The notes beneath the pieces were generated by a model. That model saw only the letters and a list, made by a program, of their open reading frames with translations, was not told the DNA's origin and made no database searches. Shown here piece by piece: positions 1 through 64,000 of a stretch of 64,000 nt of DNA. The translations under genes and the position numbers were made by a program. The stretch spans positions 186,001 to 250,000 of IMG/VR virus record IMGVR_UViG_3300042402_002641, one strand, 5' to 3'. Position 1 is the first letter of the stretch. Each line of letters opens with the position of its first letter. Origin of the DNA: a virus.

Positions 1-1803
1 CATGAGATCCTGTACAGCTTCAAATAATCCACCGAATGCTATTTCTAATCCTGCTACCACACTGTTCACAATACCGAATAAGAAATTAAATGCTTCATCA
101 ACAACGTCAATTACACCTTTGAAATCTTCAAATTTCATGCTGACGCCTTCTAGGGCCTTGCCAATTCTTTCTACCACAGGCCCAAAAATCAGTTGCAGTC
201 CTAGACTGATCTTTTCAAACAGAGCAGATACCACTGCCAGCACTGGTGGAAATACTTTCTGGAAAATATCTACGATAGGACGTATGCCTGCATCTAGAGC
301 TTTTAATGCTGGTACAAGCACTGCATTAGCAATATCTGCTACCAGGCCAACAGCACTGATTAATAGATCTAAAAACCCGCTGTTGGCCAATATGCCTGTA
401 AAAGTATTACTAAGACCAGATAACACTTCTTTCATTTTGTTCATTTTTTCATTGAACTTGTCTGTATTGGCCGCGGCTTTTTTTTGTTCTTCTGTGCCTT
501 CTTTGAGTGCGTTGGCATTTATCTGTTGAGTAGCCGAAAGTTTGTTTACGGTTCCAGCAAGGTCTGCACTAGCAGCGCCTGCGCTCTTTATGCTCTGTAA
601 TTGTTTTCCGCCTTCTGACTTCATGAGATTGTTTAATGCGTTACGTTCTTCTAAGGTCACTGCCTCACCACGCTGCATTTTTTGATTCATTCTCTGTAGC
701 ATGGCCGCACTCTGAGGCATCATGGCCATGAGCTTTTGATTTTCTTCTGTGGTTGCTGTACCAGTGGCCATGATGTCTTTGGCAAAATCTTGTAGACCAT
801 CCGGAAGTCCGGTTGTGACTGCAAGAAAACTTTTTCTCACGCCATCACCTAACCCAGACATTGACGCTTGGAACTGCGCATCTTTGGCCATCGCAGCCAT
901 TTGATTTTCTACTTCTTGGCGACTTTTACCTGTGGCTTTGGCCAGCAGATCTAATTCTTTCATATAGCTTCTAGCACCTTGTGCTAGTTCTGCATTAGAT
1001 TTTTTGCCCTGCAGTCCCTGCAGTTTCATTAGATTACCATAACTGGCCAATCCTTGATTTATTTCTGCTGTGCTAAATCCCAATGCGTATAAGTCGCTGC
1101 TAGTAGATCTCAACTGTTTAGAAACCTTGGCAAAGTTAGCAGCACCGCCTTCTGTGGTAGTTCCAAACGCTCCCATAGCTTGACCATTTTTTGCAATCAA
1201 CGAACCAAATTCTTGTAGATTCATTCCGGCAGTAGTAGCTGCTGCTGAAAACTGACTGATACTACCCCCAAAACTAGATCCAGCGGCTGTAGCAGCACCA
1301 TAGGCAGCTAACATTCTGTCAGCGGCTCCTGCTACCATGGTGAATATTTTTCCTATCACAGGAAGACCGCTGAATATACTAGCAGCGTCTGAAGCATCGT
1401 CTCCCATGCGAGCTAGTGCGTCAGCAGCAGATAATCCTTTTTCAGCAAGGTCTATACCTTGTTTTACAACACCAAATAATGCGCCTGTGGCTAATCCAGC
1501 TCCGCTGGCTATTTTTCCAAGACCTCCGGCTACTACACCTGCAGCTTTACCGACTCCAAATAGTGCTGATCCTGCTGCAGAACCAGCTTTTCCGAATATG
1601 CCACCACCTCCTGCACCACCACCTCCTGCACCACCACCTCCTGCACCACCACCTCCTGCGCCACCACCACCTCCTGCGCCACCACCACCTCCACCGCGGC
1701 CACCTTTCATTACGGCCAGCAGTTCTCGAAGCGTGGATTCAGAAGCGGCATTTTTGGCTTCTACTTGTCCAATTCCTGGAATGTCGATCATTACTGCGGC
1801 CAT
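1..1803 (-). CDS. Tape-measure-like virion protein, N-terminal 601 residues (runs off left edge)
   Basis: The minus strand is open from ATG at 1803 to the window edge with no stop, so the gene's 3' end is missing. The protein starts MAAVMIDIPGIGQVEAK. A poly-Gly/Ala hinge follows (about residues 36-68), then small-residue-rich hydrophobic stretches, then a long Gln/Lys/Met-rich helical region with coiled-coil character, then further hydrophobic segments (around residues 470-600). Alternation of helical and hydrophobic segments is typical of tail tape-measure proteins, which set tail length and leave the tail with the DNA. Location beside gp26/gp51 hub genes agrees, since the T4 equivalent gp29 belongs to the hub. 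AGGA precedes the ATG by about 13 bases. The assignment rests on composition and context, not on a recognised motif; another large virion protein is possible. Confidence 0.6.
   Translation of the reverse strand, partial: MAAVMIDIPGIGQVEAKNAASESTLRELLAVMKGGRGGGGGGAGGGGGAGGGGAGGGGAGGGGAGGGGIFGKAGSAAGSALFGVGKAAGVVAGGLGKIASGAGLATGALFGVVKQGIDLAEKGLSAADALARMGDDASDAASIFSGLPVIGKIFTMVAGAADRMLAAYGAATAAGSSFGGSISQFSAAATTAGMNLQEFGSLIAKNGQAMGAFGTTTEGGAANFAKVSKQLRSTSSDLYALGFSTAEINQGLASYGNLMKLQGLQGKKSNAELAQGARSYMKELDLLAKATGKSRQEVENQMAAMAKDAQFQASMSGLGDGVRKSFLAVTTGLPDGLQDFAKDIMATGTATTEENQKLMAMMPQSAAMLQRMNQKMQRGEAVTLEERNALNNLMKSEGGKQLQSIKSAGAASADLAGTVNKLSATQQINANALKEGTEEQKKAAANTDKFNEKMNKMKEVLSGLSNTFTGILANSGFLDLLISAVGLVADIANAVLVPALKALDAGIRPIVDIFQKVFPPVLAVVSALFEKISLGLQLIFGPVVERIGKALEGVSMKFEDFKGVIDVVDEAFNFLFGIVNSVVAGLEIAFGGLFEAVQDLM
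1601..1696 (-). repeat. Tandem 15-18 bp repeat coding a Gly-rich hinge
   Basis: Four consecutive 15-bp units (plus-strand CCACCACCTCCTGCA/G) are followed by two 18-bp variants that add one triplet. Read on the minus strand they encode repeated GGGGA units inside the tape-measure-like protein. Unit lengths are multiples of three, so copy-number change keeps the frame. The apparent Pro-rich plus-strand reading frames here are shadows. Confidence 0.9.
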
Positions 1804-1832
1804 GGCTTATTTTTTTCCTGGTAAAATACGCA

Positions 1833-1840
1833 TATAAATA
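1833..1840 (+). promoter_or_regulatory. T4-type late promoter, exact TATAAATA
   Basis: An exact TATAAATA ends 32 bases before the gp26 start. It fits a late-sigma (gp55) promoter, with transcription expected to begin about 1846 and a GGAG ribosome site at 1864-1867. On the opposite strand a weaker GGTAAATA (complement 1856-1863) could serve the divergent tape-measure-like gene. Confidence 0.8.
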
Positions 1841-1872
1841 CTTGTGAGCATTATATATTTACCGGAGATAAA

Positions 1873-2742
1873 ATGAACGAAATTCCTAACACGATGCAGC
1901 AAAAAAAGAATCCCCTGGCTGGGTTTTTTAGACAGCCTAAGATCTATGTGTCTTTGCCATCAAAAGGTAAATTCTATTCCCAAGGCGCACTAGATCGCAG
2001 TGAAAACGGACAATATGCTGTATACGCTATGACTGCCAAAGACGAACTCATGTTTAAAACTCCCGATGCACTGCTGTCAGGACAAAGCACTGTGGAATTG
2101 ATCAAGAGCTGTATACCTGCAATACTTGATCCTTGGAAAATGCCCAGTATCGACATTGACTTTGCTTTGATTGCCATACGCATAGCTACTTATGGTAACA
2201 AGATGGAAGTCAACACACAATGTCCGCATTGTAATGCTGATAATAACTATGACGTAGATCTATCTGCATGGTTCAGCGTATTTGATAATTTTGAATATAA
2301 AGAACAAATCCATGCAGATCCTCTTCTTATACATGTGCGTCCTTATTCCTATAGTGAAATAACCAAGACCAGTATTAAAACCCTTGAGCAGCAGAGAATA
2401 TTCGCCATAGTCAATGATGAGACTATGGGGGACGAAGAAAAATTAGAAAGATTTGGAAAAAGTTTTGTAAAGTTAACTGAACTAACTGTGGATTTGATTG
2501 CAGAATGTATCAGCCAAATAGATACTCCAGACGGACCAGTTACAGACAAACAAATGATAAATGAATTTATTCACAACTGTAACAAAGATCTATTTGAAAC
2601 AATTTCAAAACATGTTGTGTCAATGAAAGACGAAATTGAATTGAAATCTCATATTGTGTCGTGTAGTGAATGTACCAAAGAATTTACCATGCCAATAACC
2701 ATGGATCAGGCAAATTTTTTCGCCGTAAAATCTCAAAATTAA
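1873..2742 (+). CDS. 26: Baseplate hub protein, gp26-like
   Basis: This 289-residue protein resembles the T4 gp26 baseplate family. The N-terminal part contains QPKIYVSLPSKGKFY and the middle has a CPHCNADN zinc-ribbon-like pair (about residues 116-119). A second CSECTK pair lies near the C-terminus (about 264-267), so the protein may bind a metal. Known role: gp26 belongs to the central hub of the baseplate, the start point of tail assembly. A GGAG ribosome site and an exact late promoter precede it, and the gp51-like gene overlaps its 3' end. T4 gp26 is shorter (about 208 residues), but marine relatives of this size are familiar. The start is the first ATG after the promoter. Confidence 0.85.
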   Translation: MNEIPNTMQQKKNPLAGFFRQPKIYVSLPSKGKFYSQGALDRSENGQYAVYAMTAKDELMFKTPDALLSGQSTVELIKSCIPAILDPWKMPSIDIDFALIAIRIATYGNKMEVNTQCPHCNADNNYDVDLSAWFSVFDNFEYKEQIHADPLLIHVRPYSYSEITKTSIKTLEQQRIFAIVNDETMGDEEKLERFGKSFVKLTELTVDLIAECISQIDTPDGPVTDKQMINEFIHNCNKDLFETISKHVVSMKDEIELKSHIVSCSECTKEFTMPITMDQANFFAVKSQN

Positions 2743-2948
2743 CCTTGCCGGAGATTTTACGGGAATCTGATAACTTAGACAAAGAGGCAAGGTCGATAAA
2801 AAAAGACTGTCTAAAACTCTGTTGGTACATGCGAGGACTATCCTACAATGAAGTCGTCAACATGAGTTGGGACGAACGTGAGATAATTGGAGAGATTGTT
2901 GCAGAAAATCTCGAAACAACTAAAAAATCAGGACTGCCTTTCTTTTAG
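2670..2948 (+). CDS. 51: Baseplate hub assembly protein, gp51-like
   Basis: The product is small (92 residues from the ATG used here). Its body, from LPEILRESDNLDKEA to the C-terminal ENLETTKKSGLPFF, has the pattern of marine-phage gp51 proteins, which help assemble the baseplate hub. The gene overlaps gp26 by 73 bases in a different frame. The start is uncertain: the conserved part begins near KISKLTLPEIL, so initiation inside the overlap, for example TTG at 2745, is also possible. Translational coupling to gp26 is likely because no separate ribosome site stands out. Its stop codon overlaps the stop of the convergent gene on the other strand. Confidence 0.7.
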   Translation: MYQRIYHANNHGSGKFFRRKISKLTLPEILRESDNLDKEARSIKKDCLKLCWYMRGLSYNEVVNMSWDEREIIGEIVAENLETTKKSGLPFF

Positions 2949-3190
2949 AGTTTGTTATACATCTTTTTAATCAATGACATTTGTCTATTGTCTAAAGGTT
3001 GACCGTTAATAATACTCGCCAATATCTTTTTTGTATCTCTAGGATCTAATATAGAAAACACAGATTGTGTTGTATCAACAGACGGTGCAGAAGTTGCAGA
3101 GGTTGATACCGTACTAGGGCCAGGAGCAGTTTTAGCATATCCTTTTTTAAAACTGTCTACAAAACCGTCGTTTAAATCTCGAATTCTCAT
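2945..3190 (-). CDS. Small protein of the MRI-leader family, unknown function
   Basis: The product has 81 residues. It starts MRIRDLNDGFVDSFKKGY, has a Ser/Thr/Pro/Ala-rich middle, and ends with DPRDTKKILASIINGQ and LIKKMYNKL. This layout of an MRI start, a low-complexity middle and a basic helical end of the form D-x-K-x-I-xx-L repeats in the two genes upstream, so the three look like a family of different sizes. It begins 4 bases inside the end of the 3187-4221 gene, giving a coupled operon. Function is unknown; a minor head or internal virion protein is an inference from its neighbours. Unlike the other two, its leader has no Leu/Ile-x-Glu site. Confidence 0.75.
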   Translation of the reverse strand: MRIRDLNDGFVDSFKKGYAKTAPGPSTVSTSATSAPSVDTTQSVFSILDPRDTKKILASIINGQPLDNRQMSLIKKMYNKL

Positions 3191-4221
3191 TTTACAAATA
3201 CACTAGCGGTTCCCTTGGCCAGTGCTGATTCGAACATTCTGCGCTTGTGTATTTCCAGCTTCTGTGCAAATATTTCATTGAGGCTTTTTCCACGATGTAC
3301 TAGACTCTTTGTTTCTGCGGCTGCTTTGATTGCTAGTTTGTCTGACGCTGTTCGTTGGAATCCTGGTTTTGCTAGTGCTGCATCTGCGGCGGCTTTAACG
3401 GCCGGGTCTTTTGCGGGTTTAGACAACTGTTGAGCCACATTAGCAAATGCTCCTTGTCCTGCTGGTGCAGTCGCTGTGGCATCCGCTGCTGGTTCCGCCG
3501 CTGGGGGTTTTGCTGCTGCTAGATTAGGATTACTAGGATCAGCGGTGTTTGTTGCACTGACAGGTGCATTAGCCATAGTATTCGCTGGTGCTGCGGCTGC
3601 TGGCGCTGCTCCTGGCTTAGGTGCCCCTGCCGGTGCTGCTAATGATTTTGTCAACAGTTGCAAAATTCTCTGCTTGCCTTTCTTATCTAACTTATCTACG
3701 TTGGCCTTAACCTGAGCGTAAACAGTTTCTCCGGCTTTGGTTGAAGTTTGCTTATCTACTGCTGCTGTAGTTTTAGCTAACGCTGCGCCTGCTGCGCCTG
3801 TTTGTGGCTTAGCTGGTGCTGTGCCTGCAGGTCCTTGCGCATTGATATCTTGGGTTGAAGGAGCTGCTCCGCCTCCTGCTGCTGGTGCTGCTGCTGCTCC
3901 GCCTCCTGCTGCTGGTGCTGCTGCTGCTCCGCCTCCTGCTGCTGGTGCTGCTGCTGCTCCGCCTCCTGCTGCTGGTGCTTCTGCCGGTGGAGTATACCCA
4001 GGTTTTCCTGCATTAGGATCTGGATCATCTCCTACTACAGCTTTTCCAGACTGATAACCTTTCTTCAATGCTGTGCCAGCACCAACTACTCCGCCAGCTA
4101 CCGCGCCTATGCCTTTGGCAACACCGCCTACAGCTTTGCCTATACCACGGCCCAAGGCTCCTAGAGGGCCTTCGTCTATCTGTTCAAGCTGTGATTCAGT
4201 TAAGATTTCGTTAATTCTCAT
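3187..4221 (-). CDS. Ala/Gly/Pro-rich protein with capsid-targeting-like N-terminus
   Basis: This 344-residue protein starts MRINEILTESQLEQ. LTE at residues 7-9 fits the Leu/Ile-x-Glu rule for cleavage by the T4 prohead protease, and T4 internal head proteins carry a similar removable leader of about 10 residues. A Gly-rich amphipathic stretch (about 18-60) follows, then AAGGGAAAAP-type repeats (about 80-120), then long Ala/Pro/Lys-rich disordered parts. One ordered-looking segment, DKLDKKGKQRILQLLTKSL (about 173-191), matches the C-terminal segment of the next gene. The end is basic (KLEIHKRRMFESALAKG). It sits between two relatives with 1-4 base spacing. The internal, ejected virion-protein role is inference; no enzyme motif is visible. 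Confidence 0.75.
   Translation of the reverse strand: MRINEILTESQLEQIDEGPLGALGRGIGKAVGGVAKGIGAVAGGVVGAGTALKKGYQSGKAVVGDDPDPNAGKPGYTPPAEAPAAGGGAAAAPAAGGGAAAAPAAGGGAAAAPAAGGGAAPSTQDINAQGPAGTAPAKPQTGAAGAALAKTTAAVDKQTSTKAGETVYAQVKANVDKLDKKGKQRILQLLTKSLAAPAGAPKPGAAPAAAAPANTMANAPVSATNTADPSNPNLAAAKPPAAEPAADATATAPAGQGAFANVAQQLSKPAKDPAVKAAADAALAKPGFQRTASDKLAIKAAAETKSLVHRGKSLNEIFAQKLEIHKRRMFESALAKGTASVFVK
3871..3979 (-). repeat. 30-bp tandem repeat coding Ala/Gly/Pro decapeptides
   Basis: Three exact 30-bp copies (3871-3900, 3901-3930, 3931-3960) and a partial fourth copy (to 3979) lie inside the Ala/Gly/Pro-rich gene. Each encodes the decapeptide PAAGGGAAAA in rotation. Exact identity at the DNA level points to recent unit duplication. 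There are no spacers, so this is not a CRISPR array. Confidence 0.95.
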
Positions 4222-4222
4222 A

Positions 4223-5695
4223 TCAAGCGGTTCCTAGTTGTTTGGTAAGGTAAGCAATCATGCGTTTTCTATCTTTAGTATTTAACTGCGCAATTGACTT
4301 TTTAATTTCTGCATATCCGCCTGTGGCTGCTTGAGCAGCTTGAGGTTCGGGTGCAGCAGAAATTTTTAAATCTGTAAACACTTTATCAACTACTGGTGCT
4401 TCAATGCCGCCATAGTTTAATAAAAATTGTTTGAATTCTTCGCTGTCAGTCGGTGATCCTTCCAACTTCCATGCTGCCAACAGCTTGGCCGATGTGACTT
4501 TTTCAGTGGCTTGTTTGCCTGCCCATGCAGCACCTTTGGCCACTGCGCCTACAGCCTTGCCAGCACCTGCTTTGAGTTTGTCTAAGAATCCTGCTTCAGT
4601 TAGCACACGATTAATAATCATGTAAACCTGGCCTTCACTCAGTGGACGAGTCTGAACATAATAACTTTCTTTTTTATTTTTGTCATCGCTGCCTGTTGAA
4701 GCTGCTACAGCACCTTGAGAAATGGCTTGTCCTGCTCCTGCCATCCCTTTAATCCAGTTTAATAATCCATCATTGGCCAATTGGTCAGCACGAGCGTTAC
4801 CTAATATATCATTAATGGCAGATGCATAGCTTTTGGTGTTAACTTCTCTAGCAATTTTTTGTAGTATATCAAATCCGCCCGGTTCACCGTTGCGAATCAT
4901 ATTCATAGCAGCATTAATACCTTCTGCTTCTTGTGGAAATACATTAACCTTAAATCCTTGAGTCATCTGTTTCCATTCAGTGCCTGGACCAGTTAATGTT
5001 TTAGTAGCTCCCCAAGACACTGTTTCTAAACCAGCGTCCTCTGCTCCAGGAACGGGCAGAGATTCAACACGCATTCCGCCAACAAACTTGCCCAGCATTT
5101 CAAATGCTTTACCAGATAGATAACCTAGAGCAGCAGTTTTAATACCTTTGCCTACGGCAGTGGAAAGTTTTTCACCTTTGATCAGTTCAGCAGCGCCTCG
5201 TAGCACCTGACCAGCAATAGCACCGCCAACTGGTCCACCTGCTAGGGAAGCCAACGCTGTTAGTACACCAATAATTGCTGCACTTTTTCCTGGATTCTCT
5301 TTCATCCAGGATCCTAGACCAGTCAGTTGTTTATCTAGATCAGGAAACTTTGAGCTAACCTTGGCTTTAAGTTGTTCAAATTTTTGATCAGCCATTTTAA
5401 CAGGAGTAGTATCCTGCAGCCACTTACCAACATTGTTGATCACTTCATTGGCTTTTTTAGCTATATCAACTCCAGCTCCTGCAATAGTACGATTAGCACC
5501 ACCTGCTACTGATTGCTTTTCTAACTCGCCGAATACCTGTTTAATCTGATCTGCTGTTAGACTAGCTTCAATAAGAGGCACGAACTCATTGTAAATGCCT
5601 TCTACAATACGTTTTTGTTCAAGAGTTAATCCATCACACGATTCTTTAAGTATCTGTCGATGATTATTATTTTCTAATAGATTTTCAATACGCAT
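4223..5695 (-). CDS. Large member of the MRI-leader family, possible internal virion protein
   Basis: This 490-residue protein starts MRIENLLENNNHRQILKES; LLE at residues 6-8 is a possible prohead-protease site. About residues 133-170 form a hydrophobic Gly/Ala segment (IIGVLTALASLAGGPVGGAI) that could insert into or cross a membrane. Near residues 360-395, LSEGQVYMIINRVLTEAGF followed by a Gly/Ala/Lys amphipathic stretch repeats the start of the 344-residue neighbour, including an LTE triplet. The end, KDRKRMIAYLTKQLG, matches the neighbour's DKKGKQRILQLL segment. A late-type promoter lies 24 bases upstream. These features fit a protein packaged in the head and ejected with DNA, but no catalytic motif is visible, so the function stays open. 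Confidence 0.75.
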   Translation of the reverse strand: MRIENLLENNNHRQILKESCDGLTLEQKRIVEGIYNEFVPLIEASLTADQIKQVFGELEKQSVAGGANRTIAGAGVDIAKKANEVINNVGKWLQDTTPVKMADQKFEQLKAKVSSKFPDLDKQLTGLGSWMKENPGKSAAIIGVLTALASLAGGPVGGAIAGQVLRGAAELIKGEKLSTAVGKGIKTAALGYLSGKAFEMLGKFVGGMRVESLPVPGAEDAGLETVSWGATKTLTGPGTEWKQMTQGFKVNVFPQEAEGINAAMNMIRNGEPGGFDILQKIAREVNTKSYASAINDILGNARADQLANDGLLNWIKGMAGAGQAISQGAVAASTGSDDKNKKESYYVQTRPLSEGQVYMIINRVLTEAGFLDKLKAGAGKAVGAVAKGAAWAGKQATEKVTSAKLLAAWKLEGSPTDSEEFKQFLLNYGGIEAPVVDKVFTDLKISAAPEPQAAQAATGGYAEIKKSIAQLNTKDRKRMIAYLTKQLGTA

Positions 5696-5718
5696 TTGTG
5701 ATCCACTGTTTGATTGTT

Positions 5719-5726
5719 TATTTATT
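5719..5726 (-). promoter_or_regulatory. Late promoter candidate AATAAATA
   Basis: On the minus strand AATAAATA matches seven of eight bases of TATAAATA. It ends 23 bases before the 5695 start, the same spacing as the other late promoters in this window. It lies just after the terminator hairpin at 5729-5750, which would separate it from upstream transcription. Confidence 0.6.
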
Positions 5727-5728
5727 GT

Positions 5729-5750
5729 AAAAACGAGCTTACGCTCGTTT
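5729..5750 (-). terminator. Rho-independent terminator of the gp55-gp46 operon
   Basis: AAACGAGC and GCTCGTTT form a perfect 8-bp stem with a 4-base loop (5731-5750). On the minus strand the stem runs into TTTTTA, giving a short U-tract. It would end transcripts arriving from the replication genes at 6188 and beyond, just ahead of the late promoter for the next operon. Confidence 0.7.
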
Positions 5751-6187
5751 GCGTTTTCGCTTGTCGCTCAACGCATTTTCTTCTTCTTAGAATTGTTTTT
5801 ACAATGATATTGCGAAGCAATTCAAGTATTATGCAGATTGTTCAGTCACACTTTGCCCAGACCGGGCAAAGATAACAGCATTATGCGAGTTGCACAGACC
5901 ACTTCAGCGTTAGAGCATTACAGAGGCGGTCATCCGGTACCTCGAGCTCAGTCTTTATATGACGGCGATGTGTGAATCTACGCTAACAAACTCACACACG
6001 TGGGGTTTTTCTCCCCTCATTTTGCCTTGTTTTTCTTTTCAAATAACCAAATCGCAGGTCTTAGTAGCGATCGTCATCCTTTCGGGTAGTGGTTAAGCAC
6101 CTTTGCGGCAAGGTTTTCCATCCCTGTGTACACGTAGACCAGGTATAGGGCGCACGAAATTAAGCCTGCGCCAGCTAAAAAACCGCT
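5751..6187. other. Gene-free, hairpin-rich region; candidate structured RNA
   Basis: No convincing reading frame crosses these 437 bases. Hand-counted 60-base lines from 5881 to 6180 give roughly 40-52% GC, above the AT-rich genes elsewhere. Perfect inverted repeats are frequent: 5792-5805 (ATTGT/ACAAT), 5809-5821 (ATTGC/GCAAT), 5851-5871 (CTTTGCCC/GGGCAAAG, 5-base loop), 5969-5998 (TGTGTGA/TCACACA), 6002-6016 (GGGG/CCCC), 6099-6114 (ACCTT/AAGGT) and 6149-6172 (GGCGCA/TGCGCC). It lies downstream of the minus-strand operon and ends at a minus-strand terminator, so it could be a long structured 3' end or a processed non-coding RNA. I recognise no known RNA family, and the strand is not settled. 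Confidence 0.45.
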
Positions 6188-6622
6188 TTATTTTGCCTGA
6201 GATTGTTCTAAAAGACGCTGTCTAAGTATATTTGAACCGCCTACTCTGACGTTTATAATGCCATTATAATAGTCGTCGGATTCTAAAACCCTGCGTTCAA
6301 ACTGCTCTCGAGCTTCTAAGTATGATAGTTCTGCCTTGGATTTGCAAAGGTAAAGTATTTCTCTTGTGAAGTTTTCCGGACCTAATGCTTGGACGTCTGC
6401 GTTTAACCTGTCTGATGAACCATAGTATTCGCGCCAATCGCTTTCTACTACTGATCTTCTTTTAAGTTTTTTGCCTTTGAGTGGGGGTTTAGTACGTTTG
6501 AATTGTGCTAATTTCTTGCCTATGTACTTCTGTCCGGTGGTTTTATTCGTGATTATATAAACAAAGCCAATATAGCCTTCTGGTATTTCGTTTAATATTT
6601 GATTTTGATACGTCCATTGCAC
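6188..6622 (-). CDS. GIY-YIG nuclease-like protein
   Basis: The product has 144 residues. GFVYIITNKTTGQKYIGKK (about residues 19-37) provides the VYI...YIG pair of the GIY-YIG nuclease fold. A W-x-E-YYGSS segment, ENFTREILYLC and a Glu in SYLEAREQFE (about 105) fit the rest of the domain. Between the fold halves is a very basic loop (KGKKLKRR). There is no DNA-binding tail like that of homing endonucleases such as I-TevI, so it is a compact single domain. It is the last gene of the gp55-gp47-gp46 operon and starts directly after the stop of the small basic gene. A role in phage DNA processing, or a domesticated homing nuclease, is inference. Confidence 0.7.
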   Translation of the reverse strand: MQWTYQNQILNEIPEGYIGFVYIITNKTTGQKYIGKKLAQFKRTKPPLKGKKLKRRSVVESDWREYYGSSDRLNADVQALGPENFTREILYLCKSKAELSYLEAREQFERRVLESDDYYNGIINVRVGGSNILRQRLLEQSQAK

Positions 6623-6853
6623 TCATTTAGTTAGTTTCGGAGGTCTGCCTAGTTGGCCTTTTCTGGATTTTTTACGTTCTAGTCTTTTTGCCTGTATTTC
6701 CATGCGTCTTGTTGATGCATGGTTACGTATTTCTGATAGCCAATATCGTGCCTTAATGCCTGCTTCGTCTGAATTCTTGTATTCAAACCGATCCTGCCAT
6801 TTAAAATATTCTTGGAAAGCAGCGATCATTAGATCGTGGCTGTCTGTGCTCAC
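6623..6853 (-). CDS. Small basic protein with AT-hook-like C-terminus
   Basis: This 76-residue protein, MSTDSHDLMIAAFQEYFKWQ..., has an acidic/aromatic helical first half (EYFKWQDRFEYKNSDEAG) and a strongly basic second half (RRMEIQAKRLERKKSRKG). It ends QLGRPPKLTK, whose GRPPK core is close to an AT-hook, a minor-groove DNA-binding motif. It overlaps the end of gp46 by 4 bases (ATGA), so it is translated with the recombination genes. Small proteins of this appearance sit near gp46 in marine T4-like phages, but I know no function for them. Confidence 0.75.
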   Translation of the reverse strand: MSTDSHDLMIAAFQEYFKWQDRFEYKNSDEAGIKARYWLSEIRNHASTRRMEIQAKRLERKKSRKGQLGRPPKLTK

Positions 6854-8628
6854 TCTATGATCTCCACATCGTTGGAATAACTTGTGAATCCATTTTCTTT
6901 GATCACCTTCAGCACATGATTCACACGGCTGGTTAGATCATCTCTATGTGAAATTAGAAATACATTCTTGTCACGCTCGCGGGTCATGCGTTTCAACACA
7001 GCAATACTGGATTCTACTCCGCTGGCATCCATGCCTGAATCCACTAATTCGTCGATGAACAAGAGATTGATGCTGTGATAGAGATTCTCCCATACATCAC
7101 GGAAAGCCCATGACAACGATAGAATCAATCTATTGCGTTCACCGCGGCTCAAATTGTCAAAATCTAGATCCTGTCCCAGTTGGGTGATGATCACTGTGAG
7201 ATCATTTTGGAATTCCACTGTGTGCGGCAGGCCAATCTTGTCCAGATAATAGGTAAGGCGTTGATTAAGGAATGCGAGATTCTGATCAATGATGCGTTTG
7301 CGCACAAAACTATCTTTGTTTGTGAGTAATTTGTACAGAAACTCCTGATGGTCTTTGACACGCATCAGTTCATTCATGTAGTTCCAATCGATCTCCTGCA
7401 CCGCAGTGGCCTTGAGCTCGATGATCTGTTCATCATAGGGATTTTCATCTGCAGCCTTGATCTCGAGATCTTTTTCTAAACTGGTCAGTGTGTTCTTGTG
7501 ATTCAATGCTTCTTCCAAGGTATCGTACTGCACCGTTGGACAATCGCCTAGAGCTCCTAATTCTGTGAGTGCTGATTCATAGGCCGAGATGTTTGCAGTC
7601 TGCGAATCATATTCTGCACAGGCAGCCTCATGATCCTTGCGTTTTGCATCCATGACTTCGTCGTGCTTGGCATCATGAAATTCTTGACCACAGGCATGAC
7701 ACAGATGTCGTTCCAAGGTAGCGATTTCTGCTGCTAGTCGATCACGAAGTTTTTCTTCTCTGCTTTGATCTAGCCTAGCACGATTTAATTGAGCAGTGAC
7801 TTCATTAATGTCTTTGCGCAGTTGATTATAAACAGCCAGAGCCTTGTGTGCAGCCACTTCTTGTTCGATATCTATATGACTCAGATGATCGATACTCTTG
7901 AGAATATTTTCAAGATTTTTTTCTTTGGCTTCATCCCACATGTTCTGCTTGCGCTCTAGAGCAGTGATGCTCTGCTGTATACGCTCGTTGCTGGCTTTGA
8001 CAGTTTCTACTCGAGTGTTCTCTGTGCTGATACTGTCTTTGGTTAGCTTGATCTGCTCTTTGAGAGCTTCTGCTTTTTCACTCAGCAGCGTAATACCCAA
8101 CAACTGTTCGATGATAGCACGTTGTTCTGCAGCCTTCTGCGCCAAGAATGGTTCTGTGTAGGTGTTTAATGCCACAAGGTGCTTGAACATGTCGTGGCTC
8201 ATACAGAATCGTTCTTCGATGCTTTTCTGTGTTTCTCTGCTGTCGCCTTGCGATTCGTCTAGATCTGTGAGCTGCTGTTCTTCGCCATTGACACTGAATT
8301 TCAGTATGTTGGGTTTACGACCACGCTCGATATGGTATTCAACACCGTCTACGTCAAAGGTCACTGTGACCAGCATGCCCTTGCCGTTGATCTTGTTGAT
8401 TAAATTATCACGTTTGATATTGGTCAAGGCCTGTCCGTAGATGCCGTAACTGAGACCATTGATGATAGTGGTCTTGCCTGTGCCGTTTCTAGCACCCGAG
8501 TCGTCACCGCCTAGGTCTAAGTTTTCACCTAAGACCAGTGTGAGCTGTCCGCGATCAAAATCGATGGCCTGGGTCTGTGCGCCCACACTCATGAAGTTAC
8601 GAACTGTGAGATTCTTAATTTTAATCAT
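6850..8628 (-). CDS. 46: Recombination endonuclease subunit gp46 (Rad50/SbcC-type ATPase)
   Basis: This 592-residue SMC-like ATPase partners gp47. Walker A GARNGTGKTT lies at residues 45-54. Long coiled coils flank a CHACGQ zinc hook near residue 310. The C-terminal half has the ABC signature LSRGERNR (about 496), Walker B LLFIDEL (about 523) and an H-loop LISHRDD (about 561). With gp47 it resects DNA ends for recombination-dependent replication and degrades host DNA in T4. Its ATG overlaps the gp47 stop (ATGA), so both subunits are made in a coupled way. Length and domain order are as expected for the family. Confidence 0.95.
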   Translation of the reverse strand: MIKIKNLTVRNFMSVGAQTQAIDFDRGQLTLVLGENLDLGGDDSGARNGTGKTTIINGLSYGIYGQALTNIKRDNLINKINGKGMLVTVTFDVDGVEYHIERGRKPNILKFSVNGEEQQLTDLDESQGDSRETQKSIEERFCMSHDMFKHLVALNTYTEPFLAQKAAEQRAIIEQLLGITLLSEKAEALKEQIKLTKDSISTENTRVETVKASNERIQQSITALERKQNMWDEAKEKNLENILKSIDHLSHIDIEQEVAAHKALAVYNQLRKDINEVTAQLNRARLDQSREEKLRDRLAAEIATLERHLCHACGQEFHDAKHDEVMDAKRKDHEAACAEYDSQTANISAYESALTELGALGDCPTVQYDTLEEALNHKNTLTSLEKDLEIKAADENPYDEQIIELKATAVQEIDWNYMNELMRVKDHQEFLYKLLTNKDSFVRKRIIDQNLAFLNQRLTYYLDKIGLPHTVEFQNDLTVIITQLGQDLDFDNLSRGERNRLILSLSWAFRDVWENLYHSINLLFIDELVDSGMDASGVESSIAVLKRMTRERDKNVFLISHRDDLTSRVNHVLKVIKENGFTSYSNDVEIIE

Positions 8629-9635
8629 AGGTCGCTGTATATCTCCAACAGCAGGCTCTTGTCAAAGGTATCGCTGTCAATGGCATTGATCTGATTCATC
8701 ACTATGGTATCTACACTTTCAAAATTTATATCTATAGGAGTAGAATTTGCATCTACTTCTATTTTTTCGGGTATCAGCATCAGTTCTCTGAGATCATATT
8801 CAGGCATGAACTTTTCTTTGATGAAGTTGGCTTCTTCAAATGTGATAGGCAAATCAATGGTTACTCGACAGTGCATCTTAGGACGCAGAAGTTTTTCTGG
8901 TGTGTCGATGATTTGACTCAGCTTGTAGGTTCTATATATGGGTTGATCAGGCCAAGATATGTATTCAGGTTTTCCACCCCATTCTAGAATCATCATGCCA
9001 CGATCGTCGTCACCGGCATCCGCATAGTTATGAGGAAATGCATTACCTATGTAAACGATGTTGTTGTTCTGCTGACGTTTGTGGAAGTGTCCTGAGAACA
9101 CATAGTCTTGATGTTGGAAATGGCTACGCTGTAATTGTCCGTGATCTGGCATCTGTACCATAGCATTCATGTAAAAACTAGGCAGTTCGAAATGACCAAA
9201 AATGTATCGGCTTTTGATCTTAGGAACATCGCGCCATTCATCACCAACTAGCCAAGGTAGTATGGTGACATCTTCCATGGTTAATGGATCTTTGATAGCA
9301 ATGATATTAGGAAACAGACGCATGAATTCTATACTGTTGATTTCACGTTTGTCTTTGTAGAACAGATCGTGATTACCTAGTATAAAAAATACTTTTTCAA
9401 ACGAAGCATTTAATCTTTCAAGATTGCTCACAGTATAGTTCATGGTACTGACATCAGTGGTGCTGCGATTATGATGCCAATCTCCGAGGAATATAGCAGT
9501 TTCACAGCCGTTGGCCTTAGCAGTGTCGCAGAACCAATCCACAAACTGTTCGCAGTCAGTGTTGTGTGTTCTTGAACCACCCTTGAGACCAAAGTGTATG
9601 TCCGTGAAACAAGCGACTTTTTTAAATAGACTCAT
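8625..9635 (-). CDS. 47: Recombination endonuclease subunit gp47 (Mre11/SbcD-type)
   Basis: This 336-residue metallophosphoesterase has the Mre11 metal motifs in order: DIH (D12, H14), GDWHH (D52, H54), GNHD (N88, H89), then GHFE and GHFH in the middle. It pairs with gp46 as the end-resecting nuclease. The chosen ATG (9635) gives MSLFKKVACFTDIHFG, placing the first motif at the usual distance from the N-terminus. A strong host-type promoter sits directly before it, so close that its RNA may have no leader. Length matches T4 gp47 (339 residues). Confidence 0.95.
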   Translation of the reverse strand: MSLFKKVACFTDIHFGLKGGSRTHNTDCEQFVDWFCDTAKANGCETAIFLGDWHHNRSTTDVSTMNYTVSNLERLNASFEKVFFILGNHDLFYKDKREINSIEFMRLFPNIIAIKDPLTMEDVTILPWLVGDEWRDVPKIKSRYIFGHFELPSFYMNAMVQMPDHGQLQRSHFQHQDYVFSGHFHKRQQNNNIVYIGNAFPHNYADAGDDDRGMMILEWGGKPEYISWPDQPIYRTYKLSQIIDTPEKLLRPKMHCRVTIDLPITFEEANFIKEKFMPEYDLRELMLIPEKIEVDANSTPIDINFESVDTIVMNQINAIDSDTFDKSLLLEIYSDL

Positions 9636-9641
9636 AGACTT

Positions 9642-9670
9642 ATTATACCGCCTTTATGATGAAAGATCAA
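9642..9670 (-). promoter_or_regulatory. Host-type sigma-70 promoter for gp47-gp46
   Basis: On the minus strand TTGATC (9670-9665) and a perfect TATAAT (9647-9642) are separated by exactly 17 bases. The last T of the -10 box is 7 bases from the A of the gp47 ATG, so initiation would fall at the start codon. The -35 box overlaps the end of the upstream gp55-like gene. Confidence 0.7.
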
Positions 9671-10521
9671 TCCCAATCACTGCCTGTGTTATCCACAGTG
9701 GTAGTGACTATGGCAGGTCCGGGCACACTGCCGCCTGCGTTCTGTCTGGTCCATGAAGGGTTCATGCCGTTCATTTCTAGAATGTCGTCTCGAATGTTTT
9801 GATTGCGTTTTTCGATATTGATGATTCGCACGAATGAATTAGTAACAGCAGCGGTATAATAAGCAAAAGGATTATCGGATTTGGATTCATCGAACTGTAG
9901 TCCTATCTGAGTGAGTTGTAAGATGGCCTGCCCACGCATTTCGTCATTGTAGGTATAGCCTCGAACGTTGCCTCTAGTAGCATAGCGTTCACAGAGCTTG
10001 ATAAACATGCGAGCGAGATCGTTGGTCATCTGACCGTGATCCTTAGAGAATTCACCGTGTTCGAGATCACCTTTCCAGTGGCTCTTGCCCACACAACTGA
10101 TATTACCTTTGTCATCGAATTTCCAATGTTGGAATGGAGGAAAATTAACTTTGTCATGACTGTCCGCGGTGTTCTTCAACGTCTTTTTGCGACCCGGAGC
10201 CAACGGTATATGTTCAAAGGTCATCACACGGAATATGAGATCTTCCTTGCGCATCTTTTTGTAATCTACTTCAAATTCTTTAGCAGGTAGTTTTTTACCT
10301 CCGGCTATTACCGCTGCTTCGTGTGCCTGTTTACTGAGTCTAGCTGCACAATTTCTTTTAGCCTCTGCTATGGTTCTTATGTTGATTTTAGCTAGGTTAG
10401 GTACTATGAGATCATAGAATCCATATTCTGGTTTGAGGTAGCTGCAATAGGTATTTTTACTAAGGTGTATTTCTTTGAGTAGGTCTTTGTTGGTCAAGTA
10501 CTTGATCTTGGGCACTGTCAT
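9667..10521 (-). CDS. 55: Late-transcription sigma factor, gp55-like
   Basis: The product has 284 residues. The C-terminal half carries the conserved block of marine-phage gp55: RGYTYNDEMRGQAILQL, then NPFAYYTAAVTNSFVRIIN, then QNIRDDILEMNGMNPSWTRQ. gp55 directs host RNA polymerase to TATAAATA late promoters, which occur in front of virion genes in this window. T4 gp55 has 185 residues; the extra roughly 100 residues here are mainly N-terminal (MTVPKIKYLTNKDLLKEIHLSK...), together with a basic KKTLKNT segment. A GGAGAA ribosome site lies about 8 bases before the ATG. It transcribes divergently from the tail operon at 10604. Confidence 0.85.
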   Translation of the reverse strand: MTVPKIKYLTNKDLLKEIHLSKNTYCSYLKPEYGFYDLIVPNLAKINIRTIAEAKRNCAARLSKQAHEAAVIAGGKKLPAKEFEVDYKKMRKEDLIFRVMTFEHIPLAPGRKKTLKNTADSHDKVNFPPFQHWKFDDKGNISCVGKSHWKGDLEHGEFSKDHGQMTNDLARMFIKLCERYATRGNVRGYTYNDEMRGQAILQLTQIGLQFDESKSDNPFAYYTAAVTNSFVRIINIEKRNQNIRDDILEMNGMNPSWTRQNAGGSVPGPAIVTTTVDNTGSDWD

Positions 10522-10569
10522 TGATTATAATTCTCCGTGGTTAGTAATATAATAGCACATTTTTCTAAT

Positions 10570-10577
10570 AATAAATA
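10570..10577 (+). promoter_or_regulatory. Late promoter candidate AATAAATA for the tail operon
   Basis: AATAAATA (seven of eight bases of the T4 late consensus) ends 26 bases before the gp48/54-like start, with an AAGGAAAT ribosome-site region between. It lies in the divergent gap between the late sigma gene and the tail operon. Confidence 0.65.
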
Positions 10578-10603
10578 GTCTATAACAAGGAAATCTGTTC
10601 AAA

Positions 10604-11884
10604 ATGGCGAGAAAAACCTATCCTGAAACCCCTGCAGAAGAAGCCGCAAGAATCAACTCTGCCAGCGGTGATCCTGAGGGCATCACTGCACAACAGGTGG
10701 CTAACAACCGCAAGCTCAATGAATCATTGACTGCATCATTTGGATTTGGCAACAGTTCCAGTGGTCCTCCGGTTAATCCTTTCGCAAGTCTAGTAGCAGG
10801 AGTTTCTTCTAGAATACAACAAACCCAGGAAGCTGACGCGGCCCAATTACCTGGAAATTTTGCACAGGCCAAAGCTGAATTAGACGACAAGATTTCTAAA
10901 GCATCTGGAGAGATAGGATCGGGCCTTAACGGATTTACCGGTAATGTAAAACAAGGAATCTCCCAGTTGCAGGCATCTTTAGGTGCCTCGGGTGCTGAAA
11001 CAGGGCTTGGAGGATTTGCTGATGCTGCTAAAAGTAAATTAAGTGGTGCAATAGGTTCATTGCAATCAGCGGCAGGCTCAACCAGTAACATTGCGGCAGA
11101 TATCTCCGGTACTATAAACAAATTAACAGGCGGCAGCCTTGCTGGGGGTCTGCTGAAAGCTGCAGGACAAATTAGTGCAGCAGCCGGTATGCTTAACAAT
11201 ATACTTAGCTTAAAGAGAGGAGCCAATCTTCCAAAGGGAGCAGATGTGTTTAGTAAAAACGGAGAACCGATAAAATTAAATGTTTCTTCGAAAAATGATT
11301 GGCGTGTAAGAATAGATTGTCAATGGAATATTTTTGATAGTCCTATCTTTGAAAGATTAAAACTCACAGGCGGAGTGGTATGGCCATACCTACCTAGTAT
11401 CACAGTGGCTACCAAGGCAGAGTATACACCAATTAATACAACACACAATAATTACACCAACTATGCCTATAAAGGCAGCATGGTAGATGACATACAGATC
11501 TCTGGAGAGTTTTCGTGCGAAACAGCCAGCGATGCGGCATATTGGATAGCTGCTACTACCTTTTTCAAAACAGCAACTAAAATGTTTTTCGGTCAAGGAG
11601 AACTAGCTGGTAATCCTCCGATTATTTGTATTCTCAAAGGCTATGGAGCCAGTGTGTTTAACAATACACCAGTGATTATAAAAAGTTTTTCAGTAGACCT
11701 CAAGGATGATGTTAATTATGTTAAATGTGAAGAATTTGGATCTACTACATGGGTACCGGTTCTCAGCACGATTTCAGTAACAGTATCGCCAGTATATACC
11801 AGAGCTAGAATGCGCAAATTCAGTCTCCAAGATTATTCACGTGGTAGTCTTGCAGGAGAAAAAGGTCGAGTAGGATATATCTAA
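10604..11884 (+). CDS. Baseplate tail-tube initiator, gp48/gp54-like
   Basis: The product has 426 residues. The first half is Ala/Gly/Ser-rich with long helical stretches (FAQAKAELDDKISKASGEIG) and may be coiled. The second half (from about residue 225) is the recognisable part: NDWRVRIDCQWNIFDSP, VVWPYLPSITVATKAEY, MVDDIQISGEFSCETASDAAYWIAATTFFKTATKMFFG, and a beta-rich C-terminus with VSPVYTRARMRKFSL. This layout fits the proteins that cap the hub and start tail-tube growth (T4 gp48 and gp54). Which of the two it matches better cannot be told by eye. The stop codon overlaps the ATG of the gp53-like gene. Confidence 0.75.
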   Translation: MARKTYPETPAEEAARINSASGDPEGITAQQVANNRKLNESLTASFGFGNSSSGPPVNPFASLVAGVSSRIQQTQEADAAQLPGNFAQAKAELDDKISKASGEIGSGLNGFTGNVKQGISQLQASLGASGAETGLGGFADAAKSKLSGAIGSLQSAAGSTSNIAADISGTINKLTGGSLAGGLLKAAGQISAAAGMLNNILSLKRGANLPKGADVFSKNGEPIKLNVSSKNDWRVRIDCQWNIFDSPIFERLKLTGGVVWPYLPSITVATKAEYTPINTTHNNYTNYAYKGSMVDDIQISGEFSCETASDAAYWIAATTFFKTATKMFFGQGELAGNPPIICILKGYGASVFNNTPVIIKSFSVDLKDDVNYVKCEEFGSTTWVPVLSTISVTVSPVYTRARMRKFSLQDYSRGSLAGEKGRVGYI

Positions 11885-12183
11885 TGGCAAAATATTCTAA
11901 AGCAAGTCCGTGGGCCAACACCCAACAAAATAATTTTTATCTGGAACTGTTAGATATTCGTCCAGTGCCTTCTGAAGCAGACGATGTTAGATATGTGATT
12001 GAAAATCAATATCGTAACAGACCGGATTTATTAGCCTATGATCTTTACGGGGATCCTAAATTATGGTGGGTATTTGTGCAAAGAAATATGTCAGTGATAA
12101 AAGATCCTATCTACGATTTCAGACCAGGCACAGCCATATATCTGCCTAAGAAAAGTAATCTATCAAAGTTTCTAGGAGTGTGA
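11884..12183 (+). CDS. 53: Baseplate wedge protein, gp53-like
   Basis: This 99-residue protein is of the gp53 type: FYLELLDIRPVPSEADD, YRNRPDLLAYDLYGDPKLWWVF, and a C-terminal FRPGTAIYLPKKSNL that looks LysM-like. gp53 joins wedges to each other around the hub. T4 gp53 is about twice as long, and the marine versions are generally short. It lies between gp48/54-like and hub genes, in frame-overlap coupling with the former. Confidence 0.85.
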   Translation: MAKYSKASPWANTQQNNFYLELLDIRPVPSEADDVRYVIENQYRNRPDLLAYDLYGDPKLWWVFVQRNMSVIKDPIYDFRPGTAIYLPKKSNLSKFLGV

Positions 12184-12184
12184 T

Positions 12185-14602
12185 ATGGCGTTAAGAGAAC
12201 TAGGAAGAATTTTAGAAATTAAAAAACCAGACGGAACTTCTGTAATCCCGTTTGATACTGCTGCTGGCTTTAATATAAATTCAGTGTTTCGCACCACAGA
12301 AAATTTGATTGCCAGAGCGACTAATCCTATTCAGGACGGTAAAAGCAGTATAGCAGCTGATCCAAAAAAATTATCTTCAGCTGCAACAAAAAATTTACCA
12401 TCTTTAACTCCTAATCCTATGGAAGAGTTTGCCACCAGCACCATATTATGGACGCTGGCCGCATTGACTCCTCAGCAGTTTAATGATCCAGCATCATATA
12501 GAAATAGTACCAGTGAATTAAAAAATGTTGTGTTTAGTTCCGGTGGAAGATTTGATGACCAACGTGTGAACACCTTATTCGGAGCTCCGGAATATTTTAT
12601 TAATAATTTTGTTATGAACAGCATTATCGGAGCCAATGAAAAAACTGGAAACAGTAATGCCATAAAATTTAGTTTTGAAATTATAGAACCTCAATCTATG
12701 GGACTGTTGTTACAGAGCATGCAGAATGCTGCAATAAAGGCTGGATATCTCAGTTACCTTGACAACTGTCCGTATGTTCTAAGAATGGATATCAAAGGGT
12801 TCGACGAACTGGGAGTACCTATAAGTTCAATCAAACCAAAATTCTTTGTGATGAAGTTGGTTTCTATGAAATTTACAGTTACTGAAGCGGGTTCTAATTA
12901 TAAAGTAGAAGGCATTCCATACAATCATCAGGCATTTTCAGATGCTATTAATACAACCTATAACGATTTAAAAATAGCCGGAGATATTAAAGGACAAGGC
13001 GTAGTAGCTGAAGTTTTACAGACCAGTCCAGACGGGTTGACAGCGGTATTAAATCGTAACGAACAAAAATTAAAAGAAACAGAGCGTATTGTTTATCCTG
13101 ATAGATATGTTATACAATTCCCTCAAACCAGTAGCACTTGGTATTCTTCTGCAGGAAAAAAAGAAAAGAGAAATTCAGCTACAATAGATCCTGTCGAAGA
13201 AGAAAACGAGGGAGACATTGAGTTGTTTGGTTCTGGAGTTAGTGTAGAAGCAGATGTGTCAAACTTGCCGATTAATGATATAGGAAGGTCTAGTCTCGGC
13301 TTCGATCAATTGAGAGGCGGCGCTAATATTTTTAAACGGGCTGGAGACAGTATAGATGAAAAAACAGGATTAGTGAAAAGAGATGGGATGACTATAGATC
13401 CTAAGCAACGAGCTTTTCAATTTGGACAAGGACAGTCGCTGACTTCTATTATTAATCAGATAGTGTTGAGTTCTAAATATGCATTTAATGCCATTAACGA
13501 AAAACCTACTCCAGAAGGATATATCAAATGGTTTAAATTAGATGCACAGATAGAACTTTTAGAATATGACCCGTTAATAGGAGATTACGCTAAAAAAATT
13601 ACTTATAGAGTAGTGCCCTACTTTATACATCAATCTATATTTGCTAATCCTAGTTCTGCTCCTGTGGGATATCATGAATTAATGAAATCAGTGGTTAAGG
13701 AGTATCAATATATCTATACTGGACAAAATGTTGACGTCACACGATTTGATATAGAAATCAATAATTTATTCTATACTGGTGCCAATCCCTCATCAGAAAA
13801 TAGCGGATCTAAAACTGCTAATCAGGATCAAAAACCTGCAGAAAGAACAAATGCTACTACAGGTGTTGGCCAGGGTAACACACCGGCCGCACAGGCGGCT
13901 CAATTAGGTAGAGCTAGACCTAAACGAGATCCTAAACTGTTAAAGGGCTACAAAGGTGGTAATTCTGATAAGACAGTAGAACAGAACATAGCAGAAACTT
14001 TTCAACAGGCCTTTCTCAGCGGTAACAGTGCTGATTTGGTTACTGTAAATCTTGAAATACTCGGAGATCCTTATTGGCTTGTAGACAGCGGAATAGCTAA
14101 TTATTTTTCAGACGCTCCATCACCTAACAGCCAAATTACCAACGACGGAACCATGAACTATGAAAGTGGCAATGTTTACATCTATCTAACATTTCGAACT
14201 CCGACCGATATTAATGAAACAACTGGATTGTATGATTTTTCACAGGCCGGTAAAGAAAGTCCGTTCGGCGGCATATACCGAGTTGTGATGTGTGAAAACA
14301 CTTTTTCTGATGGACAATGGAAACAAAAACTCAAATGTATTAGGATGCCAGGACCTCAAGGACCAGAAGTAACTGATGAAGACCGTTCGGGCACAGTAAC
14401 TCCTACCGATGCTGGGGCTATTGACATTAAAGAACAGGAAGCTCCGAGTACTAGCCCTATAGATGATGGGAACCCCACTACACAACTAGCTTCTAACAAC
14501 AGTTCAACATCAACAGAAAGCACAGTATCGACTAGAACAACTTCTAATCAAGCACCGACTAGAACAGGTTTTAGATATTATAGAGATTTAGGACAAGGAT
14601 AA
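12185..14602 (+). CDS. Baseplate hub structural protein (gp27 position)
   Basis: This 805-residue protein is encoded between gp53 and the gp5 spike, where marine T4-like phages keep a large hub protein. Segments I associate with that protein are FSFEIIEPQSMGLLLQSMQNA (about 160-180), LEYDPLIGDYAKKITYRVVPYFIHQSIF (about 455-485) and YIYTGQNVDVTRFDIEINNLFYTG (about 510-533). It ends in a Ser/Thr/Gln/Asn-rich, probably disordered tail (from about 740). T4 gp27 (391 residues) seats the gp5 spike; a matching role here is inferred from gene order. No enzyme motif is visible. Confidence 0.6.
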   Translation: MALRELGRILEIKKPDGTSVIPFDTAAGFNINSVFRTTENLIARATNPIQDGKSSIAADPKKLSSAATKNLPSLTPNPMEEFATSTILWTLAALTPQQFNDPASYRNSTSELKNVVFSSGGRFDDQRVNTLFGAPEYFINNFVMNSIIGANEKTGNSNAIKFSFEIIEPQSMGLLLQSMQNAAIKAGYLSYLDNCPYVLRMDIKGFDELGVPISSIKPKFFVMKLVSMKFTVTEAGSNYKVEGIPYNHQAFSDAINTTYNDLKIAGDIKGQGVVAEVLQTSPDGLTAVLNRNEQKLKETERIVYPDRYVIQFPQTSSTWYSSAGKKEKRNSATIDPVEEENEGDIELFGSGVSVEADVSNLPINDIGRSSLGFDQLRGGANIFKRAGDSIDEKTGLVKRDGMTIDPKQRAFQFGQGQSLTSIINQIVLSSKYAFNAINEKPTPEGYIKWFKLDAQIELLEYDPLIGDYAKKITYRVVPYFIHQSIFANPSSAPVGYHELMKSVVKEYQYIYTGQNVDVTRFDIEINNLFYTGANPSSENSGSKTANQDQKPAERTNATTGVGQGNTPAAQAAQLGRARPKRDPKLLKGYKGGNSDKTVEQNIAETFQQAFLSGNSADLVTVNLEILGDPYWLVDSGIANYFSDAPSPNSQITNDGTMNYESGNVYIYLTFRTPTDINETTGLYDFSQAGKESPFGGIYRVVMCENTFSDGQWKQKLKCIRMPGPQGPEVTDEDRSGTVTPTDAGAIDIKEQEAPSTSPIDDGNPTTQLASNNSSTSTESTVSTRTTSNQAPTRTGFRYYRDLGQG

Positions 14603-14605
14603 CAC

Positions 14606-16204
14606 ATGGCAGAATTAGGTCGTCCTTCAGCTGAAGGAGAAGGAAAGTCAGGAGGTCTCACCCAAGGTATATATCTTGCAAGGGTGATCAGTCATCTTGA
14701 TCCAACTTTCATGGGATCATTGGAAGTGACATTACTTAAAGATCAAGGTAATGACCCTGGAGATGACAGTCAATTACATATAGTAAAATATGCTCCGCCC
14801 TTCTTTGGTTACACAGGGTTTGAATATATGGGCAAGAATGATGGTACTAGTTCTACCATCGACGGATTCAATGATACACAGAAGAGCTACGGCATGTGGT
14901 TCGTGCCTCCAGATGTCGGTGTTAACGTGTTAGTGCTTTTTGTGGATGGCGATCCTGGACAGGGCTATTGGTTTGCCTGTGTTCCTGGCCGTTATATTAA
15001 TAACATGGTTCCGGCTATTGCAGGATCTAAAATAAATGCATTAGATGCAGAAGATAAAGCTAGGTACGGTAACACAAAACTGCCATTACCTGTAGCAGAA
15101 ATAAACAAACGTATCAACGGTGAGAAGCAAGAAATAGATCCAGAAAAAATTCCTAGAGTTGTACATCCTATTGCTGATAGATTTTTAGAGCAAGGATTAC
15201 TAGAAGATGATGTTCGTGGAACAAGTTCGTCATCACCTAGAAGAGAACTACCAGGTATGGTGTTTGGTATTTCAACTCCCGGCCCAGTCGATCGCAGAAC
15301 TAATGCTAAAAAAGCAGTGATAGGAAAAAAAGACAGCAAGTCTGCACCACTACCTATCAGCAGATTAGGTGGCACACAGCTAGTCATGGACGACGGCGAC
15401 GATCGTTATCACAGAGAAAAAACAGCCGCAGAAGGTCCAGTGAAATATGTTGACCTTTTAGATCCAGAAGTTCAGCGTAGAATTTCACAGGGAGAAGCCA
15501 CAGTTCCTTACAATGAATATTTCAGAGTGAGAACTAGAACTGGTCATCAGATACTTTTACATAATTCGGAAGATCTAATCTACATAGGCAATGCTAGAGG
15601 CACTGCTTGGATTGAAATGACCAGCAATGGCAAGATAGATATCTATGCACAAGACAGTGTCAGCATACACACAGCTACTGATCTTAACATACGTGCCGAC
15701 AGAGACATTAATTTTGAAGCTGGCCGCAACATGAATTTTAGAACAGAATCAGGAAAGTGGCATGCAGAAATTGCCACAGACATGGAGTTTTTGATCAACA
15801 ACGATGCCAAGCTCACAGTAGGAGCCAATTGTGATATTCTAGTAGGGGCTAAACTTAAAATTTCGGCCAACAATGACATGGACATCGCTACTAATACAGA
15901 ACTCAAAGTTTCCGCTACCGGCGACATCAGCGTAGGTTCGACATCAGAATTAAAAATGAATGGTTCAAAAATCAATCTCAACGGACCTAATAATTCGGAA
16001 ACTGCCGCGACAGCAGACTTTGTAAGACCTTATGATCTCAGAGATAACGTAGCAACCAGCACCACCGCAGGCTGGGACAAGAGATATCAATCAGGAATAG
16101 TTAAGAGTTTTATGAAAAGGATTCCTATGCACGAACCCTGGCCGTTGCATGAACATTTGGCTCCTGCGCAATTAACTCCTGATAACACAGATAGGGACGC
16201 ATAA
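14606..16204 (+). CDS. 5: Central spike protein, gp5-like without visible lysozyme domain
   Basis: This 532-residue protein has an N-terminal OB-fold-like part (GIYLARVISHLDPTFMGSLEV, then GMWFVPPDVGVNVLVLFVDGDPGQGYWFA). A linker follows, then FRVRTRTGHQILLHNSED (about 305-322), the VgrG/gp5-type entry to the needle. From about 318 to 468 there are short repeated beta strands (DLNIRADRDINFEAGRNMNF, KISANNDMDIATNTEL), the triangular beta-helix of the membrane-puncturing spike. T4 gp5 carries a lysozyme domain between OB fold and helix. Here that interval (about 145-300) is charged and low in complexity with no lysozyme catalytic pattern I can find. gp25 follows one base after the stop codon. 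Confidence 0.85.
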   Translation: MAELGRPSAEGEGKSGGLTQGIYLARVISHLDPTFMGSLEVTLLKDQGNDPGDDSQLHIVKYAPPFFGYTGFEYMGKNDGTSSTIDGFNDTQKSYGMWFVPPDVGVNVLVLFVDGDPGQGYWFACVPGRYINNMVPAIAGSKINALDAEDKARYGNTKLPLPVAEINKRINGEKQEIDPEKIPRVVHPIADRFLEQGLLEDDVRGTSSSSPRRELPGMVFGISTPGPVDRRTNAKKAVIGKKDSKSAPLPISRLGGTQLVMDDGDDRYHREKTAAEGPVKYVDLLDPEVQRRISQGEATVPYNEYFRVRTRTGHQILLHNSEDLIYIGNARGTAWIEMTSNGKIDIYAQDSVSIHTATDLNIRADRDINFEAGRNMNFRTESGKWHAEIATDMEFLINNDAKLTVGANCDILVGAKLKISANNDMDIATNTELKVSATGDISVGSTSELKMNGSKINLNGPNNSETAATADFVRPYDLRDNVATSTTAGWDKRYQSGIVKSFMKRIPMHEPWPLHEHLAPAQLTPDNTDRDA

Positions 16205-16205
16205 T

Positions 16206-16646
16206 ATGGCAAATAAACTTTATAATCAAAAAACAGTAGCTAATAATACCGCTGTTACAACAGAAAAAAATCTAGGAGTTTTTTTGTACAAAGGATTTAG
16301 TAGTCAACAGAGTTCAAGAAATTACAAACTCTATGATATTGATCTAGTCAAGCAGGATTTGATTAATCATTTCTATATCCGTAAAGGAGAGAAATTAGAA
16401 AATCCAGATTTCGGCACAGTGATTTGGGATATGTTGTTTGAAAATTTTACCGAAGATGTCAAGCAGATCATCGCCAAAGACGTTGAAGCCATAATAAATT
16501 ACGATCCAAGAATTTCGGTGAACACTGTGACTATAGACAGTACGGACCAAGGAATTCGCATACAAGCCGACATAGTGTACATTCCTTTCAACGTAAATGA
16601 ACGCATGTCTTTTGATTTCGATAAAACTAATAATATCATAATATGA
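16206..16646 (+). CDS. 25: Baseplate wedge protein gp25
   Basis: This 146-residue protein is of the conserved gp25/lysozyme-like wedge family. Hallmarks are LYDIDLVKQDLINHFYIRKGEKLENPDFGTVIWDMLFE and IRIQADIVYIPFNVNERMSFDFD. gp25 nucleates sheath polymerisation and belongs to the wedge core with gp6. Length is close to T4 gp25 (132). It sits between gp5 and gp6, as in marine T4-like phages. Confidence 0.95.
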   Translation: MANKLYNQKTVANNTAVTTEKNLGVFLYKGFSSQQSSRNYKLYDIDLVKQDLINHFYIRKGEKLENPDFGTVIWDMLFENFTEDVKQIIAKDVEAIINYDPRISVNTVTIDSTDQGIRIQADIVYIPFNVNERMSFDFDKTNNIII

Positions 16647-16662
16647 CCACTTTATTTTATAA

Positions 16663-16670
16663 TATAAATA
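16663..16670 (+). promoter_or_regulatory. T4-type late promoter, exact TATAAATA
   Basis: An exact TATAAATA ends 18 bases before the gp6 ATG in the 42-base gap after gp25. It would give gp6 and the giant downstream gene their own late transcript. A GGGA ribosome-site core follows at about 16679. Confidence 0.75.
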
Positions 16671-16688
16671 TTGGCATAGGGACTCGAA

Positions 16689-19600
16689 ATGACCACTACA
16701 AGTAGACAAAATAATCTAATTCTAAACCAAGACTGGACTAGAATCTATCAGACATTTAGAAACGCTGATTTCAAAAGCTATGACTTCGAAAATCTGCGCA
16801 GGGTTATAATCACTTATCTGCGAGAAAATTATCCAGAAGATTTCAACGACTATATTGAGTCATCTGAATATCTAGCACTAATTGATGCCGTGGCATTTTT
16901 AGGCCAGAGTCTAGCATTTCGTATTGATCTAGCCAGCAGAGAGAATTTTATCGAACTAGCTGAGACCAAAGAAAGCGTGTTGCGAATTGCTCGAATGCTT
17001 AGTTATAACGCCAAGAGAAACGTTGCTGCTAAAGGACTGTTAAAATTTACTTCGGTGACTACTACAGAAGATATTGTAGACAGTAACGGACGTAATCTCG
17101 CACAACAGATAGTCAGCTGGAATGATCCAACAAACACCAATTGGCTTGAGCAATTTATTTTAGTTTTAAATTCAGCAATGGCCGACAACACAGAATTTGG
17201 TCGCAGCCAAGGTTCAGCGACCATACAAGGTATACCTACAGAACAATATAGATTTAGAACTACCAGCACAGATGTGCCAATCTATTCTTTCAGCAAGACT
17301 GTAGCTGCTAGAGGCATGCTGTTTGAATTAGTTTCCACCGCATTTAAGAACAGTGAAAATATCTATGAAGAACCTCCTGTGCCTGGCAATCAATTAGGAT
17401 TTGTATATAGAAATGATGGCACAGGACCTGCTAGTCCCAACACCGGATTTTTCCTGATGTTCAAACAGGGCACACTAGCCCTAGCTGATTTTGGTATAGG
17501 GGTGCCAACTCCTAACGAAAAAATCGCCATCGATACGGCCGACATCAACAACGACGATGTATGGCTGTTTTCATTAAACAGTGCAGGAGCACAATTAGAA
17601 GAGTGGACTAAAGTTAGTACGCTGGTAGGTAACAATATTGCCTATAATAGCGTAGAACAAAACATTAGAAACATATATGCAGTTAATACTAAAGAAAATG
17701 ATACCGTTGATCTAGTTTTTGCTGACGGAGTATATGGTAATCTACCACAAGGTTCTTTCAGAGTATTTTATAGAACTAGTAACGGATTATCCTACACCAT
17801 CAGTCCCAATGAACTTAGAGGCATCAATATTAGTATTAGTTATTTTAATAAATCAGGAGTAGAGCATACCTTAACAGTAGGACTAGCTCTTCAATCTACA
17901 GTAGCGAACTCAGCTGCAACTGAAAGTATAGATTCGGTGAGAACCAATGCTCCAGCAGTTTATTATACGCAGAATCGAATGATCACTGCCGAAGACTATA
18001 ATCTTGCACCGTTAAGTAGCAGCCAAAATATAGTCAAGATTAAATCCATTAACAGAACATCCAGCGGTATTAGTAGAAATTTTGATATCATTGATGCATC
18101 TGGGAAATATTCAAGTATCAATGTGTTTTGTGATGATGGATATATCTATAAACAAGAAAGTGAAGAAACTCTTGGATTTAGATTTAACAATAGAGTCGAT
18201 GTAATTAATTTTCTTCGGCAAAGCGTAGAACCAAAATTCACAGACGCAGATGTTTATAATTTTTATTTTACAAAATTTGATCGTATTCTTTTCACAGATA
18301 ATAACACGGTATGGCAAAGCGTTACTTCTACAACCCCTACCGGCTATTTCAAGAATGTTGTGGATAATTCACTGTTAAAAGTAGGTACGTATTCTACTTC
18401 TAGTTTGAAATACCTGCTCAGCGGAGCATTAATTAAATTTACGGCACCCGCCGGACTAGCATTTAAAAAAGGTAAATTAGTAGCTATCAATTCTCAAGAT
18501 CCAGAGCAACGCGATAGGCTTTGGACTAAAGTAGTGTCTGTGGCAGGCGACGGTACTAATGCTGGTAGAGGTGTGCTGACCAACGGACTAGGGGCGGTAA
18601 CATTTAGTGACGCTGTGCCTACAGGTGCAGTGGCAAATCGCATTGTGCCTAGATTTATTAATGATTTAGATGCTGCGTTAGAAACAGAAATAGTTAATCA
18701 ATGCTCTCAGAATTTAAATTTTGGATTGAGATATGAATCGGTTTCGTCGACCTGGAAGATTGTTACCGCTACTAATATTAACCTAACCAGCGATTTTAGT
18801 CTAGGAAAATCGGGAGACGTAACTAACACAAATGCAGATAGTTCATGGTTAGTAGCTTTTGTTAAAGAAGCCGATAGATATGTAGTTAGACTAAGACGAC
18901 TCAGTTATGTGTTTGGCAGCGTTATGCAGAATCGTTTTTATTTTGATACCAACGAAAAACGTTATAATGACCAATTAGGTGCTGTGGTAAAAGATCAGGT
19001 CAAGGTACTTGGGATCAATACCGACAGCGGGTTTATCACAGAATTACGGCAAGACGTGCCCTTTGAAATTAGCGACACTATTAAATTTGATGATGGATAT
19101 GAAAGTACCACGGAAATAAAATTAAGTTTTCAAGATAGCGACGACGACGGAGTCATAGATAATCCAGATTCATTTGAACAGATAGTTGGCGCAGACACAG
19201 CGTTAAATTATTTGTTTTTTAAGGAAACTGTAGATCAATACGGCACAACTGATTATCAGTTAGTAGATAACTCGGATAATCTAATATTAATTCGAGAAAA
19301 AGAATCTGTAGTTGATTTCACTGATGCAACAACTTATCCCAACGGACAATTGATCTATTTTTATACCATTGACGAAGATGTTGTTAAAGCAGTGAATCGA
19401 AGCACTAATACATTTGATCTTGATAGATCATACAGAGCTAACATTGGTCGAAGAAATCTTAAATTTCAGTATATTCATAATGCCAGCGTGGATCGCAGAA
19501 TAGATCCAAGCTCTAGCAATATCATTGACGTGTTTTTATTAACCAGATCCTATGATGAATCATATAGGATTTATCTTGCAGGCGGCACTGCAACTGCACC

Positions 19601-20096
19601 AGAACCTCCCAGCACAGACAGTTTAAGAACAACGTTTGGAGCCAACCTATCTGCGATTAAATCTATCAGTGACGAAATCATTTATCATACAGTAAAATAT
19701 AAGGTGTTGTTTGGTTCAAAAGCAGATCCTAAACTACAGGCCATATTTAAAGTGGTTAAAAATCCTGGACAATCTATTAATGATAACGATCTTAAAGTTC
19801 GAGTTATCTCAGCAATAAACTCATTCTTCGACATTAGCAATTGGGATTTCGGTGATAGATTTTATATGGGTGAACTTACTACCTACATACTAAATTCTAC
19901 AGCACCTGATATCAGTAACATAGTTATATGTCCAAAACAAAGTGGTCAATCATTCGGAAGCCTGTTTGAGATACAGAGCAGATCGGATGAAATTTTAATC
20001 AGTGGAGCCACGGTCACAGATGTTGAGATAGTCACAGCTATCACAGCAGCTGAAGTTGGTTCTGCTATAACCAGTGTGGTATCTACTACCTATTAA
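16689..20096 (+). CDS. 6: Baseplate wedge protein gp6 (long form)
   Basis: The product has 1135 residues, compared with 660 in T4. The N-terminal third is typical gp6: FENLRRVIITYLRENYPEDFNDY, LAFRIDLASRENFIELAETKESVLRIARMLSY, and later the baseplate-J-like segment AVYYTQNRMITAEDYNLAPLSSSQNIVKIKSINR. gp6 forms the wedge dimer that links the inner baseplate to the periphery. The extra length lies mostly after about residue 480 and holds beta-rich, Asp/Asn-rich repeats (DSDDDGVIDNPDSFEQ). The C-terminal part returns to gp6 character (NDNDLKVRVISAINSFFDISNWDFGDRFYMGELTTYI). It has its own late promoter. Confidence 0.9.
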   Translation: MTTTSRQNNLILNQDWTRIYQTFRNADFKSYDFENLRRVIITYLRENYPEDFNDYIESSEYLALIDAVAFLGQSLAFRIDLASRENFIELAETKESVLRIARMLSYNAKRNVAAKGLLKFTSVTTTEDIVDSNGRNLAQQIVSWNDPTNTNWLEQFILVLNSAMADNTEFGRSQGSATIQGIPTEQYRFRTTSTDVPIYSFSKTVAARGMLFELVSTAFKNSENIYEEPPVPGNQLGFVYRNDGTGPASPNTGFFLMFKQGTLALADFGIGVPTPNEKIAIDTADINNDDVWLFSLNSAGAQLEEWTKVSTLVGNNIAYNSVEQNIRNIYAVNTKENDTVDLVFADGVYGNLPQGSFRVFYRTSNGLSYTISPNELRGINISISYFNKSGVEHTLTVGLALQSTVANSAATESIDSVRTNAPAVYYTQNRMITAEDYNLAPLSSSQNIVKIKSINRTSSGISRNFDIIDASGKYSSINVFCDDGYIYKQESEETLGFRFNNRVDVINFLRQSVEPKFTDADVYNFYFTKFDRILFTDNNTVWQSVTSTTPTGYFKNVVDNSLLKVGTYSTSSLKYLLSGALIKFTAPAGLAFKKGKLVAINSQDPEQRDRLWTKVVSVAGDGTNAGRGVLTNGLGAVTFSDAVPTGAVANRIVPRFINDLDAALETEIVNQCSQNLNFGLRYESVSSTWKIVTATNINLTSDFSLGKSGDVTNTNADSSWLVAFVKEADRYVVRLRRLSYVFGSVMQNRFYFDTNEKRYNDQLGAVVKDQVKVLGINTDSGFITELRQDVPFEISDTIKFDDGYESTTEIKLSFQDSDDDGVIDNPDSFEQIVGADTALNYLFFKETVDQYGTTDYQLVDNSDNLILIREKESVVDFTDATTYPNGQLIYFYTIDEDVVKAVNRSTNTFDLDRSYRANIGRRNLKFQYIHNASVDRRIDPSSSNIIDVFLLTRSYDESYRIYLAGGTATAPEPPSTDSLRTTFGANLSAIKSISDEIIYHTVKYKVLFGSKADPKLQAIFKVVKNPGQSINDNDLKVRVISAINSFFDISNWDFGDRFYMGELTTYILNSTAPDISNIVICPKQSGQSFGSLFEIQSRSDEILISGATVTDVEIVTAITAAEVGSAITSVVSTTY

Positions 20097-20097
20097 T

Positions 20098-23000
20098 ATG
20101 TCAGATAAATTTTTTCCTTTCAGTAAACTACCTATAAGAAAATCAGTAGAACTTCTACCTAAAGTTTTTCAGACAGAAGCTAACGATAAATTTCTTGCAG
20201 GCGTAGTAGATCCTTTAGTTCAACCAGGATTATTGGATAAAATTACAGGATATGTCGGTCGAAGGTTTGGCAAAACTTATAATGGTAACGATCTATATCT
20301 AGATACAGATGCTACATTAAGAAGTGCTTATCAGTTAGAACCTGGAGTGATATATCGAAATCAGGATAAGATTGAAAATTTCTATGATTACATTGATTTT
20401 AAAAATCAATTAAAATTCTTTGGTAATACAGATGAACGTGACGACAAACTTACTAGCCAGGAGCACTATGCCTGGAATCCGCCTATTGCCTGGGACAAGT
20501 TCATCAATTATCGCGAATATTATTGGGTTCCCGGCGGGCCGCCTAGTGTCTCAATATATGGACAAAGCGCCACAGTCAACAGTACATATAAAGTAGTATT
20601 GAGTACAACTGCAAACAGTTTTGTGTTTACTCCAGATGCCTATACCAATAATCCTACTCTAACATTATATCGAGGACAGACATATAAATTTAGAGTTAAT
20701 GCTCCTGGTGAAGGATTTAGTATTCGTACGAATTATGACACAGGAAGTTTGATATTTAAACCTAATTATCCATATCTTGCAGGCAATCTAGCAGTGTATG
20801 ATACTAAACTATATAGAGCACGCCGAGACATAAATCCCGCAGACGGCAGTTCCATCACATTAGATAGTGAAGATTGGGAATATCTCGAACCAGCTGCATC
20901 CGGCGCAGCCTTAGAATATAAAAAAGGTGTAATTAACAACGGTACTGAAAATGGCACAGTGACCTTCACAGTGCCCTACGATGCTCCTGATACATTATAT
21001 TATCAAGGTCTAATTAATCCTGATGCTTTTGGTAGATTTGTTATAGCTGATATTGAATCTAATACATATCTCAATGTAGATAAAGACATTGTTGGCAAGA
21101 GTGAATATACTAGTAGTACTGGTATTACACTAAGCAATGGAATGGTTGTTGAATTTCAAGGTACCGTTATTCCAGAAAAATATAGTCAGGAAACATGGGT
21201 GGTCGAAGGAGTTGGAAAAGCTATAACATTGACAAAATTCTCTGATCTTATAGTTCCAGTGTTAACGGCCACAGTACCTGAAGTATTATTTGATAACGCA
21301 GGTTTTGACACAGAACCTTTTGACGATGCTACCGCATATCCTACCTTTAAAGATTACATCACTATAGCTAAAGACAGTATTGATTCTAATCCTTGGTCAA
21401 GATATAATCGTTGGTTCCATAGAAGTGTATTAGAAACAGCTTATACTCTGCGAGGCGAAGATTTTCCTGCAGAAGAATCTACTAGAGCTAAACGACCTAT
21501 TATAGAATTTTCAGCTAATCTGCAGTTATTCAATCACGGATCAGCAGCTAAACAAACTGTAGACTATCTCGATGATTATACCACTGATGTATTATCTCGC
21601 ATTGAAGGCAGCACAGGTTACAACGTCGATGGAGAGTTTTTATTTGAAGGTGCTAGGATATTGGTTATTGCTGATACCGATAGATTAACCAACAACAAAA
21701 TATATGAAGTAAAATTCATTCGACACATAAACACTACTCAGATACATCTAGTAGAAACAGAAGATAGTGACAGTATATTAGGCCAAGGGGTGTTGGTGCG
21801 TCGAGGTTCCAAAAACGGTGGAAAGATGTTTCACTTCAACGGAACTAATTGGATACCAAGTCAAGCAAAAACTTCAGTAAATCAGGCTCCACGGTTTGAC
21901 GTATTTGATTCGACAGGTGTAAGTTTTAGCGATATCGAAAAATACACCACTAGTACATTTACAGGCACAAAAATTATAAGCTATAAGCTAGGGTCAGGAA
22001 GAATAGATACTGAATTAGGTTTTAGTTTAAGTTATTTGAACATTGACAATGTTGGTGATATAGAATTTAATTTCGACTGGGATTCGGATATTGCAGAATA
22101 CACAGAAACACGAACACCTAAAAGCGTTAAAATATCTACCGGATACTATAAATTTAATCCCGATGCAGTTTATGCTAATAATTGGTTACTGGCTGGTTCA
22201 GAATTTATGCAACCTATAGTAGATAGTCAATTAGTAATCAGTGATACAAATACGTTGACCTTTGATACGATAGACTGGTCTGCGTTGAAGACAGACCCAA
22301 TAATCAACATTTACATAAACGGCACAAAGTATGCAGGAACGTACACTAGGACGGAGAACACATTTGAGTTTCCCCTCACTCTGTCTGCCAAAGACGCTGT
22401 AGTTCTAAAAGTTATTACAGATCTTGATCCCGATCAAGGTTATTATGAAATACCAGCAGGTCTAGAAAAGAATCCATTTAATACAGAACTGACATCTTTC
22501 ACATTGGGCCAGGCTGTAGACCATATTGTTTCGGCTGTAGAATTTGATTCTAAGGTTACAGGTAATATACCGGGAGTTAGTAATCTAAGAGACAGCGATG
22601 GATATCAAAAACATGCCAAACGTTTTCTGAAGCATTCTGGTATAGCACCACTGGCTATTATGACGCTGTGTGATAAAACACATAATATTATCAAATCAAT
22701 ACAATATGCTAAAAAAGCCTACACAGATTTTAAAAATAATTTTGCTGCTAGGGCAGTAGAAATTGACTATAATGATAGTGTACCAGATTTTGTTGATGAT
22801 GTTATTAACAGTCTAGCAAAAAATAAAACTGCGGTGAGTCCGTTCGCAGACAGCGATATGCTAGGATCAGGTGCTTATACCGTTGTAACATATACTGTAG
22901 AAGATGTAGGAATAAAAACATTTTCATTAGGCGAAAAATTTGATCTAACCAGTCTCAGCAAACGTGCTGTTTATGTATATCTAAACGGCAGTCAACTTTT

Positions 23001-26000
23001 AAATGCAAGAGACTACTCATTCAATTCAACCTTTGGTTTTGTACAATTGAGTGTAAATCTTGAAGAAAATGATCTGGTCGAAATACGTGAATATGTTTCT
23101 ACAGCTACTAGTCACATTCCACCAACTCCTACCAGCATGGGACTGTATAAAAAATACACTCCTATACGTTTCATAGACGATACCTTCCAAGAACCTCGTG
23201 AAGTCATACAAGGCCACGATGGTAGTATTACAGCGGCGTATGGCGATTTCAGAGATGACTTATTACTAGAACTTGAGTATCGTATCTATAACAATATCAA
23301 GCAGGAATATGATTCTTCTATCTTTGATATTGATTCTATTTTAGGTGGGTATTACGGTGTTGGTCTTTACACAAAACCTCAATTAGATAATATTGTTAAT
23401 CAAGAGTTTTTAAAATGGGTACAAAACACCAACATAAATTATACTTTAAACTCGTATTTTGACAGTGAGAATAGTTTTACCTATACCTATTCTAAAATGT
23501 CAGATCCTCTAAAAACGCAGACATTGCCTGGATATTGGAGAGGAGTGTATCAATGGTTCTATGACACAGATCGCCCACATCGCTGCCCATGGGAAATGTT
23601 AGGATTTTCGCAAGAACCTACCTGGTGGCAATCACAGTATGGTGCCGCACCATATACACGCAACAATTTATTGCTCTGGGAAGATCTAGAGAATGGGCAT
23701 ATTAGGCAAGGTAACAGAGCTGGCCGCTATGATAGATATAAGCGTCCGGGATTGATAAATCATATCCCTGTAGACGGCGATGGGTTATTATTAAGTCCAC
23801 TAGATAGTGGGCTCGCCCAGGATTTTTCACTTATCAATAATCAAGGTACTTTTGTGCTAGGCGATATCGGTCCAGTAGAATATGCTTGGAGATCCAGTTC
23901 CGAATGGCCGTTTGCAGTTATAATGGCCATGTGTTTAATGAAACCTTTTGAATTCATTACAGATAACTTTGATCGTTCTAGAACTACCACTAACATATTA
24001 GATCAGACAGTTAACGGCACAACCTCTTTGTTCAGCACATTGGGCGAAATTGCACCAATAACATTGTCAGATTCGTATATAGGTCTATTAAAATATATAG
24101 CGGCCTATGTGAAATCAAGAGGTATCTCACAGGACAGTATTATAGAAAAAATTAACAATCTTGATGTTTCTTTGAGTTTTAGAATGAGTGGATTTGTTGA
24201 TCAACAACAACAGAAATTTTTGTTAGATTCTAAAAATCCATCTGCCACTACCAGCAGTATATATGTACCTGCAGAAAATTATGATATTATTTTTAATGTT
24301 GGCGCTCCGGTAGCTACTGTGGCTATTAGCGGAGTCATATTTGAAAAAACTCAAGGCGGTTGGATAGCCACAGGCTATGACGACATACATCCTTATTTTG
24401 AATATCATCAGGCTTTACCAAGTCAGAGAGATCCGGTAATATCTATAGGCGGAGTTAGCGAAACATTTTTAGACTGGACCTTAGATAAAAATTACAACAA
24501 CGGTACCTTGGTAAGATATTCTAATGATTTTTATAGGGCGTTACGAACACATAATAGCGGAAATACATTTGATAAGTCAGTGTGGCAAAAACTCAGCGAC
24601 ATTCCTAAGATAGGAGCAGTTGAAGCACAACGTCGCCGTACATTTAACACACTGGCAGTAAAACGTATTAGTTATGGCACACTGTTCACTACCGTTCAAC
24701 AGGTAGTAGATTTTCTATTAGGATATGAAAGTTATTTAAAAAGTCTAGGATTTATATTTGATAGATATGATCCAGTAAATCAGGTCAGTCAAGACTGGCT
24801 CAGCAGCGCCAAAGAATTTATGTTTTGGACCAAACACAACTGGGAACTAGGGTCGTTAATAGCCATTAGCCCTATGGCTGAAAAAGTGGATGTTGAGGTA
24901 CCTGTGGGAGTAGCCGATAACATACTTGATGGGTTTTATGACTATCAGGTACTAAAGGGTGACGGCAAACCTCTAGAGCCAAGATTCATAAATGTAAATC
25001 GCAGTTTTCAAAAAATTACGGTAGAAACCACTAACACCGATGAAGGTGTATTTTTCTTAAAATTAAACTATGTTCTTAAAGAACATGTTACAGTATTTGA
25101 CGATCGTACAGTATTCAATGATATAATTTATGATAAGACCACTGGCTATCGTCAAGGCAGAATTAAAGTACAGGGTTTTCGCACAGTAGATTGGGACGGA
25201 GATTACACAAGCCCGGGATTCTTATTTGATAATGTTAACATACAGACCTGGCAGCCATTCCGAGATTACAGGCTAGGCGACATAGTATCTTATAAAAGTT
25301 TTAATTGGACTAGTTTAAGAAATCAACTTGGTTCTGAAACCTTTAATGATTCTGTTTGGACCAAATTAGATAGCACACCTCAAAAACAGCTGATTCCTAA
25401 CTTCGACTACAAGATCAAACAATTTAGCGATTATTTTGAAACATCGTCAGAAGGCACAAATCAAAATCAACGGGAATTAGCCAGACACACAATAGGATAT
25501 CAACAGAGAGATTATTTGAATAATCTGGCCGAAGATCCGGTGAGTCAATTTCAGTTGTATCAAGGATTCATACGTGAAAAGGGATCAGCTAACGCTATTA
25601 CAAAAATATTTGGTAAACTTAGTCGATCAGGATCTGATAGTGTAACTCTGAATGAAGAGTGGGCGTTTTTATTAAGCAGAATAGGAGGCACTGATCAACT
25701 CACAGAAATAGAAATACAGATAGAAAAAAATAAAATAAAATTTAATTCTCAGGTATTAACTATAGAGTCTGGAGTTCGTGGTGTTGTTTCAGATCTTAAT
25801 TATAGAATTAATATCAACGACTTTACAGTACCACCGATACCGTATGTAACAAATATTAATCCAACTTCTTTAGAAATAAATCCAAGTTTCACCGCAGGAT
25901 ATGTGTACGAGAATCAATATGAACACGTGATAGCCACACAGACAGAATTAACTACACTAGATATCTCCACAGTTAAAGAAAATGATCATATATGGATAAC

Positions 26001-29000
26001 GTTTTATAGAGATTCCTGGACAGTGCTTAGAGCTAACCAAGTTGAAATGCTATCTGTAATTACTGTTGAAAGGTTCGACGATACAACTGTAACAGTTACT
26101 TTTAATCGACCGCATGTATTCTTAGTCGATACATATGTGGGATTTAGAAACATAGTTAATCTGCAGGGATTTTTTAAAATAATAACAGTGACTAACACCA
26201 CAGTTAGTATTGAAATTGATGCTGACAATGAAGATCCGGAAATAGATTCTAGTACTATAGTAAATCCTACAATACTTACTGAAAGTAGATTTGATAATTA
26301 TCAGATTCTAGATAGAGGAACATCTGCGCTGTTATATAACGGTGCTAGATTGTTTATAGATAACAACGGTAACGACCTATGGGAAGTCATAGAAAAGCAA
26401 AAACAATACACCGCTAATTCTATCACTGATTACGCTACAACTAGTCCTATCAATGCCGGTAAGAAAGTAATATATGACACAGTAAACTCTCAGCTACTTG
26501 TTAGCATACCTGGGTCTGGCATAGTAAACGTTTACGCAGAAAGTTCTACAGGACTAGTACTAAAACAAATCATTTCTCCCCCTAATGGATTCTTCGCCAA
26601 TGCATTAGGATCTTTCGGTAATGCGATGGCACTAAGTCCTGATGGTAAGGTGCTGATAGTTGGTGCAGCCGAAGCCAGCGGTGTAGCTAGTGCATTCCGA
26701 GGTCCGTGGGCCACAGATCAGTTTTATCAACAAGATGAGATAGTATTATATGGCGGCAGACTCTACCGAGCTAAAAATCCTAACACCGTAGGTGTAGACA
26801 ATAGCACCGAAATAGCTATTAACACAGATGATTGGGAGCTAGCCACTATTATACCGGCGCTTGAATCAGGAGTTAATACCGGCCTGTATCAACAGGGAAT
26901 GGTAGCAGTATACACCTATACGAATGGCAGATTTTTTAACACTGCGGCTTTTGTTAGTCCAAGACCTGCTGACAATGAAAAATTTGGCAGCGAAATAACT
27001 TTATCTGTCAGCGGCAGCTCTTATTATATGGCAGTATCTGCTACAGGTTCCTATAATAATACTGGCCGAGTGTACCTGTTTAAATTCAACGGAACAGCAT
27101 GGAGTCATTTAGAAAATCCTATGTACACAGGAGTATATGACTTTCAAAAATCCTACAAGGCAGGAGAAATTGTATGGCAGGCCGCCCAGGATCCCGTGGT
27201 TGAGGCTGCGAGAGGGAATTTGTGGATGAATCTAGAAGATTCGACCACAGACGGCAGTACGATAACTATCCAATCACAGGGATGGTTGAAAGTCAGCGAT
27301 ATCAGCACAAATTGTTCTCTGCCAACTACAATATCAGTAGAGGATGATGGATCGACCTTAGAATTTGCAGTAACAGGTCTATTGAATGAAACACAAATGG
27401 CAGAACTAGTCAAACAGGGTGATAAGTTTGGATCTAGTATGGCCATGAACAGAGACGGCAGTATATTAGTTATAGGTGCTCCGGATGCAGACGGACAATA
27501 TTTTGCAAACTATCGAGGTCTATGGAGAGGCGATGTAGAATATGTAGAAGGGGAAGTTGTGAGATTCAAGGATCTCACAGCACCGGGAGATTCTTATCAA
27601 TATTATCGATTGGGTGATGCATTCCTTGGAGCAGATTCTACCTATAGAAGCTATAATGAAGATCCATCAGACAGTGCAAACTGGCAGGTAGTAGGAGACA
27701 GCACCACAGAGTCTAGCGGTAAGGTGTGGGTCTATGCTCGCACCGCAGGCGATGTCTATGAACTAAAACAAATGATCAATGCAGCATCGATCAGCTCATT
27801 TTCAGATATAGATTCTGGATTAGTTATTAGTACAGGTGACCAGTTTGGATTTGCAATGGACATGGATTTTACTGGTAATACCTTGGTTGTTTCTAGTCCT
27901 AGATCAGATATTAATTATCAGGATCAAGGCAGTGTATATGTGCTAGAATTAGATAGTAACATTATTGAATACAGGGTGAAACAGCGCCTAGAAAGTTTCG
28001 AAACATACCCTAATGAATATTTTGGATACGGAGTTTCGGTGAGTCCGGATGCAGCAAAAATCGCTGTAGGCGCACGAAACGCTTCTAACGATATTCCTGT
28101 TGCATTCGATATTCTTCTCGGTACAATTTTTGATCTCGGAACTACTAGATTTAGCTCAGCTCAAGGTTACACCGGCGGAGTTTACATATTTGATAAAAAA
28201 GATCAGATATTCTTTCTCACCGAAAAACTGCAGGAAGTCTTTTCACCAGACGAAGCTTTCGGTTCTAGTGTAGACTGTGTAGGATCTTATGTGGCAGTGG
28301 GATCTCCGTACTATAGAGCTCCTGTGCTCGACTCAGAAGGAGAGCTAACCTACGAAGGTTCTTACATAGGAAATGCTAGATTGTTTAAGAAAGATTCTAC
28401 ACTGTCTTCTTGGAATATTTTAAACACACAGCAGCCTGTGGTAGATATACGAAAAATTCGGAGTATAGAATACTATGACAATGTGCAGAACATCAAAATA
28501 CAAGACCTTGATTTTATAGATTCTGCCAAAGGTAAAATATTAAACTCTGCCGAACAAGAAATTAAATTTAAGACACCCTATGATCCTGCAGTGTATACTA
28601 TAGGAACTGATCAGGTAGTTACGGATCCTGCCATAGCCTGGTACGAATCTAATGTTGGAAAATTATGGTGGAATATAGCTGCTGCAAAATGGATCTACGC
28701 CGAACAGGGTGATACTGCTTTTAGAACAGGTAATTGGAATCAATTAGCCAAGGGCAGCGATATTGCCGTGTATGAATGGATACAAAGTGTGTTATTGCCT
28801 AATGAATGGGCAGCAGTAGCAGACACCAACGAAGGACTGGCACAAGGAATTAGCGGACAACCTCTTTATCCCAACAACGATGCATATAGTGTAAAACAGA
28901 TCTTGAATCCAACTACTGGACAGGTACAAGAAACTTTCTATTTTTATTGGGTAGAAAATAAAACAGTGGTACCTGCGAATATGGCAGATAGAACAAAATC

Positions 29001-32000
29001 GGCAGCAGAAGTAGCAAACATTATTGCAAATCCTGTGGGCACAGGCACCTCGTTTATAGCACTAATAGCCTCTGATAAATTTGTTTTGTATAATGCAAAA
29101 TCAGTTATGTCATCAGATACTGCGTTGATTAATATCAAATATAGAAATGATTTGGCATCACTCAGACCTATACACAGTGAATATCAGCTATTGACAGAAT
29201 CTGTTGCAGACAGTGTGCCAACTTTACAACTAGAAAATAAATGGATCGACAGCCTGGTAGGAACTGATACACAGGGAAACAGAGTACCAGACACAGCGTT
29301 GCCTGCTAAACAAAAATATGGCATAAATTTTAGACCGCGTCAAAGCATGTTTGTCGACAGACTAACAGCATTAAAGTTAGCAATAATCAACATCAACGAA
29401 GTATTGACCAATCAACCGTTCGCTGACCTTATAGACTTTACAAATCTAAATGCTAAAGATCCTGCACCAGCCGAAATATTAAATCTATATGATGTTACAG
29501 TTGATACCGAGATTGATCTACAGACTGTAGGCACAGTAAGAACTAAACAAGCGGTACTTCGGGCTAATCTTGTTGATGGTGAATTAGATACTGTTGACAT
29601 AGTCGATCCTGGATTCGGCTATAGAGTAGTGCCACCGATAGAGGTAGAAGGTGATGGGTTAGGAGCTAAAATAGCGGTAACGCTAGATAATCAAGGAAGA
29701 ATAGCCACGATTACAGTGTTAAACAGAGGTAAACGGTATCGAACATTGCTGGCCAAGGTAAGGAACTTTTCAGTGCTGGTGTTGAATGATTCTACTATAG
29801 ATAATTTTTGGAGTGTCTATGCCTGGGATGATGTGAGAAAGGTATTTTTCCGCAGTCAATCTCAAGCCTACGATACTACCAAATATTGGAATACTGTGGA
29901 TTGGTATCTTTCAGGGTACAATCAAGATTCACCTATCACTAGAGAAATTTTAAGTGTGTTTCAAGAACCACAATATCAAATTTCACCAGGAGAATTAATC
30001 AGAGTCAAAGAATACGGAGCCGGGGGTTGGGCGATATTTGAAAAAATCAACAACGCAGGTACAACTTTTTCAGATAGGTTTAAATTAGTGGCTAGACAGG
30101 ACGGAACTTTGCAATTAAAATCTTCTCTATATGATACCACGGTGGCAGGTATAGGATTTGATAACGCACAGAGTTTTGACAACACTACCTATGATATTTC
30201 AAATTCAATAGAATTAAGAAATATTTTACAGGCTGTAAAAAAAGATATTTTTGTTGCAGATTATGCTATAGAATGGAATAAATTATTTTTCTCTAGCATA
30301 AGATATACTTTGTCAGAACAACAATATGTTGATTGGGTTTTTAAAACTAGTTTCTTAAACGCTACACACTCTGTAGGCAGTTTTGAACAAAAGCTAAATT
30401 ATAAAAATGATAATCTTGAAAGTTATCAACAATATATAGATGAAGTTAAACCTTTTAGAACTACAGTAAGAGAGTATGTGAGTCGTTACAATACTCCCGA
30501 GCCCTATCAATCAGCTATTGCAGATTTTGACCTTGCTCCGAATTATTCAGTTATAGATGGTAAAGTAGTTCCTATAACCTTTGATCGTGCAGAATTAACA
30601 CAGTACCCTTGGAAATGGTGGACAGACAATAACGGTTACTCAGTTACGGAAATTTTATTATATGAGTACGGCACCCTATATACCACTGTGCCTAGGGTGG
30701 TCATAGAAGGTAACGGTTCAGGAGCTACAGCGCAGGCCTATATATCTAACGGTCGTGTATCTGGTATTAAAATGTTGACCACAGGCAGCGGCTATACACA
30801 AACGCCCACAGTAACCTTAGTAGGGGGAAATTCCAACGACGGAACACAGGCTAAGGCTACAGCGGTGTTAGGCAATACTAAGATTAGAACTTTTAATCTC
30901 ACAGTGAAATTTGATCGTGTTAGCAAAACAGGTGATTATCAATCATATACACAAAATCAAATATTTGTAGCTACAGGCAGCACAGCGGTATTTGAACTAG
31001 GGTACGCTCCTACTAGAGACAAAACTAAAATATCAATATTTAAAAATAATCAATTAGTCTTAACCAGCGAATATACTATCAGCTTATATTATTTGGACAC
31101 TGATAATTATTCTTTGTTGAGAGGAAAAATTATATTTAATATAGCTCCAGTTAACGGCGATGTGATCACTGTAAACTATGAAAAAAATATCGAATTATTA
31201 TCTGCTATAAACAGAATAGATCGATTCTACACTCCCGTTTCCGGTATGGTAGGCAAAGAACTTAACCAACTTATGACCGGAATAGATTTTGGAGGTGTAC
31301 AGATACAAGGTACTACTTTTGAAGTTACTGGAGGATGGGATGCGCTGCCATGGTTTACAGACAACTGGGACAGCGTAGAAGCCGCCAGCGACTATTACGT
31401 AGTTCATGATGGTAGCACTAATACAGTAACTCTTCCGTACATTCCAGCGGCCGGACAAGAAATTAACATTTATATCAAGCGAGCAGGAGAAACACAGACT
31501 CGAAGAATAGACGATCCGGCATATAATGATCAGATAGATTCATCTACAAGTGCAAATCCTAATGCAGAAATGCCTACTTTTATAGGCGATGGCGTTAACA
31601 ATATTGTAGAAATTGGAGATTATCTATCAACACAAAGTGGGGATACATTAATTTTCCGTCCTTCAGAAAGCGATGGATCAGTAACAATCACCGATGATAA
31701 TTTGCTAGATACCAAACTCAGCGGAGGCACATTATCGGCCATAGATAATATATATGTCACCGCCAGAGGGACCACAGCAGAAGAAATAGCTATAACCGGT
31801 GGTAAGTTTATTGAACCTGATCACGTGCCTGCTCCGGAAGAAAATATTCCTGGACAGGTTATGGACAGTGTGTCTATTAAAGTGTTTCAATCGACCCCGA
31901 CAGGGTCAGCGGCCCTGCAATCTAAAATTGTCAAAGGTAACGGAATCGATACCGACTTTGATATTGGACAACCTATTGTTGAAAACAACTCAGTAATTGT

Positions 32001-33876
32001 GTATGTAAATAAAGTTAAAAAATACTTAGGTATAGACTATACTTTGGATCTAGTACAGAATAGAGTAGAATTTAATACAGCACCTATTAATAATTCAGTA
32101 ATAGAACTTATCTCTATAGGTGTAGGCGGAATAGGTATATTATCTTCAGATATATTCGTTGCCGATGGAGCCACTAACCTATTCCTAACAGATGCTAACT
32201 ACAACGACACAGCATTAATATTTGTTAGTGTAAATGGTGAGCCCGTAGATACTGGGTTTATAGACAGCACAGAAGTCACAGATATTCCGGGTAAAACTTT
32301 AGTAGAATTCGGAATAATTCCGTCGGCGGATGCAGTGATAAAAATAATAAGTCTTCAAGCCAGTGCCGATGTAGATAGTTCAGGAGTGTCTGTGGTGCAG
32401 GTCAATACTCAAACGGTGTATTTTGAAGGTAGTACGAGAAGTTTTGATCTTGAAGGGTTTGTAGAGATATCGAGGGGGTCGGCACCTAATTCAATGTTGG
32501 TAGAAGTAGATGGCCAATATCTCAGAGGTGCAGATACAATCTATGTTGAATATGACGGAACTAACAACACGTTTATTCTAGGTCAAGATCCGTTAGAAGT
32601 ATCTGGATCTATTCTACCCAGCAATATTAGAGTATATGTTAATAATCGATTGAAAACTTTTATCACGGAATATACCTATAACGCTGCTACGAAGGAATTA
32701 GTAATTATCCCGGCTGTTCTCAATAACGGAGATCGAATAAAAATTGAAAATAATCGTAGGGCAGAATATTCTATAGTTGATTCTAATCTTGTAATAGATT
32801 CTGGTGTTTCTATGATTACTACCAACGAAACAGATAATGTAGAAATAAATGTTACATGGTTTAGCGAATATGCTTCATTGGATATGATATCGGATGAAAT
32901 TGTAGGCGGCAAGGTACAGTATCAATTACCCCGTGCTCCTATATCTGCTAGTTATGTTTGGGTGTATAAGAACGGAACCCGCCTTACTCAGGATCAAGAT
33001 TACTATGTCAATATACCCAGAAATGTAGTTTATCTGGTTGCAGATTCAACCGTGAATGATCAGATCAAGATAGTGTTATTTTCATCAGACGTTTATCGAT
33101 CACCTAGTGCTTTTGAAATTCATAAAGATATGTTGAATGTATATCATTATAATAGATTTTCTAGAGGCGAAGTAACACTGGCCTCAACACTTAACTATTA
33201 TGATACTACTATTACGGTTACTGACGGTTCAAAACTAACCGAACCAATTACTTCAAGGAACATTCCGGGAATTATAAATGTAGAGGGAGAAAGAATAGAA
33301 TATATGAGTAAAGTTGGGAATGTTCTATCACAGCTAAGAAGAGGTTCTCAAGGCACAGCTATCGCAGAAATTTACTCTGCGGGAACCGCGGTTATTGATG
33401 TAGGATACGAAGAAGTGTTGCCTTACAATGAAACACAGCAAAGAACAGATTTCTATAGTGACGGTAGTTCACTATTAGTTGGGCCTTTAGATTTTGTGCC
33501 TATACAAGGTGTTAGAACTTCGTGGTACAGAGACACTGTGCCTAGTTCTTACAGTGCCTGTGATCAAATTGAAGTGTTTGCGGGAGGCCGTAGATTGCGC
33601 AAAGATCCTGTCGCAGTATGGGTGGAAGACAACGGAGCCTACAGCCCCGAAGCCGATGAAAGACTAGAAGCAGAATTTGCGGTGGACGGTATCACTGCTT
33701 ATATTAGGCTCACAGCGCCATTGGCTGCAGGTACAAGGGTAACTGTAATTAAAAGAACAGGCAGAATCTGGTACGATAGAGGAGAAACCGCAGCGTCTAG
33801 TGGCCAAACATTGCTGGATAATTCAACGGCTGTAGCAAGATTCATAGCGGAGAAGACTACGGTTTTACCTCGATAA
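20098..33876 (+). CDS. Giant 4592-residue baseplate/peripheral tail protein with FG-GAP propeller
   Basis: This single open frame of 13.8 kb starts at ATG 20098 (MSDKFFPFSKL), one base after the gp6 stop; the in-frame ATG at 20074 lies inside gp6 and adds 8 residues. The N-terminus (LLPKVFQTEANDKFLAGVVDP, then NYREYYWVPGGPP) and NPWSRYNRWFHRSVL near residue 435 are marks of the large wedge protein in the gp7 position of marine T4-like phages. Six FG-GAP-like blades lie at about residues 2171-2740, each of the form FG-x-S/A-hydrophobic, then DG, then VG or SS, so an integrin-like beta-propeller is likely. Aromatic modules resembling chitin-binding CBM5/12 occur near 230-268, 1460-1500, 1718-1759 and 2204-2248. 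Two G-x-G-A-x-A / G-x-G-Y modules lie near 3160-3230 and 3520-3610. Function beyond baseplate structure and probable glycan binding is inference. T4 gp7 has 1032 residues. Confidence 0.75.
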   Translation: MSDKFFPFSKLPIRKSVELLPKVFQTEANDKFLAGVVDPLVQPGLLDKITGYVGRRFGKTYNGNDLYLDTDATLRSAYQLEPGVIYRNQDKIENFYDYIDFKNQLKFFGNTDERDDKLTSQEHYAWNPPIAWDKFINYREYYWVPGGPPSVSIYGQSATVNSTYKVVLSTTANSFVFTPDAYTNNPTLTLYRGQTYKFRVNAPGEGFSIRTNYDTGSLIFKPNYPYLAGNLAVYDTKLYRARRDINPADGSSITLDSEDWEYLEPAASGAALEYKKGVINNGTENGTVTFTVPYDAPDTLYYQGLINPDAFGRFVIADIESNTYLNVDKDIVGKSEYTSSTGITLSNGMVVEFQGTVIPEKYSQETWVVEGVGKAITLTKFSDLIVPVLTATVPEVLFDNAGFDTEPFDDATAYPTFKDYITIAKDSIDSNPWSRYNRWFHRSVLETAYTLRGEDFPAEESTRAKRPIIEFSANLQLFNHGSAAKQTVDYLDDYTTDVLSRIEGSTGYNVDGEFLFEGARILVIADTDRLTNNKIYEVKFIRHINTTQIHLVETEDSDSILGQGVLVRRGSKNGGKMFHFNGTNWIPSQAKTSVNQAPRFDVFDSTGVSFSDIEKYTTSTFTGTKIISYKLGSGRIDTELGFSLSYLNIDNVGDIEFNFDWDSDIAEYTETRTPKSVKISTGYYKFNPDAVYANNWLLAGSEFMQPIVDSQLVISDTNTLTFDTIDWSALKTDPIINIYINGTKYAGTYTRTENTFEFPLTLSAKDAVVLKVITDLDPDQGYYEIPAGLEKNPFNTELTSFTLGQAVDHIVSAVEFDSKVTGNIPGVSNLRDSDGYQKHAKRFLKHSGIAPLAIMTLCDKTHNIIKSIQYAKKAYTDFKNNFAARAVEIDYNDSVPDFVDDVINSLAKNKTAVSPFADSDMLGSGAYTVVTYTVEDVGIKTFSLGEKFDLTSLSKRAVYVYLNGSQLLNARDYSFNSTFGFVQLSVNLEENDLVEIREYVSTATSHIPPTPTSMGLYKKYTPIRFIDDTFQEPREVIQGHDGSITAAYGDFRDDLLLELEYRIYNNIKQEYDSSIFDIDSILGGYYGVGLYTKPQLDNIVNQEFLKWVQNTNINYTLNSYFDSENSFTYTYSKMSDPLKTQTLPGYWRGVYQWFYDTDRPHRCPWEMLGFSQEPTWWQSQYGAAPYTRNNLLLWEDLENGHIRQGNRAGRYDRYKRPGLINHIPVDGDGLLLSPLDSGLAQDFSLINNQGTFVLGDIGPVEYAWRSSSEWPFAVIMAMCLMKPFEFITDNFDRSRTTTNILDQTVNGTTSLFSTLGEIAPITLSDSYIGLLKYIAAYVKSRGISQDSIIEKINNLDVSLSFRMSGFVDQQQQKFLLDSKNPSATTSSIYVPAENYDIIFNVGAPVATVAISGVIFEKTQGGWIATGYDDIHPYFEYHQALPSQRDPVISIGGVSETFLDWTLDKNYNNGTLVRYSNDFYRALRTHNSGNTFDKSVWQKLSDIPKIGAVEAQRRRTFNTLAVKRISYGTLFTTVQQVVDFLLGYESYLKSLGFIFDRYDPVNQVSQDWLSSAKEFMFWTKHNWELGSLIAISPMAEKVDVEVPVGVADNILDGFYDYQVLKGDGKPLEPRFINVNRSFQKITVETTNTDEGVFFLKLNYVLKEHVTVFDDRTVFNDIIYDKTTGYRQGRIKVQGFRTVDWDGDYTSPGFLFDNVNIQTWQPFRDYRLGDIVSYKSFNWTSLRNQLGSETFNDSVWTKLDSTPQKQLIPNFDYKIKQFSDYFETSSEGTNQNQRELARHTIGYQQRDYLNNLAEDPVSQFQLYQGFIREKGSANAITKIFGKLSRSGSDSVTLNEEWAFLLSRIGGTDQLTEIEIQIEKNKIKFNSQVLTIESGVRGVVSDLNYRININDFTVPPIPYVTNINPTSLEINPSFTAGYVYENQYEHVIATQTELTTLDISTVKENDHIWITFYRDSWTVLRANQVEMLSVITVERFDDTTVTVTFNRPHVFLVDTYVGFRNIVNLQGFFKIITVTNTTVSIEIDADNEDPEIDSSTIVNPTILTESRFDNYQILDRGTSALLYNGARLFIDNNGNDLWEVIEKQKQYTANSITDYATTSPINAGKKVIYDTVNSQLLVSIPGSGIVNVYAESSTGLVLKQIISPPNGFFANALGSFGNAMALSPDGKVLIVGAAEASGVASAFRGPWATDQFYQQDEIVLYGGRLYRAKNPNTVGVDNSTEIAINTDDWELATIIPALESGVNTGLYQQGMVAVYTYTNGRFFNTAAFVSPRPADNEKFGSEITLSVSGSSYYMAVSATGSYNNTGRVYLFKFNGTAWSHLENPMYTGVYDFQKSYKAGEIVWQAAQDPVVEAARGNLWMNLEDSTTDGSTITIQSQGWLKVSDISTNCSLPTTISVEDDGSTLEFAVTGLLNETQMAELVKQGDKFGSSMAMNRDGSILVIGAPDADGQYFANYRGLWRGDVEYVEGEVVRFKDLTAPGDSYQYYRLGDAFLGADSTYRSYNEDPSDSANWQVVGDSTTESSGKVWVYARTAGDVYELKQMINAASISSFSDIDSGLVISTGDQFGFAMDMDFTGNTLVVSSPRSDINYQDQGSVYVLELDSNIIEYRVKQRLESFETYPNEYFGYGVSVSPDAAKIAVGARNASNDIPVAFDILLGTIFDLGTTRFSSAQGYTGGVYIFDKKDQIFFLTEKLQEVFSPDEAFGSSVDCVGSYVAVGSPYYRAPVLDSEGELTYEGSYIGNARLFKKDSTLSSWNILNTQQPVVDIRKIRSIEYYDNVQNIKIQDLDFIDSAKGKILNSAEQEIKFKTPYDPAVYTIGTDQVVTDPAIAWYESNVGKLWWNIAAAKWIYAEQGDTAFRTGNWNQLAKGSDIAVYEWIQSVLLPNEWAAVADTNEGLAQGISGQPLYPNNDAYSVKQILNPTTGQVQETFYFYWVENKTVVPANMADRTKSAAEVANIIANPVGTGTSFIALIASDKFVLYNAKSVMSSDTALINIKYRNDLASLRPIHSEYQLLTESVADSVPTLQLENKWIDSLVGTDTQGNRVPDTALPAKQKYGINFRPRQSMFVDRLTALKLAIININEVLTNQPFADLIDFTNLNAKDPAPAEILNLYDVTVDTEIDLQTVGTVRTKQAVLRANLVDGELDTVDIVDPGFGYRVVPPIEVEGDGLGAKIAVTLDNQGRIATITVLNRGKRYRTLLAKVRNFSVLVLNDSTIDNFWSVYAWDDVRKVFFRSQSQAYDTTKYWNTVDWYLSGYNQDSPITREILSVFQEPQYQISPGELIRVKEYGAGGWAIFEKINNAGTTFSDRFKLVARQDGTLQLKSSLYDTTVAGIGFDNAQSFDNTTYDISNSIELRNILQAVKKDIFVADYAIEWNKLFFSSIRYTLSEQQYVDWVFKTSFLNATHSVGSFEQKLNYKNDNLESYQQYIDEVKPFRTTVREYVSRYNTPEPYQSAIADFDLAPNYSVIDGKVVPITFDRAELTQYPWKWWTDNNGYSVTEILLYEYGTLYTTVPRVVIEGNGSGATAQAYISNGRVSGIKMLTTGSGYTQTPTVTLVGGNSNDGTQAKATAVLGNTKIRTFNLTVKFDRVSKTGDYQSYTQNQIFVATGSTAVFELGYAPTRDKTKISIFKNNQLVLTSEYTISLYYLDTDNYSLLRGKIIFNIAPVNGDVITVNYEKNIELLSAINRIDRFYTPVSGMVGKELNQLMTGIDFGGVQIQGTTFEVTGGWDALPWFTDNWDSVEAASDYYVVHDGSTNTVTLPYIPAAGQEINIYIKRAGETQTRRIDDPAYNDQIDSSTSANPNAEMPTFIGDGVNNIVEIGDYLSTQSGDTLIFRPSESDGSVTITDDNLLDTKLSGGTLSAIDNIYVTARGTTAEEIAITGGKFIEPDHVPAPEENIPGQVMDSVSIKVFQSTPTGSAALQSKIVKGNGIDTDFDIGQPIVENNSVIVYVNKVKKYLGIDYTLDLVQNRVEFNTAPINNSVIELISIGVGGIGILSSDIFVADGATNLFLTDANYNDTALIFVSVNGEPVDTGFIDSTEVTDIPGKTLVEFGIIPSADAVIKIISLQASADVDSSGVSVVQVNTQTVYFEGSTRSFDLEGFVEISRGSAPNSMLVEVDGQYLRGADTIYVEYDGTNNTFILGQDPLEVSGSILPSNIRVYVNNRLKTFITEYTYNAATKELVIIPAVLNNGDRIKIENNRRAEYSIVDSNLVIDSGVSMITTNETDNVEINVTWFSEYASLDMISDEIVGGKVQYQLPRAPISASYVWVYKNGTRLTQDQDYYVNIPRNVVYLVADSTVNDQIKIVLFSSDVYRSPSAFEIHKDMLNVYHYNRFSRGEVTLASTLNYYDTTITVTDGSKLTEPITSRNIPGIINVEGERIEYMSKVGNVLSQLRRGSQGTAIAEIYSAGTAVIDVGYEEVLPYNETQQRTDFYSDGSSLLVGPLDFVPIQGVRTSWYRDTVPSSYSACDQIEVFAGGRRLRKDPVAVWVEDNGAYSPEADERLEAEFAVDGITAYIRLTAPLAAGTRVTVIKRTGRIWYDRGETAASSGQTLLDNSTAVARFIAEKTTVLPR

Positions 33877-33879
33877 ATA
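33872..33879 (+). promoter_or_regulatory. Late promoter candidate GATAAATA
   Basis: GATAAATA (seven of eight) overlaps the stop of the giant gene and ends 25 bases before ATG 33905. Initiation near 33885-33892 would lie after the in-frame ATGs at 33881 and 33884, which favours the 33905 start for the next gene. Confidence 0.6.
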
Positions 33880-33904
33880 CATGATGAATTCAACAGAGAA
33901 CAAA

Positions 33905-34552
33905 ATGTCAGAAAATCAATCAAAAATCTCCGAGATCCCCCAGGCCCGACCAAATGAAACGGGCGGTTTCCATTTTGAAGGACACATTAAGATCTTTGAT
34001 CCTAACACCAAAGAAGTGTTCATTGATAAACGTAACGCTATCCATTATGAAAATATGAGTGTGGCCATGGTGCAGAGTCTTAGCAATCAAGGTCAGGGAA
34101 CAATTTATCAAATGGCGTTTGGTTCTGGAGGCACAATCGTTGATCCAACTGGCCTGATAACATATCTAACACCTAATACTATAGGAGTTAACTCTAGTTT
34201 ATACAACCAAACCTATGTAAAAGTTGTAGATCAAAACGCTATTGAAAATACAGACCCTGCTAGAAATCTCATGCAGGTAAGACATATCAGTGGCGCTACT
34301 TACAGTGATATTCTAATCAGTTGTTTACTAGACTATGGAGAACCTCTAGAACAACAGGCCTTTGATAACTCAGTCGACATGAATGGAAATTTCGTTTTTG
34401 ATGAATTAGGATTAATTAGCTACAATCCTAATGGCGCAGGAAAACTGCTGACGCATGTGATATTTCATCCGGTGCAAAAAAGTTTAAACAGACTGTTACA
34501 GATCGATTATACAATCCGTGTACAGAGCTTAACCGGTTTCACAGAGGTATAA
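33905..34552 (+). CDS. Conserved virion protein, possible baseplate-fibre adaptor
   Basis: This 215-residue protein starts MSENQSKISEIPQARPNETGG. It has a compact beta-rich fold suggested by FHFEGHIKIFDPNTKEVFID, NMSVAMVQSLSNQGQGTIYQMAFGSGG and NRLLQIDYTIRVQS. Proteins of this look occur between the large wedge gene and the fibres in marine T4-like phages. T4 gp8 occupies a similar place, but I cannot confirm homology. The start at 33905 was chosen over 33881 because of the promoter at 33872. Four bases separate it from the first fibre gene. Confidence 0.6.
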   Translation: MSENQSKISEIPQARPNETGGFHFEGHIKIFDPNTKEVFIDKRNAIHYENMSVAMVQSLSNQGQGTIYQMAFGSGGTIVDPTGLITYLTPNTIGVNSSLYNQTYVKVVDQNAIENTDPARNLMQVRHISGATYSDILISCLLDYGEPLEQQAFDNSVDMNGNFVFDELGLISYNPNGAGKLLTHVIFHPVQKSLNRLLQIDYTIRVQSLTGFTEV

Positions 34553-34555
34553 TAG

Positions 34556-36667
34556 ATGCCATATTCAGTTAATTTTACAGATAAAGAAAACAAAACACCA
34601 ATAACGGTGTTTGATAATACTTCCAGCACAGACACCAGTCTAAAATTTCCAGGCAGAAATGTAACAGGATACGGACAGATTATCGCAGAAAACTTTTTGG
34701 CTCTGTTAGAAAATTTCTCTTCTGCCGACGAACCAATTAATCCTATAGAAGGACAGTTGTGGTATAATAGCACAGACGGGGTTCTTCAGATTTGGGATAA
34801 CACTGCATGGAAAGCAGCTTCCGGCATACAAAAAGGTGTAAGTGAACCCTCAGTACAAACTAGTAAAGTTGGTGAACTATGGGTCGACACTACAAATCAA
34901 CAGCTACGCATTTTCACAGGTACACGCTGGATTTTAGTAGGACCAACAGAAAGCTCTGTCGACGGACTACGATATGGACCTGTAGTAGAAAGGATCGCCG
35001 ACTCTGATAACATTGACAGATTTGTTCTTACGTTTTACATTGCAGACATACCAGTAATTATTTTTAGTAAAGATAGTTTTACTCCCAAGACCATAATACC
35101 CGGATTTAATATTATTCGTTCCGGTATGAATATATCTGATCCCGGTACCGCACCTGAGATAGCAGCATTCGTTGGAGGTTTTGAGCCGATAATGTTTGGC
35201 ACAGCTACTCGAGCTAACGCATTAAATGTCGGAGGTATTGAAATTGATTCAGGCAAGTTTTTGAGATCGGATACAATTAATACTACAGATTTTGCATTCA
35301 ACGTTAGAAATAACAACGGAATTACTGTTGGCATTGATGGAACATTTAACATTGGTACTTCTGCTACCGCAGCAAAAATATATAACAGTGCTGCCGGTAG
35401 TTCGATTGACATACAAACCAGTCGCGACGGAATTCCATCTACGATTTTAAAAGTTGTAGATAACAGAGTGGGCATTAATCAGGCTACCCCTAGTCAGGCA
35501 TTAGACATTGATGGTAGTCTTACACTTACAGGTTCTGTTATTGTAACAAACAATACTGCTAGCACCAATTTTAATAATGGAAGTTTAAGAACAGCAGGTG
35601 GTGCCGCAATCACAAAAAATCTCATAGTAGGAGACGGTGTTGACATCACTGGCACTACACAGCTCAACAACCTGCAACCTAAAACGACTGATTTGTATGA
35701 CTTAGGCACCGGCCTCAAACGTTGGAAAACCGTCAGAGCCAAAACAGTTATAGCAGATACTATAGAAGGCGTATTATCCGGAAATATCAGCGGTAACGCT
35801 AATACCGCTTCTAGTCTCACGAATGTAACTAGTTTTCAACTAACAGGCGATGTGTCAAGCCCCCCTGTGCAGTTTGATGGGCAGGTTGGCAGTTTCACCA
35901 AAATATTTAATACCACCTTAACTGCTAATATCATTGTAGACAAAAATCAACCTTTTCCAAATATATCTAAATCCACAGACTTTGTGCTAGTTTATAGAGC
36001 AAGTGATGCAGCCCTAGCATCATCGGGATTATTAAAACAAACTAGAGACACCTTTGTAGGAGATTTAGGTATTCCTATTGGTGGCATAATTCCTTACGCC
36101 GGAGCAACTGCTCCTTATGGATTTTTATTCTGTGACGGTTCCGAGATTGAAAGACCAAAATTTTCTGTATTATATGACATTATAGGCAGTACATATAATG
36201 GAGCGACCCCATTGGTCGGTGTAAACACTTTTAGATTACCAGACTTACGAGGCAGATTTCCATTGGGTAGAGACAACATGGATAATGCAGGAACAGTTCC
36301 TATAAGTACGGGTGGATTTGTAGATTCGGGTGGCGGCACTGCGGGTAGGGTATCTGACATACAGGCTACCACCACAGGCGGTGCTGCAGGTTCAAGTTCG
36401 ACTACGCTTACATTGGCAAACTTACCAGAACACAGCCATACACTAAGTTCCGGAGCACAAGATTACTCAGCTATAGCAGTGACTACAACTATCGATCCAG
36501 CTGCAACTACAGGACTTGGACCAACTGCACCTGGTCAAGCACAATATCTCAAAGATTCAGGAGGAATTAAAAAACCGGCTCTGACTACACTGAGTACTCC
36601 GGTAGGCATCATGAATCCATTTCTAACAATAAATTATATTATTAGATCTGGACCACCGTTATTTTAA
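34556..36667 (+). CDS. Tail fibre protein with phage tail-collar C-terminal domain
   Basis: The product has 703 residues. The N-terminal module (about 1-170; NVTGYGQIIAENFLALLENF, PIEGQLWYNSTDGVLQIW, GELWVDTTNQQLRIFTG) is shared with three other proteins in the cluster and probably anchors it to the baseplate. A shaft of short beta repeats follows (KIYNSAAGSSIDIQTS; SLTLTGSVIV). The C-terminal part from about 515 is a phage tail-collar domain: IPIGGIIPYAGATAPYGFLFCDG, FRLPDLRGRFPLG, and LANLPEHSHTL. Collar domains occur in receptor-binding short fibres such as T4 gp12. This makes it the best candidate for a gp12-type adhesin here. Confidence 0.8.
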   Translation: MPYSVNFTDKENKTPITVFDNTSSTDTSLKFPGRNVTGYGQIIAENFLALLENFSSADEPINPIEGQLWYNSTDGVLQIWDNTAWKAASGIQKGVSEPSVQTSKVGELWVDTTNQQLRIFTGTRWILVGPTESSVDGLRYGPVVERIADSDNIDRFVLTFYIADIPVIIFSKDSFTPKTIIPGFNIIRSGMNISDPGTAPEIAAFVGGFEPIMFGTATRANALNVGGIEIDSGKFLRSDTINTTDFAFNVRNNNGITVGIDGTFNIGTSATAAKIYNSAAGSSIDIQTSRDGIPSTILKVVDNRVGINQATPSQALDIDGSLTLTGSVIVTNNTASTNFNNGSLRTAGGAAITKNLIVGDGVDITGTTQLNNLQPKTTDLYDLGTGLKRWKTVRAKTVIADTIEGVLSGNISGNANTASSLTNVTSFQLTGDVSSPPVQFDGQVGSFTKIFNTTLTANIIVDKNQPFPNISKSTDFVLVYRASDAALASSGLLKQTRDTFVGDLGIPIGGIIPYAGATAPYGFLFCDGSEIERPKFSVLYDIIGSTYNGATPLVGVNTFRLPDLRGRFPLGRDNMDNAGTVPISTGGFVDSGGGTAGRVSDIQATTTGGAAGSSSTTLTLANLPEHSHTLSSGAQDYSAIAVTTTIDPAATTGLGPTAPGQAQYLKDSGGIKKPALTTLSTPVGIMNPFLTINYIIRSGPPLF

Positions 36668-36680
36668 TTAGAGAACAAGA

Positions 36681-38531
36681 ATGGCATACCAAATAAACAA
36701 AACTGACGGAACTATTATAGCCACAGTGGCTGATGGGCAGATAGATACCCTATCCACAGACATCACACTGATAGGTAAAAATTACAGTGGGTTTGGAGAA
36801 GCATTTAATGAAAATCTAGTAAAAATGCTAGAAAATTTTGCCAGCACCACAGCACCTCTACATCCATTAAAAGGCCAGGTTTGGTTTGATAATGCAGAAA
36901 ATAAGTTAAAAGTTTATAATGGCTCAACATTTATTCCTGTGAGTTCCGCCACCATTTCTAGCACACAACCCGATACCTTATCTATAGGTGATTTATGGTT
37001 TGATGATGTAGGAGCTCAGTTGTATTTCTTCGACGGGAATCAACCTATATTAATCGGACCAGCATATTCAACAGCACAAGGTAAAAGCGGATTAGAGGTC
37101 GACAGCATATTAGATACTCTGAATCAAACCAAAGTAATAACATATCTTTATAACAATGGTATATTACTAGGAATTTTTTCTAAAGACAGTTTCACACCTA
37201 AAATTTCTATTATTGGATTTAGCGGTAGCATAGAGCCTGGATTTAACGCAGGTACATTGGCTAATATAAAGTTTCGAGTAACCTGTACTAATTCAGAACA
37301 ATTAGGAGGTGCAGTAGCTACCACATATGCTAGAAGAGATTCAGCTAACACGTTGAACGGACAATTAAGTATAAACGTAGATGCAGGTCTAGTGATAGGC
37401 TCGGGTAATCAGATGAATCTCTTGGTAAGCTCGGGAGATATAGAAGTATCCAATTTTGCCAGCGACAAAGATCTATTTCTTAAAGTTAGAAAAGGTATTG
37501 ATCAAGAAACTGCGGTATCTATAGATTCAAGCACACGAACAGTTGGAATATATTCAGGATTTCCAACCAGTATGGTTAATATCGGGGGCAGTTTAATAGT
37601 AGCAGGTGACCTTACTGTTGAAGGAACCACTACTACTATTAATACCGCTAATGTAACTATCGAAGACAAAACACTGACATTGGCCAACGTAGCAGCGCCA
37701 ACGGAAACCACTGCTACTGGTGCTGGTATAATAATTAGATCTACTGGTTCAGATTCATCTGCCTACGATAAAGAAATAGTTTATAGATCTACCAGCGAAG
37801 GACCTCCGCCTACCGGAGTATTTGACGTTAGTGAAGATCTAAATCTAGCAGCAGGCAAACAGTTACAGATAGGCGGGGTTAAAGTCATTGACGGTAACAG
37901 TCTTGGAAGTTCAATTACCAGTATTCCGGGAGTTACAGCTTTTGGTACACAGAATGTTCTAAACATTGGTCCTGGAGTACCGCCAGTAACACAGATGCGT
38001 TTAGAAAACCATAGGATCAGCACAGTGTCAACTAATTTTGACATCGAACTTGAACCAGACGGCTCGGGAAATGTTGCGTTAATAGGCTTGCCGAGAATCA
38101 CAGGAATGCAGAATCCTGTGGGTCAACAAGATGCAGCCACCAAAGAATATGTAGATAGCACAGTAGAGTCAAGATCATTGGTATTCAGCACGGATTTATC
38201 TGATGGAAAATCTAACACATATATTATTGCTAACATTTTAAATAATTTAGCTCCGGTAGCTGAATTTAGAAATGGTACTTATGCAAGAATATTGTGTACA
38301 CTAATCAATCCTTCCAGCACCAGTTTAGCTATCAATACATTGCCTCCTGGTATCGGTACTAATCCTTTCTTGACCGATCTATCAGGAAGCAGTTCTTTAG
38401 CCATTACTAGTATTTCATTCCCCACAGCTACAATTCCTGCAGCGTCTATTTCAACAACTAGAATTATTAAAACGTTTCAAATTGTAGCTAACGTTTGGAC
38501 ATGGCAGTCAGATTTGAGTTTACCACCATAA
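36681..38531 (+). CDS. Tail fibre protein, paralogue 2
   Basis: This 616-residue protein shares the N-terminal anchor module (YSGFGEAFNENLVKMLENF, KGQVWFDNAENKLKVYNG, GDLWFDDVGAQLYFFDG) with the collar-domain fibre next to it. The shaft has SLIVAGDLTVEGTTTTINTAN and TIEDKTLTLANV, repeats common in phage fibres, followed by QDAATKEYVDSTVESRS, a connector also seen in the 38552 protein. The C-terminal 100 residues are unlike its neighbours (LINPSSTSLAINTLPPGIG) and probably form its own tip. Adhesin or peripheral fibre role is inferred from this architecture. Confidence 0.75.
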   Translation: MAYQINKTDGTIIATVADGQIDTLSTDITLIGKNYSGFGEAFNENLVKMLENFASTTAPLHPLKGQVWFDNAENKLKVYNGSTFIPVSSATISSTQPDTLSIGDLWFDDVGAQLYFFDGNQPILIGPAYSTAQGKSGLEVDSILDTLNQTKVITYLYNNGILLGIFSKDSFTPKISIIGFSGSIEPGFNAGTLANIKFRVTCTNSEQLGGAVATTYARRDSANTLNGQLSINVDAGLVIGSGNQMNLLVSSGDIEVSNFASDKDLFLKVRKGIDQETAVSIDSSTRTVGIYSGFPTSMVNIGGSLIVAGDLTVEGTTTTINTANVTIEDKTLTLANVAAPTETTATGAGIIIRSTGSDSSAYDKEIVYRSTSEGPPPTGVFDVSEDLNLAAGKQLQIGGVKVIDGNSLGSSITSIPGVTAFGTQNVLNIGPGVPPVTQMRLENHRISTVSTNFDIELEPDGSGNVALIGLPRITGMQNPVGQQDAATKEYVDSTVESRSLVFSTDLSDGKSNTYIIANILNNLAPVAEFRNGTYARILCTLINPSSTSLAINTLPPGIGTNPFLTDLSGSSSLAITSISFPTATIPAASISTTRIIKTFQIVANVWTWQSDLSLPP

Positions 38532-38551
38532 TGAATACAGGAGCGCAATAA

Positions 38552-40822
38552 ATGGCTTACATAGTCAATAAATTTAGCGGAGCACAGTTAATAGTTCTTG
38601 AAGATGGAACTATTGATACCTCCACCAGTCTGGGCCTAGTTGGTAGAAACTATGTAGGCTACGGTGAAACACAGAACGAAAATTTTGTGTTTTTATTGGA
38701 AAATTTTGCTAACGAGTCTCCACCATCGAGACCCCTACAAGGACAAATTTGGTTCAACACCACTACCAACTTAACCTATGCCTACGACGGTGCAACTTGG
38801 AGCCCTATAGGTGCTGCTGTATTAAGTGCAACAGCTCCCGCCGATTCTAATGCAGGAGCTCTTTGGCTAGACATCACTGCTAATCAACTGAAAATTTACA
38901 CAGGGTCTACTTGGACTTTAATTGGTCCGGAAGTGGTAGCTGGATTCGGATCGACTAGAGCCAGGGCTACTTCCCTAGATGATTCTGTGGGTAATCCTAG
39001 ACCTGTAGTAATTTTAGAAACTGACGGTGTCGCTTTCGCTATATGCACAGCACAGGCATTTACTATAAATTCCTCTAATTCAGTTGTCGGGTTTGAAAAT
39101 AATTTGATAGCAGGTATCAATCTTTCAGCAACTGCAAAAGTCAAAGGAGATTTAATAGGCAATGCCGGTAGCGCAGATAGACTCAGCACCGCTAGGACTA
39201 TTAACGGTGTGCCTTTTGATGGTCAACAAAATGTTACTATACAATCTTCTACCACAAGCAAACTGGTCAAGGGCACATATATTCAAGGATCAGACTTTGA
39301 TGGCAGCACAGAGATCACATGGAGTGTAGATGCTACATCTTCAAATACTATAGGTAAGATAGTAGCTAGAAATTCAGAAGGCGGATTTTCAGCTGGTACT
39401 ATTTCGGCAAACCTCATAGGAAATGTCATAGGTAATGTAACTGCTGAATCCGGAACTAGCACATTTAATGTTATACAGGCCAACACATTTATCGGTGCAA
39501 CACTAACTGGTAATGCTAATTCTGCTACGCAGTTAGCTACTTCAAGACAGATCAATGGTATAAATTTTAATGGTACTAGTGACATCACTGTAACAGCAGC
39601 AGCTGATACACTAACCGGCAATACTTTAAACTCTACGATAATTCAAAGTAGTTTGCAACAATTAGGAACATTAGTTAATTTAAATGTTACTGATAGCGGA
39701 GTTAATATAGGTAGTTCTGGTCAGTTAAAAATGTTTGTAGATGCAAGTAGACCAACTATAAGATCCAGCACAGGAATACTTAATTTTGATATGGGAGTTA
39801 GTGGTCCTGATATTTCTTTCGTAGACTCTGCGACCGCACTATCATTAGGCGGTCCTAATGCACCTGCTGTGCTAGGAGATAATACCACAAACCTAGGTAT
39901 CACAGGATATAAATTTAATAACATCTATGCTAACAATTTCTTAGGTAATGCTACTACATCTACTCTAGCCACAACTGCAACTAACATATCAGGCGGTGGC
40001 GCAGGAGCTATACCTTTTCAAACTGCCGCCGGTATTACTTCAATGTTGGGCCTTGGCTTGCCGGGTACAGTTCTAACAGCACAGGTCGGTGGTCTGGCTT
40101 GGCAGCCAAATTCACAAGAATCTCTGACCAAAGGTAGTTATTTGAATATGATAAACACCACCACTAGTGGCAGTTTAAGTGTATTCAACGGTAATCTTCC
40201 TGCGACAATTTCAGTAGATGCTACAACAACTAACACCGCTAGCAAAGTTGTAGCACGTGATGCTAGCGGTAATTTTGCAGCAGGAACTATCACAGCTAAT
40301 CTTGTGGGGGCAATCACAGGTAATGCTGCTACTGCAACACAGTTACAAACTGCAAGAACTATCAACGGTGTATCATTTAACGGTACACAAGATATAACAA
40401 TCACAGCCACTGATACTACCAAAGTAGCATTAGCAGGCAGCACTATGACAGGATATCTAACATTAGTAGGAGCTCCTGTTAATGCAGATCACGCTACTAC
40501 CAAAAACTATGTAGACAGTAGATTACCTCAGTACACTATTATCTCTGGAGTCAGTTACAGCATAGCAGGATTTACCAACCAGGTAGGATCATTTAACGAT
40601 GGTGCCAACTACTTTGATGTGTATCCGCCTGCAGGTAAATCTATGGGGAACCTAGTAGCGTTTATACCAAGTATACATGTGGTTCACTATGCTGGAGGAG
40701 TAGATGGCAATGACAGTATCAGATGTACCTATTCGTATTTGGGTGATAGAATTAGGGTCTATGTGCAAAACACAGAACAGCGTTCTACTCCTGCAGCTAA
40801 CTATTTGGTAATTTGGAGTTAA
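38552..40822 (+). CDS. Tail fibre protein, paralogue 3
   Basis: This 756-residue protein has the shared N-terminal anchor (YVGYGETQNENFVFLLENF, QGQIWFNTTTNLTYAYDG). The shaft contains two repeats of the form ARTINGVPFDGQQNVTI / ARTINGVSFNGTQDITI, plus GNVIGNVTAESGT-type short repeats. HATTKNYVDSRLPQYT leads to a tip that ends DGNDSIRCTYSYLGDRIRVYVQNTEQRSTPAANYLVIWS in segments. That tip resembles C-terminal domains of cyanophage fibres, so it is the likely receptor-contact part. A chaperone-like gene follows with its start just after this stop. Confidence 0.75.
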   Translation: MAYIVNKFSGAQLIVLEDGTIDTSTSLGLVGRNYVGYGETQNENFVFLLENFANESPPSRPLQGQIWFNTTTNLTYAYDGATWSPIGAAVLSATAPADSNAGALWLDITANQLKIYTGSTWTLIGPEVVAGFGSTRARATSLDDSVGNPRPVVILETDGVAFAICTAQAFTINSSNSVVGFENNLIAGINLSATAKVKGDLIGNAGSADRLSTARTINGVPFDGQQNVTIQSSTTSKLVKGTYIQGSDFDGSTEITWSVDATSSNTIGKIVARNSEGGFSAGTISANLIGNVIGNVTAESGTSTFNVIQANTFIGATLTGNANSATQLATSRQINGINFNGTSDITVTAAADTLTGNTLNSTIIQSSLQQLGTLVNLNVTDSGVNIGSSGQLKMFVDASRPTIRSSTGILNFDMGVSGPDISFVDSATALSLGGPNAPAVLGDNTTNLGITGYKFNNIYANNFLGNATTSTLATTATNISGGGAGAIPFQTAAGITSMLGLGLPGTVLTAQVGGLAWQPNSQESLTKGSYLNMINTTTSGSLSVFNGNLPATISVDATTTNTASKVVARDASGNFAAGTITANLVGAITGNAATATQLQTARTINGVSFNGTQDITITATDTTKVALAGSTMTGYLTLVGAPVNADHATTKNYVDSRLPQYTIISGVSYSIAGFTNQVGSFNDGANYFDVYPPAGKSMGNLVAFIPSIHVVHYAGGVDGNDSIRCTYSYLGDRIRVYVQNTEQRSTPAANYLVIWS

Positions 40823-40824
40823 TC

Positions 40825-41181
40825 ATGTACTATGTATGTATAGAAAATAATCAGATCACAGGCATACAGAGTTATGAACCTGCGGTGCCTAACACAGTGT
40901 CTGTGGTTACTATCACAGATACTCAACACGCACAGATCATGGCGCAGACACACCGATTCGATGTGGCTTCTAGAACTATAGTTGCTGTAGATCAAGCTAT
41001 TATTAGTCAAAGAGAACAGGACAGGTTAAACGGTATAGAACGTGAATTTTTAAATTCAACTGATTGGAAAGTTATGCGCCATATTAGGCAAAAAGCTCTG
41101 GGAATTGCTACTAGCCTTACTGATGCAGAGTACACAGAATTAGAGCAGCAGCGGCAGACCGCGGCAGCTCGCATAGTTTGA
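40825..41181 (+). CDS. Probable tail fibre assembly/chaperone-like protein
   Basis: This 118-residue protein starts MYYVCIENNQITGIQSYEP (ATG 40825; the ATG at 40813 lies inside the fibre gene). The C-terminal half has STDWKVMRHIRQKALGIATSLTDAEYTELEQQRQ in pieces, the W-K-xx-R-H pattern of phage tail-fibre assembly (tfaE/DUF4376-type) proteins. Such proteins often sit directly after the fibre whose folding they help, here the 38552 fibre. The match is by pattern only. Confidence 0.55.
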   Translation: MYYVCIENNQITGIQSYEPAVPNTVSVVTITDTQHAQIMAQTHRFDVASRTIVAVDQAIISQREQDRLNGIEREFLNSTDWKVMRHIRQKALGIATSLTDAEYTELEQQRQTAAARIV

Positions 41182-41213
41182 TAAGTAATAATAATGACTA
41201 GCGGAGTATATCA

Positions 41214-43022
41214 ATGGCATATCAAGTAGATAAATTTAACGGTGCTTTTTTTGTATCCGTAGAAGACGGTACGATCGATACCACCTCGGATCTTAGATTT
41301 GTAGGTAAAAACTATGCGGGATACGGCGAAGTACAAAATGAAAACTTTCTACATCTTTTAGAAAATTTCTCAAACACCACTGCTCCGCCCAAAGTGATCA
41401 CTGGACAGATTTGGTTCGATAGTGCCAATAAAAAGTTAAAATTCTATGATGGTTCAAGATTTAAACTGGCAGGTGGAGCAGAAGTCAGTACTACTGCGCC
41501 TAGCGGGCTGAGTACCGGAGATTTTTGGTGGGATTCTGCAGCCAAACAATTATATGCATGGACAGGCACTGAATTTGCACTCATTGGTCCAGAAGCCAGT
41601 CCAGATCTCGGATCGTCAATCATTAGTGCTGCCGTAGTTAAAGGCACTATAAGCACCGCGGTAGGACCGCATACTATACTTAAAGTCATAGCTGATGATA
41701 AAACTATAGGCATTTTCAGTAAGACTGCATTCACTTTAGACAATGCACAGAATGCTATAGATGATTTCACGGTTATTAAGAAAGGTTTCACGCTAGCTAA
41801 GTCTCAATCCGGAATCAGCTCCGATGACTACATTCTATGGGGTACTGCAAATAACGCAAATCGTCTAGGCGGGTTTGCCGCAGATCAATATTTAAAATTA
41901 GGAGATAACTCATTTACTGGCGAAGTTAAATTCTTTGATCCAGGTTTAACAGTAGGTGACGGTAATGATTTTAGACTGCGTGTAGAAAACGGTGATGAAG
42001 TAATTGTTGAAAATCGTTTGGGAAATCCTATAACATTTAGAATCACAGTAGTTGATACCACAGATGAACGAGATGTTGCTGTAATAACTAGTACAGGAGT
42101 AGTACCCGGTGATGACGCTGCTTATGCACTAGGCTCCGCCGGATCGCGCTGGAGCAATGTGTATGCTGCTATCCATACCGGAAACTTAATAGGTAACGTT
42201 ACAGGAAATTCCACCGGAGTCCATACAGGCAATGTATTAGCCTCAGACAACACGGTGATGATCAATGCCGCAACTAAACAGATTGGATTTGCAGGAGCTA
42301 ACATAATTGGCACCCTAACTGGTTCAGTAACAGGAACAGCTAGTTCAGCCACCAATGCTAGTAAACTAAATGATTTAGATCCTAGTGCAACAGTACCGGG
42401 ATCTGCTGTTGCTACTATTGCTGTAAGAAATGCATCTGGAAACATTTTAGCAAATCAATTCGTTGGTACATCGGATAAGTCAGATAGACTGTTTCTCGAC
42501 GATAGCATAAGTGCTGGAGTATCGGATCCGGCATGGGACCCTGCAACTACCAGCACAAAATATAGAACTGCAAAAGTAACAGCTACCGCTTACAGCATAG
42601 CAGCTAGAGATGCCAGCGGTAATATTGCAGCTAATATTTTCTCGGGTACTGCAACTGCTGCTAGATATGCAGACTTAGCAGAAAAATATTTGCCCGATAC
42701 AGAATACCTACCAGGTACAGTTGTTATGATCGGCGGAGAAAAGGAAATTACTGCAAGTGTATTCGGCAAACGTGCTATAGGAGTTATCAGTGCAAATCCT
42801 GCATTTATGATGAATAAAGATCTAGAAGGTGGTGTGTATGTTGCTTTGAAAGGTCGAGTACCTGTTATGGTAATTGGACCTATTATAAAAGGTCAAGAGC
42901 TAGTTCCAGCAGAAAATGGCCATGCTGTATATAACGGTGATAATCCGACTAGAGCATTTGCGGTTGCATTAGAATCTAATAACAGTATAGAAGTTAAATT
43001 AATAGAGGCATTGGTGCTGTAA
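41214..43022 (+). CDS. Tail fibre protein, paralogue 4, with peptidase-G2-like tip
   Basis: This 602-residue protein has the shared N-terminal anchor (YAGYGEVQNENFLHLLENF, TGQIWFDSANKKLKFYDG, GDFWWDSAAKQLYAW). It has a shaft of glycine/asparagine beta repeats (GNLIGNVTGNSTGVHTGNV). The C-terminal 130 residues begin ARYADLAEKYLPDTEYLPG and continue TVVMIGGEKEI and GVYVALKGRVPV. This resembles the peptidase G2/intramolecular chaperone-like domains of phage fibres, which assist trimer folding and may be self-cleaved. I cannot identify catalytic residues by eye. It has no obvious late promoter of its own and is preceded by 32 non-coding bases. Confidence 0.75.
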   Translation: MAYQVDKFNGAFFVSVEDGTIDTTSDLRFVGKNYAGYGEVQNENFLHLLENFSNTTAPPKVITGQIWFDSANKKLKFYDGSRFKLAGGAEVSTTAPSGLSTGDFWWDSAAKQLYAWTGTEFALIGPEASPDLGSSIISAAVVKGTISTAVGPHTILKVIADDKTIGIFSKTAFTLDNAQNAIDDFTVIKKGFTLAKSQSGISSDDYILWGTANNANRLGGFAADQYLKLGDNSFTGEVKFFDPGLTVGDGNDFRLRVENGDEVIVENRLGNPITFRITVVDTTDERDVAVITSTGVVPGDDAAYALGSAGSRWSNVYAAIHTGNLIGNVTGNSTGVHTGNVLASDNTVMINAATKQIGFAGANIIGTLTGSVTGTASSATNASKLNDLDPSATVPGSAVATIAVRNASGNILANQFVGTSDKSDRLFLDDSISAGVSDPAWDPATTSTKYRTAKVTATAYSIAARDASGNIAANIFSGTATAARYADLAEKYLPDTEYLPGTVVMIGGEKEITASVFGKRAIGVISANPAFMMNKDLEGGVYVALKGRVPVMVIGPIIKGQELVPAENGHAVYNGDNPTRAFAVALESNNSIEVKLIEALVL

Positions 43023-43023
43023 T

Positions 43024-43920
43024 ATGTCTTTGAACTCAGATATCACAGCCGCTGGATTTGTAACAATACAGAACAAAGCTGAGGGATTGTTAGGTACCGG
43101 TGCCGCCACTAGAGGATACAATCAAACAGTATTATCGTCGGATGTGTTTTCTGGAAATCAAATTACTAGAGCACAGTGGGATCTATTAAAAACTGACATT
43201 GTTAACATATTGTATCATCAAAATGGAGAGCTGCCAAATATTGTATCTGTTAATGCCGGCGATGTAATTGGATTCGGTGCCAGTCATCCGAATACCAACT
43301 ATGATACTCTGTTAACAACAGCAGATCAAAATAGATTTCAGATAGCAGCTACTCAGTCTGCGGTTAGTTCTAAAGGTTCAGCAACCTACACCAGTGCTTG
43401 GAGTTCATCTGTAGAATTTACACTAACTGTAACATTTGCGTCTGCAGACCAGGGACGATATTTTTTTAACAGCGGCGGAAAAGTTAGAATTAACACAACT
43501 ATTACCGGCGGCACAAACACTGCTCAGTATAACGCCTGGCTTAATGTTTTAAATGCAGTAGGAATCCGATCATTTGGCGCAGACACCGACCCATTAGTGA
43601 ACTATTATACTCTTACTAGTTCTTTCCAAATATATTATCAAAATTCTCTTTCAACACCATATTCTGCTAATAATTATCGATTAGAAGCCAAAACTGATGT
43701 GGCTAACAATTCTACAGGCACGGCAACTATTTTAACTTTAAGAGTAACGTTAACTGATGCATATGTTGACCCAGGACCAGCAGTTCCGCCAGGAGACTCG
43801 GTCGACGGAACGCTGACTATATCAGTAGAAGAATTAAAAGCGTCAGGCTCACTTATACCGTCAGGAACTTTTACAATTGTTAGCCCTTCATACTCGCTCT
43901 CTGTGATCAGTGGCAGTTAA
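43024..43920 (+). CDS. Virion structural protein A of a tandem pair
   Basis: This 298-residue protein, MSLNSDITAAGFVTIQNKAEGLLGTG..., is beta-rich. It includes ADQGRYFFNSGGKVRINTTITGG and a C-terminal PGDSVDGTLTISVEELKASG. The same blocks appear in the next gene (NQARYFWNSGGQIRFTASRTG; PGDSVDGTFTVSVSLQYATG), so the two are paralogues. It lies after the fibres with one base between stop and start. A fibre-tip or decoration role is plausible but not shown; no known domain is recognised. Confidence 0.65.
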   Translation: MSLNSDITAAGFVTIQNKAEGLLGTGAATRGYNQTVLSSDVFSGNQITRAQWDLLKTDIVNILYHQNGELPNIVSVNAGDVIGFGASHPNTNYDTLLTTADQNRFQIAATQSAVSSKGSATYTSAWSSSVEFTLTVTFASADQGRYFFNSGGKVRINTTITGGTNTAQYNAWLNVLNAVGIRSFGADTDPLVNYYTLTSSFQIYYQNSLSTPYSANNYRLEAKTDVANNSTGTATILTLRVTLTDAYVDPGPAVPPGDSVDGTLTISVEELKASGSLIPSGTFTIVSPSYSLSVISGS

Positions 43921-43923
43921 TCG

Positions 43924-43931
43924 ATTAAATA
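43924..43931 (+). promoter_or_regulatory. Weak late promoter candidate ATTAAATA
   Basis: ATTAAATA keeps the TAAATA core (six of eight bases) and ends 24 bases before ATG 43956, matching the spacing of other late promoters here. The gap between the paralogous genes has no other obvious signal. Confidence 0.35.
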
Positions 43932-43955
43932 TAAGACTTAATCAAAGACAAACGC

Positions 43956-44900
43956 ATGCCAGTAAATGACATTATCACCCAAGCAGAATACAACAATATC
44001 AGAAACAAAGTACTCGGAGTGCTCGGCACAGGATCGGGGAATTCTGGCTATGGACAACCCTTTGTCAGCACCGCGGTAGCAGAAGGAAATTCTATTACCA
44101 TTAATGAGTATGCTAATCTAAGATACGATATTTTCAGTGCTTATGTACATCAGGTAGGATCTAATCCTTCTACAGTTACCGTAGTAGAAGGTAACACGGT
44201 AAGATTTAGTGCTATAGATGCGCCAGTTACTACATACGATACACTAGCTAATACACTCATATCAAATAGATTTAATGTAGGAGCTGGACAATCAGCTATA
44301 AACATTCCCACCGCACCTTCAAGTACTACCTGGCCTGGAATATATGGTGCAGATTGGTCTAGCCTTATACAGTGTACAGTGACTGCTACATGGCCTGATA
44401 GTAATCAAGCTAGATATTTTTGGAACAGTGGTGGTCAGATTCGATTTACAGCATCTCGTACCGGCACTACTCCTACTACTCAGAACACACAATGGACGTC
44501 TATTCTCAGCACTGCTGGTACACAGACCTATGGCGGTAATAATCCTGGCACTGGTACTAGTCCCAATGATGGCCAAAACTGGTACAGATGCACCAACACT
44601 CGACAGTTGTGGTACAGTCAAAGCGGATCTAGTCCTTACGGATCTAATACCTATAAAATATATGCTAGAACTTTAGATGCAAGCAATAACTCTACAGGCA
44701 CCGCTCGCCAAGGTGAATGGCACATAGAGTTTGTTGATAACTATACAGATCCAGGTGGCCCTGCTCCAGGAGATTCAGTAGACGGAACATTCACAGTATC
44801 AGTTAGTTTACAATATGCTACAGGTATTTTGGTACCGCCAAGTCAGGGTAGTTTTACAGTAACATTGCCTACAGTTACTATTTCAGCTATAACACCTTAA
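43956..44900 (+). CDS. Virion structural protein B of a tandem pair
   Basis: This 314-residue protein, MPVNDIITQAEYNNIRNKVLGVLGTG..., is a paralogue of the preceding gene with the same order of blocks and similar length. It is richer in Ser/Thr/Gly and aromatic residues (NWYRCTNTRQLWYSQSGSSPYG). It was probably formed by gene duplication followed by divergence; the two now look different enough at the DNA level to be stable. Role as for the preceding gene. It is the last clear virion gene before the accessory operon. Confidence 0.65.
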   Translation: MPVNDIITQAEYNNIRNKVLGVLGTGSGNSGYGQPFVSTAVAEGNSITINEYANLRYDIFSAYVHQVGSNPSTVTVVEGNTVRFSAIDAPVTTYDTLANTLISNRFNVGAGQSAINIPTAPSSTTWPGIYGADWSSLIQCTVTATWPDSNQARYFWNSGGQIRFTASRTGTTPTTQNTQWTSILSTAGTQTYGGNNPGTGTSPNDGQNWYRCTNTRQLWYSQSGSSPYGSNTYKIYARTLDASNNSTGTARQGEWHIEFVDNYTDPGGPAPGDSVDGTFTVSVSLQYATGILVPPSQGSFTVTLPTVTISAITP

Positions 44901-44901
44901 T

Positions 44902-44954
44902 TTTTCCTTGAATCTCTAAGCCGCTAAATAAAGTGCGCAGATAATCAAGGAAAA
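44902..44954 (+). promoter_or_regulatory. Inverted repeat hiding the ribosome site of the 44958 gene, with late-type core in its loop
   Basis: TTTTCCTTGA (44902-44911) and TCAAGGAAAA (44945-44954) are perfect 10-base complements. The right arm contains AAGGA, the ribosome site for ATG 44958. The 33-base loop contains GCTAAATA (44923-44930), a TAAATA-core late-promoter candidate. RNA arriving from upstream would fold and mask the site; RNA begun near 44936-44942 would lack the left arm and stay open. T4 uses this arrangement for some late-only genes, such as the lysozyme gene e. Confidence 0.55.
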
Positions 44955-44957
44955 TAC

Positions 44958-45308
44958 ATGAAGGATCAACTCAAAAAAGCTTTGGAGTTTGCTAATTACA
45001 GGCAGACGTTTTCAATTCAACGTAAGATTCTAAAAGAAAAAATCGCAGCCAAGTTAACACTAGGTTATAATGGTGGACTATTTCAAATTGACAGAACGCT
45101 TCTGACTTTTATAGAAATGTTGCTAGTCAAAGGAAGAAGCAGCGGAGTTGTATTATTAGATACAAACGAAACCCCTATAATGATCGAGGATTTAGTTGCG
45201 TTTCGAGATGAATGCTTTGATAGGTATTTCGAAGCCACTAGTGAGTATTTTGAACAAGACCAAAATCTCAAAAAAAGTAGATCAGTAGAAAAATTGCTAG
45301 AACAATGA
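44958..45308 (+). CDS. Conserved phage protein of unknown function
   Basis: This 116-residue protein, MKDQLKKALEFANYRQTFSIQR..., is helical and charged. It contains LTLGYNGGLFQIDRTLLTFIEMLLVKGRSSGVVLLDTNETPI, seen as a compact alpha/beta core, and a Lys-rich C-terminal helix. I recall similar proteins in marine T4-like phages, annotated only as hypothetical. It ends 4 bases inside the next gene (ATGA overlap), so it heads the accessory operon. The hairpin before it suggests translation only from a late transcript. Confidence 0.7.
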   Translation: MKDQLKKALEFANYRQTFSIQRKILKEKIAAKLTLGYNGGLFQIDRTLLTFIEMLLVKGRSSGVVLLDTNETPIMIEDLVAFRDECFDRYFEATSEYFEQDQNLKKSRSVEKLLEQ

Positions 45309-46165
45309 ACAAAGGTATATTGATCTACGCTCATAATAATCGCACTGTGGACTATGCATTAATGGCGATTATTTCTGGAGGATTAGCTAAAAAATATCTT
45401 GGACAGCCTGCGTCGTTGGTTACTGACCAAGCCACGTTAGATTGGATGATAGAATCTAAGATATACACTCGTGCTCAAACAATTTTTGAAAATATTTTTA
45501 TAGTTTCTAGACCCGAGTCAACTAATTCTAGAGGGTTGTATGATGGCACAGAACGCAGTACAGTTCAATTTATGAACGGTAACAGAAATTCCGCCTACGA
45601 CATTACTCCATATCAACGAACACTTTTGATTGACGCAGACTTTCTGATATTTTCCAATAGACTGGCAGAATATTGGGACATAGATGATGATTTTATGATT
45701 GGCGAATCTATTAATGATATCTATGACAATCAACGACTAGGATATCATGATAACTATGTTTCGGACGTAGGTATTAAATTGTATTGGGCTACTACTGTGA
45801 TGTTCACAAAAAATGATAATTCAAAAATGTTTTTTGATCTTGTGCGCCATGTTAAGGATAACTATCAATACTATGCCGACACATACAGATTTGATTCAAA
45901 ACAATACAGAAATGATATTGCATTTAGCGTGGCCAAACACGTATTAGCAGGATTTGAACAGTCACCATTGGGATGTTTACCGCCTGTGTTAACATCATTA
46001 GACAGAGATATACTACACTCTGTAGATGCCGATAAATTAACGTTTCTGATATCCCCGAAATTAGATGAGAATTATTGTGCGGCTTCGATACAGAATATTG
46101 ACATTCATATAATGAATAAACAGAGTATAGTAAGACATAGCGATAAATTACTGGAGCTGATATGA
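45305..46165 (+). CDS. GT-A glycosyltransferase-like protein
   Basis: The product has 286 residues. LLIDADFLIF (about 107-116) supplies an Asp-x-Asp motif, used by GT-A transferases to hold the metal and nucleotide sugar. The N-terminus GILIYAHNNRTVDYALMAIISGGLAKK fits the start of a nucleotide-binding Rossmann-like half. ALMAIISGGLAKKYL followed by VTDQATLDWM resembles GT8-like or virus-specific transferases. There is no membrane segment, so it would act in the cytoplasm. It overlaps its neighbours by 4 bases on each side (ATGA). Substrate unknown; a structural relative without transferase activity cannot be excluded. Confidence 0.6.
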   Translation: MNKGILIYAHNNRTVDYALMAIISGGLAKKYLGQPASLVTDQATLDWMIESKIYTRAQTIFENIFIVSRPESTNSRGLYDGTERSTVQFMNGNRNSAYDITPYQRTLLIDADFLIFSNRLAEYWDIDDDFMIGESINDIYDNQRLGYHDNYVSDVGIKLYWATTVMFTKNDNSKMFFDLVRHVKDNYQYYADTYRFDSKQYRNDIAFSVAKHVLAGFEQSPLGCLPPVLTSLDRDILHSVDADKLTFLISPKLDENYCAASIQNIDIHIMNKQSIVRHSDKLLELI

Positions 46166-47001
46166 AATTCGGATATCTGTTAATAGTAGCAGAGAATGAA
46201 TTTGTGGACTATCTACAGTTAGCCTATGCCTTGGCTATCAGTATTAAAAATACACAAAAACCTGGGTTTGATCAAGTGGCACTAGTGATCAATGACAAGC
46301 AAAAACTTAAAGATTTAAACAGCAGTTGGGTCTTTGATCATGTTATAGAATGGAATCAAGAAACATTCTGGGATGGTCGTAGCTGGATGGATCAGTTGAC
46401 ACCTTTTGACCACACAGTATGCTTAGATGTTGACATGCTGTTTATGCGTGACTACAGTCATTGGGTCGAATACTTTATTGAAAACAGCGAATTATATGTT
46501 GCTAACAAAAGCTACACCTATCGAGGAGAGATAGCTGTTGATCATCATTATCGAAAGACATTTATAAAAAACGATCTCCCTAATCTTTACAGCATGTATA
46601 CCTTTTTTAAAAAAGATAGCGAAGCGGTTAAAGAATTTTTTGATCTAGGAAGATATATTATAAAAAATCCTATAGAATTTTCAAATATTTTTTTATCGGA
46701 TCATAAACCTCGAGTTGTAGGTACAGATGAATCCTTTGCCTTGGCAGCTAAAATATTAGATATTACCGATGATATTGCATATCCTTTAGAGTTTCCCCGA
46801 GTTGTACATATGAAACCTATGATACAGAATTGGCCATGGCCTGCTGATTGCTGGAGTGATCATGTAGGATTTTATCTAAATCAAAAAGGAAAACTAAAGA
46901 TAGGAAATTATCAACAACATGATATTGTTCATTATGTGGAAAAAGATAAAATTAACAAGGAAATGATCAATATTCTCGAGGAAGTTTTATGGAAGAAATA
47001 A
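46162..47001 (+). CDS. GT-A glycosyltransferase-like protein, second type
   Basis: This 279-residue protein has the same plan as the preceding one. FGYLLIVAENEFVDYLQLAYALAISIKN is followed by TVCLDVDMLFMRDYSHW, with Asp-Val-Asp at 89-91. GTDESFALAAKIL and RVVHMKPMIQNWPW in the C-terminal half fit the acceptor side of a GT8-like fold, with a His that could complete metal binding. It overlaps the preceding gene by 4 bases and the next by 13, so it is part of one coupled operon. Donor and acceptor are not known. Confidence 0.6.
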   Translation: MKFGYLLIVAENEFVDYLQLAYALAISIKNTQKPGFDQVALVINDKQKLKDLNSSWVFDHVIEWNQETFWDGRSWMDQLTPFDHTVCLDVDMLFMRDYSHWVEYFIENSELYVANKSYTYRGEIAVDHHYRKTFIKNDLPNLYSMYTFFKKDSEAVKEFFDLGRYIIKNPIEFSNIFLSDHKPRVVGTDESFALAAKILDITDDIAYPLEFPRVVHMKPMIQNWPWPADCWSDHVGFYLNQKGKLKIGNYQQHDIVHYVEKDKINKEMINILEEVLWKK

Positions 47002-47606
47002 TTGATTTTGATAATTGGCTTGCAAATTTCAAATTACCTCCTGTAAAATTTGTTGCGGTTTTTAATCCCGACACCGGCGCAGTAGTTAGTGTAGGACCTA
47101 GTCATGCCTTTAAAGATCAAAAACACAAAATATCTATAGATAAAGAATTGGCAGAATCTATAATTAATGCAGAAATTAAAATTAACAACTGCATAGTTGA
47201 TATAAATTCAAATACTTTAGAAGTAGCAGAAATAAAAAATACCTATAAGATAGACGATGTGCTGCATAGAATTATTTCTAAGAAAGATTCTGAAATAAAA
47301 AACCCAGATATCTATATTAAATATGATTCAAAACTTAATACTTTTAAAATAGAAATGTCTTCAGAATTTGGGGGAACACGTAAGGCTAGGGCTGGGATAA
47401 AGAAAAGAAATATTGTATGGGATGGTGACACTGAAATGCAATTTTTTATTACAGAATACAACGACCCAAACTTGCTTTTTGAAACAGTAAGTGTTACAAT
47501 TAACGATCTTACTGGAAACCATAAATTGATTACAGGTTTTAACTATCCTAAATTTAGTGTGTACACTAGACGCTTGTTTAAAAACTATATGATAGAATAT
47601 AAATGA
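46989..47606 (+). CDS. Unknown protein inside the glycosyltransferase operon
   Basis: The product has 205 residues. The N-terminal part contains PPVKFVAVFNPDTGAVVSVGPSHAFKDQK and the C-terminal half looks beta-rich (FKIEMSSEFGGTRKARAG, KRNIVWDGDTEMQFFITEYNDP). No catalytic motif is visible. The beta-rich half could form a binding domain. I do not recognise a family. Overlaps with both neighbours show that it is co-translated with the transferase-like genes, so it may be a carrier, partner or substrate. That is inference only. Confidence 0.65.
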   Translation: MEEIIDFDNWLANFKLPPVKFVAVFNPDTGAVVSVGPSHAFKDQKHKISIDKELAESIINAEIKINNCIVDINSNTLEVAEIKNTYKIDDVLHRIISKKDSEIKNPDIYIKYDSKLNTFKIEMSSEFGGTRKARAGIKKRNIVWDGDTEMQFFITEYNDPNLLFETVSVTINDLTGNHKLITGFNYPKFSVYTRRLFKNYMIEYK

Positions 47607-48520
47607 AAATTATTGAATTTGATGTTGTATTTTTAAGCTACGATGAACCTAATGCAGATCTACATTATGCAGATTTATGCAACAAAGTTCCTTGGGCTAA
47701 ACGTGTACACGGTGTCAAGGGATCTGATCATGCTCATAAAGCCGCAGCAGAAGCTAGCGAAACAGATTGGTTTATCACTGTTGATGCTGACAACATTGTA
47801 GATCCTAAGTTTTTTAATATTGACCTAGATATGAGTGATCCTAAGATTCAAGTCTACGGATGGTGCGGTCGAAATGTTATCAACGGCCTTCGATACGGCA
47901 ATGGCGGTCTAAAAATTTGGAAAAAAGACTTTGTGCTTAATATGAAAACGCATGAAAACTCAGACAGCGATCGTGGACAGGTAGATTTCTGTTGGGAAGA
48001 TGGATATCGAAATTTTCCTTTGAGTTTTAGCGATAGTGTTATTACTGGAAGTCCTTTTCAGGCCTGGAGAGCAGGGTTCCGTGAAGGTGTTAAAATGACC
48101 TTACTCGACGGAGTTAGGGTTCCAGCCCAAGAAATACAACAGAGAATATGGTGGCATAATATTCATAGGTTACGTATGTGGTCCACAGTTGGTAGCCATG
48201 AAGAAAACGGAATCTTTGCAGTTTATGGTGCAAGATTGGGAACCTGGATGGCTAATTGCACCAACTGGAATTATGTTGACGTTAGAGATTTTGAAATACT
48301 TAGAGGTATATGGAATCAATACGGAAGACCATATGAAGAAGTTAATGGCGAAGGTCTCGTAGACGCAATAAAAGATCTTGGAGACAAAATAAAAATTAAT
48401 TTAGGATTAGATTGGCCTTGGTTAGATGAAAGTCAAAGTAAGTATACTTTAGATCTCTACAATGAAACTATGAATTTAAACGATACATATTTTAAAATGC
48501 CGGTACCTGCCAATGTATGA
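47603..48520 (+). CDS. GT-A-like protein with TVDADN motif
   Basis: The product has 305 residues. FDVVFLSYDEPNADLHYADL starts a GT2-like nucleotide-binding half, and WFITVDADNIVDPKF (about 56-70) carries Asp-Ala-Asp at 61-63. Further blocks are RNVINGLRYGNGGLKIWKKDF and SPFQAWRAGFREGVKM. All four recur in the C-terminal half of the next protein, so the two are paralogues. It overlaps both neighbours. It probably transfers a sugar or is derived from such an enzyme; the acceptor is unknown. Confidence 0.6.
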   Translation: MKIIEFDVVFLSYDEPNADLHYADLCNKVPWAKRVHGVKGSDHAHKAAAEASETDWFITVDADNIVDPKFFNIDLDMSDPKIQVYGWCGRNVINGLRYGNGGLKIWKKDFVLNMKTHENSDSDRGQVDFCWEDGYRNFPLSFSDSVITGSPFQAWRAGFREGVKMTLLDGVRVPAQEIQQRIWWHNIHRLRMWSTVGSHEENGIFAVYGARLGTWMANCTNWNYVDVRDFEILRGIWNQYGRPYEEVNGEGLVDAIKDLGDKIKINLGLDWPWLDESQSKYTLDLYNETMNLNDTYFKMPVPANV

Positions 48521-50180
48521 TATTTTTTATGTTTCTAAAACTGCAGGTAATGACAGTGACTGGGAATATATCAAGTCTAAATATCCCCTTGCGCATCGGT
48601 TAACCAACATAAGATCTTTTGACGACATTAAAATTAATTCTTTCACTAAGATGTTTTGGGTCATCTGGGATGATATACATCTAATAGACACATTTGATCT
48701 AACAGAATATAAAGCCACTAAGTGGGACGACATGTATGTTCACGTTTTTAAAAACGGAGAACATCACGATGGAGTATGTTTATTTCCTAAAGTATTGAAC
48801 ATCTCGCAACGAGAGTTTTATCATAGATTTTTTACAGAAAAAAAAGAAATAGATATTTTAGCGAGCGTTCCTAAGAAATACAATGTATACTCACCTTCAA
48901 ATTATGACGAGTATTTGTCTATTGATGATGAAATGTTTTGGTTAGTTTGGCCAGAAGTTGAAATTATAGACGAATCAGTTTTTAAATTGTATTTTAGTCA
49001 TCATAATACCTACGATCGTAGAGAAAATCATATTTTTAAAAACACATGTAATAACGATGAATCGTATATGAGTGGAGTTATTCTCTGTAGTAAGTATAAA
49101 CAAATTTCATCTCGAGAGTTTGAAAAACAATATGTGATCGATAAAAAAGAACATGATATAATTGCGAGTAGATTTCGATATCCGACGTATGTTATTCACA
49201 GCTATGAACAATATCTAGAAATTCTTAAAAATTTAAAAAATAAAATGTTTTGGGGTATATGGCCCGAAGTTGAAATAATTGACACAGAAATCTTTGATTT
49301 TTACTTCGATCCCAACAATGGAACATACGACCATGATAGAAAAGAAAATCATACATTTAAACATCTGTTTAACAACACCGAAATTTATATTAACGGTGTA
49401 GTATTATTTTCTAAAGAAAAACAAATTAGTCAAAGAGAGTTTATTCATAGATTTTTGATTAATAAAAAAGAACACGATAGAATAGTATCAAAACATCGAC
49501 TATATGATGTTGTGTTTATATCTTACAACGAATCTAATGCAGATGAAAATTACAATAAGTTACTTAATAAGTGTCCTAGAGCAAAAAGAATACACGGGGT
49601 TGAAGGTATACATCAAGCACACATTGAAGCAGCATCTATTTGTAATACAGATATGATTTGGATAGTTGACGGAGATGCAATTATTGAAGATAGTTTTGAT
49701 TTTGATATAGTTATGTCTAGTTATGATATTAATTGTGTACATGTGTGGCGTAGTCGTAATCCTATTAATGATTTAGAATATGGCAATGGCGGTGTTAAGT
49801 TATTGCCTAGAAAGTTAACATTAGATATGGACAAAACTACTCCGGATATGACAACAAGCATATCTAAAAAGTTTAAAGTCATGAATACTGTGTCAAATAT
49901 TAATTCTTTTAATACTGACGAATTTACTACGTGGAGATCGGCATTTAGAGAATGCTGCAAATTAGCCAGTAGAGTAATTAAACGGCAATATGAAGACGAA
50001 ACACAACAGCGATTAGATATTTGGTGCAGTGTAGGGAAAGATAAACAATACGGCGATTTTGCAATAATGGGTGCTAAAATGGGTAGACAATACGGATTAG
50101 ATAATAAAAATAATCCTGAAGCGTTGCAAAAGATTAATGATTTTAAATGGCTAAGGAATATATTTAATAATGCTTACTGA
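48513..50180 (+). CDS. Three-repeat plus GT-A-like fusion protein
   Basis: The product has 555 residues. Three tandem units of about 95-105 residues begin near 47, 140 and 245 with MFWVIWDD, MFWLVWPEVEIID and MFWGIWPEVEIID. Each is followed by a short F-x-x-YF element, a VF/IF-x-N stretch, a G-V core and a closing Q-I/S-S/Q-RE-F. A GT-A-like domain follows from about 328 (LYDVVFISYNESNADENY, WIVDGDAII near 385-391, RNPINDLEYGNGGVKL), homologous to the preceding gene. The repeats may bind an acceptor or assemble a scaffold. The DNA is very AT-rich: a hand-counted line at 48841 has about 28% GC, and one at 50161, across the junction with the next gene, has 17%. Confidence 0.6.
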   Translation: MYDIFYVSKTAGNDSDWEYIKSKYPLAHRLTNIRSFDDIKINSFTKMFWVIWDDIHLIDTFDLTEYKATKWDDMYVHVFKNGEHHDGVCLFPKVLNISQREFYHRFFTEKKEIDILASVPKKYNVYSPSNYDEYLSIDDEMFWLVWPEVEIIDESVFKLYFSHHNTYDRRENHIFKNTCNNDESYMSGVILCSKYKQISSREFEKQYVIDKKEHDIIASRFRYPTYVIHSYEQYLEILKNLKNKMFWGIWPEVEIIDTEIFDFYFDPNNGTYDHDRKENHTFKHLFNNTEIYINGVVLFSKEKQISQREFIHRFLINKKEHDRIVSKHRLYDVVFISYNESNADENYNKLLNKCPRAKRIHGVEGIHQAHIEAASICNTDMIWIVDGDAIIEDSFDFDIVMSSYDINCVHVWRSRNPINDLEYGNGGVKLLPRKLTLDMDKTTPDMTTSISKKFKVMNTVSNINSFNTDEFTTWRSAFRECCKLASRVIKRQYEDETQQRLDIWCSVGKDKQYGDFAIMGAKMGRQYGLDNKNNPEALQKINDFKWLRNIFNNAY

Positions 50181-51531
50181 AGAAAAAAAATACAAAAAAG
50201 TTATTGAAATTTTAGATTCTGTTAGTCCGAGTTTTTGTCTAGCAAAATGGCATCAATTAACATTGTATCTACAAAATGGATTTAATCATAGCTGTCACCA
50301 TCCTAGTCCTCATCAGGTGCCGTTGGAGGAACTAGCTGTAAATCATAAAGCGTTGCATAACACACAATTTAAAAAAAAGCAGATGCAAAAAATGTTAGAT
50401 GGCGAGCGTCCTAGTGAATGTGATTATTGCTGGAAAGCAGAAGATGCAGGCAGAATAAGTGATCGTGTTTATAAGAGTGCATCGTCATGGGCAAAAATTA
50501 ATTTTGATTCTGTAATAGAAAATAAAACAGCAGATGTTAATCCCGCTTATCTAGAAATTAGTTTTAGCAATGTTTGCAATTTTAAATGTGCTTATTGTAG
50601 TCCAGATTTAAGCAGCCAATGGTTTGAAGAAATTAAAACTCACGGCCCGTATCCAACATCATACAAATACAATAATTTTGATTGGTTTGAAAAAACAGGA
50701 AAAATGCCTATTAAACATAGTGACTATAATCCTTATGTTGAAGCTTTTTGGAAATGGTGGCCTGAGTTATATAGAGATCTACATACCTTAAGATTGACCG
50801 GAGGTGAACCATTATTAAGCAAAGATGCTTGGAAAATGATAGATTATATTGAGGACAATCCTAATAAAAATTTAGTGTTTGCTATCAATACTAACTTATG
50901 TGTACCTGATGAGTTAGTTGATAAAATAATATCGAAGATACAAAATATTTCTATAGATACTAAAGAATTTCAGTTTTTTACCAGTGGTGAAGCACTAGGA
51001 GCTCCTGCTGAATATATCAGATATGGTCTTGATTACAACAAATGGTCTGCTAATCTAGAAAAAGTTTTAGATAACACAAATGTTATTGTTGCAATTATGA
51101 CTACAGTTAACTTAACCAGTGTAACTACCTATGCCGACTTTTTGAGATACATTTTAGATCTCAGAGGAAAATATAATAAAAACGCCGATTTTAATAAAGT
51201 TCAGTTCATGACAAACTTTTTAAGATACCCTGAATTTTTATCTTTGACACTACTAGATCGAGAAACTAAAGCAACATTTACTCAAGATATCGAAACTCTA
51301 ATAGCAGAGAGAGGTGTCTGGGACGGCTTTGCTACATTAACTTTTTCTGAAGTCGATCAACTACGGCGCATGCTAGATTATATGAATTCTTCAATAGATG
51401 ATGACAAATTAACATTATTAAGAACGGATTTTAAATCGTTTGTTGACGAATATGACCGTAGACGAAATACTAATTTTAATCAAGTATTTCCTGAATTAAC
51501 TAACTTTTACAACCTATGCAACAAGACATAA
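50170..51531 (+). CDS. Radical SAM protein 1, N-terminal twitch type
   Basis: The product has 453 residues. Radical SAM motif CNFKCAYC supplies Cys136, Cys140 and Cys143 (C-x3-C-x2-C), ligands for the 4Fe-4S cluster that cleaves SAM. TLRLTGGEPLL is the SAM-binding GGE motif. Before the core, Cys23, Cys42, Cys84 and Cys87 (SFCLAKWHQ, SCHH, ECDYCW) fit an N-terminal twitch-like domain that can hold an extra cluster. Enzymes of this broad type modify peptides, sugars or cofactors; the substrate is not predictable here. It starts 11 bases inside the preceding gene. Its closest relative is the next gene, with the same spacing of all cysteines. Confidence 0.8.
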   Translation: MLTEEKKYKKVIEILDSVSPSFCLAKWHQLTLYLQNGFNHSCHHPSPHQVPLEELAVNHKALHNTQFKKKQMQKMLDGERPSECDYCWKAEDAGRISDRVYKSASSWAKINFDSVIENKTADVNPAYLEISFSNVCNFKCAYCSPDLSSQWFEEIKTHGPYPTSYKYNNFDWFEKTGKMPIKHSDYNPYVEAFWKWWPELYRDLHTLRLTGGEPLLSKDAWKMIDYIEDNPNKNLVFAINTNLCVPDELVDKIISKIQNISIDTKEFQFFTSGEALGAPAEYIRYGLDYNKWSANLEKVLDNTNVIVAIMTTVNLTSVTTYADFLRYILDLRGKYNKNADFNKVQFMTNFLRYPEFLSLTLLDRETKATFTQDIETLIAERGVWDGFATLTFSEVDQLRRMLDYMNSSIDDDKLTLLRTDFKSFVDEYDRRRNTNFNQVFPELTNFYNLCNKT

Positions 51532-52844
51532 GAAAAACAATAGAGCTCATCAACGATATCAGTCCTAGTTTTTGTGCGGCCAAATGGTATAATGCCACTA
51601 TCTGGTTAGGGAATGGTCGCACCGCCAGTTGCCATTTGCCTCCGGCGCACAGTATTCCCTTAGAAGAAATTAAAAATAATCCAAGTGCTTTACATAATAC
51701 GACATTTAAAAAACATCGAAGACTAGAAATGATTCAAGGCAAAAGATGCAAAGAATGTGCATACTGCTGGACTGTAGAAGATAATGCTTCTCCTGATGTA
51801 TACAGTGATCGTGTCTATAAGACCAGGATTTATCAAGAAAACGAAATATTGCAATTAGCCAGACTTGATCCTCAAGCAGATATTGATCCTAAAACATTAG
51901 AAATTAGTTTTGATAATTTATGTAATTTAAGTTGCAGTTATTGTAATTCAGAATTCAGCACAACCTGGGCCAGCGATATTAAACTTAATGGCCCGTATAC
52001 TGAATTAAAGACTCAGGGCGGTGGTGCATTTCAAAATTCAGGTGAACATGCATTGCCCTATGGCATTAAGAATGAAAATAATCCCTATATAGAAGCTTTT
52101 TTTAAATGGTTTCATGCTAGCCTTAAAAACAATTTACAAGAGCTTAGAATTACCGGAGGGGAACCTACACGAAGTCCTTGGTTTTGGAAATTATTAGACG
52201 AATGCAAAGATACAAAATTTGATTTTGCAGTTAACAGTAATCTTATAATGGACCAAAATAAACTTGCACAACTCATTGATGCTAGTAAAAAATTTAAAAA
52301 GTTTGATTTATACACCAGCGGAGAGGGCTATGGCGCTCACGGTGAGTTTATTAGATGGGGATTAGATTATAGTTTATGGAGAAAAAATTTAATTCAGTTT
52401 GCTCAAGAAGGCAAATACAGTATGATCCATGTAATGATGACTATTAGTGCTTTGAGCATTTGGTCAATAACTGAATTCATGACAGATATGCTAGAATTAA
52501 GAAAACAATTTGGTGGTCATCAATTCCACATGAGTCTTAATTTAGTGAGATTTCCTAGCTTTCAAAATTTGAATGTGTTGCCGATAGATCTAAAACAAAT
52601 CCAGGTAAATAAAATCGAAACGTGGCTCAGTGATGCTGTTGGGTTAAGTTCATCCGAACAAAATCAAATAGAAAGAATCGTTGAGTATCTTAAAAATGTT
52701 GATCGCAGTCAAGAAGACACAGATAGCCAAGAAAATAAACAGCATGATTTAAAAAAATTTACACAACAATATGCTGATAGAAAAAATGTTGATCTCTCAA
52801 CAGTATTTCCAAAAGAATTCACACAATGGTTTAACACAATATGA
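51516..52844 (+). CDS. Radical SAM protein 2, N-terminal twitch type
   Basis: The product has 442 residues. CNLSCSYC gives Cys136, Cys140 and Cys143, the same positions as in the preceding protein, and LRITGGEPTRSPW is the GGE region. The N-terminal cysteines (Cys20, Cys39, Cys78, Cys81, Cys84; SFCAAKWYN, RCKECAYCW) repeat the neighbour's pattern. Both share SDRVYKT/SDRVYKS and FxSGE-xx-G-A blocks, so they are paralogues that still overlap by 16 bases. It has its own divergent C-terminal third, with QEDTDSQENKQ linker-like sequence. It may act with radical SAM protein 1 as a pair. Confidence 0.8.
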   Translation: MQQDIRKTIELINDISPSFCAAKWYNATIWLGNGRTASCHLPPAHSIPLEEIKNNPSALHNTTFKKHRRLEMIQGKRCKECAYCWTVEDNASPDVYSDRVYKTRIYQENEILQLARLDPQADIDPKTLEISFDNLCNLSCSYCNSEFSTTWASDIKLNGPYTELKTQGGGAFQNSGEHALPYGIKNENNPYIEAFFKWFHASLKNNLQELRITGGEPTRSPWFWKLLDECKDTKFDFAVNSNLIMDQNKLAQLIDASKKFKKFDLYTSGEGYGAHGEFIRWGLDYSLWRKNLIQFAQEGKYSMIHVMMTISALSIWSITEFMTDMLELRKQFGGHQFHMSLNLVRFPSFQNLNVLPIDLKQIQVNKIETWLSDAVGLSSSEQNQIERIVEYLKNVDRSQEDTDSQENKQHDLKKFTQQYADRKNVDLSTVFPKEFTQWFNTI

Positions 52845-54055
52845 ACGAAGATAAATTCTGTATAATACCTTGGATACACCTTAACACAGAACCCAATGGG
52901 CGTGTTAAACCGTGTTGTGCATATTTTGGAGAAGAGTCGGGAAATTTAAAAAATACTACACTAGAAGAAATATGGAATAACGAACATACTAAATCTATGC
53001 GTAGAAGCTTTTTAGAAAATAAAATCCCAGAAGGATGTCTAACCTGTACTAAAAAAGAAAGCAGTGGCGGAGTAAGCTACCGGATGGCAGTCACTGAAAG
53101 ATTCAGTCATCATATCGAAAAAGCTAAAAGTAATACATTGCCCGATGGTACCTATGAAACATTTGAAATAATTTTTTGGGATTTTAGATTTAGTAATATC
53201 TGTAACTTTAAATGCCGTATGTGTGGCCCCGGCGCAAGCAGTTCTTGGTACGACGATTTTAGTCCGGAAGAAAAGAAAACTAACATAAAATTCTTAGACA
53301 GTTCTTACTATGGAACTGATTTAATGAAATATGTTGACCAGTTTATCGATAGTGTTGAAGAAATTTATTTTGCAGGCGGTGAACCGTTGCTTATGGCTGA
53401 ACATTATCAAATATTAGATAAGTTAATTTCTAAAGAACGCTATGATGTATTTTTAAGATACAACACCAACATGAGTACTATTAAGTATAAAGACTATGAC
53501 TTAATCAACATATGGAAAAGATTTAAGAGCGTGAAAATATTTGCCAGTATTGACGGTATAGAAGAAAACGCAGAATACAGCAGATCAGGCACGGACTGGC
53601 CAAAGGTAGAAGAAAATTTAAAAAAACTGGTAAACTCTAAAGTTGACTACGTTGTATCTAGTACTATAAACATCTTTAATGTTTTTAATTTTACACACTT
53701 AGTAGACAGACTAATAGAATTAAAAATGTCAACTAGAAAGATGTTAGTAAGTCATGTTAACTGGCCTCATTACTACATGACTTCAATTCTGCCGGAAGAT
53801 ATAAAGGATAAAATAAGATTACAGTTAGACGAACACCTAGAAAAAATAACCCCAACAATTACAGAAGAAGAAAGTAGGTGGCTTGGTAACTTATACAACG
53901 AGATTAAATTTTATCTAATACCTACAACTTCACCAGAAGAAACTGTTAAATTGCGGAAAAAATTTAAGTATGATACTGTTAAATTAGATAGTATCAGAAA
54001 AGAAGATATTAGAATCGCTGCGCCCGAATTAGCTGAATGGTTTGATACATTATGA
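52841..54055 (+). CDS. Radical SAM protein 3, N-terminal twitch type
   Basis: The product has 404 residues. FCIIPWIHLNTEPNGRVKPCCAY (segments around Cys7, Cys25, Cys26) and EGCLTC (Cys66, Cys69) form the typical N-terminal twitch/SPASM-like cluster domain. CNFKCRMC (Cys121, Cys125, Cys128) is the radical SAM motif, and IYFAGGEPLLM is the GGE motif. It belongs to a different subgroup from proteins 1 and 2 but the same subgroup as protein 4. ATGA overlaps link it to both neighbours. No maturation target is apparent. Confidence 0.85.
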   Translation: MNEDKFCIIPWIHLNTEPNGRVKPCCAYFGEESGNLKNTTLEEIWNNEHTKSMRRSFLENKIPEGCLTCTKKESSGGVSYRMAVTERFSHHIEKAKSNTLPDGTYETFEIIFWDFRFSNICNFKCRMCGPGASSSWYDDFSPEEKKTNIKFLDSSYYGTDLMKYVDQFIDSVEEIYFAGGEPLLMAEHYQILDKLISKERYDVFLRYNTNMSTIKYKDYDLINIWKRFKSVKIFASIDGIEENAEYSRSGTDWPKVEENLKKLVNSKVDYVVSSTINIFNVFNFTHLVDRLIELKMSTRKMLVSHVNWPHYYMTSILPEDIKDKIRLQLDEHLEKITPTITEEESRWLGNLYNEIKFYLIPTTSPEETVKLRKKFKYDTVKLDSIRKEDIRIAAPELAEWFDTL

Positions 54056-55260
54056 ACGATAAATTTATTTGCGACTTTCCCTGGGTGCATCTAAGTGTGT
54101 TTCCACAAGGTAATTGTACAATTTGTTGTGTAGCCAAACATTCCGGAAAAGGTAACGGGCATTCATGGAATCGTATTAGCGAAGATAAAACTAAAACTGT
54201 TACAGTAATGAATAGCACAGTTTCAGAAATCATTAACTGTGATAATTACAGGGCAATTAGATTAGATATGCTTGCTGGAAAAGTTCCGACAGCATGCGAA
54301 GGATGTCACCAGGTAGAGCAAGCAGGCGGCAGAAGTAAGCGACAATTAGAAACTAATCGAAATTTAGATCATGCGGCATTAACTGCCGATGATGGAGCTA
54401 TCAAATCAGACTTACGACACATAGAACTACGCCTAGGCAACTTTTGTAATCTGAAATGTCGAAGCTGCAATGCAGATTCTAGCACAAGTTGGATTCAAGA
54501 CTATTATAAACTTAAAGATACAGTAAAGTTAGCCAGCGGTTATCATTGGATTAAAAGCAATCCCGAATTTAGCTTTGACTGGGTCGATGATGAATCGTTT
54601 TACGACCAGTTAACAGAGCTAGCACCTAATCTTGAACAAATACATATCAGTGGCGGCGAACCATTTTTAGTGCCTACGCATTTTAAATTGTTAGAAAAAC
54701 TTGTTCGCGAAGGCAAGACTGATATTGCTATACACTATCATACCAATTTGAATTACAAGTGGGAGAAAATTACTCCGGCATTAGACCTGCTTACACAATT
54801 CAAAGAAGTACATATTAATTTTAGTATCGACGATGTAGAAGAACGAAATACTTATATTAGAAGTTTAAGTGATTGGAATTTAACTATAAGTAATTTAAAA
54901 TTATTTCTAACACACTACAATTTCATTTTTGCTGTTACTCAAACTGTAAGTGTATATAACTTTATGTATGTAGAAGAATTAACACAATATCTTAAAGAAA
55001 ACAATATTTACATTAAAGTGCGTTTGAATCATGTGCAGAGTCCGGATTACTTAGATGCTAATGTATTGCCTAAGCAAGTACGCCAAGATAAGATTAATTC
55101 GTTACAAGGAATTGTCATTCCCCGTATATGGGAAGATTTATACGGTCATTATTACAATCCGGAAGCTAACGGCCAGTGGGATTATTTTAAATACTTTACT
55201 GAAAAAATCGACGCAGTACGTAACGAAAACTTAAATGATATTTTTCCAAAACTTGCATGA
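54052..55260 (+). CDS. Radical SAM protein 4, N-terminal twitch type
   Basis: The product has 402 residues. FICDFPWVHLSVFPQGNCTICC (Cys7, Cys22, Cys25, Cys26) and ACEGC (Cys82, Cys85) match the cluster domain of protein 3. CNLKCRSC gives Cys132, Cys136 and Cys139, and IHISGGEPFLV the GGE motif. A variable insertion between the two halves of the N-terminal domain (GKGNGHSWNRISEDKTK) distinguishes it. It overlaps protein 3 and the next gene by ATGA. Four intact sets of cluster ligands in one operon argue for four active enzymes rather than decayed copies. Confidence 0.85.
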   Translation: MNDKFICDFPWVHLSVFPQGNCTICCVAKHSGKGNGHSWNRISEDKTKTVTVMNSTVSEIINCDNYRAIRLDMLAGKVPTACEGCHQVEQAGGRSKRQLETNRNLDHAALTADDGAIKSDLRHIELRLGNFCNLKCRSCNADSSTSWIQDYYKLKDTVKLASGYHWIKSNPEFSFDWVDDESFYDQLTELAPNLEQIHISGGEPFLVPTHFKLLEKLVREGKTDIAIHYHTNLNYKWEKITPALDLLTQFKEVHINFSIDDVEERNTYIRSLSDWNLTISNLKLFLTHYNFIFAVTQTVSVYNFMYVEELTQYLKENNIYIKVRLNHVQSPDYLDANVLPKQVRQDKINSLQGIVIPRIWEDLYGHYYNPEANGQWDYFKYFTEKIDAVRNENLNDIFPKLA

Positions 55261-56057
55261 AATTTATTTTTTTAAAAACTGGTGATTATTTAGACCTAGA
55301 GCCTAATAATACTCCTATTGCGTCTGCGTGGTTTGATTATATTTTTTCTAAGCAGATGAATATGAGTTATTTTGCTAGAGATGCATTGTTTGTAACTCGA
55401 ACTAATGACACTATTAAAGATCTAAATTCCGCAATCGATATTGTACATCAATTTGCTATAGAAAAGAACTTGCCCCAACTTATTTTTAATAAAATTATTG
55501 ACCTTGACCAATCATGGCTTAATGCTTCTCATAAAAAGTGGGTAAAATACACACACGAATTAAAAAACATTGTTAACGGCGACGATACAAAACAACACTA
55601 TCCTGCCGTTGTAAAATCTTGGCAAAACATTAATCTGTTTATCCATTCGTTAGAAAACTATTACTCGGCTTATTTTACTAATACTAAAGGCGCATATCTA
55701 GAAGACGTCAAAGTCAATATAAGACCAGAAGATTGCGAGTACGCACAACATGACTTAATTCTAAGATTTGACGATTTAGGTAAACACCAATACGATCAAT
55801 GGTTGACAGGCAGTAGTGTTGACTGGGAAACTAGTAACTACAAGACAATATCGGCGAGATTTGAATACGCATATAATCCGCAAACAATTAAAGGATTACA
55901 GCCAAATCAAGATTATATTAACTGGTGTTCTAAAAACAACTTACAAGCAATGCCGCCGTTTATTATTTTAGGAAATTTTAAAAAGAATAGATGGGACGTT
56001 AAACAACTTATGCATCAAAATCTATCGAAAGGATTAGAAGTAGGATTTGAGTTATGA
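55257..56057 (+). CDS. Unknown protein following the radical SAM genes
   Basis: This 266-residue protein, MKFIFLKTGDYLDLEPNNTPIASAWFDYIFSKQ in its first segments, is mostly helical and aromatic-rich. It contains HLxFDDLGKHQYDQWLTGSSVDW-like text in the second half (LILRFDDLGKHQYDQW) and no cluster-binding cysteine pattern. I do not recognise a family. Tight ATGA overlaps with radical SAM protein 4 and the SGNH-like gene place it in the same pathway. A partner protein or modification target would fit, but nothing in the sequence decides this. Confidence 0.6.
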   Translation: MKFIFLKTGDYLDLEPNNTPIASAWFDYIFSKQMNMSYFARDALFVTRTNDTIKDLNSAIDIVHQFAIEKNLPQLIFNKIIDLDQSWLNASHKKWVKYTHELKNIVNGDDTKQHYPAVVKSWQNINLFIHSLENYYSAYFTNTKGAYLEDVKVNIRPEDCEYAQHDLILRFDDLGKHQYDQWLTGSSVDWETSNYKTISARFEYAYNPQTIKGLQPNQDYINWCSKNNLQAMPPFIILGNFKKNRWDVKQLMHQNLSKGLEVGFEL

Positions 56058-56899
56058 AGATATATGTAAACGGTGATAGTTTCACCGACGGTGACGGTCT
56101 AGCTGATGCAGAAACATTCCCGGGCATGTACCCGGGACATCATCATGCAGATGGAAATCTAATTGTAGATCGCCGGTGGTCAAATGCTCGGCACGATATA
56201 CTGTCAAATGACTTGTCATTATGGGACACATATCGTAATAATAATCGGAAATATGTTTGGGCAACAATATTAGGAGAGCTTGTTGGTGCTAGTGTGGTTA
56301 ATAATGCCGTTGGTGGTTCTTGTATGATGGGAATTGCAACTAGGACTATTGCAGATCTTAGCTCAATACACCTACGTGCAAATTTGCCAGACTACGTCTT
56401 TATAGGATTAACAATGTCTGATCGTCTAGGATGGTACGATAAAGAACATACAGAAAACAATCATACAGGAAGTTGGGTTAAAACAGCTATACCCGCATTC
56501 AGCGAAAGAATGTTACCCGAACACTATAAAAAGATGTTCATGGCTACATGGGCAACACTGTCTGACGAAGAATTGCTTATAAATTATCTAAAAGAATGTT
56601 TACAAATTAAAAATTATGTTAAGCGAAGAATTGGCCGAGATCCTATTTTTTTAAATACCTCATACCAATTTTGGGAGTATAAAAATATAGTTCAATCATC
56701 TAAAAATCAATGGCTTAGAATGCTTTGGTTCGAGTTATTAGAATTTGATAAGATTAACCCCCAATGGTTTAATTCTGGATCGTTTGACATTGTAACAGCT
56801 TGTGGACATGCTATTCCGGAAGTTCATTCTCAATTTGCAAGAGATATAGCTAGAGAACACTTTGGTTGGGGCAAAAGTCCGGTTGACAAAGATGCCTAG
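56054..56899 (+). CDS. SGNH-hydrolase-like protein 1
   Basis: The product has 281 residues. YVNGDSFTDGDG near the N-terminus places Ser9 in the GDS block. NNAVGGSCM (about 83-91) supplies the Gly/Asn oxyanion blocks. VFIGLTMSDR (about 113-122) stands where the third block is expected, and CGHAIPEVHSQFA (about 252-264) could provide the catalytic His. SGNH enzymes remove or transfer acyl groups, often acetyl groups on sugars, which suits the glycosyltransferase context. No signal peptide is visible. The C-terminus is KSPVDKDA, a motif that recurs in DNA downstream of the second SGNH-like gene. Confidence 0.65.
   Translation: MKIYVNGDSFTDGDGLADAETFPGMYPGHHHADGNLIVDRRWSNARHDILSNDLSLWDTYRNNNRKYVWATILGELVGASVVNNAVGGSCMMGIATRTIADLSSIHLRANLPDYVFIGLTMSDRLGWYDKEHTENNHTGSWVKTAIPAFSERMLPEHYKKMFMATWATLSDEELLINYLKECLQIKNYVKRRIGRDPIFLNTSYQFWEYKNIVQSSKNQWLRMLWFELLEFDKINPQWFNSGSFDIVTACGHAIPEVHSQFARDIAREHFGWGKSPVDKDA
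56876..56895 (+). repeat. 20-base direct repeat, copy 1 (end of SGNH-like gene 1)
   Basis: This stretch starts AGTCC and contains TTGACAAAGA. It matches 57778-57797 at 18 of 20 bases. In this copy it encodes SPVDKD and the first bases of the final Ala codon at the very end of SGNH-like protein 1. Confidence 0.7.
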
Positions 56900-57788
56900 A
56901 ATTTTTCTTCCAACAGTTAACGAATATCGAGAAATAAATCGCATTGTAGCATTTGGGTGTAGCCAAACCGCAGGCTCAGAACTTCTTGATTCAAAAAGAT
57001 ATCCAAACATTCCTGATGTAGAATTAAAAAAACACAGCCTAGGAATAGAAGGATGGCACAAATATTCAGAGAATGAATCAAATCTGCCGTTACATTTTAA
57101 AATACAAGACGAAGAACGTATGTTAGCGTGGCCTGCACAACTAGCAAAACTTTATAACATTCCTATTCATAACTATGCCGAGCCAGCAACTGGCAATGAG
57201 CAACAGATGGCACAATTCTTAAAAGCAAAATCTGAAGGTGTTATTAGTAACGACACACTAGTGCTCTGGGGATTTACTAGTATGAATCGAGGCTTTTGGA
57301 TTGACCAAGAACAAGGATGTTCATATTATCTGCTCGGTAATAACAAGATCTTTAAACAACCCGTTGACATAAACATGTTTAATGAAAAACTGTGGTATAA
57401 CGGTATAAATTCAGATTATATGTTAGCATGGAGATATTATCAAAGTTTATCTACTATCTTCCATTGGGCTAACGAAATATGTAACGAACAGTTTTTATTC
57501 ATTCAGGCATTACATTATTCACCAAGTTACGAACAATGGTCTGCTAAAATAGAAGGTCCAGTAAATCCAACGGTCGAGCTGTTAATGCAAAGATTTTGGG
57601 ATACTATAAAATACAATTACGAAATAAAATACCCAATTTTTAAAGATTTTGAGCAGACAAATCTGTTCACTTGGAGTAAAAGTATTGGCGGTCGACTAGG
57701 GTGCGGGCATCCAACATTAGATGCACATGAAAAATATGCACTTTTAATTAAAAATGAGCTTGACCGGTTAGAACAAGAGTCCAGTTGA
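56892..57788 (+). CDS. SGNH-hydrolase-like protein 2
   Basis: This 298-residue protein is counted from ATG 56892 (MPRIFLPTVNEY); the longer frame begins at a TTG inside the previous gene and is less likely. IVAFGCSQTAGSE (about 18-30) has Ser24 in the nucleophile block, NYAEPATGNEQQ the Asn/Gly blocks, LVLWGFTSMNRGF the third block, and CGHPTLDAHEKYA a candidate Asp-x-x-His end. It probably arose with the preceding gene in the same functional role. Its last codons run out of frame with a KSPVDKDAE-coding stretch that directly follows, suggesting a small indel near 57770. Confidence 0.6.
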   Translation: MPRIFLPTVNEYREINRIVAFGCSQTAGSELLDSKRYPNIPDVELKKHSLGIEGWHKYSENESNLPLHFKIQDEERMLAWPAQLAKLYNIPIHNYAEPATGNEQQMAQFLKAKSEGVISNDTLVLWGFTSMNRGFWIDQEQGCSYYLLGNNKIFKQPVDINMFNEKLWYNGINSDYMLAWRYYQSLSTIFHWANEICNEQFLFIQALHYSPSYEQWSAKIEGPVNPTVELLMQRFWDTIKYNYEIKYPIFKDFEQTNLFTWSKSIGGRLGCGHPTLDAHEKYALLIKNELDRLEQESS

Positions 57789-57797
57789 CAAAGACGC
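57778..57797 (+). repeat. 20-base direct repeat, copy 2 (end of SGNH-like gene 2)
   Basis: This copy differs at two positions from 56876-56895. It is read out of frame by SGNH-like gene 2, which stops inside it. Read one base later it encodes SPVDKDAE then TGA, matching the C-terminus of SGNH-like protein 1. Confidence 0.65.
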
Positions 57798-57800
57798 AGA

Positions 57801-57866
57801 ATGATTACAAATGCGTATCATTTTCCGTTGGATGAAGTCAATTACTTACATGAGACTGAATTTTAA
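57801..57866 (+). CDS. Possible 21-residue peptide after the SGNH genes
   Basis: This short frame encodes MITNAYHFPLDEVNYLHETEF (given here as MITNAYHFPLD then EVNYLHETEF). Its ATG overlaps the TGA of the out-of-frame KSPVDKDAE stretch as ATGA, the same coupling seen throughout the operon. It may be the remnant of a truncated gene, a real small peptide, or chance. The rest of the 89-base gap before the convergent gene holds no terminator I can see. Confidence 0.3.
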   Translation: MITNAYHFPLDEVNYLHETEF

Positions 57867-57877
57867 TTGCAAATACG

Positions 57878-58183
57878 TTAGAAAATATTCTTAGAGGAAT
57901 CAGTAATATCCTTCTTTAATCTTTCTACATCGACTTTAAAATCTATTTTTGTAATTTCGTTTTTGTATTCTTGAAGAGTGTTAAGTAGGATATCGGCAAT
58001 ATCCTCCGGTCTTTGTTTTTCTAATTCGGTATGAACATCTATTTCCCATACCCTGCCATCTTTGAATTCTAGATGTACTAGATCCAAATAGGCCACAGGC
58101 ATGGTATTCATATAGAGATCTTCAAAAACTTCCGGCCACTCTTTGACAAGATGTCGAGGTGGCCTAAACAACGGATTAGGCAT
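57878..58183 (-). CDS. Conserved small phage protein
   Basis: This 101-residue protein, MPNPLFRPPRHLVKEWPEVFEDLYMNTMPVAYL..., has a beta-like centre (LDLVHLEFKDGRVWEIDVHTEL) and a Lys/Asp-rich helical end. I recall similar proteins in marine T4-like phages but no assigned function. Its ATG overlaps the stop of the larger gene upstream by 8 bases, so both are made from one message. It is the last gene of the minus-strand block and converges on the accessory operon. Confidence 0.75.
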   Translation of the reverse strand: MPNPLFRPPRHLVKEWPEVFEDLYMNTMPVAYLDLVHLEFKDGRVWEIDVHTELEKQRPEDIADILLNTLQEYKNEITKIDFKVDVERLKKDITDSSKNIF

Positions 58184-58811
58184 CTACTGTATCTTTTGCC
58201 TTTGTGGTTTTCTTCACTGTGGGATCTAGTTCTTCAGCTTCTTTACGCAATCTTGCTGCTTCTTTGTACATGGCGTCTGCTTGACTGCGATAGCTCTTAG
58301 CGATATCCTTGTCTGTGAGTACAGCATCGGTAGCAGCCTGCGCCCTAACTGGTGCAGGAACATCTGTGTCTATCGCAGGCGCTAGATCTTTAACTTCCGC
58401 CTTGACTTTAGGAGCACCTTTGACAAATGTGTAAAGATCGTCCACTGCGCAGTTTTTCTGTTCTGCAATCAGCGTGTTTAGACTACTTAACAGCACAGTA
58501 TCATTGGTGGTAGGAGTCATAGTTACAGCATCGGTGGCCACTTTCTGCAATCTACCATCAGCCTGCATGGCCTGTAACATGGGCCTGCCGTCTGGGAATG
58601 TGCGGATAAACATCATTTCGCCTAGTTCATAGGCTTCCTGACATTGATCAGTTTCAACCATGGTCATGATTGAATCGTGATAGGAATCGCTTAATTGTGT
58701 TACTGGTAATACCAGCGCCATGTTTGATTCGCCTGGCAGAGTTCTAAACACCACAAGAACCTTAACTCCTGTGTTGTTGATCCTGCCGATGTGTTTTAGT
58801 GGTCGTGCCAT
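58176..58811 (-). CDS. Conserved phage protein with coiled C-terminus
   Basis: The product has 211 residues. The N-terminal part is a compact domain: MARPLKHIGRINNTGVKVLVVFRTLPGESN, then ALVLPVTQLSDSYHDSIMTMVE, then QEAYELGEMMFIRTFPDGRPML. The second half is Ala/Lys/Asp-rich, ending with a likely coiled coil (SQADAMYKEAARLRKEAEELD) and a basic tail. A perfect AAGGAGG ribosome site lies 6 bases before the ATG, the strongest one I noticed on this strand, which suggests high expression. The family is familiar from marine T4-like phages without a known function. Confidence 0.75.
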   Translation of the reverse strand: MARPLKHIGRINNTGVKVLVVFRTLPGESNMALVLPVTQLSDSYHDSIMTMVETDQCQEAYELGEMMFIRTFPDGRPMLQAMQADGRLQKVATDAVTMTPTTNDTVLLSSLNTLIAEQKNCAVDDLYTFVKGAPKVKAEVKDLAPAIDTDVPAPVRAQAATDAVLTDKDIAKSYRSQADAMYKEAARLRKEAEELDPTVKKTTKAKDTVDA

Positions 58812-58812
58812 T

Positions 58813-59040
58813 TTAGGCCTCCTTTTTAGCCACAGCTTCTAAGAAGGTGTTTAGCTTGTTGAAAGCTTTGCCCACGGCTTCTAGTTCTGCTGCTTTGAAC
58901 GCTCCTCGTTGTGTAGCAACTTCGATGATGCTTCTCAGCGCAGCAAGATCGCTGACATTGAGATCTGGACCCTGTGCAGGGGCCGTTTCTGGTACTTGTG
59001 CCACAGCTTCGGGTGCTTGGTCTTTGACTTCTTCTGACAT
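58813..59040 (-). CDS. Small acidic conserved phage protein
   Basis: The product has 75 residues. An Ala/Pro/Glu-rich disordered start (MSEEVKDQAPEAVAQVPETA) is followed by a helical core, LNVSDLAALRSIIEVATQRGAFKAAELEAVGKAFNKLNTFLEA in pieces. It begins with an AAGGAGAA ribosome site and its ATG overlaps the preceding stop (TAATG). It is followed 1 base later by the 211-residue gene. Small acidic helical proteins like this can act as protein-binding adaptors; nothing more specific is visible. Confidence 0.75.
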   Translation of the reverse strand: MSEEVKDQAPEAVAQVPETAPAQGPDLNVSDLAALRSIIEVATQRGAFKAAELEAVGKAFNKLNTFLEAVAKKEA

Positions 59041-59309
59041 TAGGTTCTCCTTAAATGGTTACATGCAAGCATGAAATACGTTAATTCTTTTTGATCTTCA
59101 AATCCTAGATAATGAGTAGAACGCAGATTTCCAGATTTATCAATACCTGGTTGTTTGGCCAAGCAGTAGCGGCCTTTCAATTTGGTCTTGACCCATTCTT
59201 CTACGCCTTCAAAAATTTCGTTATCTGAGATAGCAATTTTGCTGAAGTGGGGAGGAATGGTCTTAAGCCTGCGCTGTTTTAGTACATCAATAGGATTTAA
59301 ATCAAACAT
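59040..59309 (-). CDS. Conserved small phage protein
   Basis: This 89-residue protein, MFDLNPIDVLKQRRLKTIPPHFSKIAISDNEIFEGVEEWVKTKLKGRYCLAKQP in its early segments, has a mixed alpha/beta pattern. It ends FMLACNHLRRT. Function unknown. An exact TATAAATA on the minus strand lies only 8 bases before this ATG, which would give a nearly leaderless late transcript. No further in-frame ATG occurs until near the C-terminus, so the start at 59309 is retained. Confidence 0.7.
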   Translation of the reverse strand: MFDLNPIDVLKQRRLKTIPPHFSKIAISDNEIFEGVEEWVKTKLKGRYCLAKQPGIDKSGNLRSTHYLGFEDQKELTYFMLACNHLRRT

Positions 59310-59317
59310 CGTGAAAA

Positions 59318-59325
59318 TATTTATA
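59318..59325 (-). promoter_or_regulatory. Exact late-type TATAAATA, very close to a start codon
   Basis: The minus strand reads TATAAATA, ending 8 bases before ATG 59309. All other late promoters here lie 18-33 bases before their start. Either the transcript is almost leaderless, or the box is fortuitous in AT-rich DNA. Confidence 0.45.
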
Positions 59326-59327
59326 AG

Positions 59328-59735
59328 TCAATTAGATTCGAGGGTGGATTCTTGGCTTAGTCTTTTAGACATAGCCTTGGTGTGACCCAGCTTGGCAACA
59401 TCACCAGAAAAAAGGTACAGTTCAAAAGCGGATTTTTCTTTCATAACTATGATATGTTTTTTATTGATGTAAAAAGGAGAATCAATAAAATGATCTAACC
59501 AAACTAAAACCTGCGGAGTGAACGCAAATTCTTTTGGAAAATCTATTTTATAAGTTTTGATTTTAGCATATTCTTCAATGAACTGCAAGGCCTGTTCTGT
59601 CAATCTAAGCCCACCTTGAGACTTTTCTCTGAAACTCCACCACCATACAGATCTATACTGTTTTACTGTGTCAGCATCTATAGGTAGTCCTGCTACCTGC
59701 AAGAACACCCTAGTATAGGCATCCTTAGAGTCCAT
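59328..59735 (-). CDS. Conserved phage protein of unknown function
   Basis: This 135-residue protein starts at ATG 59735 (MDSKDAYTRVFLQVAGLP), one base after the preceding stop; the longer frame begins inside that gene. The body contains VKQYRSVWWWSFREKSQGGLRLTEQALQFI, a Trp-rich winged-helix-like pattern, then FAFTPQVLVWLDHFIDSPFYI and KSAFELYLFSGDVAKLG. Similar proteins occur in cyanophages, near small replication and transcription genes, without a known role. A DNA- or polymerase-binding role is a guess from the basic aromatic surface. Confidence 0.7.
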   Translation of the reverse strand: MDSKDAYTRVFLQVAGLPIDADTVKQYRSVWWWSFREKSQGGLRLTEQALQFIEEYAKIKTYKIDFPKEFAFTPQVLVWLDHFIDSPFYINKKHIIVMKEKSAFELYLFSGDVAKLGHTKAMSKRLSQESTLESN

Positions 59736-59736
59736 G

Positions 59737-60021
59737 TTATGCAACCTCTTCGCCGGCAGTGAGTTTAACCACAGCAAAGTCTGTGGTTTTAAAAAGTTTG
59801 TTTAATTTTTTAGCCAGATTGTGTGCATGGCCAGGATTTGAGAATGATACTTTCTTATATTTAGGACCAGGATAGCTGGCTACTAGGCTACCACTCTTTA
59901 GATTAAACGGTTGGTGTCGATAGAAAACAGCCCAAATGGCTTCCGAGTCCAGTATCTGCTCGACTTTGAAAGTTTCTTTGTTGGCATATTCTAAAAGTAT
60001 CTTTGGTTTTGGTCTCGACAT
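59737..60021 (-). CDS. Conserved small phage protein
   Basis: The product has 94 residues: MSRPKPKILLEYANKETFKVEQILDSEAIWAVFYRHQPFNLK as opening segments, then PGPKYKKVSFSNPGHAHNLAKKLNKLF. It is basic, with beta strands followed by a helix, and I recall close relatives in marine T4-like phages. Function unknown. A late-type GATAAATA lies 30 bases upstream and AGGA about 15 bases upstream. One base separates its stop from the next start. Confidence 0.7.
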   Translation of the reverse strand: MSRPKPKILLEYANKETFKVEQILDSEAIWAVFYRHQPFNLKSGSLVASYPGPKYKKVSFSNPGHAHNLAKKLNKLFKTTDFAVVKLTAGEEVA

Positions 60022-60051
60022 TTTATACGGGTTCCTAATTAACCACGTATA

Positions 60052-60059
60052 TATTTATC
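60052..60059 (-). promoter_or_regulatory. Late promoter candidate GATAAATA
   Basis: The minus strand reads GATAAATA (seven of eight), ending 30 bases before ATG 60021. It lies in the short gap after the 60063-60311 gene and could serve the small genes down to 57878. Confidence 0.55.
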
Positions 60060-60062
60060 TTT

Positions 60063-60311
60063 TTAGAATGAGCCGCCGTCGAACTTAACGTCTATACTTT
60101 GACTGGATTCTTTGATCTGAGCCAGCATTGCATGTATCTGCTGCACAGTGCTACCGAGTTTTGCGGAAAAAATAGCCAGCTCGGCGGTGAGATCTCTGGC
60201 TTCCTGTATAGTGATCCTTATTTCTTTCTGCTGACTTTTTTCTGCCATTGTTATTCGTTGAAGTAGTTTCTCAACTGTAGGCAACACAGCAGGCATGTTA
60301 TTTTGAGACAT
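60063..60311 (-). CDS. Small helical conserved phage protein
   Basis: The product has 82 residues: MSQNNMPAVLPTVEKLLQRITMAEKSQ, then QKEIRITIQEARDLTAELAIF, then QQIHAMLAQIKESSQS and a fixed-looking C-terminus IDVKFDGGSF. It is almost wholly helical with heptad spacing, so a small coiled-coil oligomer is likely. It overlaps the upstream gene by 14 bases. Similar proteins recur in cyanophages with no assigned role. Confidence 0.75.
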   Translation of the reverse strand: MSQNNMPAVLPTVEKLLQRITMAEKSQQKEIRITIQEARDLTAELAIFSAKLGSTVQQIHAMLAQIKESSQSIDVKFDGGSF

Positions 60312-60774
60312 TAGCTAACACCTGTTTCATTTCCATTTCTGTTTTAAACGGACCACGGTAGGGATATCTTTCTAAGGTGATCTTTTTAGGACAGAAACTC
60401 TTGACCCAACCTTTTTCAAATTTAATAGTGTAGTAACCTGCACAATACAAACTTTTTGAATCTAGACTTTTGGTAAACAGTGGAAGTTTTTTGCGTATGT
60501 CGAACATGGCATTGTGAGGTGCTGTGCTGGTTGGATAACCGTGAACCTCATTAGGTAAGGCGTTTTCACTTTCTTTTACAATCTTAACAGTAAAGAATTT
60601 TTTACCGAATGTTCTGGTAACGTGTTCTTTGGTTTCGTAGATTTTTATTCCATCTTGATTACTCATTACAAATCTATTGTCTTCGTTTTTTCTTAGAGTA
60701 GCAATCTTCTCGCCATTCTCTTCAACGATCCAAAACTTGTTATCTATTATAGGTTTGGCGTGTAAATCAGTCAT
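60298..60774 (-). CDS. Conserved phage protein of unknown function
   Basis: This 158-residue protein starts at ATG 60774 (MTDLHAKPIIDNKFWIVEENG), which has GGAG 7 bases before it; the ATG four codons earlier overlaps that site. It is beta-rich at first (KIATLRKNEDNRFVMSNQDG, RTFGKKFFTVKIV) and then aromatic and basic (LYCAGYYTIKFEKGWVKSFCPKK). No catalytic motif is seen. It overlaps the 3' end of the RNase H gene by 8 bases, which links its expression to replication genes. Confidence 0.7.
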   Translation of the reverse strand: MTDLHAKPIIDNKFWIVEENGEKIATLRKNEDNRFVMSNQDGIKIYETKEHVTRTFGKKFFTVKIVKESENALPNEVHGYPTSTAPHNAMFDIRKKLPLFTKSLDSKSLYCAGYYTIKFEKGWVKSFCPKKITLERYPYRGPFKTEMEMKQVLANVSK

Positions 60775-61768
60775 TTCGTTCTCCAATTAGATACCTCGCA
60801 TTCAATGGCTCCGAATAACTTGCAGCTTGATCAGATATCTTCTTGAGATCATACAGTCCGCAGAATTTCATTAATCTAAGACCAACCTGACTGATATTTT
60901 TATCTGCACTGGTAGCCTTGGCAATGGTCTCTGAAATTATGGCCTTGATGTCATCGGGCTGATGACTGAGGTCAATCAATCTACGATTGCGTTCATAATC
61001 TTCTAGGACTCTGTGTTCTTTGCCTTCGTGATCAGTCCATCTCTGTAGCATGAGATTGTTCCACGCATATCCTTTGCTGCCACGATCTTCGAACGCTTCA
61101 CTGAGACCCACTTTTTTGCTTGTGCCTTTAGTACGCACACCTGGATACGCTGAGAAGACATTATCACTGGTATCACCACGCATACATTTTTCGAATAAGA
61201 GCCATTCTGGATTCGGTGCTGGCTTGGGCTCTTGTGTTTTCTTGTCAATGATTCTTTTGCCTTTGTCATCGAAGATTCCTTCATGTGTGATTACATGTTC
61301 CATAACGCCGTTGTACTGTGTGACATTGGGTGCGATCAATTGTACAAAATCTGTGTCAGTACTGATAATCACATGTTTATCATTTGGATGACTCTGTATC
61401 CAGCCTGCGATTAAATCATCTGCTTCTAGCTGTGGGTTCTGCATAACCGTGCAGTTTGTTTTGTCTGTGATAAACTCTTTGAACGTGTCAAAGGCTTCCC
61501 AAAACACACGATCTTCTTCTGCTTCTTTTTCTGTGTGAGCTGCACGAGCATCTGAACGATTACGCTTGTAGGGTGCATAATAATCTTTGCGCCATGATCT
61601 ACCTTCTAAACAGAAAATGACATGACTGCCGTTGAACTGCTGCCATGCTTTGCGAATTGAATTAAGGGTGATATGAAAGGCCATGCCTAGTTTGATATCA
61701 GCATCACCGTTGATCACGTGACGAGCACGGAAAAATGTATTTGCTGTATCAACTAAAATATAGGTCAT
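60767..61768 (-). CDS. rnh: RNase H-type 5'-3' exonuclease / flap nuclease
   Basis: This 333-residue nuclease is of the T4 RNase H (FEN-1-like) family. Metal-binding acidic residues appear in order: VDT near Asp7; LEADDLIAG (Glu115, Asp117, Asp118); STDTDF (Asp138, Asp140); and RGDTSDN (Asp199, Asp202). In T4 it removes RNA primers from lagging-strand fragments and trims flaps. Length is close to T4 RNase H (305). It starts 4 bases inside the previous gene (ATGA) in a run of coupled minus-strand genes. Confidence 0.9.
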   Translation of the reverse strand: MTYILVDTANTFFRARHVINGDADIKLGMAFHITLNSIRKAWQQFNGSHVIFCLEGRSWRKDYYAPYKRNRSDARAAHTEKEAEEDRVFWEAFDTFKEFITDKTNCTVMQNPQLEADDLIAGWIQSHPNDKHVIISTDTDFVQLIAPNVTQYNGVMEHVITHEGIFDDKGKRIIDKKTQEPKPAPNPEWLLFEKCMRGDTSDNVFSAYPGVRTKGTSKKVGLSEAFEDRGSKGYAWNNLMLQRWTDHEGKEHRVLEDYERNRRLIDLSHQPDDIKAIISETIAKATSADKNISQVGLRLMKFCGLYDLKKISDQAASYSEPLNARYLIGERND

Positions 61769-62202
61769 TGATTTGTCTTCTTCACTGTTTTAATGTCTAT
61801 AACACCTGTGTTTACAGGGCCGCCAAAATCACCATCTACCACAACATTTGCACAAAGTTCACGGAACCAACGATCTACAATTTCTTCTTCTTTGTCACCA
61901 TCTTCACCGTATCCCTCTTGCTTTAATTGTAGCACAAATTGGTCATTCCAGTCAAGCTCAAAAAAGCCATTTCGTATGTTATCTTTATTGACATGGGTGT
62001 TTATCACACCAACCCATGCTTCTTTGCGTCTAGTAGCACGTTCTTTCGGCGAGAGTTTAGCAGTTTCTTCTGCTTGTTCGGCAGTTTTAGATGCAGCCTC
62101 AGCCGCAGCCAACCTGTTGTTGGCTTCTGCCAAATCCAGTTCAGCTTTTTGGATAGAAGCTTCTAGTTTATCCAGCCCAAATAGTTTTTTAATTATTTTC
62201 AT
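61765..62202 (-). CDS. Conserved phage protein with coiled-coil N-terminus
   Basis: This 145-residue protein starts at ATG 62202 (MKIIKKLFGLDKLEAS), where TAATG overlaps the queE-like stop. The ORF could start 4 codons earlier, inside the queE-like gene. Residues 15-60 are an Ala/Glu/Lys coiled coil. The rest has KEAWVGVINTHVNKDNIRNGFFELDWNDQFVLQL and IVDRWFRELCANVVV, a compact mixed fold familiar from marine T4-like phages. No known function. Confidence 0.7.
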   Translation of the reverse strand: MKIIKKLFGLDKLEASIQKAELDLAEANNRLAAAEAASKTAEQAEETAKLSPKERATRRKEAWVGVINTHVNKDNIRNGFFELDWNDQFVLQLKQEGYGEDGDKEEEIVDRWFRELCANVVVDGDFGGPVNTGVIDIKTVKKTNQ

Positions 62203-63056
62203 TAAGTACCCCATTCATTCTTAAACAGTGGCACCTGTAATCTGTCTGAATATCTCAGTCCATGTTTCATTGCCAGTTCTGCTACTCTGCGGTTATTCAG
62301 TGTGTATACACTTTCAACTCCGCCCACAGGCATGAGATAAACATTACCGGTGAAACCTTCTGCACGATAGATATCCACAGCTTCTAGAGCTTCTTCTGCA
62401 TCATCCTCAGTGGCCACTACTAGTTTGAGATATACATGACCAGCTTCTTGATATTCACAGACTATGTCTGGGCGTATGGCTTCACTGGGTTGTTCTCCTG
62501 AACAACTGAGTTTGGCACTGACTGAGAATGTGATTTCTCTACTGGCAAAAGGAGGGTTCTGTGACCATTCTTGCAGATATTTTTTAAACTCCGGAGTTAG
62601 ATTTTGAGTGCCGTTGGTCTCAAAAGTAATTTCTTTAAGACCTGTCATACTCGGATGATTCAACAGATCCGGATAAGCACGTTGCCAACCTAACAACGGT
62701 TCGCCACCAGTGATTACAAGATGTTCATCTTCCCATTTATTATATGGCAAGATCTCACATATTCTTTCTGCGATGGCGTCTGATGTAAGCATTGGTGAAA
62801 GGTCTTTAAAACGTGGATCCCAACTAGCATAACTGTCGCAGCCAGTAGAAACCAATGGTAATTCTTCGTAAGTTTTAAAAGAATGTATCTGAGCCGCAAT
62901 CGTTTCAACCTCATTGCTAGATTCACCTTTGGGCATACCAAACCCTGCACATTTGAAATTACAGCCAAATGTACGAAGGAATACACTGGGCACACCCATA
63001 TATCTGCCTTCACCTTGTATGCTGTAAAAAAGTTCTGCTATTTTTAATTTACTCAT
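62202..63056 (-). CDS. QueE-like radical SAM enzyme with split cluster motif
   Basis: This 284-residue protein follows the 7-carboxy-7-deazaguanine synthase plan: ELFYSIQGEGRYMGVPSVFLR at the start, TGGEP (116-120), ITFETNG, and a C-terminal VYLMPVGG block. QueE converts carboxytetrahydropterin to the 7-deazaguanine precursor used for queuosine and, in several phages, for modified DNA bases. The usual C-x3-C-x2-C is not present: Cys32 and Cys36 are followed by AGFGMPKG, and the next candidate ligand is Cys73 (STGCDSYASW) after an insertion. The fold assignment is firm; the reaction is less certain. A consensus sigma-70 promoter stands directly before it. No other queuosine-pathway gene is in the window. 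Confidence 0.75.
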   Translation of the reverse strand: MSKLKIAELFYSIQGEGRYMGVPSVFLRTFGCNFKCAGFGMPKGESSNEVETIAAQIHSFKTYEELPLVSTGCDSYASWDPRFKDLSPMLTSDAIAERICEILPYNKWEDEHLVITGGEPLLGWQRAYPDLLNHPSMTGLKEITFETNGTQNLTPEFKKYLQEWSQNPPFASREITFSVSAKLSCSGEQPSEAIRPDIVCEYQEAGHVYLKLVVATEDDAEEALEAVDIYRAEGFTGNVYLMPVGGVESVYTLNNRRVAELAMKHGLRYSDRLQVPLFKNEWGT

Positions 63057-63234
63057 CGTTTATTATACCACTTTTTATAAATGTTGTCAAGTCTTCCTTG
63101 ACCAATTGCCAAGATCCATCGTGTCGATCAATCCAATGTAGGCAATCACCTTCTCGCCATCCTGCAGCATCTAAAAGATCCTGCGGCAACGATATTATAC
63201 CGCCTTCTTCCACTGTTAGTGTCCATGTTTGCAT
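63049..63234 (-). CDS. AbrB/SpoVT-like small protein
   Basis: The product has 61 residues. TWTLTVEEGGIISLPQDLLDAAGWREGDCLHWI follows the swapped-hairpin AbrB/MazE pattern (strand, IxLP, helix, GW-x-GD, strand). Such proteins form small dimers that bind DNA; phages of this group often carry one of unknown role. The gene ends 8 bases inside the queE-like gene and carries that gene's promoter in its coding sequence. Antitoxin function is unlikely because no toxin gene lies beside it. Confidence 0.75.
   Translation of the reverse strand: MQTWTLTVEEGGIISLPQDLLDAAGWREGDCLHWIDRHDGSWQLVKEDLTTFIKSGIINDE
63062..63090 (-). promoter_or_regulatory. Consensus sigma-70 promoter, leaderless geometry
   Basis: On the minus strand a perfect TTGACA (63090-63085), 17 bases, and a perfect TATAAT (63067-63062) precede ATG 63056. 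Only 5 bases separate the -10 box from the ATG, so the transcript should begin at or within one base of the start codon. The promoter lies inside the end of the AbrB-like gene. Confidence 0.8.
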
Positions 63235-63235
63235 T

Positions 63236-63442
63236 TTATATATACCTATCTTTGGATTCTGTTTCTTGATTCAATCTACGCCATTCTTCTATTCTTAGTC
63301 TAGCACATTCTTGTTTGACTTCTATGGGATAGTCTGGATGCCAATGCGCATCTCTGCAGTCGTAGACTCTGCCTTCGGGTCGATATCGCACCAGCACTAC
63401 AATCAACACAATCATGATACAGATATAGACAAAATGTTTCAT
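63236..63442 (-). CDS. Small single-membrane-segment protein
   Basis: The product has 68 residues. A hydrophobic segment, FVYICIMIVLIVVLV (residues 4-18), crosses the membrane once. The soluble tail contains VYDCRDAHWHPDYPIEVKQECARLRIEEW, with two Cys and a His/Asp cluster that I recall from marine T4-like phages. Function unknown. It overlaps the preceding gene by 4 bases and ends one base before the AbrB-like gene. Confidence 0.75.
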   Translation of the reverse strand: MKHFVYICIMIVLIVVLVRYRPEGRVYDCRDAHWHPDYPIEVKQECARLRIEEWRRLNQETESKDRYI

Positions 63443-63633
63443 ATTTTATCGCTGATCATTATTTTACACATCAATGCATCTCGATCATCAGTGAAATCAA
63501 AATGCATGTGATCCGCAGTGATCTCAGTGACATACTTATCCCCTGGCAGACCGAAATGCTCTAAAATATTCGCACAGGTTTCATTCCACCATGTGTTGGA
63601 TTGATTTTTCCAAGGCACAGTGATCCTAGTCAT
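63439..63633 (-). CDS. Conserved small phage protein
   Basis: The product has 64 residues: MTRITVPWKNQSNTWWNETCANILEHFGLPG, then KYVTEITADHMHFDF and an acidic stretch. It looks like a small alpha/beta domain with a Trp pair. Relatives occur next to HIT-type genes in cyanophages, as here. Function unknown. It overlaps its neighbours by 4 bases on both sides. Confidence 0.75.
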   Translation of the reverse strand: MTRITVPWKNQSNTWWNETCANILEHFGLPGDKYVTEITADHMHFDFTDDRDALMCKIMISDKI

Positions 63634-64000
63634 TTGCGATAGTTGCCCTTTTCCGGTATCACATGTCGCACACCGCCTGTAGGATCTGGCATGTCGCCCT
63701 TGCGTCTAGGGATCAAATGCACATGTGGCCAGCTACAGGTCTGTCCAGCGGCTTCACCTACATTCATTCCAAGATTAAACCCATCCCATTCGTGATCGAG
63801 TAGTTTTCTTTCTCCGTGTCTGATAGCACTGGCCACAGCATCATTCATCACAGCAATGGTATTATATTTAGGCACGAATAATAAATGTCCTTCAGTCACG
63901 GGATACATATCACGAAATATTTTAACATGATAATCTTCGTCGACAAGTTCAGTCCAAGGAGCACCTTTTGAATCTTCGATACAGTCAGTTTCCCAAGGTA
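63630..64000 (-). CDS. HIT-family protein, 5' end beyond right edge
   Basis: The frame stays open from the window edge down to the stop at 63630, about 122 residues with no upstream stop. MYPVTEGHLLFVPK at 63908 is internal, since KIFRD and further HIT-like sequence precede it. The HIT motif is QTCSWPHVHLIPRR, so the usual His-x-His-x-His has Trp in place of its first His; the last two remain. HIT proteins hydrolyse or transfer nucleotidyl groups on small molecules. The changed residue may alter the substrate; marine phages often show this type of variant. The missing N-terminus lies in adjoining sequence. Confidence 0.75.
   Translation of the reverse strand, partial: PWETDCIEDSKGAPWTELVDEDYHVKIFRDMYPVTEGHLLFVPKYNTIAVMNDAVASAIRHGERKLLDHEWDGFNLGMNVGEAAGQTCSWPHVHLIPRRKGDMPDPTGGVRHVIPEKGNYRK

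Follow-up and report, generated by a model that had tools for sequence, protein, structure and literature searches.

Four consecutive N-terminal twitch radical SAM genes behind tail-fibre and glycosyltransferase genes of an uncultured phage: a possible role in glycan tailoring

The DNA analysed here, referred to as the window, comprises 64,000 nucleotides (positions 186,001 to 250,000) of IMG/VR record IMGVR_UViG_3300042402_002641, a genome of 280,019 bp that can be assigned to a phage because it contains baseplate and tail-fibre genes. As stated in the original prediction, the window harbors four consecutive intact radical SAM genes: four open reading frames, all with ATG start codons, follow each other on the plus strand between positions 50170 and 55260, successive frames overlap by 16, 4, and 4 nt, and each encodes complete CX3CX2C and GGEP motifs. 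They lie downstream of six tail-fibre-type open reading frames, three of which (34556-36667, 36681-38531, and 38552-40822) match tail-fibre/collar families in PHROG, while each of the six has a match in the fibre-type families c7 or c21/c5. The genes between 44958 and 56899 overlap by 4-16 nt, an overlap that may reach 38 nt in the last pair. A scan for promoters and terminators gave no clear enrichment over shuffled sequences. The features are:

34556-44900, plus strand: tail-fibre/host-recognition genes upstream of the glycan and radical SAM genes (34556-36667, 36681-38531, 38552-40822, 41214-43022, 43024-43920, 43956-44900)
44958-45308, plus strand: conserved small protein of family c14, encoded between the fibre and glycosyltransferase genes (HMM E = 4e-53; position common to relatives)
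45305-46165, plus strand: GT8-like glycosyltransferase (family c4; joint c3/c4 profile against glycogenin, E = 3e-4; position common to relatives)
46162-47001, plus strand: GT8-like glycosyltransferase (family c3; same joint profile and E value; position common to relatives)
46989-47606, plus strand: fast-evolving protein (family c28), no function assigned (identity and dN/dS)
47603-48520, plus strand: GT2-like protein (family c2) with invariant D61/D63 (weak Pfam match of a relative, conserved residues, coupling to radical SAM genes)
48513-50180, plus strand: another GT2-like member of family c2, with additional repeats at its N-terminus (weak Pfam Glyco_tranf_2_3, E = 0.09; HMM c2, E = 6e-151)
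50170-51531, plus strand: radical SAM protein 1, class Ra1, 453 aa (NF033640, 347.8 bits; AF2 pLDDT 95.4; class from tree)
51516-52844, plus strand: radical SAM protein 2, class Ra2, 442 aa (NF033640, 282.6 bits; Ra2 clade support 100)
52841-54055, plus strand: radical SAM protein 3, class Rb, 404 aa (NF033640, 380.0 bits; AF2 pLDDT 94.5)
54052-55260, plus strand: radical SAM protein 4, a separate lineage within class Rb, 402 aa (NF033640, 334.6 bits; clade with positional counterparts)
55257-56057, plus strand: cassette-specific protein (family c48), no function assigned (4-nt overlap with radical SAM gene 4)
56054-56899, plus strand: SGNH/GDSL-like esterase or acyltransferase (weak Pfam GDSL, E = 0.02; HMM c15/c17, E = 6e-9/3e-11)
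56862-57788, plus strand: second SGNH-like protein, start codon uncertain (HMM c15, E = 6e-13; c17, E = 2e-11)
57878-58183, minus strand: gene of family c35, the conserved right-hand border of an exchangeable cassette (c2 and c35 bracket the cassette)

Comparison with radical SAM family models placed all four proteins, over their full length, above the 170-bit cut-off of NCBIfam NF033640 with the scores given above. This model stands for twitch domain-containing radical SAM proteins (N_Twi_rSAM), a named family without a function in its model, and shares with all four proteins the succession of N-terminal twitch and radical SAM core. Pfam PF04055 scores above its cut-off for proteins 3 and 4 and just below it for proteins 1 and 2. 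The published twitch pattern CX9-15GX4C-gap-CX2C (PMC6231123) is present N-terminal to CX3CX2C in all four proteins, here as CX12-13GX4C...CX2C, which upholds their assignment to the N-terminal twitch type. The SPASM motif CX2CX5CX3C was found in none of 604 relatives, i.e., SPASM proteins proper they are not. Twitch and radical SAM ligands correspond to C23/C42/C84/C87 and C136/C140/C143 in protein 1 and to C7/C25(C26)/C66/C69 and C121/C125/C128 in protein 3, and the N-terminal cluster cysteines of proteins 2 and 4 are laid out likewise. Motifs and cluster cysteines thus occur throughout as predicted, but the proposed number of four to five extra N-terminal cysteines is exceeded in protein 4. 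Judged from these residues, each protein retains one set of ligands for a SAM-binding [4Fe-4S] cluster and a second set, of four cysteines, for an auxiliary cluster. With one auxiliary cluster per protein, eight clusters are expected across the four proteins, and not more, as the wording “eight or more” had allowed.

Across 167 Rb and 98 Ra sequences (aligned, below 80% identity; for the classes see below) the ligands are conserved to at least 99%, so the combined twitch and radical SAM pattern is not a matter of chance, and ligand loss in most relatives, which would have spoken against a functional set, is not what we see. In a cruder screen, the full regular expression for both motifs matched 308 of 316 Ra and 220 of 288 Rb sequences; the shortfall in Rb concerns mostly the CX9-15GX4C half and probably stems from variable spacing. 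Fold matches of the predicted models are radical SAM enzymes, and the close matches in BFVD are other phage radical SAM proteins. No solved structure emerged as a full-length relative by fold (TM normalised to query at most 0.40); nearest to the Rb model, all partial and with TM of at most 0.40, are a thioether-forming sactisynthase, SkfB, SuiB, and anSME, and also BlsE and viperin. In the AF2 models of proteins 1 and 3 the twitch begins almost directly at the N-terminus.

BLAST clustering and a phylogenetic tree both separate proteins 1 and 2 (class Ra) from proteins 3 and 4 (class Rb), the same two subgroups that had been proposed originally. Paralogues within a locus share 27-35% identity and best cross-locus hits 60-68%; by these comparisons Ra and Rb are ancient classes and the four genes are not recent duplicates. 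The anticipated co-occurrence in other genomes was likewise found, in that ordered arrays recur across phage contigs: position within the array is kept in 162 of 169 best hits for Ra and in 105 of 116 for three-gene Rb arrays. In the tree, the Ra2 clade received a support of 100 and protein 4 groups with its positional counterparts. Ra1, Ra2, and the Rb proteins are, as far as sequence and gene order tell, distinct, separately conserved enzymes in a fixed order. Strong selection, also part of the prediction, is evident from the ligand conservation and from dN/dS values of 0.03-0.07 wherever dS is unsaturated, which indicate purifying selection; the c28 protein shows only 32-40% identity and a dN/dS of 0.32-0.55 where the radical SAM proteins are 69-90% identical. 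Two alignment-based scans with the radical SAM classes yielded at least 600 matches each, and homologous arrays have a wide distribution among uncultured viral contigs. A full-length Ra homologue was not found in 50,697 isolate phage records.

The general picture of the relatives is a stereotyped order of tail-fibre genes, two GT8-like genes, GT2-like genes, Ra, and usually Rb. A family member is present in 59 of 60 GT2-like loci that were retrieved independently and extend at least 1 kb downstream, the GT2-like gene is followed directly by a same-strand Ra gene in 64 of 71 cases, and, among 62 relatives with at least 5 kb of upstream sequence, 59 have fibre-type families ahead of the GT2-like gene. 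In 23 of 68 Ra loci, Ra follows an unrelated GT7 galactosyltransferase-like pair. The assignment of c2 as GT2-like is weak: it draws on a match of a relative to Pfam Glyco_tranf_2_3 (E = 0.03) and on the invariant D61/D63, and a PDB profile search with c2 returned nothing useful. Other neighbours in relatives encode a carbamoyltransferase, SGNH proteins, a UDP-glucose dehydrogenase fusion, a methyltransferase, and an APS-kinase-like protein, and several bacterial members lie near genes for asparagine synthase, PMT_2-like, MBOAT, GT2, and NTP-transferase proteins. Counting against a glycan role, some Ra arrays lie apart from any recognised glycosyltransferase (e.g., L046 and L351, both on contigs that are fragments), and at least one bacterial array (L131) adjoins ABC-transporter-type genes only. 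Glycosyltransferases beside tail-fibre genes with variable content mark the locus as a phage glycan/host-recognition island, with the GT2-like call as its weak element.

The variable content is located behind the GT2-like gene, where cassettes are exchanged: c2 and c35 bracket 30 different layouts in 38 loci. The c48 gene follows the same four radical SAM genes in L014, L037, and L042, and also in L046, where the genomic surroundings differ. Relative to c2/c35 the cassette is inverted in L037, L042, L245, L289, and L291 and, with other content, in L254 and L280. An invertible element was considered and rejected, as the arms detected were merely A+T-rich, imperfect (70-83%), and 21-40 nt long, and no convincing flanking repeat emerged. 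Nor is c48 (55257-56057) a counterpart of c8, a protein of 355 aa that follows arrays in other phages (0.5% probability in profile comparison); a PDB profile search with c8 gave nothing useful. A C-terminal FPEL-type motif was discarded as a docking signal common to the island proteins, since it is essentially confined to the radical SAM classes.

The substrate had been regarded as not evident; it is less opaque now because the neighbouring genes point to glycan tailoring. The glycan context of the array is supported; what follows on substrate, acceptor, and reaction is inference. Our preferred reading, to which we assign a probability of about one half, is that the four enzymes modify a glycan which the neighbouring glycosyltransferases synthesise and which is most likely attached to the tail fibre. 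The glycan would be assembled by the GT8-like and GT2-like enzymes, and Ra1 and Ra2 would act on it or on a nucleotide-sugar precursor by abstracting a hydrogen atom from a sugar carbon. BtrN (2-deoxy-scyllo-inosamine dehydrogenase), an aminocyclitol dehydrogenase whose twitch aligns with the N-terminal twitch of the Rb profile, has a four-cysteine twitch site for an auxiliary cluster in common with all four proteins, but its twitch is C-terminal and there is no match of the whole protein in sequence or fold. The auxiliary cluster might accept the electron, as has been proposed for BtrN (PMC9012708), and the outcome would be dehydrogenation or an epimerisation or deoxygenation following from it. 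A variable finish could be provided by the Rb enzymes together with the SGNH and c48 proteins, and in relatives by a carbamoyltransferase, further GT-like proteins, and a methyltransferase or UDP-sugar dehydrogenase. The tail fibre or another virion protein would be the likeliest carrier because the radical SAM and glycosyltransferase genes come after the fibre genes and are read in the same direction. With the downstream cassette exchanged, the exposed sugar would then differ, much as in serotype switching.

Peptides are the substrates of many characterised twitch/SPASM enzymes, and a polypeptide could accordingly be the substrate here, with thioether, C-C, or C-O crosslinks or epimerised or oxidised residues introduced into tail-fibre or other phage proteins or a RiPP-like peptide, and the glycosyltransferases acting on the modified residue or being unrelated. 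The best partial fold matches are indeed peptide-modifying enzymes, and fibre genes lie immediately upstream. RiPP maturases of the SkfB, SuiB, and CteB type, which share the radical SAM core and an auxiliary cluster domain, differ from the window proteins by the opposite domain order, the SPASM motif, an RRE, and an adjacent precursor gene. In the AF2 models, no N-terminal peptide-recognition domain (RRE) is obvious from predicted secondary structure; at this locus the overlap of the genes between 44958 and 56899 leaves no space in which a precursor could be encoded separately; and the annotated neighbour families are of sugar type and include no recognised peptidase or exporter. We consider a polypeptide substrate rather unlikely. 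The same glycan chemistry might be directed at a host surface polysaccharide (O-antigen or capsule), altered during infection to exclude other phages. Such a role was proposed for the glycosyltransferases that pelagimyophages carry in a comparable region (PMC7029224), bacterial members reside in polysaccharide-type clusters, and gene order alone does not prove the tail fibre over the host surface as acceptor. The location immediately after the tail-fibre genes in 59 of the 62 relatives with sufficient upstream sequence and the lack of any recognised lipid-carrier transferase, flippase, or membrane acyltransferase in the phage islands nevertheless make the host surface an unlikely target.

A pathway for a small molecule, for nucleotides, or for DNA modification, independent of the glycan genes (viperin-like nucleotide chemistry, hypermodified bases), finds an echo in weak profile and fold matches to viperin and MoaA. 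The scores for viperin model NF038283 are 21.4-25.7 bits against a cut-off of 180, the cut-offs of MoaA-like equivalogs are missed by far, and the genes sit beside fibre and glycosyltransferase genes, outside the nucleotide-metabolism block, all of which renders this pathway improbable. Selfish or redundant gene amplification, with no joint pathway, might be suspected in a hypervariable region where copy numbers differ, up to 16 proteins above the cut-off in one phage record; it is scarcely credible in view of positional orthology, conserved order, dN/dS far below 1, and intact ligands.

Parts of the system, which had been called undescribed, are on record. NF033640 is already named, although its name and description do not include the Ra1, Ra2, and Rb classes, their fixed order, or the coupling to glycosyltransferases, and we found no mention of the model in the open-access papers searched. 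A T4-like environmental virus with 12 radical SAM genes and Fe-S assembly genes (ATC/IscU), published in 2017 (PMC5332604), resembles our phage in gene content by this combination, but N-terminal twitch classes, their order, or a link to glycosyltransferases and tail fibres were not described. The host recognition cluster of pelagimyophages, another phage lineage, is a hypervariable region of tail-fibre genes in which GT8-type glycosyltransferases and radical SAM cassettes occur (2020; PMC7029224), the cassettes being mentioned solely as an indel that distinguishes two genomes. Distant Rb-type homologues are present in Vibrio phages KVP40 and K566 (Schizotequatrovirus and relatives), three of them close together in K566, but with 22-26% identity and not behind a fibre/glycosyltransferase module. 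No earlier report of ordered orthology or of a glycosyltransferase link for these radical SAM classes came to our attention. Ra1 and Ra2 as fixed, ordered partners of glycosyltransferases beside tail fibres turn what would be just many phage radical SAM genes into a testable pathway hypothesis, and the layout suggests the glycosyltransferase product or the fibre glycan as the first substrate to try.

The same genome encodes IscU, two A-type Fe-S carriers, and SOD. IscU occurs in 9 of 11 array-bearing records of at least 199 kb compared with 16 of 50,697 isolate records, and phage IscU and A-type carriers may supply part of the Fe-S clusters. We tentatively suggest, as a possibility rather than an expectation, that in some uncultured phages an ordered set of about five different twitch radical SAM enzymes, supplied by phage Fe-S proteins, equips the tail fibre with a new kind of sugar or sugar-protein linkage, and that cassette swaps change the fibre glycan type. 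If true, this would be a rare case of oxygen-sensitive radical enzymes being central to virion decoration in viruses and would offer a reason for the presence of IscU in large phages. Ra and Rb genes are also carried by Bacteriovoracales-type genomes, which is no evidence on the phage's host. Outside the window, where the genome was read in stretches, it contains a fifth, more distant member of the family.

The original prediction of four intact, overlapping radical SAM genes was borne out by ORF analysis, and each product is a full-length member of NCBIfam family NF033640, the twitch domain-containing radical SAM proteins (N-twitch), with scores of 283-380 bits, where the cut-off is 170. These genes and other features of the 280,019-bp IMG/VR virus record (G000:C1), of which the window covers bases 186001-250000, are as follows.

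Window 20074-33876: 4600-aa ORF that starts with GTG and lies between the baseplate wedge gene and the tail-fibre genes
Window 48513-50180: GT2-like protein in which several degenerate repeats (MFWxIW...EIID type) lie N-terminally of the GT-like domain and resemble shortened versions of a portion of it
Window 50170-55260, + strand: four consecutive radical SAM genes (proteins 1-4)
Window 62202-63056, - strand: further short ORF resembling radical SAM genes (Pfam E=1.5e-5, short of the cut-off), within the conserved block right of the cassette
Outside the window, about 262.8-264.7 kb of the record (L367:7838-9684): fifth, weaker and divergent N-twitch gene whose immediate neighbour is HODM_asu-like (PF11927, resembling the alpha subunit of haem-dependent oxidative N-demethylase), a surprising pairing in a phage

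Pfam found a radical SAM core in proteins 1-4, exceeding its cut-off in 3 and 4 only, and an N-terminal SPASM-type domain in the latter two. All four carry CX3CX2C, GGEP and the predicted N-terminal twitch cysteines (CX9-15GX4C...CX2C), a pattern from which each protein is expected to hold two clusters, one for SAM and an auxiliary one ligated by cysteines, eight in total. The two proposed subgroups were recovered when relatives were clustered, as class Ra (proteins 1 and 2) and class Rb (proteins 3 and 4). When relatives were searched for loss of cluster ligands, the ligand cysteines turned out to be kept in at least 99% of the sequences that share less than 80% identity (167 Rb and 98 Ra). 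The strong selection that had been suspected is likewise apparent from dN/dS values of 0.03-0.07 for proteins 1-4 against the cassettes of four loci (L014, L037, L042 and L046), figures that apply only where dS was estimable, several comparisons being saturated. These values resemble that of the first GT2-like protein and lie below those of the fast-evolving protein c28 and the SGNH genes. In another locus (L039:4027-5330), two ORFs of 274 and 140 aa take the place of an intact radical SAM gene 2; this is the only broken copy seen among close relatives and may be a sequencing error. AlphaFold models built from relatives' alignments were confident (pLDDT 94.5 for protein 3 and 95.4 for protein 1), and no full-length match to the modelled proteins was found among solved structures. 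The Rb profile matched the twitch domain of BtrN, which is C-terminal in that enzyme, whereas that of Rb is N-terminal.

Ra precedes Rb in most contiguous runs. Among cross-locus best hits at no more than 75% identity, array position was kept by 162 of 169 for two-gene Ra sets and by 105 of 116 between three-gene Rb sets, while median identity between paralogues of the same array is only 27% (Rb) or 35% (Ra). In a FastTree phylogeny with several long branches, whose deep order is less certain than its clades, protein 1 falls into the Ra1 class, protein 2 into a strongly supported Ra2 clade that includes bacterial sequences, and proteins 3 and 4 into two separate lineages. Taken together, these sequence comparisons bear the signature of different enzyme steps retained together, not of recent amplification.

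Gene order around the array is conserved: the tail-fibre genes are followed by a small protein, a pair of GT8-like genes, in some cases c28, and one GT2-like gene or two; then come Ra, usually Rb, and finally variable sugar-type genes. Since the first loci had been retrieved by the radical SAM proteins themselves, a second search was seeded with the GT2-like protein alone; it returned the best 80 loci, which are biased to close relatives, so that its fractions describe this phage group. A member of the radical SAM family was present in 59 of the 60 loci that extend 1 kb or more downstream, the sole exception having 1,024 bp, and in 64 of 71 the GT2-like gene was followed directly by an Ra on the same strand. 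When the search was seeded with Ra, 68 loci had at least 3 kb upstream; the GT2-like gene was present there in 29, an unrelated GT7 galactosyltransferase/laminin-G-like pair in 23, and neither in 16, a few of which are inverted cassettes beside a GT2-like gene. GT7-type loci also contain methyltransferase and GT2-type genes; in L333, L341 and L366, tandem pairs of proteins of about 470 aa upstream of Ra fuse the galactosyltransferase-like to a laminin-G-like lectin domain. The occurrence of one enzyme class in two unrelated glycosyltransferase settings argues for a sugar-linked role of Ra.

The stretch bounded by the last GT2-like gene and, on the right, by c35 (c23 where c35 is uncalled) has 30 different layouts among 38 loci, and 36 of these loci include at least one family member. 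The four-gene set plus the cassette-specific protein c48 occurs in the same orientation in the window and L014, inverted in L037, L042, L245, L289 and L291, and, in L046, at a different genomic site that lies downstream of a DNA-ligase-like gene. Its behaviour is thus that of a movable unit. No flanking repeat able to explain the inversion was found.

To the observed architecture, conservation, order and linkage of the array, family chemistry adds a plausible reaction: SAM cleavage would yield a 5'-deoxyadenosyl radical that takes a hydrogen atom from the substrate, and the four-cysteine auxiliary cluster may then accept the electron, as it is thought to do in BtrN (PMC9012708). The constant partners are glycosyltransferases and the variable ones are enzymes of carbamoyl-, SGNH-, methyl- and NDP-sugar type, a combination most simply explained by a sugar substrate; a polypeptide substrate appears unlikely. 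We give a probability of about 0.5 to the array tailoring a glycan, with a virion protein as leading acceptor; the same chemistry directed at the host surface is rather improbable, a little more so than the polypeptide.

Iron-sulfur supply may be encoded by the phage itself, which carries an A-type carrier-IscU-A-type carrier operon outside the window (L374:8894-9926, about 32.9-33.9 kb of the record) together with an Fe/Mn superoxide dismutase gene (L374:8339-8890), flanked on either side by ribonucleotide reductase genes. Of 20 tested virus records with arrays, 9 encode IscU, namely 9 of the 11 that reach 199 kb or more and none of the nine smaller ones, and only 16 of 50,697 isolate phage records have a match; genome size and fragmentation confound these comparisons. 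The presence of IscU fits the reported link between ATC/IscU and radical SAM-rich T4-like viral genomes (PMC5332604). Because the family is already named and radical SAM-rich phages have been reported, the array is not a categorically new object, and its designation as an undescribed system is not supported; for positional orthology, tight glycosyltransferase coupling and cassette exchange at a fixed locus, no report was found in the open-access literature searched.

Family members are present in many bacterial phyla. Four Bacteriovoracales/Oligoflexia-type MAGs (L172, L131, L130 and L133) have 10-17 N-twitch matches each, with mixed-strand arrays and, in two of the four, Ra types. Several bacterial loci adjoin polysaccharide-type genes (asparagine synthase, carbamoyltransferase, PMT_2-like, MBOAT, GT2, NTP-transferase) and others lack such neighbours; some genome-contig matches, L134, L140, L142 and L162 among them, evidently stem from phage contigs that binning had placed in MAGs. 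The baseplate wedge protein of our record is nearest to those of large myophages (e.g., Phosso, Atu_ph07, SCTP-2 and PA5oct; 35-37% identity). Another virus record, G010 (346,856 bp, the source of L085), encodes 16 N-twitch genes over the family cut-off, some of them far from its array.
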